NCBI GenBank assembly: GCA_000442125.1
Contig: KE546981.1
Span: 558,001 to 622,000, forward strand
Direction of reading: 5' to 3'
Source of the DNA: Opeltia flavorubescens
Lineage: Eukaryota; Ascomycota; Lecanoromycetes; Teloschistales; Teloschistaceae
Length of the DNA: 64,000 bases
In this document: positions 1 to 64,000 of the stretch, piece by piece
Numbering within the stretch: the first letter of the stretch is position 1
Layout: every line of letters begins with the position of its first letter
The notes under the pieces: model-generated
Seen by the model: the letters and a program-made list of their open reading frames with translations, nothing else
Databases searched by the model: none
What the model was told of the DNA's origin: nothing
Translations under genes and position numbers: made by a program

Positions 1-117
1 TAAAGCGCTTAATTTAAATATCTACTAGCCGAAAAATTATTTCTATATAATAAACCTATTTTTTTTTTTTTTTTTTTTTTTGCTTCTATTTAACTAAATA
101 GGCTTTTTTTTTACTTT
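1..117. repeat. LTR-like terminal repeat, left copy (truncated by window start)
   Basis: It matches 7199-7317 base for base apart from C/T and G/A differences and poly-T length. Shared landmarks are TCTACTAGCC, TATAATAAACCTA, a poly-T run and CTATTTAACTAAATAGGC. An undetermined base (N) lies at 118, exactly where the match stops. Confidence 0.8.
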
Positions 118-3100
118 NATATATATATATATATTTAATTTAAAAGCTAATAGAAAATAATAATAAAAAAATAATCTAAATATTATAATTAAAAGTATTC
201 TATAAAGTTTTTTATTACTAGCGATATAATATAATTAAATAGGCGTAATATTAAAATAAAAAAGCTATTAAAAAAATTAAATTATAAATTTTATAGGCTT
301 TTTAAAATAATAAAACTAGTAAATTTATAATTATACCGCCTAAAACTTCTAGTATTAATAGATTATATTTATCCCGTTTTTTATATCTTTTTTCTTAAAT
401 TATATATAATAATAGAAGAAAAAAATAAAAAAAATCTATTATTTTTATTTATTAACGGTAAAGAGTAATATAAAATAAAAAAAGTATTTAATTTAAAATA
501 GTACTATAGGAAAATATAATATCTAATAAAATAGTTTAACTATAGCTTTAAAAATAATAGCTAGTTTAATATTAAAAAAATATCGGGAGCTAGTAAATAT
601 ATAAAGGACTTCTATTATATATATTTTAAAAAACTATTAAATAATAGTAAAAAGGGCTCTTTAAAAGAGAGGTAAAAAAAAAATAAATTATAGTTAAACT
701 ATATATAAATATATAAATAAAGTAATAAATAAAGTAATAAATAATATTAAAAATATAAAATAGTAATAAAAATAAAACTTTATATAATTACTAAAATTTA
801 TTAGTAGAATATATATTAAAAAATATATATTATAAAATATATTATTAAAAAAAATTAAAATTAAAAGGAAGCTTTATTAAAATATAGATTTTAAAATTAT
901 AACTATTTAAAAACAATATAAACTTAAAAATAGAATATAAAAATAAATATATAAGAATAAATACTAAAAATAGATATAAAATACTAGACGAATATAAAAT
1001 TATATAATAATATTATTCTCTTCTATTTCGTTTTTATTAATAAAAAAAAGATTATTTTTTTTAACTAAATTTAACTACTCCTCCTTAATAATTAAAGAAT
1101 CTAAAAAATTCTAACGTAAGATTAGCGCGCGAAGTTATATAAAAAAGATAAATATATAATAAAATATATTATATTAATATTTATATTAATTAATTTTTTT
1201 AAAGCGTAAATAGTTTTAATAATATTAAAGGTATTAACGGTCTTTTTTCGCCGCGTTTTAGTTTTTTTTTAAACTTCGATTTATTTACGGCTAGAAAAAG
1301 TAATAGCGCGCAAGTAGTATATAATACGTCGTTTTTTATCTTTATTAATAATATTAATAGTAAAAATAGTAAAAATTATTTTATTAACTATTAAAATAAA
1401 TCTTTAAAGAATTTATATAGATTAAAAAAACTACTACTATATATAAATTTAATATATTAGTTTATATTTCTTTTAAAGTTTAAAATAACGCGTATAATAT
1501 TTAAAGCCGATACTAGGTTTTATATAATAAATAAAAGTATAATAAATAATAAAATTATTCTTTAATTATTTCTTATTAAAAATTATTAAATAGTAGTATT
1601 AAATAAATAATATATATTATAATACTAGCTTTAATATACTAATAGTAGTAATTCTTTTATAAAATTAAAATATTTAATAATATTAGAATATTAGGCGCCT
1701 ATATATTTTAAAGAGTTTTTTTAGCTATAAAAATTTTAAAAGTTTTAAAATCTATAATAAAAGATATAAAAGTTAAAGAAAATTTATAAAAAAATAAAGC
1801 TAGTAAATAAAAATAAAGTATAATAAAAATAATAAAAATTTAAGTTAAAAAATAGATTTATATTAAAAAAGAAACGTTTATTATATATTTATAAATAGAA
1901 AATAAAATTATACTATTTAATATAAAATCTATAATATTAATAATATAAATTAAATTATTTAAAGTTTAATAGTTCTAATTATTTATAATTATTATAGTAT
2001 AATATAATTATCGAGTAGAACTATTAAATAATATTAATTTTTATAAATATATTTCGGCGCGAGTATTTAATAAGTATTAAAAGATATTAATAATATATTA
2101 TAACGCGATAACTAATATTAATATTAATACTAAATAATTTTTAATATATAAAGTAAAGCTATTTATATATTTTATATATAATAATAAAACATTTTATATA
2201 TAAATATATATTAGCGTCGCGTACCTTTAAATTATTAATTTAATTAATATATATTTAAATACGCGCGTTTTATATAAAAGATTTAGCTATTTATTATATA
2301 TATATTACCTAATTATAAAATAATAAGAATACTATTATAAAAGAGGAAATATTATTATAGTTAATAATAATCTAATTTATTATAATATTATAAAACTATT
2401 ATATAGCTTCGGTTAAAATATTATATCGCTATATTATACTAGTAGGAAAGGGGGTCTATATAATTAGAGGAATTCCTTTTAATATTCGTAGCTCTTTAGA
2501 TATTAATATATATATATTCTCGAAATATAACTCTATATATATAATAATAGAACGCTAGATTATTACCTATACTTCTATATAGTTTCCCTGTTATTGCATC
2601 CTTTTTATATTAATATTAATAATAAAATAATTTTATTATCTATTTTACTTTAAAATATCTAGTTAAAAAGGTTTTATAATATTTTATTACAAATTTTATA
2701 TAAATAATAGAGTTTTTTAATATATATAAAAATTTATAAAATAATAACTCGCTTTTTATTTTTAAATTTTATAATTTAGTTTTTATATATTTAAAATTCT
2801 TTTTATAAGCGCTTTTAATATTATATTTTTTAATAATAATAAAATTATTATTCTATTAAAATTATAAAATTATTTTTTTTATATTTATTAAACTATTATT
2901 ATAAACTATTTTACTAGAAATAATATTTTTTATTATTTAATAAAGGATATACTATTTATAACTAATTATTCTAGTAATAGAATTTATTATATTTTTTTTA
3001 TTAAAAAATAGATTTTTTTTTAAAAACCTTGAACGGGGTTTTTATAAGGCGTTATTAGCGCTAATATATTATAAAATTTTTAGACCGGTAAATTATTATT

Positions 3101-6100
3101 AAATTTTTTAGAAGTATTAACCTTTAATAAAAGTTTTTTAAACTTTTTTTTATATTTTTTATATAAATATACTACCTTTATTTTTTTTACCGCCGCTAGT
3201 ATAAATAATATATTATTAGCAAAAAATAGCTTTTATTATAATATAAATATTATTATTAAAGTTTTAAAATTAATTTTTTAATAATTTAGCCTTTTTAATA
3301 AAAAATCTACTAGAATCGATTTTTTAATTTAATAAAAGATTTTAAAATTTATAATTATTAATTTTATAACCTAATATTAATTTTTATTATTAAATTATTT
3401 AATATATATAAATTATTTTAAATTATTATAATCTAATTGTTTTTTAATAATATATTAAGTTCTTTTTAAATAATTTACCTATTATTTAAAAATTTTAATA
3501 ATAGTAAATAGCTTTTAATTATAAATTATATAGTTTTATTTAATTATTATTATTTTTTTTAATTTAAAAACTACTAGATAATAAACCCTATTATTATTTA
3601 AATAAATTATAATATTAGAAATACTAAAATCTAAAGTCTTTATTTTAATCCGGATTTTATATATTAAATCGAAATATTTTAGTAATAATATTATAATAAA
3701 AACTTTTTTTAATTTTTTAAAAGCTTTTTAAACGATATTATTTTATTTTAATAACTTTAATTTTTTATTATTTTTTATATAGATTAATAAATTAATTATA
3801 AATATAATAATCTTTAAATAATATTTAATAAATCGTTAATAAAAATTTATTAAATTTAAAAATATTTAAGTATTTTTATATAATTTTAAAATAGATTAAA
3901 TTTAAATTATATTTATTTTTTTAAAATCTATTTCTACTTTTTTAAATAATATAATATATTTTAGGAATTCTAGTTATTCTATATTCAATATATATTTTTT
4001 TAGATTTAAAAATAACGAGTATTTATAAGATTAGCGTAAAATTATACGAATATACTTTTAGTATTTTTTTTTAGAATTTAAATATACTAGAATATTATTT
4101 AAATATACTATATAAAAAACATTAATTATTTCTATTAACGCTTTATTAATATATATTTAAAAAGTTATAAAGGTATTTATTAAATTAAAAAATATAATAA
4201 AATATTTAAAGTACCTATATCTAAAATAAAATACTATTTTTTATTTATTTTTTTATTTAATTCTAATCTAATAATAAATATCGCGTATATTTATTTTTAT
4301 AAATTTTTTTACGTTATATAAACGGTCTAAAGTTTTAGTAATTAAAAAAAACAAATATTAATTTTTAATTATTACTATATTTAAACTATAGTAATTTATA
4401 TATAAATATAGTCTATTATTTTTATTTAATATAAATAGAATAAAAATTTCTATAAGCAAAATTAAATATTAGATCTAGCTTTTTTTAAAGGTTTTTTTAA
4501 AATATCGGCGTAATTTCTTAAATTTATTATTTAATAGATTATATATTAGTTTATATAATAATTTTTAACTTTTTATTAAATTAATAATATAATTATTAGA
4601 TTTTAATTAGAGTAATTTACCCGATTTTATTATAAAAAATATAAATCTAAAATTCTTAATTTAATATAAAATTTCCGTATTATTAATATCGACTAGATTT
4701 TTTATTACTAATACTATTAAGGCGTATATAATAAAGTATATTTTCAAGAATTGTTTAAAAATTTATAAATAGTTTATTTATATTCGATTAACCCTAATAA
4801 AAAAGCGCTATTTTATAGCTTATATATTAATAAATAGGCTAGCTTTATAGATTTTTAAAATATTTAAAATTATATTATATTCGTTTAAATCGATAATATA
4901 GAAAAAAATAATAGAAATTATTCGTTTTATATTTTAGCTATTAGTATAGATTTATTTAAGATTATAAATTCTATAATAGTAATACTACTAATTTCGAAGC
5001 TAGTTTAATATAAAATAATTAATATTTATTAAAATAAAGCTTATTCTACTATTTTAGCTTATAAAATATAATTAATATCTAGTTTTATATTTAATAATAT
5101 AGAAATTCTTTTAATTTAATCGTTTATATAAATCGAAATACTATTTTAAATTTTTTTATTATTTTAATTAAATAATATTTAACTATTAAAATTTTATTTA
5201 AATTTAATTATTTTTTAAAATCGTATTAGAAATTTTATTAATACTAAATTTAGTATTTTTAATAAATATTTTTTTTATTAACTTTTCTATATAAAAGTAA
5301 TTAATAGAATAATAATCTTTTTTATAATAATTATAATATTTTATTTAGCTTAAATTCTTTAGACTAATATTTTTACTACTTTTTAATTTTATAAAAGGCC
5401 CGTTATAAAGTTTATAATTATTATATTTTCGTTTATCCCCTATATAATTATTATAAAGCTTTTTTAAAATTCAATTATTCTAGTTCTTTTAATTCGAAAA
5501 AAAAGCTTTTTATAGAAAATATTTATATTAGTACCTTTTATAATACTTTTTATATAAATCGCTAAAGTTATCTATTTATCCTTCGGTTTATTTTTAAATA
5601 TATATTTAAACTAGTATATTAATATTTAAATATCGCGTTTAAATTTTATAATAAAATTTATTATATATTATTTTTTTAATAATTTCGATAATTAACTTTT
5701 AAGCGTTTTTATTTAATTATAAAATTTTTATAGTATTAATATATTTTATACTAATATATAATATTTTAATAAAAAATTTTAAAATTAGCTTCTTTTATTT
5801 AATAAAAAATTAAGTAGCTATTAATAAAAATTAGGCTAGTTTATATTAATTCTATTTCTTTTTTTATATTAAATCTATTATATTAAAAGGTTATCTTTTA
5901 ATAATAATATAAAAAATCGAATATATATTTTATTTATTAAAAATAAATTCTATAATAATTTAAATATTATATCTATTTATAATACCTATACTTAATAACT
6001 AATAAAATTATTTTTTAATAAATAATTTAGTAAAAAAACTAATTTAATACTTTTTAATTTTATAATAATAAAAAATTTAGTATTAATAAACGGAATAATA

Positions 6101-6968
6101 AAAATAAATATATTAATAAATATATAAAACTTTTAAAGCGTTATTTAAATTTATTAATAAATTATTCTAGTTTTTTTAAAGCGATAAATATATTTAATAG
6201 CTTTTTCCATTTTATATTTTAAATTTTTAATTTTTTATTCCGTTTATATATTTAAAGAAATATTTAAAGAATCGCTATTATTATAATTATTATTAAAACT
6301 AAATAATAAAAGGGACGGAATTATATTATATATTAGCTTTTTATTTTTATAATAACGAGTATTAAAACTCGGCGTTAACTCCGTTAAAAGAATACTATTA
6401 TTCTATTATAATTTTATAATATTATTAAATAGTTTTATAATACGCTCGTTCTAAAAAATTATTAGATTAATTATATTAAAAAATCCGCTTATTAAATCTA
6501 TATATATAATTTTTAATTAAATATTCGGATTCAAAAAATTAATAATTATACTATTATTATTATTCCTGTTTCTATTATAACCGCAAGCTCTTTTAATAAC
6601 TATATTTAATAGTAGTACAGACTTTTAAATATAAAAAAAAAAGTTAAAATTATAATATACTTGATATATTTAAATTAATTTAAAAGCGTAAATTATTATA
6701 AAAAAATTATTTATAGTATATATATTTAAATATATTAAAGAACTAATTTTTATTTTTTAATAAAAAATAAAAAGAATCGCTATATATCTAAAAATATTAT
6801 TATTTTATATTAAATAATAATTATTTAAATAATCCTATTTAGGCTTTTTAAAAAGCCCGTTATACTAGTAATTTAATATATTATCTCTATTATATAATTT
6901 CTACCTGAAATTCAAATACTAATTATTTTTATAATTTAATAATAATAAACTAGTATCGGGCTACCATT

Positions 6969-7085
6969 CCGAAAAGTTAAAAAAATTCGATTCGAAAAAT
7001 TAATATATAATAATTTAAATTTTTATAATTTTTATCGAATCGAATAGATAATAGAAAAAAAAATCGAATATTTTAACTAATCGAA
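6969..7085. repeat. small nested inverted repeat
   Basis: It has two sets of inverted arms. The inner arms ATTCGATTCGA (6985-6995) and TCGAATCGAAT (7035-7045) pair perfectly. The outer arms, about 6969-6990 and 7064-7085, pair imperfectly (GTTAAAAAAATTCGA against TCGAATATTTTAAC). Together they look like a very short MITE or hairpin about 117 bp long near the 5-prime end of the gypsy fossil. No target duplication is clear. Confidence 0.5.
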
Positions 7086-7198
7086 ATAAATAATAATTAT
7101 TTTTATAAATATTATTAATAGAATTAATTATTTCGATATAATTCTTCCGTATTATTTAAAGATTATAGGCTATTTTTAAATATACACGTTTAAAAGCT

Positions 7199-7321
7199 TA
7201 AAGCGTTTAATTTAAGCGTCTACTAGCCAAGAAATTATTCCTATATAATAAACCTATTTTTTTTTTTTTTTTTTTTTTTTTTTAAGCTTCTATTTAACTA
7301 AATAGGCTTTTTTTTTACTTT
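7199..7321. repeat. LTR-like terminal repeat, right copy
   Basis: This is the second copy of the repeat seen at 1-117, in the same orientation. It has a longer poly-T run (about 7257-7283) followed by AAGCTTC and CTATTTAACTAAATAGGC. For a minus-strand element this is the 5-prime LTR. The poly-T is a poly-A run in the element's own sense. Confidence 0.8.
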
Positions 7322-10300
7322 TTTATAATTTTATAACTAACCGATTCGTTAATAACTTCTTAATATTTTTATAACTAAATTTATATTTATTAATCTACTA
7401 TAAAAATTAATAATTCGCCCGGGGATAGACTATAATCTAGAATTAATACTAATTCAGTAACTTCTTTAACTATAGAATAATTCGAAACTATAATACTTAA
7501 TTTTAATTATATTAAAAAACTTAAATCTATTAATAATATTTATTATTAATTCGCTAAAATAAAAATAAATATTAACTGTATATATTTAACCGTATAATAG
7601 GTAATATATAAATATATACGGTTATTAAAATTTACTGAATCGATTAAAAAAGGGTATTAAAAAATATTAAAGAAGATAAATTCGATATAAACTATATTAT
7701 CTATAACCTTTATTAATATTAAAAATCTTAAAATCGATATTTTTAATATTAAAATATTATTAATATAAATTTAGTATTTTCTAGGTAATAAATAGTAGAA
7801 AATTAACTAGAATTAAATAAAAGCGAGTATAACCGTTTTTAAAGTAGAAGCGAGCGTAATTATTTTTAAAATAGGTAGTAGTTAAACGGAAACTAGTATA
7901 TAAAAAAAATATAAAAAGGTTATAGGTAGTAAATATAAAAAATTAGCGATATCGATTTTAAGTAAAAAATTAAATTTAAGTTCGAGTTCTATATTTAAAG
8001 ATAACGATTTTATAGTATTTATAATAACCCGCGCTCCGATTTATATTATAAATTAGATAAATCGGAATTAAAATCGAATTAAGTTTAAATTATTATTAAT
8101 AATAGTAGTAATTATTAATAATACCGCTAAATTTTATAAATTTATTATAAATAAAAGAAATTAATAAACTTATTTATAAACCGTATAAAGTAGAAGTAAA
8201 ACATTTTTATTCGATTTAGCTAATATATTAGTTATTATAGGCGCTAGTTAATAATATAAATAGATAGAATCGTATAATATAATAATAGATAATTATTTAA
8301 ACTAGTTATATTTTTTAATTACTAGTATTATAAATTATAAAATTTAAAAAGTTTTAATATTAAAAAAATAAAGAATAGTTAAATTAGAAGGCTATTTTTT
8401 TATAGATTATAGGTATAATTACTATAAAACCGTATAATTTTTATAAATATAAAAACGGGCTATTTATAGAATACGTTGTTTTAAAAGAATATTTTAGCGG
8501 AAGCTATACGAATTATTATTATTTAGGTTTCGATATATTCTATAACTTTTATATATAAACCGTTTCCTATTCCCTAATTATTATTTTTAATAGTATTTAA
8601 GTAATTAGAGCGAAACGGCGTATAATACGGCGATAAATATTCGATTTATAAAAGCCTACTCGAATTTTAAATAGTATATAAAAATAAAATAGGCGAAATA
8701 GGAGAAAAAGCAAAAGAAATAGACTATAGCGTTTATTATAAAAGATATTATACCTATTATAATACCTATTACGCCCGTTATAATACCTATTAAAAAATAA
8801 ATTTTTATAAAATTAAATTCGAATATAAATAAATATAAAATAAAATATAATTTAAATATTACAGATATTAAATATAATAAAAATATATAAAGCGGTCGAA
8901 AATTAAATAATAATTTATACTACTTTATTATATTATATTATTACTAATTATATTATTAATAATATTTTCTTTTTATATAGCGAATCTAAAGGGAAATATA
9001 ATTAAAAAATTTAAAAAGAAATTAAAATTAATATAATAGTAATTAGTATTATAAAAAGTAATAGCTATAACTAATCTTAATAATAATATTTTTAAGGATT
9101 TCGGAATAGATTTTAAAGGCGATATATATATTTTAGAGAGTATAGATAATATTAAAATTCTAGAAAATATATTTTATAATAATTAAAGGTTATTTCGGCT
9201 ATTTTAATAGTATTTTTTTTTTTTAGATTAAAAACTACTTTAATAGTTATAAATAAAATATATTTTAAGCTACTTTAATAGTAGATATTAGGATTTATTT
9301 CGGGCTACTATAGTAGTAATAATTAGGATTTATTACAGGCTATTTCGGTAGTAATTATTAATATTAGATAAAATCTTTTTATTATAGTAGTATTTATTTT
9401 TAATCGAATTTAAATTAATTTAATTTTTATATAATAATATAAAAACTATTATTTTATTTAAATTAGTTATTTTATTAATACTTCTAATTATATTAGATTC
9501 TTTATAAATCTTTTAGAATCTATAGTAAAGTATATTAATATATTTATAATATCTATAACTTAAAATAAAGCTATATATAGTTATTTATATAAAAAAGCGG
9601 GTATTTAAAAATTTAAACTAACGCGGTTTAAAGTTTATTTTTATAATTTATTAATAATTATAGCGAATATAAACTAAATTAGAAATTATTTTTTTTTTAT
9701 TATAATACCTACTAATTCGTTTTTTAAGGTTATTAAAAGAATCCGATAGATTAATCGTTTTTATTTATAGAAAATACCGTTAATAATTTATCTTTTAATA
9801 ATATTTTAATTAAAGTATATTATTATTAATTAAATCCTATTAATTATATTATTTTAAGGTAAATATTACGAATTAATATTATTAAAGCGCCGACTTTTAA
9901 TTCTAGCTTTAAAAGCGTTAAACTTTTAGATTTAAAAATATTTAATTAGTTTAAAAGTATTTTTTTAATTTTAAATCGCCGTTTATTTTAATTATAGAAA
10001 TTAAAACTATAATAAATTTTAAATTCCTTATATAAATTTTATAATAGCTTATAGTTTAATAAATCGATTATTTTATTATATATTATTAAGATTACGCGGT
10101 TTTAAAAAAAGTTTAGATTGTATTATAAATTATAAAACTTTTAGATTAAAAAGATATATTTTTAAAAATTTTAAAGATTTATTATCTAATTAATTTTATT
10201 TAACAGCCGAGTTATATTATAGAGATTCTAATTATAAAATATTCTTTCTAATTATTATATAAATCGAATATTAGTAGTATAATATTAAACTTATATAATT

Positions 10301-13300
10301 TAAATTAGATAAAATTATTTAAAATAATAGTAAAAAGAATAATATTAAATATTTATTTTAATAATAGTATTTTTAAAGCTAATAGGTATAATTAAAAAAA
10401 TCTATACGAAATTACTATTAAATATTACTCGCTTCCTTTTAAAAGGAATATTTTTATTATAAATATTATATAATATATAATTAATAGCTATAAAATAATA
10501 TTTATATTAGATAGATATTTTATTCTAGATAATTATCGTTATTTATTAAAATAGATTATTAAATTCCGAGCTCTAATTAATAAAATATAAAAAATTATTT
10601 AAAATATTAATTAGAATTTTAAAGCGAGAATATAATATTTAACTTTTAGAAAAAAATAATATAACGATACTAGAGGATATAATATAAATAGTAACTTCGT
10701 TATAAATATAAAAATAATAATATAAAATTTAATATAAAAAGGTTTTATTTATACTAGCCGGCCTTTAAAAAAAAAAAAATTAATTTTTATCTATAAAATT
10801 TAAAATAATATAGTTATATATTATTTATTATTTATTATTAAATTTCGGCCGATTTTTTTTAAATAGCCGTTATTATTCGTCGGTATTATAATTTAATTCC
10901 GCTGTAACTAGAGGATTCCTAATAATATAACCCTAGTTATACTTATAAAATTATAATCGAAACTATTTTAAAATTTTATTTTAATTTATAAAAAAGTATT
11001 ATATTTAATATAATCTATAATCTTATTTTAAATATTTAAGATTTTTTAAAATTTTAAAGCGCTTTATATTAAATTAAAACTTTAGATTATTATAAATTAA
11101 TTTCTAAAACTATTTTTAAAGCTGTTATAGATAGTTTAATATACTATAGGTATATATTATAATAAAAAGGCTCTATAGTTATTTCCCCTTTATAAATAAA
11201 AACGATTCTTTAAAATAGTACTTTTATTTAAAATCGTCGAATATTAAACCGCGTATAAAATATACTATTTAGAAAATATTATATATAACCTTTTTATATA
11301 TCCGAAAATAAATAAATAATTTTATACTAAAAACTTTTAAAAGTAACTATAAAAGGTAATACTATTCCTTTATAACGGGGTTATAATAATATATATAACT
11401 AATTAAAATACCTTTTTTCCGGGGTTTTTAATAATTTTTTTTCTATATATAGTACTCCGGAAAGTCCTAATATAGAATATTATAGCTATTTTTATTTTTA
11501 TTATTATATTTAAACTATTTTATTAAAATTAAAATTATATTTTCTATTTATTAAATAAATATATTAATCGGAATTTTATTTAAAAATATAACCTAATATA
11601 CTTTTTTAAAATAAAAATAGAATTTTTAAACTAGTAGTTATTTTTAATAGCTTTAATATTTAAAAAGCTTCTAGTATATTTATAATAAACTAATAACTTT
11701 ATTATTTAAATACCGCGCTATTTTACTATTTTTAGTATTTTTTTTAATTATTATAATAATTCTATAATTATAACTTTTATAAATATATTTATAAATATAT
11801 TAAACTACTTTAAAATTAAAATAAACTTTAATATTAATATAATAATTATATCGATTATTAAAATATAGATTATAAGGTATAATCTATCGATTATTAAAAA
11901 TAAAAAAATTATTCTTTTTTATCTAAATATAACTATTATTAAGTCGCTAGTAACTAGGGTAACCGTTATTAAAAAGATTAGTTTTTTTTTAAAATAGTTT
12001 AAAAAACCTTTTTAAATATTACTTCGGACTATTACTAGAAGATTCGACTATATAGGAAATATTAGGATATATATTACTATATAGCCTATATATTATAGAA
12101 TCCTATATAATTCTAGTTAAAAAACTATTTAAATTCGATTTAAATAGTAGTAATTTAATAATAATTATTGAATTAATTATATCTATATTTTAAAATATAC
12201 TTTAATAATTAATAAAGATTAGTAGATATATATAAAAAAGTTTTTATTTTTAGTATTTAATCGTTTATATTTATTTTAAAAATTTTCTAAAAATACCGAC
12301 TTTAACTTCTTTTAATAACGCTTTTTTCTAGATATTAAAAATTTTTATAACGATATTTAAACGATTAATAGTTTATTAATTTAATTTTAGCGTTTTAATA
12401 ATTTTAAATTATTTTAAGTTAATAGTTATTATTAAAAACAGAAAAAGTCGGTTATAATACTATAAAATAGCGTACGAATCTATTATCGCTATATATATAA
12501 AACGATTATTATATATATATAAAAAAAGTAAAATTACCCGATATTTAAAACCCGGGTGGTTATTTATAAAATCTAGATTATCTATTATTAAATAATTCTA
12601 AACCTTTTAATATAATTTAACTCGAATTTTATTTTAATTCCGGCGGATAAAATCGAGTATATTTTAGTTATAAACTATTTATATATTATAAACGTACTAT
12701 TAAAAAAGCTTTATACTATAAAAAATTAAGTTAAATTTTATAGTACACTAATATAAATAAAATAAATAATAATTACGCTAGTAAATATAATACCCGCTAT
12801 TTTATTTATTAATAAAATAATTTTAATTAAATCCTCGTTTATTTTTTATAAAAAGGAGGATATAATATAATAGTATATAAGCGGGGTAATCTAAATTAAT
12901 CCTTTAAAAACTATATTTATTAAAATTTTAACCTTTTTTTTAAAATAGATAAATATTATAGAAATAGCTTTTAGAATATTTATTAGGGATTAATATTTAA
13001 ATTTTATTATTACCCCGGACTAGTAGGTTCTCGCGATATTTATTAGCTCTTTTTTTAATAATTAGCTGTATTTATATATTAATTAATAATAAAAGTAATT
13101 CCGGATTTAAATTATTTTTTTTTTAAAAAAAAACTTCTCGAGCCATCCGGTAGTAGTTAATATAAAAATTAACTTTTTAAAATATATAGTTTAAATTTTA
13201 TAAAATTCCTTAATTTAAATAACTATTAAAATATATTTTATAATTATTTTTAATATAGGTATCGATAGTTTTATTAGAATTTAAAAAAAAATATTATATA

Positions 13301-15110
13301 AATAAAAAGGATTCCTTATTAATAGGTTCGAAAAGTTTCTAAATATAATATATTTTATTATATATAATAAAGAGTTATAGTCCGCGGTTAAAAATATAAT
13401 AATAATCGCTTTAATACTTAATTAAAGTAAATATAAAAATATTATTATAGCGCCGAATATTCTTTTAAAACTTTTTATTATAGAGTATTTACTTAGTAAA
13501 AAGATTTTTTAAAGGCTAGAGTATTTTTAAAAAAAAATCTATCGATTTAACTAACTAGCCTTTTTTATAATAAAGCTTGTATTTTATAACGGAAGCTAAT
13601 ATATCTAAAATACGTTTTTTAGCCTAGTATTTCGCGTGATAATAAAAGTAGATAAAATATATTTATATTCTAATATAATTCGATATACTATAGGGGCTAA
13701 TATAATAGAAAATTATCTTATATAATTCCGATTTATATTTAGTTAGTATAAATAATAACCTATTTTTTTAACAGCTTTATTAACTATAGTAAGGCCCGGC
13801 TAGATAATATAGCGAATCTAGCTAGTTAGATTTTTTTTAAAATAATTCCTCTTTTTTTATAAGATTTAAATTAAATTTTAAAATAATAGATTAAAAGCGA
13901 TTAAAAAAATATAAAAATATTAATATCTAATTTAAAAATATATTAGAATTTATTTTAAACGGAATAAAGCTTTTAAAAATATTATTATAGAGGAAATTAG
14001 CTTTAAAGTCCGAATTAAAGTTATTATTAATAATAAATTTAAAATTAAAATTAAAATTACAATCTTTATTTATAAAAGAAAAAAAAGGTTATAAATTATA
14101 ACTTTTAGCTATTTTTATTAAAAACTATTTCTAATATATCTAATACAACTTTTATAGTAAAGTAGAAACTATTATTTTTAAATTTCGATTAATATTTCTA
14201 GATAAAAAGGGTATATAATATATTAGATATTCGGTTTAAAAACGCGGCGGTAGAATTACCTATAGTTATCCGTAGAGTCGAATTTATTAATATAGTATTT
14301 ATATATTATAAAAACGAGAGCGATAAAAACTAAAAAGATAAAACTATTTTAAAAATAATAATTTATTTTAATTCGACTAAATATTTATATTAAAACTTTT
14401 TAAAAGCGACCGTTTTAACTAGTATATTAGCTGCTACTAGAAGTAAAAGGAATCGACGCTACTTTATTTCGGTAAATACTATATATAGTATAGTATTTAT
14501 TTAGTTTTTATACTAATAGAGGCTTTTTAAAGTTAAATTAATATTTAAAGTATTTATATTAATTATAATATCGAATCGATTCGAATAATATATTAAAAGG
14601 ATTTAAAAATAATAAAATTAGTAATAAAAAAAAATTTTTAAAAAGAGATAGAAAGATATTTAGATAATAATAGTAGTATAATAGGAGGTATAATATTAAT
14701 ACGTAATAAAAAGAAAATAAATAAAATTAGGTTAATTTAAATCGAATTGTATCGAAATAAAAAATTTTTTAAATATAACTTATAAAAGATAGTATAAAAA
14801 ATAAATAAAATAAAAAAACTATTAAAAAAACTTTATATTAATACTAATAGTATTAATAATATTAGATTTTAAAATTAAAAAATATATTTAAATACGCTTG
14901 ATACGCTTTATAATTTAAAATATTTTTTATTCTATTATATATATAGTAATATTATTAATTTATAATTATATAGAATCTAGTAGTTTTAATAGTTAAAACC
15001 CTTAAAATCGAATTAACCGGATTTATAACTATAAACGTTCGATATTAACCGATAAAATTTATATTTATTTCGGGTCGGGAAGCCGATAAAAAACGTTTTC
15101 TAATATATAT
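7322..15110 (+). other. RIP-damaged coding-like tract, unidentified
   Basis: About 7.8 kb in which CG is common and the plus strand repeatedly reads as protein-like sequence between scattered stops. One clear stretch is near 11150-11650. It includes the run NNFFSIYSTPESPNIEYYS and continues in one frame with few interruptions. Another is near 13050-14000. I do not recognise the product. The size, the lack of intact genes and the neighbourhood suggest a large transposable element or several nested ones. No LTR, terminal inverted repeat or poly-A tail could be paired around it. The density of surviving CG is higher than in the A family at 18-33 kb, so it has had a different RIP history. It could also hold more than one element. 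Confidence 0.4.
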
Positions 15111-16750
15111 ATAATATATTAAATTAATAAATAAATTTATAATAAAAATTTTTTTAAAATTTTTATATATATAATAATTTTCAAATTTATTATAAAAATA
15201 TTTTAATAAATAATAAATAATTTTAAAAATATTAATAATAGTAATATTAAATAAAAAATATTAAAATAGCTTTTGATTTTTTATATAGATTTATTAAATA
15301 GAGTAATAGAAATATAATTAATTTAAATATTTATATTATTTATAAAATAATTATAAAGGTTAATAAATTAAAAAATAATAAATAATCTAATTATATTTTT
15401 TTTAAATACTATTTTAAATATACACGTATTTATAATTATTATAAAAAGCTATTATTAAAAATAAAATATTATCTTTTAATTAGAATATAGAATAATTATA
15501 AATAATATAATATTTTAATCCTTTTATATAAATTTAAATACTTTTTTATTATTTAAAAGTAATTTATATAATTTATTTTATTTTAATTATATTTTATCGT
15601 TTATTTTTAATTATATTAATAATAATTAAAAAATTTTATTTAATTTTTTATATATATATTATAATTTAATATTTATTTTCTTTTTTAATTATTTTTAAAT
15701 AGTTTTTTAAATATATATTATACCGGCGGTATTAAAATCTTTTTATTTAATATAATAAATAAACGGGCCGATATAAAAAAATTATCTAAATAAATAATAT
15801 ATATATTTTTTTTATTTATATCTTTTTAATTAATTAAATCTAAAATATTTATTCAAATTTTAAAAAATTTTATATATTTATTATTAATTTAAAACTAATT
15901 TAAATTAATAAAATTATTATTTTTATTATTACTTTTTATAAAATATAATTAATTTAATATATATTTTTTATTTATTAATCTTTATATTTTAAAACCTTTT
16001 AATTAAAATTTAATAAAAATATTTATTATTATTTTTATTTAATTTATAAATTATTAAATAATTTTATTAATAATTAATTTAATAATTATTTACTAATATT
16101 TTTTAAATAAAATTTAAAATTTATTATTTAATAATTAAAATTTATTAAATAAAATTTTTTTTATATTAAAAGCGGGTAAATAAAAATATAAAAATAGCGG
16201 TCGATTTATTACTAACGCGTTTTATTTATATAATTTATAATAGTTATATATAAAAAAATTTTTTTTTATTTATATTCCAAAAATATTTAGATATAATTTT
16301 ATTATATATATTTATTTAAATATAAATTATAATATAAATTTATAATTTAAAAAAAATAATAAATTTTTATATATATTTATATTTTATTAAAAGATTTAAA
16401 TAATATTTTATTAATAAAATTAATATTATTTGCTAATATAAATAGAATTTTATTAGTAAAAAAGAATATAAAAATTTTATATAAATTATTTTTACTAATA
16501 TATAATAATAAAAGGTTTTTATTATATATAAAATCGCTATAAGTTTATATAAATTTAAATATAAATATTTTTTATAGTACTAGCAGAAATTTTTTAAATT
16601 TTTTAATAGATTTTTTAATAGAAATAGAATTAATATTATTATTAATATATTTAAATATTATAAATAAATAAATATAATAATAATAATAATATTAAAATAT
16701 TTAAAAAAAAATTTTATTATTTAAATCGCGATACGTTATAAAAGAGTAAT
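15110..16750. other. AT-rich stretch with no recognisable feature
   Basis: This stretch is almost pure A/T, with a few C/G islands near 15720-15770 (ACCGGCGG, ACGGGCCG) and 16170-16220 (AGCGGGT, AGCGGTCG). I found no repeat partner within the window, no open reading frame and no RNA-like structure. It is probably heavily RIP-degraded repeat DNA. Confidence 0.5.
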
Positions 16751-16758
16751 AGAATAAA

Positions 16759-17170
16759 GCGCCAAGTTTTTTAATATTATACCTAACTAGAAATAGAATA
16801 AATATCGAGTATTTAAAAGCTATATTATTCGAGTTTGGAAAAAAAAATCTAATCGCCCGTCTATTTATAATTAAAGATCTTTCTCGAGATATAATCGAAA
16901 TACTAGGTTTAGCGTTCGAAATCGACCCTATATTTTTCCGCGGCTATATCTCGGATTACTACGTGGTATAATACGCGCGATCTATAAATCGAGTTCCCGG
17001 AACTGGATATAATCGCTCGTACTCAATTTTATAATAACCTTATAGATTATATAAAAGTATATAATAATATTATAGTAATATAAATCGTTACAGCTTTATT
17101 ATTAAATCGCTATTTTTATATACTACCTCTTTTATTTATTAATTGTAGTCGATTTCGCCGTGGAGCTAAT
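16759..17170 (+). pseudogene. CorA-like domain gene fragment (host-type gene, RIP-touched)
   Basis: Read in one frame from 16759 the plus strand gives a continuous stretch of about 70 residues. It includes NIEYLKAILFEFG, then ARLFIIKDLSRDIIEILGLA, then FEIDPIFFRGYISDYY. The order is a beta-strand lead, an L-S-R-D-x-I-x-x-L-G segment, F-x-I-D-P-x-F-F, and then H/Y-I-S-D-Y followed in the next frame by W-Y-N-T-R-D. This is the recognisable N-terminal pattern of fungal CorA-like (magnesium-transporter-like) domain proteins. A one-base shift lies between SDYY and WYNTRD (near 16965), and TGG codons beyond it read as stops. The reading continues as EFPELDIIARTQ to about 17040. The C-terminal membrane part is missing: repeat C begins at 17261. 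Some CA dinucleotides survive here, so RIP was lighter than in neighbouring repeats. Confidence 0.65.
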
Positions 17171-17260
17171 ATATATAAAAGCTATTTATTATTAAATAAA
17201 TATTTTAATAGAATTTTTAATATAAAATAATATTTTATATTTTTATTTTAAAAAAAAATA

Positions 17261-17803
17261 TTGCGGTTATATTATATAAATATAAAATTAATAGAATAAA
17301 TAAAATTAAATAGTTATTATAACTCGAAAAAACCCTTTTAAATATATTTATCTAGTTAAATTTAGCGTTTTTTAGCGTTTATATTAATTTAATTATAAAA
17401 TATATTTTTATTTATTTAATTATAAATTTTATAAATAGATAAATTTTTTAATTTTAAAATATAATATTATTATTTTATATAAATTATATTATAAATAATA
17501 ATTACTAAAAAGAATATTAATATTATAAAATATTATTAACTTTTATATATATATATATATATATATTATTAATTATTTTATAATATTCGATTCTTTAAAT
17601 AAATTTAATTTTTTTTTTATTTATTAAACTATTATTTTAATATTAATATTCGATTAATAAAATAAATTAAAATATAATCTAATTTTTAATTTCAACGGAA
17701 ATTTGAATATTTTTTATAATAATTTAAAGAAATTAATTAATTTTATTTTTAATTTAGTTTTTATTTTTATTATTTTTTATATCAAAATATTTTAATATTA
17801 TAT
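17261..17803 (+). mobile_element. Repeat C copy 1, first piece (retroelement fossil)
   Basis: This piece aligns in the same orientation with 36233 onward. Shared landmarks are TTGCGG/ACTATATTATATAAAT and TTATTATAACTCGAAA followed by TATATTTATCTA. It is cut at 17803 by the inserted A element, after which the match to copy 2 resumes at 25134. It contains a (TA)n run at 17544-17566. The start near 17261 also cuts off the CorA-like fragment. It is broken and non-coding as it stands. Confidence 0.65.
17544..17566. repeat. (TA)n microsatellite
   Basis: A perfect TA dinucleotide run of 23 bases inside repeat C copy 1. The corresponding place in copy 2 (about 36490) has only a short TA run, so it expanded locally. 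Confidence 0.85.
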
Positions 17804-18016
17804 TATAAGATCGCTATATAAATAGCCTGCGAACCTCGAGTTAATAGAATTATATAGTAGAATATAGAAAACGTTTATCTAGATAATAATAGAATTAATT
17901 ATAAAAAAATTAGTAATTTAAAACCTATAGAGTTTTTATTAAATATAAACGCTATTTATATTAAAAATAACTTTATTTTTTATAAATTTTATATTTATTA
18001 AATTTTTAATTTTATA
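17804..18016. repeat. LTR, family A copy 1, left
   Basis: This 213 bp terminal repeat is paired with 24921-25133. It also matches, inverted, 33324-33536 and 26181-26392. It keeps more G/C (GATCGC, GCCTGCGAACC) than the interior. Confidence 0.85.
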
Positions 18017-21000
18017 ATTATATCTTTTTTAATTAAATTTAATCTTTTAAATTCTATTAATAAATAGTAAATTTATATAATATATTATTACTTTTTATTA
18101 GCCGGTATATTATTATATTAAAATTTATAAAATTTAATTTTATAAATTATAAATAAACGGACTTTATATATAATTATAAAATTTAAATACTTTATAATTT
18201 AATTAAAAATATAATTTTTTTTTTAATTTATTTAATTAATTTAAATAAATTAAATTAATTAATTTAATTTTATTTAAATATTTATAAACTATAAACTTTT
18301 TATTTATAATATTTATTTAATATTATTTTATAAAATTTAAAAAATTAAATTTATAAATAAATATATTAAAATTTTATTTTTTTATTTATTATAAAATAAT
18401 TTAAAATAATATAAAACTTTTTTAAAATTTTTTTAAAAAATAAAATTTATAAATTTTAACTTTTAATTATATTAAATTATTTTTAAATATTTAATTTATA
18501 AATAAATAATATTTTTATTATATAATTTTCTTTTTTTAAAAATTATTTTATTTATTATATAATAATAAAATATTTTATATTTATTTTAATAATATTAAAT
18601 TATTTTTTATTATATAAAGTTATTTAAAATTTAATTTTTAGTTTTAATTTACTTTTAAAAAGTATATAATAAAAAATATAGAATAAATTAAAATTTTTTT
18701 AATAATTATATTTTTTAAAAAGCTATAAATATAATAAAAAAATAAATTATTATTTTTCTATTTAATTATTATTTATTAAACTTTTTTTTATTTTTATAAT
18801 ATTTTTTTAGCGAATATTTTTTAAAATATTTAAATAATTATATTTTTTTTTTAAATTTTTATTTTTTATTAAGCTATAAATTTTTTATAATTTTTTTTTT
18901 ATTTTAAATTTAAAATTATAATTTATTATATAAATATAAATTTTAATTATTATTATAATTTATTTATTAAATTATAATACTAGAATTATAAATTTCTTTT
19001 ATTTTTTTAAAATTTTTATTTAATTTTATAAATTCTAATTAATTTAATAAATAAATAAATTTAAAATTAATTTTTTAAATTTTCTATATAATCTTTACTA
19101 TAATTTTTTTATTTAAAAAAAATTATAAAAAGAAGCTATAGTTTAAAAGTATATAGAAAATAGATTTTTTAAATATTTAAATTATAATTTTATAATTTAT
19201 AATTTTAATAATATTTTTAAATAATTATTTAAATTTTTAAATTTTTTTAATTAAATATTAATATAATTTCTTTTAATTAATAAAAAATTAATTTAATATA
19301 TATAATATATTAAATATTTTATAATAAATTTTATAAATAATTATTATATATTTATAAAAAAAACTATTAAATATAATTACTATTTTTTTATTAATTATTA
19401 ATATAAATAAAATATTTACACTTTAAAAAAATAATATATATTTAAAAATTTCTATTAATATTTTTATTTAAAAGCGAATTTTAAAATTATTTTTATTTTT
19501 TAATAATAATATTTTTAGAAATTTAAAATAAAATTTTTTATAAAATATAAACCCGTTAATACTATTATTATAATAATAATAAATATAATTAAATTTTTTA
19601 TTTTTATAATAATAAAATTTTTTATTTTATTATAAAATATAATAAATAATATTTAATAAATTAATAAAAAAATATATATTAGTAATTATTCCTTTAATTA
19701 TTTATTTAAAACTTTTATTAATAATTTATTTTTAAATTTAATAATTAATAGTTTTATTTAAAAAGATAAATATATTATAAATTAATTTATAGAAATAATA
19801 ATTATTTAAATTAATTTAATAATATAAATTTTTTAATTTATATATAAATTTTTAATAATAATTTTTTAGATAATTAATAAATTTTATATAATTTATTTCT
19901 TTTTTTTTTACTTTTAAATATATTTTTTATTTTAATTTTTATTTTTTTAATATACTTATTTTTAATTTTATTTATTTAAAATTTTTAATAAATTTTTTTA
20001 TATTATTTAAATTACTAATTAGCTTTTAAAAGTTTTTAAAATATATAATATTAATTTAATAAATTAAATATTAGAATTTATTTTTAATTATATATTTTTT
20101 AAATATTTATTTTATTTTATTTTTTTTTTTATTTTTTATTAAAATAGGCTAAAATTTAATATTTTTTAATAGAAATATTATAGTTTAAATAAATTAATAT
20201 AAAATATAAAAGAAATTTTTTTATATTATTTAAATAATTTAAAATAATAAATTTATTTATTATTTTTTTTTAAAATTTTAAAAGGCCCTAATTATTTATA
20301 ATTTAGTTTTTTTTTATATTTTAAAAATATAGATATTAAAACTTTATAATAGTATTTTATTACTTTTTTAAAAATTTATAATTTTATAATAAATATTATA
20401 ATATTTTATTTATTATTTAAAATTTTTTTATAGAATTTAATTAAATATTTTTTTAAATTTTTTAATTAATTTATTTTTTTAAATATTAAAGGCGTTTTTT
20501 TTTTAAAAGCTATATTTTTAAATTTAATTTTTAAAATAATAATATATTTTTTAAATAATTTATTTAATAGTTTACTAGTATTTATATATATATTATTATT
20601 ATAAATAAATTTTATTAAAAATAGTAATTTTAATTATTTATTTTATTTATAATTATAATAAATTTATAAATAATATTTTAAAATTTAATTTTATTATTTT
20701 ATTTAACTATTAATTTAAAAATAAAATATAATATTAAATTTTTTTTTAATATTTAAATAATAATAAAAAATATTTTAGAATTTATTTATAAAAAATAATT
20801 TTTTATTATTAATAATTTTTTATATAATTTTATAAAATTTAATAAATTAATATTATAATAATTTTATAAACTTTTTTATATTAATATTTTTAATAATAAA
20901 AATATAAATTATATATTTAATTAATTTATTTATTAATATAAAAATTAAATTATAAGTTTTTTTTATATAAAAATCGATTATAAATAATAAATTAATAATA

Positions 21001-24000
21001 AAATCTATAGGTATTATATAAAATAATTTTATATTTTTTAATAAAATTAATTTTAATTAATAATTAAAACTATAATAATAAATTTATATTTTTTAATAAT
21101 TATAATATATTTTATAATAATTTTTTATTTTTTTAATTATATTTAATTAATAATATTTTTTATAAATTAAATTATTTTATTTTTTTTTATAAAATAATCT
21201 ATTTTAAAATTATTATAATTTATATAAAAAATTTTTTTTTATTATTAAATTATTAAATATATAAATTATTAAATTTTTTTAAAATAATTTATTTTTTTTA
21301 ATTTTTTATTTTAAAAGTTTTTTTTAATTAATAATAAATTTTTAATATTATTTCTTTTTTATAATAAAAATATCCTTTTATAAAAATTTAAAAAGCTATT
21401 CTATTATAAATAATTATATATTTAAAAAAATAATTTTAATTTAATAATTTATTAAATTAAAAACCGGGAATTTATAAAATTTAAAAATTTATAAATTTTT
21501 TTAAATTTTTTTTTATTTTTATAAATAGCGAAAGTATTTATAATAAATATACTACTTAATTATATTATTAGAATTATAATAAATTTAATTATTATAAAAA
21601 TTTTATTTTTTTTTTATAATTTAAATTAGTAATTTTTATTATAATATTTATTTTATAAAATAAATAAAAAATTATTATTATTATTTTTATTATTAATAAA
21701 TTTTATAATATTATATTTTTTAAATAATATATTATATAAATTTAATAAATTCTTTTAATATTTTATATAAAAATTAAATATTATTAGTTTTTTTATTTAT
21801 TATATTTATTTTATAATAAATTTTTTTATAATTATAAAATATTTAAAATTATTATAATTTATAATTATATAAATTACTATTTAAGTTTTTTATAAATAAT
21901 ATTATTAATTTTTAAAATTTAATATTATAATATAAAGCTTTTTATTGTATATATTTTAATAAAATTCTATATTTTTAAATTTATAATTAAAAAATATTAT
22001 TAAATATTAATATAAATTTTTTTTTAATTTTTAATTAAAAATTCCTTTTATTTTATATTTTAATATATTTATTTTTATATAAATTTTAGTATTTATATTA
22101 TAATACTATAAAATAGAAAATAAAATAAAAGATTTTTATAATTTTTTAAAATTTTTTATATTTTTTTAAATTAAATAAATTTAAATATAGTTTATTTTTT
22201 TTTTATTTTTTATATTAGATCGGTTAAAAGAGTAATTATTTATAAAAAAATTTTTATAAATCGTTTATAAAATTTTTTAATATTTAAAAATATTAGAATA
22301 TTTTTTATATTTTTTAATATTAGTTATTTATTTTATAATTTTAATTTTTAAAAACTTTATATAAATTTTTTATTAATTTATTATAAAATTTAAAAATATA
22401 ATTTTAATATAATTAAAAATTTATTTTAATAATTTTATATATAAATAATATTTTAATAAAATTTTAATAATTATATAAATATATTTTTAATACTTTTTTT
22501 TATTTTTAAAATAGATTAATATATTATTTAGATAAATTATAAAAAAAATATTTAAATAAAATTATAATACTTTATTAATATATAATTAGAATATAATAAA
22601 AGTATTTATAAAATTAAATAATATAATTTAATATTTAAATTATTTATAGCGAGTTTAAAATATAATTTTTTATTTATTTTTTTCTTTAATTTAAATATAA
22701 TAATAAATATTATAAATAGTATTTTTAATAAATTATTTTATATATATAAACCTATTTAAAGTTTTTAATAATAAAAATAAAAAATATTTATTTTTAATAA
22801 TAATTTTATTAAAATTTCTATAATTTATATAGAATTATAAACTATTATTTATTTTTTTAATAAATAATATTAATATTTTTATTAATATATTTAAAAGTTT
22901 TATTTAATTTTTAATTTATATATTAATAAAATAATTTTAAATTATTACTAATTTATTTAATAATATATTATAAATTAAATTTATTTTTAATTATTTATTT
23001 AATTTTAAATTTATAAAATAATTTATTTAATTATATATATTTAAACTATTAATAAACTTTTTTAAAAAAAATTTTATTAAATTTTATAAAATTAATAGAA
23101 TTTTAAAATTTTTAATTTATATTATACTATATTTTATTATTTTTAAAATAATTATTTTTATTTTTAAATTAAATATTAATTAATAAAAATATATAATTTA
23201 TATACTACTTTTTTTATTTATTATTAGTATTATTAATTTAATAAATTTTTTTATAATATAAATATTAATTTAATTTAATATCGTTTTATAAATAATAGAA
23301 ATATTTTTATAAATTTATTTCTAATTTTATTAATAAATATTAAAATTTATTTTTATTAATTAAAAATAGCCTAAAATTATATTATATTTATATATATTTA
23401 TTATATAATAATTATTTTTTTAATTTTTTTTTATTTTATAATTATTTATTAAATTTATATTTAATAAATAAAAATTATAAAATAATATTTAATAATTATC
23501 TATCGTTTTAATTTATTTTAAAATTATTTAATTTTTAAATAAAAAATTTTTTTAATAAATATTTATAAAATAAAATTTTTTTTTATATTAGAATTAATTA
23601 AATAATAAACTATTTAAAGTTTTATAAATATATTAATATATATAAAAATTATTATAGTAAATATTTATTATTTAATTATAAATAATTTTAATATAATAAT
23701 AATATATATTAAAAATTTTTTTTTTATATATTTTTTTTTATTATATTTTTTTTACTTTTTTATAAATTTAAAATATATAAAATTATTTATTTTATATTTT
23801 TTAATTTTATAAATCTAATATTTTATTTTAAATATTATTTTTTTATATTTTTTTAAATATTTAATTAAATTTTAATTATTATTTTTATTATAATTTAAAT
23901 TTTTTTTTTTATAAATTTATTTTTTAATTATTTTATTTAAAGGATTAAATATTTTTATAAAATATTTTATTATTTAATTTAAATATAATATTTATTTTTT

Positions 24001-24920
24001 ATATTTTAATTTAAATATAATATATTATATTAAAAAAATTTTATAAATTTTTAATTTTTTAAAATATTATAATATTTAATTATTAATATATTTATTTATT
24101 TTAATTTATAAATAAAAAATTTTTATAAATTTATTTTTTAAATAATTTAAATTATTATATTATTATTATAAATATTAATTAAATATAAATATTAATTATA
24201 ATTTTAAATATTTTATAAATTCTAGCCGGATTTTTATTTATATATTCTAAATTATTAAATTATTAAATATATTTTTATAAAATTTAATAAAATTATTTTA
24301 AATAAATAATTTATTTTTAATATTTAATAATTTAATATAATTATATTAATAAATTTTTTTTTTTAATAAAAAAATCTTTTTATAAAATATTAATATATTT
24401 TTTATAATTAATAAACTATTATATTAAATTTTTATATTTAATATATAGCTATTTATTAAATATTTTTAATCTATTAGCTTTTTTTTTAATATTTAAAAAA
24501 AACTAATAATAATTATTATTATATTATTTTTAATAATCTATACTAGTTTTTAATTAAATAATTTATAGATAAATTTTTAATAATTTATTTTTTAATTCTA
24601 GTTTTTAAATATAAAATTAAATTTATAATATTTATATTCTAATTTTTTTTTTAATAAAATTAATTTATTAAAAATTCTATTTATTTAATTATTTATTATT
24701 TTAATACTTTTTTTATTAAATAAAAATTAATTCGCTAGATTATTTTTATTATTTCTACTCGGATTTTTAAATAGATTTTATTTATTATTACTAAATTTTA
24801 TAATTTAATTCTTTTATAAAACTTTTAGCTATTTTAAAATTTATATATAAAACTTTTTTTTTTAAATTTTTTTTATTATTTTTATTAAACAATTTTTTAT
24901 AATTAAAAAATAATTAAAAT

Positions 24921-25133
24921 TATAAAATTATTAAATAAATAATCTATAAACTTTAAATTAATAAAGCTGCGTAATAGAATATAAAAAACGTTTATTTAAA
25001 TAATAATAAAATTAATTACTAAAAAATTAATAGTTTAAAATCTATAGGGTTTTTATTAAATATAAACGCTATTTATATTAAATATAGTTTTATTTTCTAT
25101 AAATTTCACGCCTATTAAATCTCCGGCTTTATA
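24921..25133. repeat. LTR, family A copy 1, right
   Basis: The 213 bp partner of 17804-18016. It ends CCGGCTTTATA and is followed by TATAT. It carries the shared block TATAAACGCTATTTATATTAA seen in all four LTRs in one orientation or the other. Confidence 0.85.
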
Positions 25134-26180
25134 TATATTAAATAATTTTTATAATAAAATTAAACGTTTATAATTATTTTTTAAATTTATATTAATTATA
25201 TTTATAAAAGAAATCCGAGTTTATATTATTTTATAATATAAAAATTATTAAAATAAGAAAATAATTTAAATTAATATAGTTTTTATTATTATTTATTTTA
25301 TAATTTAAAATTAATATTTATAAATTTTTTTTAAAATAATAAATAATTTCCGTAATAATATTATTATAATTTTTAAAAATAAAAACTTTTGAAAATATAT
25401 TAAAAAACTAATAGAAAATTTTATTTAAAATAATTTAAATTTTTATTTTTATTTTTTAAATTAATAAAAAAAATATAATAATTTAATAAATTAATAAATA
25501 TTATTAAATTTACTTACGCGTTAAAACAATAAAATTATAATATTTTTAATATTAAATTTATTTAATTTTATTTTATAAAATTAATAAATAATATTTTACT
25601 ATTATTAAATAAAATAAAATTTTTATTATAATAATAATAGAAAAAATTTATAAATAATAATATTTTAATATAATAATAGTATATTTTTTTAAATAATTAA
25701 CTATTTATAAACGTCCGTTTAATTTAATTACTAGAATTTTTTATATAAAAACTTTAAAATTAACTAATTATTATATTAATAGATTTAATATTTATATTAA
25801 TAATTATTAAATTATAATAAAAGCTCGCGATATTAATTTATTTTAATTTAATAATAAAAAATAGTTTTTAAAATTTAGAAAATTATAAAATATTTATTAT
25901 AATAAATATATTTCAATTTTTTTATATAATTATAAAATATAAAATAATAAATATATTATAAATATATTAAAATCTAAATTTTTATTTATAAAGCAAAATA
26001 ATTATATAATATATTATTATTATTAATATATTTATTTATAAATTAATATTAATAAATAAAAATTTTAAATTATAATAAAAAATTTAAATATTTTTTTTAA
26101 AATATTTTAATAATATTATTATAAAAATAAAAAATAGTTTAATAATAATTAATATTAATTATTAAATATTTTAATATTTA
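25134..26180 (+). mobile_element. Repeat C copy 1, middle piece
   Basis: It continues the alignment to repeat C copy 2 (about 36735-37715). A good anchor is TTATATTAATTATATTTATAA followed by CGAGT, present at 25185 and 36790. It is the 1047 bp spacer between the two inverted A elements, so it forms the loop of the giant inverted repeat. Confidence 0.65.
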
Positions 26181-26392
26181 TATAAAGCCGGAGGTTTAGC
26201 GGGTATAAAATTTATAAAAATAGAGTTATATTTAATATAAATAGCGCCTATATTTAATAAAAATTCTATAAATTTTAAACTATTTATTTTTTAATAATTA
26301 GTTTTATTATTATTTAAAGAAATATTTTTTATATTTTATTATATAATTTTATTAATTTAAAATTTATAAATTATTTATTTAATAATTTTATA
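26181..26392. repeat. LTR, family A copy 2, left
   Basis: It begins TATAAAGCCGGAGGTTTAGC and is the reverse complement of the 24921-25133 LTR. It is paired with 33324-33536. Confidence 0.85.
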
Positions 26393-29300
26393 ATTTTAAT
26401 TATTTTTTAATTATAAAATATTATTTAATAAAAATAATAAAAAAAATTTAAAAAAAAAACTTTATATATAAATTTTAAAATAATTAAAAACTTTATAAAA
26501 AAACCGAATAATAAAATTTAATAATAATAAATAAAATTTATTTAAAAATTTAAACAGAAATAATAAAAATAATTTAATAAATAAATTTTTATTTAATAAA
26601 AAAAATAATAAAATAATAAATAATTAAATAAATAGAATTTTTAATAAAATAATTCTATTAAAAAAAAATTAGAATATAAATATTATAAATTCGATTTTAT
26701 ATTTAGAAAATAAAATTAAAAAATAAATTATTAAAAATTTATTTATAAATTATTAAATTAAAAATTAATATAAACTTTTAAAAATAATATAATAATAATT
26801 ATTACTATTTTTTTTTAAATATTAAAAAAAAAATTAATAGATTAAAAATATTTAATAAATAGCTATATATTAAATATAAAAATTTAATATAATAGTTTAT
26901 CGATTATAAAAAATATATTAATATTTTATAAAAAAAATTTTTTATTAAAAAAAAAATTTATTAAATAATTTTTAAATTTAATAATAAATTTAAAATTTAA
27001 TAATATAATTATATTAAATTATTAAATATTATAAATAAATTATTTATTTAAAATATTTTTATTAAATACTATAAAAATATATTTAATAATTTAATAATCC
27101 GGAATATATAAATAAAAATTTAATTAAAATTTATAAAATAATTAAAATTATAATTAATATTTATATTTAATTAATATTTATAATAATAATATAATAATTT
27201 AAGTTATTTAATAAATAAATTTATAAAAAATTTTTATTTATAAATTAAAATAAATAAATAAATTAATAATAAAACGCTATAAAATTTTTAAAAATTAAAA
27301 ATTTATTAAATTTTTTTAATATAATATATTATATTAAAAAAATTTTTATAAAAAATATATATTATATTTAAATTAAAATATAAAATATTTAATAAAAATA
27401 TTTAATTTTTTATATAAAATAATTAAAAGAAAAATTTATAAAAAAAAAATTTAAATTATAATAAAAATAATAATTAAAATTTAATTAAATATTTAAAAAA
27501 ATATAAAAAAATAATATTTAAAATAAAATATTAGATTTATAAAATAAAAAAATATAAAATAAATAATTTTATATATTTTAAATTTATAAAAAAATAGAAA
27601 AAATATAATAAAAAAAAAATATAAAAAAAATATATTTTAATATATATTATAATTATATTAAAATTATTTATAATTAAATAATAAATATTTATTATAATTA
27701 TTTATTTATATATTAATATTATTATAAAATTTATAATTATTTATTATTTAATTATATTTAATATAAAAAAATATTTTATTTATAAATATTTATTAAAAAA
27801 ATTTTTTTATTTAAAAATTAAATAGTTTTAAAATAAATTAAAATAATAAATAATTATTAAATTTTATTCTATAATTTCTATTTATTAAATATAAATTTAA
27901 TAAATAATTATAAAATAAAAAAATATTAAAAAAATAATTATTATATATTAAATATATATAAATATAATAGAATTTTAGATTATTATTAATTAATAAAAAT
28001 AAATTTTAATATTTATTAATAAAATTAAAAATAAATTTATAAAAATATTTTTATAATTTATAAAATAGTATTAAATTAAATAAATATTTATATTATAAAA
28101 AAGTCTATTAAATTAATAATATTAATAATAAATAAAAAAAATAATATATAAATTATATATTTTTATTAATTAATATTTAATTTAAAAATAAAAATAATTA
28201 TTTTAAAAATAGTAAAATATAATATAATATAAACTAAAAATTCTAAAATTTTACTAATTTTATAAAATTTAGTAGAATTTTTTTTAAAAAAATTTATTAA
28301 TAATTTAAATATATATAATTAAATAGAATATTTTATAAATTTAAAATTAAATAAATAAATAAAAATAGATTAAATTTATAATATATTATTAAATAAATTA
28401 ATAATAATTTAAAATTATTTTATTAATATATAAACTAAAAATTAAATAAAGTTTTTTTTTATTTTCTAGTTAAAATATTAATATTATTTATTAAAAAAAT
28501 AAATAATAATTAATAATTATATATAAATTATAAAAATTTTAATAAAATTATTATTAAAAATAAATATTTTTTATTTTTATTATTAAAAACTTTAAAAGTT
28601 TATATATATATAATTATTTATAAAAATTAATATTTATAATATTTATTATTATATTTAAATTAAAGAAAAAAATAAATAAAAAATTATATTTAAAATTTAT
28701 TATAAATAATTTAATTATTAAATAATATTATTTAATTTTAAAAATATTTTTATTTTAATTTAATTATATATTAATAAAATATTATAATTTTATTTAAATA
28801 TATTTTATATAATTTATTTAAATTATATATTAATTTATTTTAAAAATAATAAAAAATATTAAAAGTATATTTATATAATTATTAAAATTTTATTAAAATA
28901 TAATTTATATTTTTTAAATTATTAAAATATATTTTTAATTAGATTAAATCTATATTTTTAAATTTTATAATAAATTAGTAAAAAATTTATATAAAGTTTT
29001 TAAAAATTAAAATTATAAATAAATAGCTAGTATTAAAAAATATAAAAAATATTTTAATATTTTTAAAATTTATAGAGTTTTATAAATAATTTATAAAAAA
29101 TATTTTATAAATAATTATTTTTTCAACCGACTTAATATAAAATATAAAAAAAAAAAATTAGATTTAAATTTATTTAATTTAAAAAAAAATTTTTATTTTA
29201 ATTTTTATTTTATAATATTATAATATAAATATTAAAATTTATATAATAAAAAATATATTAAAATATAAAATAAAAGGAATTTTTAATTAAAAACTAAAAG

Positions 29301-32300
29301 AAAATTTATATTAATATTTAATAGTATTTTTTAACTATAAATTTAAAAGTATAGAATTTTATTAAAATATATATAATAAAAAATTTTATATTATAATTTT
29401 AAACTTTAAAAATTAGTAATATTATTTATAAAAATTTAAAAAAATAATTTATATAATTATAAATTATAATAATTTTAAATATTTTTTAATTATAAAAAAA
29501 TTTATTATAAAATAAATATAGTAAATAAATAAACTAGTTATATTTCTTTTTTATATAAAATTTTAAAAAGAATTTATTAAATTTAATTAATATATTATTT
29601 AAAAAAATTTAATATTATAAAATCTAATAATAATAAAAATAATAATAATAATTTTTTATTTATTTTATAAAATAAATTTTATATTAAAAATTACTAGTTT
29701 AAATTATAAAAAAAAATAAAATATTTAAAATAATTTAATTTATAATAATTTTAATAATAGAATTAAATAGTATAATTATTATAAATATTTTTACTATTTA
29801 TAAAAATAAAAAAAAATTTAAAAAAATTTATAAATTTTTAAATTTTATAAACTTTCGATTTTTAATTTAATAAATTATTAAATTAAAATTTTTTTTTAAA
29901 TATATAATTATTTATAATAAAATAATTTTTTAAATTTTAATAAAAAAATTCTTTTATTATAAAAAAGATATAATATTAAAAATTTACTATTAATTAAAAA
30001 AAATTTTTAAAATAGAAAATTAAAAAAAAATAAACTATTTTAAAAAAATTTAATAATTTATATATATAATAATTTAATAATAAAAAAAGTTTTTTTATAT
30101 ATATTATAATAAATTTAAAATAGATTATTTTATAAAAAAAAAATTAAAAAATTTAATTTATAAAAAATATTATTAATTAAATATAATTAAAAAAATAAAA
30201 AAGTATTATAAAATATATTTTAATTATTAAAAAAAAAGTATTTATTATTATAGATTTTATAATTAGTTAAAGTGAATTTTATTAGAAAATATAAAATAAT
30301 TTTATATAATAATAATAAAATTTATTACTAATTTATTATTTATAATTAATTTTTATATAAAAAAAATTTATAATTTAATTTTTATATTAATATATAAATT
30401 AATTAAATATATAATTAATATTTTTATTATTAAAAATATTAATATAAAAAAATTTATAAAGTTATTATTATATAAATTTATTAAATATTATAAAATTATA
30501 TAAAAGATTATTAATAATAAAAAATTATTTTTTATAAATAAATTTTAAAATATATTTTATTATTATTTAAATATTAAAAAAAAGTTTAATATTATATTTT
30601 ATTTTTAAATTAATAGTTAAATAAAATATTAAAATTAAATTTTAAAATATTATCTATAAATTTATTATAATTATAAATAGAATAATTAGTTAAAATTATT
30701 ATTTTTAATAGAATTTATTTATAATAATAAAATATATATAAATATTAATAAACCGTTAAATAAATTATTTAAAAAAAATATATATTATTTTAAAAATTAA
30801 ATTTAAAAATATAACTTTAAAAAAAAATATTTTTAATATCTAAAAAAATAAATTAATTAAAAAATTTAAAAAAATATTTTATTAAATTTTATAAAAAAAT
30901 TTTTAAATAATAAATAAAATATTATAATATTTATTATAAAATTATAAATTTTTTAAAAAATAGTAAAATATTATTATAAAATATTAATATTTGTATTTTA
31001 AAATTTAAAAAAAAGCTAAATAATAAATAATTAGAGCCTTTTAAAATTTTAAAAAAAATTAATAAATAAATTTATTTTTTAAGCTATTTAAATAATTTAA
31101 AAAAATTTATTTTATATTTTATATTAATTTACTCGAATTATAGTACTTTTATAATAAAAATACTAAATTTTAATCTATTTTAATAAAAAGTAAAAAAAAA
31201 TAATAAAAAGAATAAATATTTAATAAATATATAATTAAAAATAAATTCTAGTATTTAATTTATTAGATTAATATTATATTTTTTAAAAATTTTTAAAAGC
31301 TAGTTAATAATTTAAATAATATAAAAAAATCTATTAAAAATTTTAAATAAATAAAATTAAAAGGGAAAATTTAAAAAAAAATAAAAATTAAAATAAAAAT
31401 TATATTTAAAAGTAATAAAAAAAAGGATAAATTATATAAAATTTATTAATTATTAAAAAAATTATTATTAAAAGGTTATATATAAATTAAAAAATTTATA
31501 TTATTATACTAATTTAAATAATTATTATTTTTATATATTAATCTATAATATACCTATATTTTTAAATAAAATTATTAATTATTATATTTTAAAGTAAATT
31601 ATTAATAAAAGTTTTTAAATAAATAATTAAAAAAATTATTATTAAAATTTATTTTTTTAATAATTTATTAAATATTATCTACTATATTTTATAATAAAAT
31701 AAAAGCTTCCGCTATTATAAAAATAAAAAATTTAACTATATTTACTATTTTTAAAATAGTAATATTAATAAATTTACGTTTTATAATAAACTTTAATTAA
31801 TATTTCTAAAAATATTACTATTAAAAAATAAAAATAACTCTAAAATTTACTTTTAAATAAAAATACTAGTAAAAATTCTAGAATATATATTATTTTTTTT
31901 TAAATAAATACTCTATTTATATAAATAATTAATAAAAAAATAGTAGTTATATTTAATAGCTTTTTTTATAAATATATAATAAATATACGCGTAATTTATT
32001 ATAAAGCGTTTAATATATTATATATATTTAATTAAATTTTTATTAATTAAAAAAAATTATATTAATATTTAATTTAAAAAAATTAAAAAATTTAATAATT
32101 ATTTAAAAATATTATTAAAATTATAAATTATAAAATTATAATTTAAATATTTAAAAAATCTATTTTTTATATATTTTTAAACTATAGCTTTTTTTTATAA
32201 TTTTTTTTAAATAAAAAAACTATAATAAAAGTTATATAAAATATTTAAAAAAATTTATTTTAAGTTTATTAGTTTATTAGATTAATTAGAATTTATAAAA

Positions 32301-33323
32301 TTAAATAAAAATTTTAAAAAAATAAAAGAAATTTATAATTCTAGTATTATAATTTAATAAATATATTATAATAATAATTAAAAATTATATTTATATAATA
32401 AACTATAATTTAATATTTAAAATAAATAAAAAGCTATAAAAAATTTATAATTTAGCGAAAAATAAATATTTAAAAAAAAGAATAATTATTTAAATATTTA
32501 AAAAAATATTTATTAAAAAAAAATATTATAAAAATAAAAAATGGTTTAATAAATAGTAGTTTTATAAATAATAGCTAAATAAAAAAGTAATTATTTTTTT
32601 TTTTATTATATTTATAATTTATTAAAGAATATAATTTTTAAAAAAATTCTAACCAATTTTATATCTACTATTATATATTTTTTAAAAGTAAATTAAAGCT
32701 AAAAATCGAATTTTAAACGATTTTATATAATAAAAAATAATTTAATACTATTAAAGTAATTTTAAAATATTTTATTATTCTATAATAAATAAAATAATAT
32801 TTTAAAAAAGAAAATTATATAATAAAAATATTATTTATTTATAAATTTAATATTTAAAAATAACCTAATATTATTAAAAGCCGAAATTTATAAATTTTAT
32901 TTTTTAAACAAATTTTAAAAAAATTTTATATTATTTTAAATTATTTTATAATAAATAAAAAAAGAATATTTTAATATATTTATCTATAAATTTAATTTTT
33001 TAAATTTTATAAAATAATATTAAATAGATATTATAAATAAAAAATCTAAAATTTATAAATATTTAAATAAAATTAAAATAATTTATTTAATTTATTTAAA
33101 TTAATTAAATAAATTAAAAAAATAATTATATTTTTAATTAAATTATAAAATATTTAAAATTTATAATTATATATAAAGTCCGTTTATTTATAATTTATAA
33201 AATTGATTTTTATAGATTCTAATATAATTATATACCGGCTAGTAAAAAATAGAAGTATATTATATAAATTTATTATCTATTAATAGGATTTAAAGGATTA
33301 AATTTAATTAAAAAAAATTAAAT

Positions 33324-33536
33324 TATAAAACCGAAGGTCTAGAGGGTATAAAATTTATAAAAGGTAGAACTATATTTAATATAAATAGTACCTATATTTA
33401 AAAAAAATTTTATAAATTTTAAACTATTAATTTTTTAATAATTAATTCTATTACTATTTAAATAAACGTCTTTTATATTCTATTATACAGCTCCGTTAAC
33501 CCGAGGTTTACAGGTTATTTACCTAGCGATCTTATA
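33324..33536. repeat. LTR, family A copy 2, right
   Basis: It starts TATAAAACCGAAGGTCTAGA and ends ACCTAGCGATCTTATA. It is the reverse complement of 17804-18016. This is the least RIP-damaged of the four LTRs by eye: TTAACCCGAGGTTTACAGG survives. Confidence 0.85.
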
Positions 33537-34150
33537 ATTAAATTATATATATTTATTTTTAATAAAATTATAATAAATATTATTAAAATCTTTTATAATT
33601 CTTTTAAAAAAAAAAGAAAATTTTTTAATATTTATAATAATAATAAAAACTATAAATTATTAAAATTAAATTTTTTTTAAAAAAATAAAAATAAATAAAA
33701 TAAAATAAAAATATAATATATATTATAAAATAACTTTTATTATATATTTAAATATCTATTTATATATTTGAACTATATATAAAAAAATCAATCGAATATA
33801 TTTTCTATTATATATTAAGATTAAAATTAATTTATTATTTTATAAGATTTATTAATTAAAAGTTAATTTAATATATAAAATAATTAGCGGACTATTTAAA
33901 ATAATTATTAGTAGTTTTTATCTAAAACTATTACTCCGTTATAATAAAATTAAAATAAAAATTAATGTAATTATAATAATTAATAATATAATAATAATCG
34001 GAATTTATATAAAAATCGCTATTTTAATAATTAATAAACCGATTTTTAATAAAAAACTTCTATTAAATAGATTTTAAATAATAAAATAAAATAATACTAA
34101 AAATATAAAACTAGTTTTTATTAATTAAAAAATTTTATTAAAATTAAATA
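33537..34150 (+). mobile_element. Repeat C copy 1, last piece
   Basis: It resumes the alignment to copy 2 (about 37715-38345). Anchors are ACTATATATAAAAAAA, then TAATTATTAGTAGTTTTTAT followed by AAAACTATTACTC. It stops near 34150, where the sequence switches to family B. Summed with the other two pieces, copy 1 is about 2.2 kb against about 2.1 kb for copy 2. Confidence 0.6.
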
Positions 34151-36230
34151 TATATTATTATTAAATTATAGAAATATTTAGTATTTAAATTCTAAATTGA
34201 AGTTATATAACGAAAATATATTAAATAACTAGTATAATAGGCTTTTTAAAAACTATTAGCGGGATTATTTATATAATTATTATCCAATATAAAATTAATA
34301 AATTTTAGATATATAATAATCCTTTTTATTTATTTTTAATAAATAAAAATTAGTTTTTTAATATATTTTAATATATATATTATAAATAGATTTTTTATAA
34401 AAATCTACGCTTTTAGATTAATTTAATTATATTTAATATATTATAATTTCAATTTTTTTTCCTTTATATTTATAGGCCTGGATTATTATTAAAAATATTT
34501 ATTAAAAAAGTTCAAGATTATACTAAAAATAGGAATAATAATAATAATATAATTTTAATTTTTAAAATTCGAATATTTAATTAAAAACTATATATATAAT
34601 TTTAATAAGCGAATATTCTAATATAATTTATTGAATAATTTTTCAAAATAAAAATATTATATTTTATATAATAATATTATAAAATTATTATAGAATAATA
34701 GTATTATTTAAATAAATTTAATATTAAATTCAAATATTTATTAATATAAAAATAGAAAATAAATATATAATATAACTTTATTTTTTTATTATTAAATTTA
34801 AGTAAAAACAGCTATAATAATAGTAATTTCTCGAATATCTTTTGAATTTTATAAATAGAATAAAAAATTAAAGATTAAAACTATAAAATAGAAAAAATTA
34901 TTTAATATATTTATTATTTTAAAAAAATTAGAGTAATTTATTAATAAATTTAAATAATACTTTAAAAGTTTTATATATTTATTATTAAATTTATTTCTAA
35001 TAAATAAAATATAAATCCGGTTTATTATATTATTAATAAAAAAGTATTTTTTAATATAATAAATTTCGTATATAAAAACGAATAAAACTATTATAAATTA
35101 ATTTAAATTTTATAAATAATTATTTAATTTATTATTAAATAAAAAAAATCGGTTTTTAAATTTATTATTAAAATATTATAGATTAAAATAAAATAATATA
35201 ATATTTTAAAAGCTATATAATTATATAAAAATATTTGAAAAGTAATTAACGAGATTTTTTAAATTATAATAATCTAAAATAAATTCTATTATTAAGATTA
35301 TATATAATATTTAAATTTTAATATATTAAATAGAATATATATTAAAAAATAAATAAAAAAATAAATAAATAATACTAGCTACTCGTATAAAAAATATTAT
35401 AAAAAATATTATTATAAATCCTTTTTATAAAAAAACCTTTTTTAAAATTAAAATAATTAAAATAAATAAATTTTCAAAAAATTTGATAATAATTATATAA
35501 AAGATAAAAAAAAGTATAATAATTATAAATTTTATAATAAGCCTTTTATAAAATTAAAAAATAATAAAAATATTGATTTAAAAAATTTAAATTAAATAAA
35601 ATATTATAATTATTTTAAAAAAAATTTTTATTTTATTTACTATTTTTATATAAAAAAATTAATGAAAAAAGTATTTATTAAAAATTCTAAATTTAAGAAT
35701 AGTAAAAATTTTAATATATCTTTAAAAATTAAATAAATTTAAATAAAATTTTAATATTTCAATATAAACTAATTAAAATAATAAAAAAATTAAAATAATA
35801 TTTTATTTTTATATAAAGAAATAGATTAAAAAATATTTTTAAATTATTAAATATAAGGTTCAATATTAATTATATTTTATAAGCTAAAATAATAGAATAT
35901 AGATAAAATACCTATAAATTTTTAAATAATTTTTTAAAATATACTTTATTATATATATATAAATAGTATTAATATTAAAAAATTCAGTTAATATTAATAA
36001 TATACAAGCTTTATATTAAATTAAAATTTTTAAATTTATATTTTTTATAATAGAATCGAGTATATTATCCATTTTAAAAATTTAATAATTATATTATTAG
36101 TTTAATATAAAATAAAAAATAATAATATAAATTAATATATAATTTATTAAATAATAAATAAAAAATATTATATCGATATTTCAAAAAAGCTTTTAAAAAA
36201 AAGCTGAATCTAATATTTAATTTTATTAAT
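34150..36230 (+). mobile_element. Ty3/gypsy fossil, family B copy 1 (gag-to-protease part only)
   Basis: This part is collinear with about 6930-4440 of copy 0 on the opposite strand, with some length differences. A strong anchor is AATATTTAATTAAAAA followed by TATATATA and AATAAGCG. Another is ATTAATTATATTTTATAAGC, then TAAAATA, near 35860 here and 5065 there. A block near 35600-35660 has the look of a gag zinc-knuckle region. It lacks both LTRs. Its 3-prime end is cut at about 36230 by repeat C copy 2, exactly where copy 0 continues toward reverse transcriptase. It is broken. Confidence 0.65.
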
Positions 36231-36232
36231 TA

Positions 36233-38345
36233 TTGCGACTATATTATATAAATAAAAAATTAATAAAGTAAATAGAGCTAAATAGTTATTATAGCTCGAA
36301 AGAATTTTTATAAATATATTTATCTAATTAAATTAAACGTTTTTTAATATCTATATTTATTTAATTAAAGATTTTATAAATAGATTATTTTTTATCTTAA
36401 ATATATTATTATAACTTTATATTTATAATATAAAAAATAATAGTTATTAAATATAGTTTATATAAAATATAATACTATTAATTTCCGTATATATATATTA
36501 CTAATTATTATATAATATTAAATTATCCCGATAGATCTAATACTATTTTATCTATTATACTACTATTTTTCTTTTAATATTCGGTGAATTAAATTAATTA
36601 AAATATATTTTAGCTTTTAATTTTATTAATAAAATTTTAGATATTTTTTATAATAATTTAAAGGATTTAATCGAATTTTATAATTTTATAAGCTTTTATT
36701 ATAATTATTTTCTATATTAAAATATTTTAAAAATATATTAAACGATTTTTAAAATAGAATTATATATTTATAATAATTTTTAAAATTTATATTAATTATA
36801 TTTATAAAAAAAATTCGAGTTAATATTATTTTTTAATATAAAAATTTTTTAATAACCGGATAATTTAAATTAATATAACTTTTATTATTATTTATTTTTT
36901 AAGTTAGAATAAATATTTATATATTTTTATTAAAATAATAAACAATTATTATAATAATAATATAATAGTTTTTAAAAATGAAAAATTTTAAATTTATATT
37001 TAAAAATAAATAATAAATTTTATTTAAAATAGTTTAAACTAATATTTTTATTTTTTAAATTTATTAAAAATTTATAATATTTTAATAAATTTATAAAAAT
37101 TACTAAATCTATTAATATATTTCAATAAAAAAATAATATATCCTTTAATATTAAATTTAATTTATTTTATTTAATAAAATCGGAAAAAAAATATTATACC
37201 GCCGCTAGATATAATAAAATTTTTCTTGTAATAAAAATAATAAAATAGATCTATAAATAATAATAATCTACTATTATAATAATATTTTTTTTTTATATAA
37301 CTAATTATTTATAAACGCCCGTTTAATTTAATTATTAGAATTTTTTATATAAAATTTTTAGAATTAATTAATTATTAGATTAATAAATTTAATAATTATA
37401 TTAATAATTATAAAACTAGAATAAAAAGTTTATAATATTATTCTATTATAATTAAAGAATAATAAATGGTTTATAAATTTTATAAAATTATATAATATTT
37501 ATTATAATATATACGCTTTTATATAATATATAAATATAAATTATAAAATAATAAATATATTATTAATATATTATAATTCAAATTTTTTTTCTAAAAATAA
37601 AAAAGTTATAGAATATATTATAATAATTAGTAAATTTATTAATAAATTATTATAATTAAAAAAAGATATTTAATAATAATATATATTTTTTAATAAATAT
37701 TTTAAAAAGCTATTATTTATTATACTAATATAGCTAAAATAAATATATTATACTTTTAATAATATATAGTCTAGAAAAAAAAATTAATTTAATATTTATA
37801 ATAGTAATAAAAATTATAAAGCGCTAAAATTAAACTTTTTATAAAAAAATAAGAGTAAATAATATAAAAAAGTAATAATATATTAATTATTATAAAATTA
37901 TTTTTTCTATATATATAAATATTTATTTATATACCCGAGCTATATATAAAAAAACTAGCTAAATATATTTCCTATTCTATACTAGTATTAGAAATTTTAT
38001 ATTATTTTATAAGTTCTATTAATTAAAAATAAATTTTATATATAAAAGAATTAGCGTATTATTTAAAGTAATTATTAGTAGTTTTTATTTAAAATTATTA
38101 CTCTATTATAATAATATTCAACCGGATATTAGTAAAACTATAATTATTAATAATATAATTATAGAATCTATATAAAAGCCGCTAATTAAATAATTAACGA
38201 ATTTACTTTTAATTAAAAGTTTTTAGCGAGTAGATTTTAAATAATTGAATAGAATAATATTAGAATTAGAAAAATAGTTATTTAATATTAATAAATTTTA
38301 TTACAACTAAAAATATAATTGATAAAAAGTTTAATAAAACTTTAT
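36233..38345 (+). mobile_element. Repeat C copy 2 (uninterrupted)
   Basis: The uninterrupted copy of the repeat that is split into three at 17261-34150. It begins TTGCGACTATATTATATAAA directly after a family B junction, so its left end is well placed. It is probably the 5-prime part of a retroelement whose body continues to about 39990. The first one to two hundred bases could be LTR. No open frame survives. Confidence 0.6.
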
Positions 38346-39990
38346 ATATTATTATTAAAAACTCTAAATAATATAGTAATATAATAAAAATTATTTTATT
38401 AAAATAAAATATATAATATTTAAATTAATTAAAATAAACTAATATAATAAATTCTATAAAATTTTTAAATTAAGTAACGTTTAATATTAATATTTACGCT
38501 TCGATTATAATAAAAAACTATTTTTAATTATAATTACTACAATTAATTCAATTATTATACTAAATATTCTATTAATATTAGCGTAAACTTGTTAAAAACT
38601 AGTGAAATTATTTATAAAAATACCGGAGGTTATAAAACAAGAGATTATTAAATAATTATTGTTATAAATATTATAATTAATACGTTCAATTTTAAAAAAT
38701 ATATTACTAGTAGATTTTATTTTTTAAAAATACTATTATATAATTATAAGTATTTATTTATAATTAAATTTAAAAAATAATATTTTTTATTAAAATATAA
38801 ATTATATAATAAATTTAAATAAACGAAAATTTTTATTAAAATATCTACTATATATTATAATTTAAAAAATATTTATTTTTATAATTATTAAAAATATTAG
38901 TAAAAGATAATATAATATTAATAATTTATAATTATTAAAACTTTTTTATTTAATAAAAAGGCTATAAAATTTATAATTATTATATATAAATTTTATCTAA
39001 TAGATAATTTAAACGCGAATATATTTATTAATATCGATATTATTAAATTTAAAAATATTAATATATATTTATCTATAAATATAATAACTATTAGCTTTTA
39101 TAATAATATAATAATATTAATTATTAGTATTATTAAAAGTATTAAAATAAACGCTATTATTTATAATAGGTAAAATATTATAATATTATTATACTCTAGT
39201 AAAACTATTAAAATCGTAATTTTATTTATAAACTGAAAGTTTTAAAAATTTTTATTATTTTATATATAGAAATATATTATAGATTATATATTTTAATAAA
39301 TTTTTATTTAAAATAATTCGCCATTTTTTATTTAATTAGCTATAAAAATTTAAATTAATACTATTTAGAAATATAAAGCTGATAAATATTATTAAATTTA
39401 TTTAGAAAATAATAAACTAGTTATTAAAACTTTAAAATAAAATTGAAATAATTTTTGAAAAATTTTAAACGTTATATAATAGCTACTATAATAATTATTA
39501 TAATTTAAAATATTATTATTATATTATCTATTAATACTAATTATTAGATAAAAATAATATATTTTATAAAAATAATAGTTTTTAAAATATAAATTAAATA
39601 AACTATTTTGATTATTTCAATTAAATATTATTTATACTTATAATAAAATACTATTAATATAATTTATATAATAGAGTTAAAATATATAAATATTTTATTA
39701 AAAAAAAATCGAAAATAAATTTATAAACTCGGATAAACTTATATATATTCTATTAATATTTATAATATCAAAGTTATTGATAAAATTTTTGGTAAATTCT
39801 ATAAATAAAATAAAATAAAATAGATTATTATAATTATTGTATCTTTAATTTTTTATTTTTTAATATAGAAAAATATTAATTAAAGCTTTAAAAACTATAT
39901 TATCATTAATATTTAAATATTTAATAAAATTGTAATATTAAATATTTATCTAATTCTATTATAGATAAAATCTTTAATATAAATTTATAA
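38345..39990 (+). mobile_element. Probable Ty3/gypsy polyprotein remnant (protease/linker region)
   Basis: Near 38990-39210 the plus strand reads like the region around the aspartic protease of fungal Ty3/gypsy elements, with an ANIFIxxDIIKxKNI-type block. The stretch at 39720-39800 looks like the linker just before reverse transcriptase. It follows repeat C copy 2 without a visible boundary and may be the same element. It is broken and truncated at about 39990. Confidence 0.45.
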
Positions 39991-40000
39991 TATTAAATAG

Positions 40001-40213
40001 ACTGGTTAGATCGAGTCGAATCGAGTCGAATCGAACTCGGGTTTTTAGTTTAGTAGTCGGTTTTAGATCGAATTATTAATAAATTAAATTAAATTTAAAT
40101 TAAGTTACTAATAAATCGAGTTAGTTTTAAATTCTATTTTTTAGATTAAAAGTCGAATTAAATTATAAAATATAGACTAATAATTCGATTTAATAATCTA
40201 ATCTAATCTAATT
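40001..40213. mobile_element. hAT-like non-autonomous element (small)
   Basis: The left side carries a tandem TCGAGTCGAA TCGAGTCGAA TCGAACTCGG (40011-40040). The right side ends in a decayed CTAATCTAATCTAAT tandem (40196-40212). This is the arrangement of short elements with GGTCGGGTCGGGTC-like ends assigned to hAT. Inner arms TCGAATTATTA (40068-40078) and TAATAATTCGA (40178-40188) pair perfectly. There is no coding capacity. An 8 bp target duplication was not convincing. Alternatively it is a hairpin-forming repeat of another class. Confidence 0.45.
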
Positions 40214-40411
40214 TTTTTATAAATTATATTAGTAAAAATTTGAATTTTAGGATTTAAATAAAATTTTTATTTTATTATTATTTTTAAATTATATTATTTT
40301 AAATTTTAATTTAATTATATTTATTAATAAATTAAATTATAATAAATAAAAATATATAGTTTAAATTTTAAATAAATTTTATTACTAATATTAAAAAAAA
40401 ATATATTTATT

Positions 40412-40640
40412 TTTTGGCAGAAATCTAGTAGAGAACTAGTAGTAGTAAAAATTATTCGTTCTCTAACTATTATCAGCTGACTATATACTAGCTCGTTTAG
40501 TTTATCGCTATTTAATCGTTATCTACTAGCGCGTATAACAGCCTTATACAACTATTATATATTAATATATATAGTATATACTAATATAACTACAACGCCA
40601 GCGCTATAATAGAAATTATAATAAGTACCGCCAAATAAAA
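40412..40640. mobile_element. possible MITE with short terminal inverted repeats
   Basis: The left end TTATTTTTTGGCAG and the right end CCGCCAAATAAAAAA are imperfect inverted repeats around about 200 bp. That interior keeps more CA/TG (CAGCTGA, ACAGCC, ACAACTATTA, ACTACAACGCCAGC) than the flanks. Poly-A lies on both sides and weakens the case for exact ends. Confidence 0.35.
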
Positions 40641-40799
40641 AAAAAACTATAGCGTTCTCGCTATTATATCCTATATTCTATATACTATAAGCTATTTGCC
40701 TATAGCGCTATAAACCCAAGCCCAAATCTATTATACTAGAACGCCCAAATATATCTTATTTTATATAGTAAAATAGCCTCCTATTAAGCCTTTTTATAG

Positions 40800-40930
40800 A
40801 CCTGCTATACAAATTTGTATGGTAACTCTGTGCAAACTTATCGAAAAAACAGTTACAAATTGTTCGTTTGCTTCTAGCGCATTTATTAGCTTCGCTCGCT
40901 AGTTTTATAGATTTCGTATTTCGCGTTTAT
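40800..40930. other. patch with little RIP and nested inverted repeats
   Basis: CA and TG are common here (ACAAATTTGTATGG, CTGTGCAAAC, ACAGTTACAAATTG), unlike the surroundings. Inverted arms are GCAAAC (40832-40837) with GTTTGC (40866-40871) and GTAACT (40822-40827) with AGTTAC (40851-40856), plus the palindrome ACAAATTTGT. It is probably unique DNA or a young insertion. No gene is visible. Confidence 0.5.
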
Positions 40931-43830
40931 AATTATCGATTAAAGTTTAAATATTATTAAAATCCTTTATATAATACTATTAATTATATACCGGACTCTA
41001 GCTTTTCTAATAAACGAGATATTAAACTATAATACTTTTATTTTTTTATATAGTTCGTTTATTAAAAAATCGTTTAATTTTCTATAATTTTTATTTTTTT
41101 ATATCGCTTTTTATTATAATAACCTCTAGAAAATTAGATTTTAAATAATAAAATAGATTTATTTAAAAGGATTTAAACGGTTTTAAATATATAATATAAA
41201 ATATAGAATATATATTTTAATATTCGGGTATATTAAATTAATATATTAAACGTTTAATATTTTATACTATTTTAAATAGCTTAATATATTATTATAATAG
41301 TTTCGTTTTAATAGATATATTAGTAGCTAGTAAAAAAGATTCTTTGTATAAATATAGTAAAATTTAATTACTAGTTTTAAAAAATATTATTAGTATTTAT
41401 AATTATAATAGTATTTAACTTCTATTTAAATAAAAAAAACTGTATTTAAAACTTTAATATATAATATAATATTTTTAAAACGGTATTAAAAAAATTAAAA
41501 TAGTTTTTAATCTAAATTTACAAGCTAATTTATTTACTATTTAATTTTTAATAGTTAAAAAGATAGAATTATTTAAAATAGCCTATAGTTTAGATAAAAT
41601 AATAGGCTAAAAACCCGAATTCTTTAATTTATAGATAAAATATTTAAATATAATTTTTATAGTTTAATTAATTTATTTAAATATTATTTTAATATTTTAA
41701 AAAATTTATTTAATAAAATTATTAATTTAAAAATAATATATTATTAAATATAAAAAATTTATATTAAATATTCAAATAGTATAACCTATAATTTAAAAAG
41801 GAATTTATAATTATAATTAGAAATAATAATTTTTAATAGGCTTTAATTAATTATTTAAAGTTTATTTAATAGTATAAAAATCTAATTTATAGTAGAAAAA
41901 GTTTTTTTATTAATAATAAAAGTAATTTTTTTAATAAATTTATTTATTATAAATAAAATTATATTTAAATTATTAGATATAATAAATATAATTAGAATAA
42001 AATTAATAGATATTATATAAAATTATATTATAAGCGAAGAAATTAGTTATAATAAATTATAAATATTTTTTAATTTTTATAATCCTATATTAAAAATAAT
42101 AATAAAAATAAAACTTTAAAAATTTTATTAAATTATATATAGAATGACCTATAATAATAGAATAATATATTTTATAAAACTCTCGATATCTTTGTTTATA
42201 TATTATAACGATAATATTTTTTATTATTTTAAATAGTATATATTATTTTTAAAATCTAGTAATATAATTAAAATAAAAAATAAATTTTAATATATTATTT
42301 TATATAGTATTTAAACTTTTATACTCCAATTTATATTTATTTTATATAGAATCGAAGTATAAAATACTGCTAAAAGCGTATTATTTTAAAAGTTTTATAT
42401 TAACGGAGTTTACGGAATAGACGGAATTTATTATAGAATAGATAGTATAAATTATAGAACCGCCGCCGCCTATCGATTATTATTTTAACTATTAGAAATA
42501 ATAATCGGCGGATTATAAATTTAACTTTAACTTTTTAAAATATTTTAAGCGTTATTTTATATAAGGCTTTTAGCTATATATTTTAATTTAAGTATATTTT
42601 AAATAGTATTTTAAATATAGACTATTAAATTATAATAATTTATTATAGTACTACTGTATATAAAAGGAATTTTAAAAGCGTTTTAATTTAATATATTATT
42701 CTTATTAAATTACTAGGAAATTTTCTTTTATTAAAGGTCGTTTTATTAGTTTATAATTATATTTTTATAGAGAAAAATATTTATTTAAATAGAAATTATA
42801 GTAAATTTCATCTATATAATATTAATTCTTATAAATCGCTATAGTTCTAGTTATTAAAAAATAGGTTAAAGTTTAGACTAACTAGTTTAAATAATATATC
42901 GGAAATATTATACTTTTTTTCTAGTTTATATCGAACTTTTAAATTAAATTAAGATAGGAATTAATTAATACGGATATATTTAATATTAATCTTTATTATA
43001 AATATTTAATTTTTTATTAATATCCTTTTAATAATATTATAAATAATTAAATAGTTATATTAAATAGTAATAGTATATTTTAATAATTTAATTAAATATC
43101 GAATCTTTTTTAATACCTAAACGAAGCCCGCGATTTCGAGTTTTGTAGGTTAATAATTAGATTCCGCGGTAATAAAAAGTCTGGATAGAAACAAAATTGG
43201 CTATATAGCTACTTTAATTAACAATTTACCTATAAATATAATAGTACAAGGCTTAATATAAAATATTATAGTATTATAATTTAATTTCTTTAAAATATCT
43301 AAATTAATTTATATAATTTTATTAGAATTAAAATACTTTAAAATAATAGGCTTTAAAAATACTTTTTAAAGTAATAAAAACGATATTTTTTATATAAAAT
43401 TTAGCGGTTTTAAATAACGGTTAAAACTATAATTCCTTTAATTTTTACTAAATTTTAGTTTATTTTTAAATATTAATATTTTAAGATTTTATAAAAGTCT
43501 AACTAGCTTTATATAAAAATAAATATATTAATAAAAATATTCTATAAAATTTATATAATATTCGAGGTTTTTAAATATTTTTAGATATTAAATTTAAAAA
43601 ATTATTATAATTTTATTTTCGTTTACCGTTAAATTAAAAGAATTTACTTTTTTATTTAATAATTTAACGTTAGAATAATTTGAAAAAACCTTTTTAAAAG
43701 AAATTAAAACGTTTTTATCTATTAATAAATAAAAAAACTTCTTTAAATTAAATAAATATTTTTTAAAAACAAAAGCTCCTAATATAATATTATTAATATA
43801 TATATAGAGATATTTCAAATATTCTAGAAT
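40930..43830 (-). mobile_element. Ty3/gypsy fossil fragment
   Basis: A minus-strand retroelement fragment. Its best evidence is the reverse-transcriptase stretch at 43594-43818. The sequence downstream in its own sense (43500 to about 41000) is RIP-damaged, CG-bearing and of the right length for RNase H and integrase, but I could not name those parts with confidence. No LTR pair was found. The 5-prime side is cut near 43840, where different, less RIP-affected DNA begins. It is broken. Confidence 0.5.
43594..43818 (-). pseudogene. Ty3/gypsy reverse-transcriptase fragment
   Basis: This is one of the few open frames in the window. The residues follow the Ty3/gypsy RT pattern after the finger-palm region: a YIxI-x-x-IIxGA block, then F-x-x-YL-x-NLKKFF, LLIDKNVLIS, and a NVKLL-x-x-KVNSF-x-LTV-x-E-x-KI block. 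Those blocks correspond to the catalytic box, the thumb-side helix and the conserved V-x-x-LG-x-x-V-x-x-x-G-L motif. It belongs to the fossil at 40930-43830 and is not a functional gene. Confidence 0.7.
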
Positions 43831-43974
43831 ATTATTAATTTGTTATTAAATATACGTTATTAAATTTATATAATTTATAATAAATATTAAAATTATTTTT
43901 TAATCATTATAAATTACTATAGTAAATATATATTTATTTATTAAATAAATATACTATTTATTGAAATTATATAT

Positions 43975-44100
43975 ATAGAAAGCTTGCTTTATTATTCTAA
44001 GGGACGAAAGCCCTAGCTATATATACGGTTCTCGTCCGAAGTAACTGGAGTTATATAATATTAGGATTGATTTGTATACGTATTTTAATACTTCTATTTA
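43975..44100. other. patch with little RIP at an element boundary
   Basis: It reads AGCTTGCTTTATTATTCTAA followed by GGGACGAAAGCCCTAGC, and then GGTTCTCGTCCGAAGTAACT. G/C content is much higher than on either side. It contains the short stem GGGACGAAAGCCC. It marks the switch from the gypsy fragment to the 44-50 kb tract and may be an LTR end or unique DNA. Confidence 0.4.
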
Positions 44101-47100
44101 GAAAAATACTAATAATATAATATAAACTAAAAAATTATATAATAAATATATTAAATAAATAAAAATAAATATATAATATAAGCTCCTATTATAGGTATAT
44201 AGAGGCAGCTCCTATTAGTATTATATCTAGCCTAAATACTATACTAAATAAAAAGACCGAGTAAAGAAAACCGGAAAAACTAGAGGTATAATTTAGGCGA
44301 TAGTCTAGGCGACCTCTAGACGGCGAGCCCCTATAAAGGTGCTAAAAACTTTAGGCGATCGACCCCCTATAATACTAGTAGTATTAGTACTATAATATTA
44401 TAAAAAATTTAAAAATACGCTAGTAGTATAAAAAGATCGATAAATAATATTTTAATTTTAACTAAATCCCTCGCTATATAAAATATATTTTATATAAAAT
44501 TTTTAAAAAAAGTATTATTTATATATTTTTTTATATATTTTAAAAATAAAATTTTATTATAAATTTAAATTTACGAATTTTAGATAAAAATATATTTAAA
44601 AGATATATAAAAAAAGTAATATTTTTTATCTATAATTCTAATAGTAGCGAATTAGACCTAATAGTTTATTTTATATAATAAATAATTTAGGCGTATATTA
44701 TTTAATAGGTTTAATAGATATTTTAGAGATATTTATACTTTTAAATATATATTTAAATATAATATTCTAGGGTTTTATTAATTTATAAGATTTAACTAGA
44801 TATTATAATTTATAATTATATATTTTAAAAAATTAAATATACCCCGTTTAAATAAATATCGCTATTAATATAACCTCTACTAGCTATTTATTAAGTAATA
44901 TTACTAGAAATTAAAAAGAATTATAATAGGCCGAGTTGATTTTAATATACTAAAGTTCTAGATAATTATAGAGGAGTCCGTTTTAAAGTATAGCGAGTAG
45001 ATCTCGCTATTTTTTAGTTCGAAACTATAAATAATAATATTTTAAAAAAAAATTCTAAAAATTTAAAGTAATAAAAAATAGATAAGTAGGCTTTATTATA
45101 TACTATATTATAGTTTATACGATTAGTTACCTAATAGATTTATATTATAGGGTATACTTTACAACAGCTTCCGGTTTAAAGGGTCTAATTATACGTATAA
45201 AATTTTAAGCGCTTTTTAACGATTATAATCGACTATAATAGTAAAAATAGATTAAAAGATAAAGGTTTTATAAAGATTTTTAATTTATATTCTAGCTATA
45301 TAAATATAGGTATACTTCCTTATAAAAGCTTTTAACGGTATTATTCGACTTCGCTTTAATAATTTACCCTAGATAATCTTATTAGTAGACTTTTAAAGGA
45401 TTTTTAAAAAGAATAAAGAGTTTTTAGGCTAAATTTCTAGTAGATTTTTTACTTAGAACCTAACGGGAGTTTTAAATAAAAATTTCTTTTATATTCTAGA
45501 TATTTTATATTCCTTTAAAGTTATATTTATAAATATTTTAAAATATATTAAATAGGATTAAATACTATTTTAGAGCCTTCCTCTAGGCCTAATATTATTT
45601 AGAAAATTTTAAAATATATTCGATCTAGAAATTTTATAAAATTATTTATAATTATTTTATTAGTAGGTAAAAAGTAAAGATTAATTATTTTATTATTAAT
45701 TTTTTCTTTAAGCTATTTAATTTAAATATCTATATATTTATAACGCCTATAAAACTAGAGGTTTTTAGCTAGGGTAATTACGCCTTAATTATTACTATAG
45801 ATAATAATAGCTTTAGACTCGGGAGTTTTCTATTCTTGTAATATTTAGTTTAGGAGGTTTTAGAGCTATATAACTTTTTTAATAGTCTAGATTTATTTAA
45901 TTATTTTAGCTTTATAAATAAATAAAATTACTATAATTTAACGCTTTAAAAACTAATTAAAAACTTTACTCCCTATATTAAAAATATACCTGGAGGTTAA
46001 CTATCGCGTGGATTAATTACCCGCCTAATTAGAATTTATATAACCTATAAAAGTTTATAAATTATTTTTATAAGCGAGAATCTAGTAAAAAATTCCTTTA
46101 AAATACCGGAAGATTTATTTAATAATATCTTAATAATATTTTAATAAATTTAAACTATAGCGACTAATAATTAAAATAGTATAAATAATATCGAAACGAG
46201 TTCTAAATATAATATATATAAGGGATTTAATAGTAGATTAATATTATTTTCGAAGTTCGGATAAATAGTTATATTTAGAGAGAGCAGGTTATAGATAATA
46301 AATAATTTTTATAGGTATAACGATAGATTTATAATTCTAAAATTTATAATTTTTAAGAACCTATTTAATATAGCTAGCCTAGCTAAATTAAAAAATTCGA
46401 TTTAATTTATTACGGGTAATTTTTATACCTAAATAGAAATTTAAAGGGCCTATATCTATTATTTAAAAAATTTATAATAATTATTATTTAATTTTATTAA
46501 TTTTAGAAATATTAGAATTTATTATAAAGATATCGTTTATATAAATTTTAATAATTATTTATTTATTTATAAAAATATTATAATTAGCTAATAGTAGGCT
46601 AAAGTCGAAGATTTAAAAAAAACTAGCGAGATAGGTATATTATATCTAGAAAGATTATTTAAAACTATAAAAGATTTTATTAAGCTTATAAATAAGTTTA
46701 AAGGAACTTTCTTCGAAATTTATAGGCTATATAATATAAATTTCTTCTTTAATAATATTATATAAGAAGGTAATAATAATATCTATTTATTTAAAGTCCT
46801 AATTTATTATTATAATAGTTATAAAAATAGCTTTATAGCTTATAGACTTAATTATTAAAATAAAAGTTTCGTTAAAATTAATACTTTATTATTATTCGAA
46901 TTTTTAAATAATCTACTAAACTTTAAAATAAAAGACGTTATTATAAGTATCCTTTTTAATTTTATATACTTATTTTCTAGTAAATGGTATATCTCGGCCT
47001 TTAAAAAGGGATTATAAAATTTATATCCTATTTTCTTTTAGTAAATCGATTTCCATTTATATAGCGGCTATTTATTCGTTCCGGAGATTAGATTTTAAGG

Positions 47101-47572
47101 GCCGCTCTAGATAAGATTATTGTCTATTTATTTTACGCTAGTTTCGCGCTTTATATAACGCGCCTTTAACGATTTATAGATAGCGTATTAAAATCGCACG
47201 CTATATATATATACCTTTAGTTAGTTATAATATCTAGTAGTATAAATTTTTTAATAGCTAGTAGTATAAAATCGTATAATTATCTTAATATACTGCCTAT
47301 TCTATATATTAAAAAATAGTATATTTTAGTTTTACTACTAATTATNCCTTATATATTTATATTAAAAGTTGGTTTAAAATTATAGTTTTAATATAAAATT
47401 ATATAGAAGTTAGATAGAAATTACGTCTATATTAGGAAAAATCTCGCCTATATAAGATATTTACTCTATAAGATATCTTCGTTTATAATAGATATAATAA
47501 TCTTATAATATTTTTATATATTTTTAAATGTTTAAAGAAATAAATAAAAGGATTAAAAAGTAAAAAAGTATA

Positions 47573-47586
47573 TATATATATATATT
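47573..47586. repeat. (TA)n microsatellite
   Basis: A short perfect TA run within the 44-50 kb tract, followed by TTTATATAGATATC. Confidence 0.6.
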
Positions 47587-47880
47587 TATATAGATATCTA
47601 CTTATTTATATCGTCGAGAAGTTATTAAAATACTAGTAAGTAGAGTATTATAAATAAATAAACCGTTATTCCCGCCCTTTTTTTTTAAACGAATATATAG
47701 TAGATATATTTTTATAAGTTGTAAATATTATATTATATTTTATAAGCTCTGAAATCTAAAGCTAGTTCTATTATTAAATATATATATAATAAAAAGCAAC
47801 TATTAAAGTCTAAAAATAAATATATACCTATCGAAGCTATCGACGTTATTTTAAATATCGCGACCTTTTTCTATTATTAA

Positions 47881-47916
47881 GCCTCTACCGCCTCTACCGC
47901 CTTTATCGCCTCTATC
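47881..47916. repeat. 9-bp tandem repeat
   Basis: Four units: GCCTCTACC, GCCTCTACC, GCCTTTATC and GCCTCTATC. On the plus strand they read AST AST AFI ASI in the coding-like frame of the surrounding tract, so the repeat may be a low-complexity protein segment. CG at each junction is intact. Confidence 0.7.
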
Positions 47917-50900
47917 GTATCGTCTCGAGATATAGGGCTAAATTAAGCCTAATCCTTATTATTATTAGGCTCTACGATATTATTAGGACCCTTTTTTTAT
48001 TAACTAACTTTTTTTATAATATAAATAAAATCTTTAATTTTTATAATAAACTTTTTAAACGTTCCTATATTATTAAATATCTTAAAAGTTTAAAGGTAAA
48101 AATATTTATAGTCGCGCTCTATATAAAAATCTATAATCTAATCGGCTATAAATTTAATACGGGCTATAAAATTAGTAAATATATTTAGTAAAAATAATAG
48201 TTAATTTTTAAAGATATTATTTATAAAAAAAATATATACTAAAGAATATAAATTATATAGCCTTTAAAAGGCGTACTATTTTAATAATATTTACTACTAG
48301 TATTATAAAGGAAAAGATATAAATAAATAAAAAAGTAAAATAGTAATTAATAAATATAAGTATAAAAACTCGGTAGTTATAATTTTATGAAAAAATATTT
48401 ATAACGTCTTTTTTAAAATATTCTATAATTTTAGCTTATAAAATATTAGTAATAGCTATAAATAGTAAAACCTTTTATAATTTATAAATATATTTATAAT
48501 AAATTAATACTTTTAATTAGAAATATTCTAATTAATATATAGTTTCCTTTTTACCTATTTTTAATTATAAAAAATAATTTTTAGATTCTAAATTGTTTAA
48601 ATAATCTCTATAATATTATTAAAAGTAAAATATAATAAAAATTAAACGTAATATTTAGTTTATAGTTATTTTATAATAGTTTTTAAATATTTAATAAATT
48701 TTAACTCGTAATATTTAATATTATTAGGCTTATAAATAAGATTAGGATTTTTTAATACTATATATTCTTTAATAAACTATTACTTAGATATAAAGTAAAA
48801 TAATAATATTTTTTTATCTAGAGTAAATATAGATATAAATATTGTAAATTATAATATATTAGTATAAAACTATAATTAGAGTAATAATACTTTAAAAACT
48901 TATATTTCTTTTTATATTATTAGCCGTAATATTAATAAAGGCTATAGCGGTTTTTATAGCTTTTCTTCTTATAATTTTCTTTAGAATTTTTTTAGAAGTA
49001 ATTTTAGAAAATTTTATAAATTAACGTTTAGATAATATTTTAAAAGCCTATATTTAAACTTTTTAAATAATTTAAAAATTATTTAAATATCTAAATAATT
49101 TAGATAAATAAAAAGATTTAAAATTTTTAAAAAAATTTTCGATTTCTCTAACGGGTTAATTAGGTTAATTAAATTCCTCTTTATATATTTTTTTTAAAAT
49201 AGATAAAATAATAGATATAAACTTTTTAAAATCTTATTAAATAGTAATTAACTCTATTTATAATATAGAATTAGATATTTTAGTTTTTTATTTTAATAAA
49301 ATATTAAATAGTATATTAATTTTACGCTTTTTTTTAGGCCTATTATTTAGTTATATAAATTTAAAATTTTTATTTTATATTTTAATAACTAGAATATAAG
49401 TTACTAGCGTTATAAAACCTTTATAAATATTTATAATATTAAAAGAAGTATAAAAAGAAGCTTTTTATTTTAATATAAAGTCGCTAGTCAATATTTATAA
49501 CCGCGAAACTAATTAAAATCGATATAGACGCCTTGTTATAATAAAGCCTAAAATAAATAAATTAAACGTTTAATAAGAAAAAAAACTATAAAACCGGTAA
49601 TTTTTATTATAAAATAGTAAACGAACGTATTTAAAAACTATAATAAGAGTAGTAAAAAAAAAATTTAGGTAAAAAACGCGTAGAAATAAGGAATTTTTAT
49701 TATTTTTTATACCGCTAGTCTATTATATAATAAAACTCTTAGAATAATACGAATAATTTTTATTTTTTTACTATACGAACCTCTTAGTTCGATATTATAT
49801 TATATTTTTTTTTTAATATATTTAACCGCTATTTATAAAATATTAATATTCCGTTTATTATTTTAAATACTTTTTAAATAAAATTTTATATAAATTTTAC
49901 GAATATATCCTTTTTTTTAAACAATTTGGACAGTTTTTATAAGATAATAATATAAAACCTATTATATTTAAAGGCTGTAAAATATATATTCGATTATTTT
50001 TTTAAATTAAAATCTATTATATATTTTATTTAACGAGGAGTATTAAAATTATTATTATTAAACCGCTCTAGAGTATTTATTTAAACCCTATTATAGCTAG
50101 AATATAATTTCTATAAATTATATTATAGATTCTATTTAAATTAAAATATTAATTTTTTAATTTTTAAGCTGCTTTAAAGTAGCTTTCTAGAATTTATTAT
50201 AGCTAGTTTTAAAAGAGCGCGCGAAAGCTTTTATAAAGCTATTAGATAGTATTATATAATATAAGCTATAAGTAGTTTATTAGAGCCGGTACCTAGTACA
50301 AAACTTGAATATTTTTAATAAATTTATAATAGATTTAATATTAAAAAATATCTAATAAATATTTTTTTTTCCTATTTTTTTTTTTTTTTTTAATAATTTT
50401 ATACTTTTTATTAATTTATAAGTTACTAGCTTTTTATTAATTATTTATAAAATGTTTAAGCGACCTAAAGCGATTTAAAGCTATCCTATTCTTTTTAATA
50501 TAGTTTTATTATTTTTTAAAGCTTTTTACGGCTTTTTTAATACTTTTTATTGCTTTTTATAACTTTTTTTATAATATTATAATTATATTTTTACCTTTTA
50601 AAATTAATTTATTTAGGCTATTAAAAAAAACGCTATTATATTATAAAACGTTCGCTTAAAAGTAAAATTTTAGGAGAATTTTAAAGAAAGCGGTTTTAAA
50701 AAATATAATAATTTACCTATAAGTCTTATAATAAAAGTTTATTAAAATAGTCGTTTTTTAAATAAATATTAATATATATATAAGAATCTATTATAGATTT
50801 AATATATTTTTTTATTATAAAAGTAATATTTAAACTAAATCGATAATAAAAATAAATTATAAATTTATAATACGGCTGATATAATATTTAGAGTTCTATT

Positions 50901-51884
50901 TAAAAGTTTTTATATACTAAATAATATTATATAGAAAGGCTTAAATATATATTATATTATTACTTTTTTTTCGCTTTATTAATAAATTTTAAAATTTTAT
51001 TTTAATTATAAACGATCTTTTAAATATTATAGAATACGCGTTAGATTAAAATCTAGTACTATAAGTTTTTAAAGCTAATAATAATATAATCTAGAATATA
51101 ACTATTTTTAAAATCGATAATAAAATACTTTTATAAAATATAATTTCTATTAAAATAGCTATAAATAGTATATTCTAAACTAAATTCTTAAAATAATAAA
51201 AGTAATAGAGAATAGGTACTAGAAGATCTAGCTATTAATATTTTATAGGGACTGCCGTTTATAAAATAAAGTTCGACTACTATAATTTCTAATAACTCCG
51301 AATTTATACTTTATAAATATATATAAAAGTAGTTACTAGCTTTTAAAATAGTTTTTAATATATAGTATAAAGTAATTAGAATTATACGACGTTAATATTA
51401 AAGTTTTCTAGAAGTTTTTAAACTATTTAAGAATTTAGATTAACTATACTTTTTTTTATACTTTATAACTATACTAAAAACTTATATTAAATAATAGCTA
51501 TTAGTCCTGCCTATAAGAAAGAGAACGCTTTTTTTAAAAAAAGAAAAATTACTTATAATAATACTAGTAGAAAAGGATTAGGATTAGAAAATTTTTCAAG
51601 GGCCTAGCTATTTAATATATTTTTTTAATCTTATAAAATTTATATAAATTGTTTTATTTTTATTTTAATTCTAAGCGAAAATATATATTAATATAATTTA
51701 TTTTATAGATTTTTTTTTAGAATTATATTATTTAAATACCTAGGTAACGTTTATTATCTTATATTCTAGTAAATTTACTAGATATCCTAATAATAATTCG
51801 ATATTTCCTTCTAATATAGTAATTATAAAATATATAAATCTAAGCTATAGCTATTAAGATATTTTTTTAAAGAAATATTATATA

Positions 51885-52365
51885 AAGTGACCGCCGGAAA
51901 GTTTCTACCCACACGCGAAATCCCCGCAAAAATCACGAAGTTTTACGGTTTTTGCACTCTTCCAGCCACGTCAAAACCAATTATATATTTCTACAATTAG
52001 TAATATATTTTGATTAGCTTTCAAAGAACTTAAAACTTAAGTTTCTATAGAGAATACTTAATACTCGGCGGTGTATAGCTCTTTCTTTTATAGGTGTCCC
52101 GTGAAGCGTAGGGCTACCGGCTAAATTACCGGCTATACTAGCTTTCAATTCCGGATTTTTAGTATCGAATGTTTCGCTGTATATAAAGCAAGCTAGAATA
52201 TATTTAAAAAATCAAAATTCAAGGGGTATATATATCCGTTTATTATCTTTCTATTCAAAAGATTTCTAAGAATTTAAGCATGAACTGGCAATTTGGTATA
52301 GGGATAAAATCTGCGACTTTTGGTGATATTTTGGAGGCGGGGTAAAAACTTTCCGGCTAGTATTT
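51885..52365. mobile_element. Tc1/mariner-type MITE, almost free of RIP
   Basis: A 481 bp element bordered by TA on each side (51883-51884 and 52366-52367). The terminal inverted repeats share GCCGGAAAGTTT-C/T-TACCC. The left end reads AAGTGACCGCCGGAAAGTTT. The right end, read inward, is AAATACTAGCCGGAAAGTTT. The TA duplication and ends of this type suit the Tc1/mariner superfamily. There is no ORF for a transposase, so it is non-autonomous. CA and TG are frequent inside (CCACACGCG, GCACTCTTCCAGCCACGTC), and one interior line (51901-51960) has 27 G/C in 60 bases. The surroundings are RIP-mutated, so it inserted later or escaped RIP. Confidence 0.75.
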
Positions 52366-52869
52366 TAGGTAGAATATTTATAGTAAAAAAAGATTTTATT
52401 ATTTAAACTAGAATTATAGCTATAGAAATTATTATATTATATATTTAAACTCTTTATAAATTATTTATTTTTAAAATAGAGTCTAAAAAATATAAATATT
52501 ATTCTGTAACTACTATAATAAAACTTATTTTTATTAATTAAAAATATTTCTTTATTCCGTTTTTTTATATTATTAAATAAATTTAAAATATTTATTTTAA
52601 TTACTAATATAAAACCTTTAGAAATTTTATAATTAAATATAATTCTAAATTTATTATATATAATATAGTTATTTCTAGTAGTTAAATATTTAATTCTTTT
52701 TAACTATATCCGCCTTTTAAAAGGGAATTAGAATTAGTAATTTATAATAGGGAGTATCTATAATAATTTACTAATAATAAGACTTTATTTATTCTACTAT
52801 TAATATTTATTAATTTATTTAACTTATATTATAATATATATCGCTTTTTAATAAGTATATATATTATAA

Positions 52870-53320
52870 TCGCTGCCCTTAATTAAAAGGAAAAAAAATA
52901 TTATATAAATATCTTTCCGTTAATATTAGAACTATATATTTCTAATTTTTTTAATATTATTTAAACTTTATAACTAGTACTCGTTTATTTAAATAAAGGT
53001 ATTTTTATAAATTTCTATAATAGTTTTAAAGAACTAACGATTATTTATATATATACGATTAAATTTATAGGAGATATATTTTAATAAATAGCGAGTTCAA
53101 CTATTATATTTTTACTAGTAAATAAAGGTTATTTTAAATATATCGTTATAAAGTATAAAAAATCTAATTTAACCTTTAATATTTATAAAAATATAAAGGT
53201 TTATTATTATATATTATATAAAAGATTTAAAGGTAATAAGCTAATAAAAACTAGTAAAATTAAAGCGGATATATATTTTAAGACTTTAGGTATATTTATA
53301 TATACCTTTGGGCTCGCTTT
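52870..53320 (+). other. short coding-like remnant, unidentified
   Basis: From about 53085 to 53280 the plus strand is open in one frame for some 65 residues (IASSTIIFLLVNKGYFKY, then KVYYYILYKRFKGNKLIKTS). This is long for such an AT-rich sequence. The pattern of basic and aromatic residues resembles decayed transposon protein sequence, but no family was recognised. Confidence 0.3.
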
Positions 53321-53420
53321 TATTATTCTGATAGTATACGAAATCGTTGCTAACAGGAGTATATTATATGTCGTATCTGAGCAGACCGTGTTTTTGAATT
53401 ATCTATACGTATATTATAAG
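53320..53420. other. patch with little RIP
   Basis: CTGATAGTATACGAAATCGT, then TGCTAACAGGAGTATATT and CTGAGCAGACCGTG keep CA and TG, unlike the neighbouring DNA. There is no ORF and no clear inverted repeat. It may be unique DNA between repeats. Confidence 0.4.
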
Positions 53421-53836
53421 TAAATAATTCGAAGATATAATTGTTTAAAATAGTATTATATTAAATTTAAATAAAGTATTAATATTTATAGCGCGTAATA
53501 CTTAGTTTCTAATAACTTTTATTTAATATACTACTAATAATATAGTGCTAGATATTCTAGATTAAAATTTCGCTTTTATAAATTGTATATAAATATTGTA
53601 TAGAACGTTATAATTAGTAATATTAAACTAATAGGTAATTATATAAAGTTATACTTATCCTATTATATTTTAAAAAAATCTTTTATTAAAAGGATATTAA
53701 AGACCCGTTAATAATATTAGTTAGAAGATATTATATAAACCTATAGATATTATATAATATTATAAATAACTAGGATACAATATTTCTATTAAACTTTCCT
53801 ATTGTATTAGTATAATAAATATAGTATTTATTTTTA

Positions 53837-54057
53837 TACTAAAGCCCGTATTATTATTATAGTATCTATTACTCTTTATACTAAAGCTGATATTATTATT
53901 ATAACCCTTTTTAGTGCCTGCTATATTAAAGCCTATATTATTATTATAATCCTATTTAATACCTGCTATACTAAAGTTTATATTATTATTATAATCCTTT
54001 TTAATGCCTGTTATATTAAAATCTATTTTATTATTATAAATATCGGCGTGTTCCGTA
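53837..54057. repeat. 42-45 bp minisatellite, about five units
   Basis: Units start with TA(C/T)TAAA at 53837, 53879, 53924, 53969 and 54014. The spacings are therefore 42, 45, 45 and 45. Each has a TATTATTATTATA core followed by a CCTTTTTAATGCCTG-like tail. The units differ mostly by C/T and G/A, as expected if RIP acted after amplification. Confidence 0.8.
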
Positions 54058-54389
54058 GTTCTTTTATATTATAAGAGTAGATACCTATTAACTTCTAGTT
54101 ATAATTCGAACTTTAAGCGAAATTATTCTATAATATTATTATATAATAGCTTGGTATTATTAAGAGATAATCAGTAATTTATTCTATATCTAATCTGGGG
54201 CCTTATAATATACCTATCTATTCTCTTATTATTTCTTATCTATAACTTAATTTTATAGTTTATTCGTTATAACTGTGGGCTTATAGTTTTAATATCTTTT
54301 AGGGCTTTAAAAGGGTAAAGGATATCTAGTTAGATTGCTAAGAATTAGGATATATATATTTCAATATTAGCCTAGTATCTTCTCTGGAA

Positions 54390-54485
54390 TTTGGAGGAGT
54401 ATACCGTTGATACTAGACCATCAAAATTCGTTTTTTGAATGCATGCGCGTTAGTATCTTATAGTGGCGAGTGCCAGCTATAGAAT
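54390..54485. other. patch with little RIP
   Basis: TTGGAGGAGTATACCGTTGA, then ACCATCAAAATTCG and GAATGCATGCGCG, then GTGGCGAGTGCCAGC keep CA/TG. No gene or repeat partner was found. It may be the unique DNA into which neighbouring elements inserted. Confidence 0.4.
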
Positions 54486-54716
54486 TATACCTTTAATAGA
54501 AAATTTCCAATATTATTAAGTCTATTTTAAAGTTTAATAGTTAGATATATAAATTAAAGAATACGCGTAGATTAAACTAATATTTAAAAAGAAAAAGATA
54601 GTATTAGACTATATATATACTATATCTCTTATTTTTTTACTCTATATAGCACGAATAGAACCTTATTTATAAATAAGCTGAACTATTGTTATATTATTAT
54701 TAAATGAAAAGAACCC

Positions 54717-54822
54717 CGAGAAGCTATAAGAAGCTATAAGAAGAAAAAGAAAAAGTATAAAAAAGCTATAAGAGAGGGTATAAGAGAGTATTAGAGAAGC
54801 TATAAGAAATAGAAAAAAGCTG
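54717..54822. repeat. purine-rich imperfect tandem repeat
   Basis: It is built from AGAAGCTATAAG-like units (AGAAGCTATAAGAAGCTATA, then AAAAGCTATAAGAGAGGGTA, then TAAGAGAGTATTAGAGAAGC). It is strongly purine-biased on the plus strand. It resembles, in composition and in the AAGCTTATAGGA-type unit, the tandem at 60259-60344. Confidence 0.55.
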
Positions 54823-55002
54823 GACTACTAAATGGAATAGTTTTAAAGTGGTATAGATAGTAATAAGTAATTATAGGGTTTATATAAATATAATAGGTAT
54901 CGAATAGATATTATAAGCATTGGATAGGTAATACTAGATACTTTAGAAAAAAGAAAAAAAGTTAACTAGCTAGAATATAAATTAAAGGCCTCGTTTTACT
55001 AT

Positions 55003-55021
55003 AAAAAAAAAAAAAAAAAAA
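55003..55021. repeat. poly-A tract (19 A) beside a G/C-rich block
   Basis: Nineteen A residues are followed at once by GCGCCGAAAGCGCGCGTGTG, and the sequence stays comparatively C/G-rich to about 55130 (ACATCCAGCTTATTAC). A poly-A tail of a retroposon on the plus strand is possible, but no body was recognised upstream. It is also a candidate end of the element holding the 55-63 kb coding regions. Confidence 0.45.
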
Positions 55022-55299
55022 GCGCCGAAAGCGCGCGTGTGGACTTAGGATTTTTCGCTTCCTTAATACTTTTACTATTAGTTAGCCTTTATCGTATCTA
55101 GCACTTATTACATCCAGCTTATTACTTTAACGCGCTCCTAATAATATATTTAAAGCTTCTTTAATATATTAAAAACTATATTTTAACGCGAACCGAATAT
55201 ATATAAAATATTAAATAAAGGGGGTTAATAGAAGGATATATAATATAATATATTAATAAAATATAAAGGACGTATCTATACTTCCTTTAATATATAGAA

Positions 55300-58200
55300 A
55301 CGCGTGCTTTAAACTTATTATAATTTATAATAATATATAAAAAGGNAGTAGTATTATAAATTTTCTATTTATTAAAGCTTTTAAATAGTATATTATAATA
55401 TCTCTCTTTTAATACCTAGGGGAAAAATATTATATAAAATGGTTTTCTAAATATAAGGCTATTAATTATAGGTGGGTATACTATAAATTTCTATATATAT
55501 AACCTATTACTTAATTAGATTTATTTAAATAACCCTAAAAATCAATATATATTAGTTAAAAAATTAAGCTTTATTATTTGGATTTAAAAGGAAGATACTC
55601 TTATTTTATATTTAATATATAATCTAGCTATACCTATAAAATACTTCTAGCTATTTATATCTTATTACTTATTTTTTTTATATTTAAAAGTAGTATATTA
55701 AAAGGTAATATTATACTATATAAAATCAACGGTTTTAAAAATTATATAGATTAAATTTTTTATTAGCTTTAAATACTATTATAATAAAATATATCTAGTT
55801 TTAATATTAAAAATAAGAATAATAAAACTATAGATAAAATATTTTAAAAAATATTCGTAGGTAGCGGATAAAAAGGAAAATAATAGGGGGAAAAAAGTAT
55901 AAAGTAGGTAAATAAAGATTTAAATTTTTATATATCTAGTATATATACCTTTAATATATAAACCACCATTTTTTTTTTACTAAATTAAAGGAAATTAAAT
56001 TTTATTATAATATTTTCTATATAAATTAAATATTATAATCGTAATATAATAAAAAAAAATTCCCTTTATATTTTAAAAAAACCGCTCTAGCCTTTTACTC
56101 CCGATATATATAAAGAATATAATATTTCTTAACTTTAATAGCAGATAAGCCTATAATATCTATAACTTCGAAAAGCTTTTAATATAATATATTTAATACC
56201 GGATTATAAAAATCGGCTGCTTCGTTTAAAGCCTCGATTATAGTAACTTTTATAAAAAATATTCTCTAATAAATAGTAAACTTATATAGAAATATTTTAT
56301 TAATTCTTCTAAAATATCGTTTATAAATAAGTATAAAATCCCTAATTTTAAAAGTTATACGATGCTCCGATACTCTAGATATTTATAGTTAATATATTAA
56401 AAAAATAATAGCGTAAAATATAGATAATAAATATTAGAATTTATACTAGAGGATAGAAAATAATATTAGGAATAATATAGATTTATAAATTAATAAAACT
56501 AAACTTATTATACTATTAAATATAAATTCGACGTAGGATAATATTCGGTTTATAGTAATCCTATTTATAGGTATTACGTAATATAATAAAAAAGAAATAA
56601 TTTTCTATAACTAGTATAGTAAGTATAGGCTATCTAAAAGTTTATTTAATAAAGTCTACTTTAAAATATTTAATTATTATTAAGTATAAGTATTAAAGAT
56701 CGTCGACGGTAGTAATCTTAAATTTATTATTATTTTTATCTCTAATATTTAAATTATATTCTAATTAGGGTAATAAGCTTATAAGAAGCGATAAATATAT
56801 ATAGTAAATTAATAAAATACGCTATAATAGGATTAATTCGTTCTCTAGGTATAAACTAGCTAAAATAAACTGTAGGTATTACTAGAAGCTTTCTTTTTAA
56901 AGAAACGGCTTAATAATATTATATTTATTAGTTTTTTGTATAGTAAGTTTATATCCTTTTTAAAAAATTAATAAAAATAATATTAGGGCGGTATAAAATA
57001 GAGGGAATTTATTTACTAATACTTATCTTTACCTATAAAAGTAGTATAGTTATTTAATATAGTATATTCGCTTATAATATTAATAAAGTAGAATATAGTA
57101 TAGATATTTAGCTTCGATTATATATTATAATATAAAAAAGCTTTTTTTATATAATCTTTATTAACTATAAAGGTTTCTACTAACTGATTTATTTTAGAGA
57201 GACTAACGTTTAATCTATTATCGGCGGTATTAATAGAAAGTTTATTTTTAAAATCGATCGAATCTTATCGAGAAGGGATAATTAAAGCGATAGGCTTTTA
57301 AAAGCTTGGGTTTTCTTTATAACGAAAGTTTAATATAAATAATAATAATATATATTCGTATAAACGTTAAAAGGCTTTTTTATTTTATTTAAAATACTAA
57401 TTTATTTTAGTCCTATTTTTAGATATTATTTAAAGCGTTAAAATAATCGTATTATTTTTTATAATATTTACGTAGTATTAAATAATATAATTAATTAGAT
57501 TTATTTTTAAGCGATAAACTATAATAGCTTTAATAATATTTAGATAAGTAAATTTAATAAATAAAGGTTTAAGTTATAGCTTTAAAAGAATAGAGTTAAT
57601 AATTAATAGCCGGGTATATTCTTATATACGATAGTTTCGAAGATAATAAAAAGGACTCTATAATATCGCCTACTAAATAAATAAATCAATTAACTTTTTA
57701 ATATTTTATAAAATACTTAAAGTAATAAATAAATATTATTTATACTAGAAGGAAATTAAAAGCCTTTTAACGTTATATAATAAACTATCTAGGCTCTAGG
57801 TATAAGAATAGTATTAAATAAAAGCGTAAGAGATTATTTTACTATACTGGTATATTTAGAATATATAGTATCTATAGGCCTGGACTGGATAAGATCTAGT
57901 AAAAGAGTAATATTAACTAGCGGAGATTACTTATTTTTTATATTTATTAAGTATAATATTAGTAGAATAATAGATTAAATAATCAAGAAAATATCTATTT
58001 AAGCTATTAAAATATATATCGGCTTTTATTCTATTAACCCGGCCTAATATATTACCTTTAGCCCTTTTATATAATACTCGATAATAAACTCTAGTATTAA
58101 TATAAATATTAAATACTAAATTTCCTCTTTCTAACTTAATAATAAAGTATTTTATATATCTATAATTAGCTAAAGGTAATATAAATATAGAATTTATAGT

Positions 58201-60000
58201 TTATTAAGGTATATCCGCTATAAAAGTAATAGTATAAATATAAATAAATATTTTCTAGCTATTTATATTTATATTAATACTTTTATTAAATTATATTAAG
58301 CCGGGTTATAACGTTTAAATAATATTATAAAGGTTGCTAGTATATAGTCCTAATATTAAAGGGAAAATATTTGCTCTTCTTTTATATTCGCGTTAATTTA
58401 ATACTATACTATAAGGAAATCAGTATATATACCATGCGTAAAAAGAAAAAAAAAAAAAAAGGGGCTTATATAGTTATATATACACCTATAAAAAAACGGT
58501 ATATATTTTTATATAAATCAAAAGTATTAATAAAAATCAATAATAGTATAGATAAATATTTTTTTCTAGAAGTATATTATTCTAAATAAGTACGTTTATA
58601 GTATAATAATTTAAACTCTCCTTTAAAGGGGGGTAAAAGTTATAGAGGATTAAATTTTCTAGTACTAGAGATTATAGTATTTTATATAATATATTTTACT
58701 TCGTATTTTATAAGCGGAGAAATTAGACCTTTATAATAATAATTAAAGTGGATATTATTAATTCACTTAAGAATATATTCTAAACCGATATTATAGTATT
58801 CGTTTTTTACTAGGTAGAGTTTCTTAGTAGTAGTATTAGGATAAAACCGTAGCTTTTTTATAGGAATTTTAAAAAAGGAAATTAGAAATAACTTTTAGAT
58901 ACGTAGTATAATATTTTTAATAGCTTTTATAGTATAATTTTTTCTAATAGTAAATACCCGTCTAATATAATATTTATTACTAGATTAATATTTATATTTA
59001 AAATTAGAATATTTTAGGTTAATAATATTAGAAGGAAATATTAAAGACCTATTTTTATACTTTACGAACTCCTTTAAGTAGGATAAAATAGATATAGCCT
59101 AGGTATTAAAGTAGTAGATTTCTTTTAGTTAGTCTATAAAATACGATATTTTAATATATATTTTTAACCTAAACTAAGCTGATAATAAGATTATACGAAA
59201 TAATTCTATTAAATTAAAAAAATATATATTATAATTTAGTATCGGAGGTATATTAAAAGATATATTATATATTACTTAATCTTCCTAAACTTAAACCTAA
59301 ACCTTTTCTATAGTATTTATTATAGGAAGCTTTTCTCTTTTCAAGTCTATTTTCCGCCGTCTTATAGGTAGTAACGGCAGCTGCTATTTAATATATTTCT
59401 TAAAGATAGCTATTAATTTAGGTAAATAATGTAATAGTTTTATACTATTTTTTAATAGCTTGAAAACTTTTAATAAACTTTAATATTAATAGCGTATAAT
59501 TCTAGTAATATTATATTATATTTTAAAGGTAAAGGTAAAAGATAATAAATATTATTTAGTATACGTATAAGGAATTAGCTCGGAATTATTAGGGATAGTA
59601 ATAGTAGAGCTTCTATAGGTAGGGGGTATACCCTATAATATCTCAGATAGTATCGTTAATTATACGTCTATTTCCTTATTAAAGTCTAAAAACTCTACTT
59701 AAAATACCTTATTATCGTTGATAACGTTATTTTAGGGGAGTATATCTTCTTCGGCTTTAAGAAAATCTTTTATAGGATTGATTATATCGTAGAAATTGTC
59801 GATATCGCCTAGTACCTAAAAAAAAGAATTACTACTAAACGTATTCTCTATAGCTTCGAGTATCTTATTAGTTATAGATATTATATTCTATTAAAATTAC
59901 GATTAGAAAGTATAATTTTAGTACTAGCGATAATTTATAGTAATATTTTTTTCTATTATATTATTAATAAGCTGTACTAATTTTTTAAATATACTAATTA
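55300..60000 (-). pseudogene. very long RIP-damaged coding region, unidentified
   Basis: Minus-strand translation gives long protein-like runs across about 4.7 kb. From the 5-prime end these include VLGDIDNFYDIINPIKDFLK (about 59800), then KLIAIFKKYIK and a Pro/Arg-rich QLPLLPIRRRKIDLKREKL (about 59390-59310). Next are YLKEFVKYKNRSL (about 59070) and NPSFxKPIALIIPSR then NTADNRLNVSLSKINQL (about 57310-57180). Further on are LFYTALILFLLIF, a hydrophobic stretch (about 57000), FILASLYLENELILL (about 56860), SRVSEHRITFKIRDFIL (about 56370) and YPPIINSLIFRKPF (about 55470). Internal stops are nearly all at CAG, CAA or TGG-type positions, and at least two frame changes occur. The original product would exceed 1,400 residues. 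I do not recognise the family: no helicase, transposase or RT motif was seen. It diverges from the plus-strand region at 61264. Confidence 0.5.
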
Positions 60001-60258
60001 ATTTATCGCTATATTACTTCTTAAACTCTTTTTAGTTAAAGTTTTAAATATTTTACTATAATAAGTATAAAATATATTAGACTTAAAATAACTAGGTATA
60101 TAGTTTTTAAGATATAATTATAGGTAAGTTTTAGGTTTATAGTTTTAAAGCTAAATTTTAATACTAATAATAGCCGCTAAAACTTAATTTATTATTTTTA
60201 TCTCTCCTACGCAACTAACGCTTAAGATTTCGCGATATATTTTTATAAGAATAATAAA

Positions 60259-60344
60259 AGCCTAAAAGCTTATAGGAAAAAGCCTAAAAGTATATAAGAG
60301 AACGTCTAAAAGCTTGTAGGAGAAAACCTAAAAGTTTATAGAAG
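60259..60344. repeat. 22-bp tandem repeat, four units
   Basis: The units are AGCCTAAAAGCTTATAGGAA-AA, AGCCTAAAAGTATATAAGAG-AA, CGTCTAAAAGCTTGTAGGAG-AA and AACCTAAAAGTTTATAGAAG. It is purine-rich on the plus strand. It lies just upstream of the 5-prime side of the minus-strand coding region. Confidence 0.75.
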
Positions 60345-60584
60345 CTGGTAAAAGAGCTAAAAATAATTTAGGAAGCCGAATAAATATTACTATTAAAGAA
60401 TTAAAATAGTTTAAGAAGCTTTAAGTAGTTTAAAGTATTTTATAGATTATTTAAATGTTTTTAATTTCGTTCTAGATGTTTTTTAAAGTATCTATATAGT
60501 ATTTATATATCTAGAAAGTTAAAAAAAGTACNTGTTTTAAAGTTAAAATTTACTATATTAAAAGATAAAATAGCTAAAATCTAT

Positions 60585-60680
60585 AGTTTAATATAGTTAT
60601 TTTAGCTTTTATCTAGTATTTAATATAGTCGTTTTAGCTTTTAACCAGCGTTTAATATAATCGCTTAGGCTCTTCTTTTT
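60585..60680. repeat. short degenerate tandem repeat
   Basis: Three related units of about 37-40 bases share TTTAATATAGT-TATTTTAGCTTTTA-CCAGCG-like sequence: TTTAATATAGTTATTTTAGC, TTTAATATAGTCGTTTTAGC and TTTAATATAATCGCTTAGGC. The alternation of TTA and TCG suggests RIP of C in two of the units. Confidence 0.55.
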
Positions 60681-61084
60681 AAATCGTTAGGCTTATAGAT
60701 CGCGATATAACTAAACTCCAGATTTTAGCTTAATAATAGCTCCCTAGAGATATATCTATAAAGCTCTTATATATCTTAAAGCTATATTTAAATATAAATA
60801 AATACTAGATAATTTTTTAAAAAAAAAGGTAGTGGTTAGAATAAAAAAGTCGTTTAGTAGCCTAAAGCTAGCCTATATTTATAATAAATTTTAATAAGCT
60901 TTTAAAAAGTTACTTATAAATATTTTAAAATATTATAATTAATATTTAAATATTATTAGATATTATTAAAAGGCTTAGAAATAAAGAAAAAAATAATTTA
61001 AAAATATTAAAAAAAAATAAAAATTGTATTATAAGTTTAGGAGGTTCTTTATATTACGTAATTAATAATATAGGGTTAATCGAC

Positions 61085-61160
61085 TAAATTCCCCGCTTTC
61101 TCCAGCCCTTATCGCCTTCTATTATCTCTTTCTTCTATACCTTAATCCCTTATATATTTT
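61085..61160 (+). promoter_or_regulatory. pyrimidine-rich stretch, possible promoter region
   Basis: TTCCCCGCTTTCTCCAGCCC is followed by TTATCGCC and then TTATCTCTTTCTTCTATACC, a run of C/T on the plus strand about 100-180 bases before the inferred start at 61264. CT-rich stretches upstream of start codons are common in filamentous fungi. This is inference only. The C richness is striking in this window. Confidence 0.4.
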
Positions 61161-61263
61161 ATCTATTTATATATAGTATAGGTATATTTTTTATTTTACT
61201 GAGTAATAAGACTTTATTTTTTTATTAGTTTTAAACGTTTTAAGTTTTTTAATTTATCGTATT

Positions 61264-62828
61264 ATAGCGCGTACCTCTAAATTGTTATTAAAATCTTAAA
61301 GTTAAGACGTATAACGATCTAAAAAAAAGAATATTAATAGATCTTTTACGCTTTAAGAGCTATTTATACGTTAGATACTAATATTAAATATTAAAAACAA
61401 TTATTAGGTTTTATTTAATAATAACTAATTAAAAATACTCGAGATACTTTAATATTTTATTAATAATAAAAATAATAATAAGCCTATAATTAGCTTATAT
61501 AAGCGTAAATCTAAATCTAAATCTAGCGCTGGTCTATTTAAAATAACTTCTATAAAGAAAAATAATTCTAAGGTTTTTAAAGTCCTATAAACCCACTATA
61601 ATATTTTTTCTAGAGAGTTTTCGATCGAAGATAAAGATTCCAAGGATCTTCCCTAGCCTAAACGCGTTCGTTATACTGAACCTCGTAAGATTATTATAGC
61701 GTAAATATTACTATCTACTTAAAAATAAGCTCTTGAATCTTTAGGCTCTAACGCTTATAAAAATATAAGTTTTTTTTTTATTACTATATTACGTATTAAT
61801 CGATTTTTATAGTCTATCTCTACTATTAATACTAGTTATAGAGATAATATTATTACTTTATTAAAGGACGCCTATACTAATTTATTTAGTAAATAGAATA
61901 TAAATAGGAATAACCTTAATAATACGCCGTTTAAATAAAAGCGCGTAGAATTATTAAATAAGAAGTTAAAGTTTATAAATAATATTAAAGCTCGTCTTAA
62001 AAAGTTTTAATCTAAATATTATATATATTTCCTCTTATAATTCCACCTTAATAATATATAATAAATTATTATTTCTATTTAAAGCGATTAAATCCGCTAT
62101 TAATATTAAGAATAGAAGTATTTAGTAAAATTAATCGGCTGGTATATAAATAATTAAAAGTATATATCTTTTATTAATATATAAGTATAGTTTAAATATT
62201 TAAATATTCTATTTATATAATATTAATAGTTAGGTAGACTAAAGTTAATAAATATTTTAAAGCGGATCGGAAAAATAAAGCTAATATTCTAAACTTTATA
62301 AATATCTATTATAATCTAGTTTAGATAATAATAAACTACTATTTAGCGTCGTTATTTACCTATATATTTTCTTTTATAGATAAAGAAATTGATTTAATAG
62401 AGACTACCCGGTTTTTTAAAAGAGCGAATTTTTAATTTTAAAGTATATTATCGTAAGTAACCCGATATTATTTCTAGTATCTAATTATTACTATAAATAT
62501 CTTTATAAATTTTACGGCGAGGATAAAGTTTATAATAGACTAAAGAGCTAATTTTAAATATTAATATAAATATAAATTTAGTTATTAGAGAGTTTTAAAG
62601 TATTTTAATATAATAGCCTAGTCTAAAAAATTTAAGCTTAATATTATAAAACTGGTTAAAAAAACTAAAAAGGCTAGTCGGTAGAAGTTAGATACGGATA
62701 ATATTCTAGATCCTGATTATAATATAAATTAGATATAGGTTAGGGATATAGATAATAACGATAATAATAATAATAATACTAATATTACTATTATTAAAAA
62801 GGTATTAGCGGCAAGGATAGATTCGTAA
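61264..62828 (+). pseudogene. RIP-damaged gene of about 520 codons, unidentified
   Basis: An inferred start is ATA-GCG-CGT-ACC-TCT-AAA at 61264, where ATA is what RIP makes of ATG (xARTSKLLLKS). The same frame runs through KKRILIDLLRFKSYLYVRY and NNNKPIISLYKRKSKSKSSA (a basic tract carrying three AAATCT repeats). It continues through REFSIEDKDSKDLP, PKRVRYTEPRKIII, ALESLGSNAYKNISFFFITI and LLKDAYTNLFSK to a run ending FLL-x-FHLNNI near 62050. After at least one frame change the C-terminal part reads KFKLNIIKLVKKTKKASR, then LDTDNILDPDYNIN, an Asp/Asn-rich run and IIKKVLAARIDS, and stops at 62826-62828. Nearly all internal stops are TAA/TAG at CAA, CAG or TGG-type positions. No known domain was recognised. 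The basic, Ser/Lys-rich N-terminal third suggests a DNA-binding or nuclear protein, which is speculation. Confidence 0.5.
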
Positions 62829-63400
62829 TTTCTTTTTACTTAGGTAGTTACTATATTTAATTTTAAATAATATACTATTTAATTTATATTAACGATAAAA
62901 GGATAATAATAATAATTTATAATATATATAGTATAGTATAATAAGTCCTGGTAGTTTCCTTTAAAGGCTAGTATATTACTTTATATCTAATTATATTTAT
63001 AATACCCTATTTACTTTATCTACGCTATTTAACTAAGTATTTCTTAATATATAAAGCTTCTTAAATTACGTTTTTATCTAATATCGAAAGATTTTCTATT
63101 TAAAGCCTATATACTAGAAAAATATTTCTTTTTACTTAGAAAATATTAGTTTAAGCGATAGTTAGAGGCCTATTAAATATAATATTTACTAATATTTTAC
63201 TAATATTATACTAATATTCTAGTAATATAAAGTTGGAAAAGTATATAATAAATATTCCTTTACGTCTTATCTTAGTATAATAAAATAGCTATAAGAATAA
63301 TAAATATATCTATAATTCCACCACAATTTACTTTAGGTAATACTCGTAGCTCGATAAAAAGAGCTTTTCTTAAAGGTATATATACTATATAATATACGCG
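62828..63400. other. AT-rich stretch after the plus-strand coding region
   Basis: No gene was recognised. CG is sparse and CA is rare. It includes near-repeats of ACTAATATT (ACTAATATTTTACTAATATT, then ATACTAATATTC) at about 63187-63225. Confidence 0.35.
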
Positions 63401-63406
63401 TTATAC

Positions 63407-63422
63407 ACGCGATAGATCGCGT
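63407..63422. repeat. short perfect palindrome
   Basis: ACGCGAT-AG-ATCGCGT is a 7-bp inverted repeat with a 2-base centre, sitting in CACGCGATAGATCGCGTATA. Another ACGCG lies just upstream (63396-63401). Nothing visible links it to a gene. Confidence 0.6.
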
Positions 63423-63429
63423 ATAAATT

Positions 63430-64000
63430 CTTCGTGGCGTTTAGCGCAATTTTACTATATTATTAACATTAAGTAATTATATTAGTAGGGGCCTTTAAAA
63501 TAATTTTTATTTGGATTATTACGATTTTTTTATTTTTTATATTACTTTACTTTTTTTATATTACTTTTTTATATTATTTTACGGTTTTTAGTTTATTATT
63601 TTCTTTTAATATTATACCTTTTAGATATACGTTTTAAATAAACTTTATTAGTTAATATTATACTTTTATTAAATATTATTCGCTTTAGACCTTTTAATAC
63701 CGCGTATAATAAATATACGGGTATTAATAAATAAATATAGTAGTTTTTATTTAATATAATACTTACTCTATTAAACTAATTATAATATTATTTAAAGTTT
63801 CGCCGGTTTCCTTTTTTATTAGACTAGGTAAAGCTTTAAAATCCTCTCTATTATTTAAAAAGCTTCTGTATATAAAAATATACTAAATTATTAATTATTA
63901 CGCCTATTTTATTATATATATAGCTTATATTTATTTTAATCGAACCCTATTTTCTTTAAACTATTAAAGAAACTATATATTAGTATTTAGGATTCGAAAA
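63430..64000. other. AT-rich tail of the window, nothing recognised
   Basis: Mostly RIP-type sequence with scattered CG. No frame, repeat partner or RNA-like structure could be supported. TTTTTTATATTACTTT-like phrases recur near 63530-63580 (three close copies), probably low-complexity DNA. Confidence 0.4.

What the first reader, a model, noticed from the sequence alone, without database searches (positions are those of the whole stretch)
17804..33536. Giant inverted repeat: two 7.3 kb gypsy copies head-to-head around a 1 kb loop
17804-25133 and 26181-33536 are inverted copies with matching 213 bp LTRs, pairing about a centre near 25,670. Arms this long could form cruciform or hairpin structures, promote rearrangement, confuse assembly and seed small-RNA heterochromatin. 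Both copies inserted into the same host repeat only 1047 bp apart.
Basis: seen in the sequence. Interest (0 to 1): 0.75.

Follow-up and report, generated by a model that had tools for sequence, protein, structure and literature searches.

The report
Two mutated retrotransposons in inverted pair
Two old copies of the same virus-like mobile element landed about 1 kb apart in opposite directions in what looks like a fungal genome, and a repeat-destroying mutation process then erased almost every C and G in them; the arrangement is ordinary, but the depth of the mutation is striking.

Summary
Arms 17804-25133 and 26181-33536 align inverted end to end (6635 of 7271 ungapped columns identical), and homology stops at the LTR edges. 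LTRs are ~213 bp, ending TATA...TATA. Copy 1 has a perfect 5-bp target duplication; copy 2 is 4 of 5. A paralogue of the host repeat at 36347-38317 lacks both insertions, so these are two separate insertions into one older repeat, not a duplicated palindrome. 636 mismatches argue against an assembly echo. Two weak matches, in one minus-strand frame of copy 1 only, fit a Ty3/gypsy element with 5' ends facing each other. GC is 4.5% and CpA nearly absent: the signature of saturated repeat-induced point mutation (RIP). Cruciform and small-RNA roles are not supported. Verdict: an ordinary nested, RIP-killed LTR pair. The noteworthy point is composition: the arms are younger than their host repeat yet more depleted, and far below the 16.04% mean reported for Neurospora RIP regions. 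Repeated RIP of a tightly linked pair would fit, but is unproven; the loop test did not support it.

The parts
17804..25133 (-). Copy 1 of the LTR retrotransposon (arm 1), 7330 bp; coding strand minus, so its 5' end is the inner end
   Evidence: alignment, edges; strand from the RT_RNaseH_2 match, RT match and purine fraction 0.453 on +
17804..18016 (-). 3' LTR of copy 1, 213 bp, GC 15.5%
24921..25133 (-). 5' LTR of copy 1, 213 bp, GC 15.0%
17799..17803 (.). Target-site duplication TATAT, left of copy 1
25134..25138 (.). Target-site duplication TATAT, right of copy 1
22301..22546 (-). Decayed reverse transcriptase stretch of copy 1; aligns to the RT of PDB 4ol8 over its YLDD motif (here YLNN)
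   Evidence: the only PDB match up to E 10, 4ol8_A, E 0.94 (that 4ol8 is Ty3 is recalled)
21875..22159 (-). Decayed RNase H stretch of copy 1, same frame as the RT stretch
   Evidence: PF17919 RT_RNaseH_2, E 6.4e-5, 23.4 bits (below the curated cut-off of 29.8)
25134..26180 (.). Loop: 1047 bp of host repeat between the arms, GC 4.7%
26181..33536 (+). Copy 2 of the same element (arm 2), 7356 bp; coding strand plus, 5' end at the inner end
   Evidence: strand by alignment to copy 1 and purine fraction 0.546 on +; no protein match of its own
26181..26393 (+). 5' LTR of copy 2, about 213 bp (212 in register), GC 10.8%
33324..33536 (+). 3' LTR of copy 2, 213 bp, GC 21.1%
26176..26180 (.). ATTTA left of copy 2; 4 of 5 match to ATTAA on the right, so target duplication inconclusive
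33537..33541 (.). ATTAA right of copy 2
17402..17803 (+). Host repeat, left piece
   Evidence: score 340 vs null mean 138, sd 14
33537..34154 (+). Host repeat, right piece
   Evidence: score 561 vs null mean 148, sd 16
36347..38317 (+). Paralogous host repeat without either insertion (empty sites)

Best explanation
Two near-identical copies of one Ty3/gypsy-type LTR retrotransposon inserted separately, in opposite orientation and 1047 bp apart, into one copy of an older repeat in an AT-rich compartment, most likely of a filamentous ascomycete. The premeiotic RIP system then mutated C to T on both strands until almost every C and G was lost, killing both copies. The inverted-repeat geometry is a by-product of insertion chance. 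Shown: edges, LTRs, copy 1 target duplication, empty-site paralogue, C/G scarcity with CpA depletion, relative ages by transversions. Inferred: the Ty3/gypsy label (weak matches), the host lineage, that RIP rather than another process did it, and that two long, tightly linked homologous arms were good RIP substrates over several sexual cycles.
For: Alignment and sharp edges at the LTRs. TSD TATAT/TATAT and TATA...TATA termini, as RIP would make from TG...CA. Empty-site paralogue: host pieces z = 14, 25, 25; copy 1 joined flanks align through the site. Transversions: arms 222 of 6845 internal columns (3.2%), host repeat paralogues 7.9-10.6%, so the host repeat is older; LTR within-copy 3/213 and 4/212 are like between-copy 5, 5, 2 and 2 per ~213, so the insertions look about contemporaneous, on small counts. 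CpA 6 of 314 and 10 of 343 C per arm, substrate index 0.05 and 0.07, against means of 0.44 and 16.04% GC in N. crassa RIP regions (PMC6714961, passages). RT_RNaseH_2 E 6.4e-5 and the sole PDB match 4ol8, collinear in one frame. Other LTR-element remnants nearby.
Against: The domain matches are weak: 1 of 18 arm-1 pieces below its cut-off, the PDB match at E 0.94, and copy 2 gave 0 of 3 pieces. No gag, protease or integrase match. Copy 2 target duplication is 4 of 5 only and its empty site is blurred in the paralogue. TpA/ApT is 1.08, under the usual 1.1, probably because it tends to 1 when almost no C/G is left. No genome was held, so RID/DIM-2 genes, species and other copies could not be checked.
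Confidence: 0.87

Rival explanations
1. A segmental inverted duplication (palindrome by breakage or template switching) copied one element and its surroundings in reverse.
For: One long antiparallel homology around a short loop.
Against: Homology between the arms ends at the LTR edges, outside and inside. The outer and inner flanks are three consecutive pieces of one host repeat, not inverted copies of each other. Copy 1 has its own TSD.
Confidence: 0.03
2. Assembly artefact: one copy echoed by a chimeric or adapter-missed long read.
For: Inverted echoes around a short loop are a known long-read artefact (recalled); no reads were available.
Against: 636 mismatched columns and 144 gap columns spread over the arms; only 8 exact runs of 60 or more, the longest 96 bp. 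The flanks differ and the loop is host repeat.
Confidence: 0.04
3. A functional inverted repeat: it forms a cruciform or makes hairpin RNA that seeds heterochromatin.
For: Long arms, AT-rich and 91% complementary.
Against: Divergent orientation: LTR promoters would fire outward. The 1047-bp loop separates the arms. No closed stop-to-stop frame of 150 aa or more in the window (longest seen 122 aa). In Neurospora, RID is reported as required to nucleate a heterochromatic state on euchromatic repeats (PMC11969663, title, abstract part and passages).
Confidence: 0.04
4. The low GC is native (organelle or an AT-rich genome), not RIP.
For: Whole window is 12.9% GC; product index only 1.08 in the arms.
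Against: CpA is 17- to 25-fold below expectation (O/E 0.06 and 0.04) while CpG is over-represented, which simple AT bias does not do. Ty3- and copia-type remnants argue for nuclear DNA. 407 of 636 differences between the arms are transitions, most surviving C being in CpT.
Confidence: 0.05

Closest known systems
RIP-degraded Ty3/gypsy LTR retrotransposons in AT-rich compartments of Pezizomycotina (large RIP-affected regions)
   Same: LTR structure, 5-bp TSD, C-to-T decay centred on CpA, nested insertions, no genes found
   Different: GC 4.5% over 15.7 kb against a mean of 16.04% for N. crassa LRARs (PMC6714961, passages) and a 32.9% AT-rich peak in Anisogramma anomala (PMC10998396, abstract and passages)
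Repeat-Linker-Repeat RIP tester constructs of Neurospora (PMC4858203, passages; PMC11969663, passages)
   Same: Two homologous arms around a short single-copy linker; single-copy DNA between close repeats is reported to be strongly mutable
   Different: Constructs in PMC11969663 have 802-bp repeats and a 729-bp linker; here arms are 7.3 kb and inverted, and the loop shows no significant excess of C/G loss (37 to 26, p 0.21)

Membership tests
LTR retrotransposon | Paired direct LTRs at both ends | tested here: met
   213-bp terminal repeats, 78% and 81% identical within each copy
LTR retrotransposon | Short target-site duplication | tested here: met
   Copy 1 TATAT/TATAT; copy 2 only 4 of 5, inconclusive there
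LTR retrotransposon | TG...CA termini | tested here: inconclusive
   TATA...TATA at both ends of both copies; fits RIPed TG...CA but the original is not seen
Ty3/gypsy | Pol with gypsy-type RT and RNase H, order RT-RH before integrase | tested here: inconclusive
   PF17919 E 6.4e-5 below its cut-off and 4ol8 E 0.94, collinear about 3 kb from the 5' end; no integrase or gag match; copy 2 none
Ty3/gypsy | Primer-binding site and polypurine tract | not tested
   Looked at by eye only; too decayed to call
RIP-affected region | Substrate index (CpA+TpG)/(ApC+GpT) at or below 0.75 | tested here: met
   0.05 and 0.07 in the arms; threshold from PMC6714961 passages
RIP-affected region | Product index TpA/ApT at or above 1.1 | tested here: not met
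   1.08 in both arms; 1.21-1.33 in 1-15000 and 39001-64000. The index tends to 1 when almost only A and T remain (inference)
RIP-affected region | RID/DIM-2 methyltransferases in the genome | not testable with these tools
   No genome held

The most novel reading that the evidence does not exclude
A closely linked inverted pair of long repeats acts as a self-sufficient RIP trap: the arms find each other at each sexual cycle, so C/G loss runs almost to completion (4.5% GC, down to 1.5% per kb) and spills some hundreds of bases into the host repeat, in elements younger than less-mutated neighbours.
Probability: 0.2. Interest if true: 0.5.

Novelty: new member of a known kind. Interest (0 to 1): 0.27.

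Why it matters
As an inverted repeat it is a chance pair of dead transposons. It is useful as a natural version of the repeat-linker-repeat constructs used to study RIP, with an internal comparison (the paralogous host repeat without insertions) that lets C/G loss in loop and flanks be measured. If linked inverted copies are generally more depleted than dispersed copies of the same family, it would show that linkage, not age, sets RIP depth in nature.

Tried and rejected
A first self-BLAST timed out with no output and was redone with stricter settings. Rfam at gathering thresholds and a tRNA scan gave nothing. Tandem repeat output (504 rows) was not used; in such AT-rich DNA I take it as noise. 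Three-base periodicity of purines gave no clear reading frame in the arms. I first took alignments of 15184-17401 and of 34155-35945 with the paralogue as real; resampling showed these outer parts to be weak or at chance (z 3.3 and 0.8). The distance table beyond the verified host pieces was therefore dropped; it had shown the opposite sign (paralogue lost more, 17 to 1 and 16 to 3) at 600-1400 bp left of copy 1. Only 17402-17803, 25134-26180 and 33537-34154 are used. A special excess of C/G loss in the loop was tested and not found (37 to 26, p 0.21), while both outer flanks showed it (23 to 6, 40 to 16). A gradient within the arms was looked for: 2 of 10 bins at p < 0.05, both in the outer third, arm 1 having lost more; no gradient is claimed. 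Relatives of the arms elsewhere in the window were sought by tiling arm 1: 5 of 15 tiles exceeded the maximum of only 6 resamples each, one clearly (337 vs 249), its neighbour collinear with it but barely above (253 vs 247), the other three barely above and not followed. Species identification failed: no genome, rRNA or tRNA was available. Published low GC values: seven of the ten paper searches aimed at this; in the passages I read no figure below 16.04% appeared for a real genome, which does not show that none exists. The OcculterCut survey of AT-rich regions is not held. The other three searches were on linked or inverted repeats.

Full report
Observation. The window is 12.9% GC and 17804-33536 is 4.5% GC, so chance similarity between nearly A/T-only sequences had to be controlled. 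Self-comparison finds the inverted match in three collinear pieces covering 17802-25135 against 33538-26179. Global alignment of the arms gives 6635 identical of 7271 ungapped columns (91.3%), with 407 transitions, 229 transversions and 144 gap columns in 17804-25133. The local score is 10968 against a mean of 2866 and a maximum of 2951 in 20 order-2 Markov resamples.

Edges. Homology between arms collapses at 17804/33536 on the outside and 25133/26181 on the inside. The ends are LTR ends: read along copy 1 on the + strand, TATAAGATCG at the outer end and CGGCTTTATA at the inner end, and the same reversed in copy 2. LTRs are 213 bp (one is 212 in register); identities between the four range from 76% to 86%. 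Copy 1 is flanked by TATAT on both sides; copy 2 by ATTTA and ATTAA, which is 4 of 5 and inconclusive.

Two insertions, one host repeat. The sequence left of copy 1 (17402-17803), the loop (25134-26180) and the sequence right of copy 2 (33537-34154) align in order to 36347-38317, which lacks both insertions. Scores against resamples: 340 vs 138 (sd 14), 1054 vs 365 (sd 27), 561 vs 148 (sd 16), with 60, 40 and 60 resamples. For copy 1 the joined flanks align through the site with small gaps beside it. For copy 2 the alignment crosses the site with more gaps, so the exact empty site is blurred. This speaks strongly against an inverted duplication of a larger block and makes an assembly echo unlikely.

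Relative age. Counting only transversions, which RIP does not make, the arms differ at 222 of 6845 internal columns (3.2%). The host repeat paralogues differ at 10.6%, 9.1% and 7.9% (left, loop, right; the right stretch ran about 40 bp past the verified edge). LTRs within a copy differ at 3/213 and 4/212; between copies at 5/213, 5/212, 2/213 and 2/212. So the host repeat duplication is older, and the two insertions look about as old as each other; the LTR counts are small.

Identity and strand. Pfam scanning of copy 1 in three pieces and six frames (18 pieces, X at stops) gave one match: PF17919 RT_RNaseH_2, E 6.4e-5, 23.4 bits against a cut-off of 29.8, at 21875-22159 minus. In the same frame just upstream, the only PDB sequence matched up to E 10 is 4ol8, labelled reverse transcriptase/ribonuclease H, which I recall as that of Ty3; it covers a stretch where its YLDD reads YLNN here (E 0.94). 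Each match is weak; together they are collinear, on one strand, and at a place that suits a Ty3/gypsy pol (about 3 kb from the 5' end; recalled layout). Copy 2 gave no match in 3 plus-strand frames of 28600-31200; it has a gap of about 27 bp at the start of the corresponding RNase H stretch. The purine fraction (0.453 on + for copy 1, 0.546 for copy 2) agrees with coding on minus and plus respectively. The 5' ends therefore face each other and both elements point outward. Of 57 pieces scanned (E up to 5; E up to 0.1), 3 had matches, to reverse transcriptase or its RNase H families only. Not scanned: 1-3599, 5301-17803, the loop, 33537-39000, and arm 2 other than 28600-31200 plus.

Mechanism of decay. 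In arm 1 only 6 of 314 C (both strands counted) are followed by A; in arm 2, 10 of 343. The substrate index is 0.05 and 0.07, while CpG is over-represented. Between-arm C/T differences lie mostly in CpT context. The product index TpA/ApT is 1.08, just under the usual 1.1, as I would expect when nearly all bases are A or T. I read this as RIP carried almost to completion. The RIPper paper gives 16.04% GC and a substrate index of 0.44 as means for large RIP-affected regions of N. crassa (PMC6714961, passages); the arms are far below. Outside the arms and loop, the regions tabulated are 8.5-20.1% GC.

Is the linked pair itself the cause? For: the arms are younger than the host repeat duplication (transversions) but more depleted. 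A related fragment near 3990-4500 keeps C/G at 26 and 27 aligned sites where arm 1 and arm 2 lost it, against 4 and 1 the other way (p 6e-5 and 2e-7). Host repeat next to the arms lost more C/G than its paralogue (100 to 48 pooled, p 2e-5; left 23 to 6, right 40 to 16). Against or neutral: the loop, where most spill-over would be expected, shows no significant excess (37 to 26, p 0.21). All verified host sequence lies within about 620 bp of an arm, so there is no distant control. The fragment is diverged and short, so it may simply have escaped recognition. The LTRs, part of the same repeat, keep 11-21% GC against 3.6-4.0% in the interior, which the trap idea does not explain. Original base composition is unknown. 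[quoted passage not shown] I give this reading 0.2.

Function. No closed stop-to-stop frame of 150 aa or more exists in the window (frames running off the ends are not listed); the longest listed is 122 aa. With 5' LTRs facing inward and firing outward, no LTR promoter would read through both arms, so a hairpin transcript is not expected. The 1047-bp loop and 9% mismatches make cruciform extrusion unlikely in my judgement; it was not computed. The best account is a by-product of nested insertion plus genome defence. Membership: LTR retrotransposon met; Ty3/gypsy likely but not proven; RIP region met on substrate, not on product index.

Noticed in passing
26951-28200: 1-kb windows with only 1.5% G+C, the lowest in the window; whole window 12.9%.
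   Followed up: partly
17804-18016, 24921-25133, 26181-26393, 33324-33536: The LTRs keep 11-21% G+C while the interiors have 3.6-4.0%; within LTRs it is uneven, highest in an end third of each. Original composition or sparing cannot be told apart.
   Followed up: partly
3990-4500: Relative of the arms' RT region (about 22419-22915 of arm 1), less depleted in C/G than either arm; may extend left to about 3382 on weak evidence.
   Followed up: partly
46310-46987: Copia-type reverse transcriptase remnant on the minus strand, PF07727 RVT_2, E 1.5e-21.
   Followed up: no
43069-43203: Another LTR-element RNase H remnant on the minus strand, PF17917 RT_RNaseH, E 2e-4, below its cut-off.
   Followed up: no
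4458-6947 and 34153-36224: A second inverted repeat pair at 80-83% identity, lying just left of the host repeat paralogue.
   Followed up: no
118, 47346, 55346, 60532: Four single N bases; two lie exactly 8000 apart.
   Followed up: no
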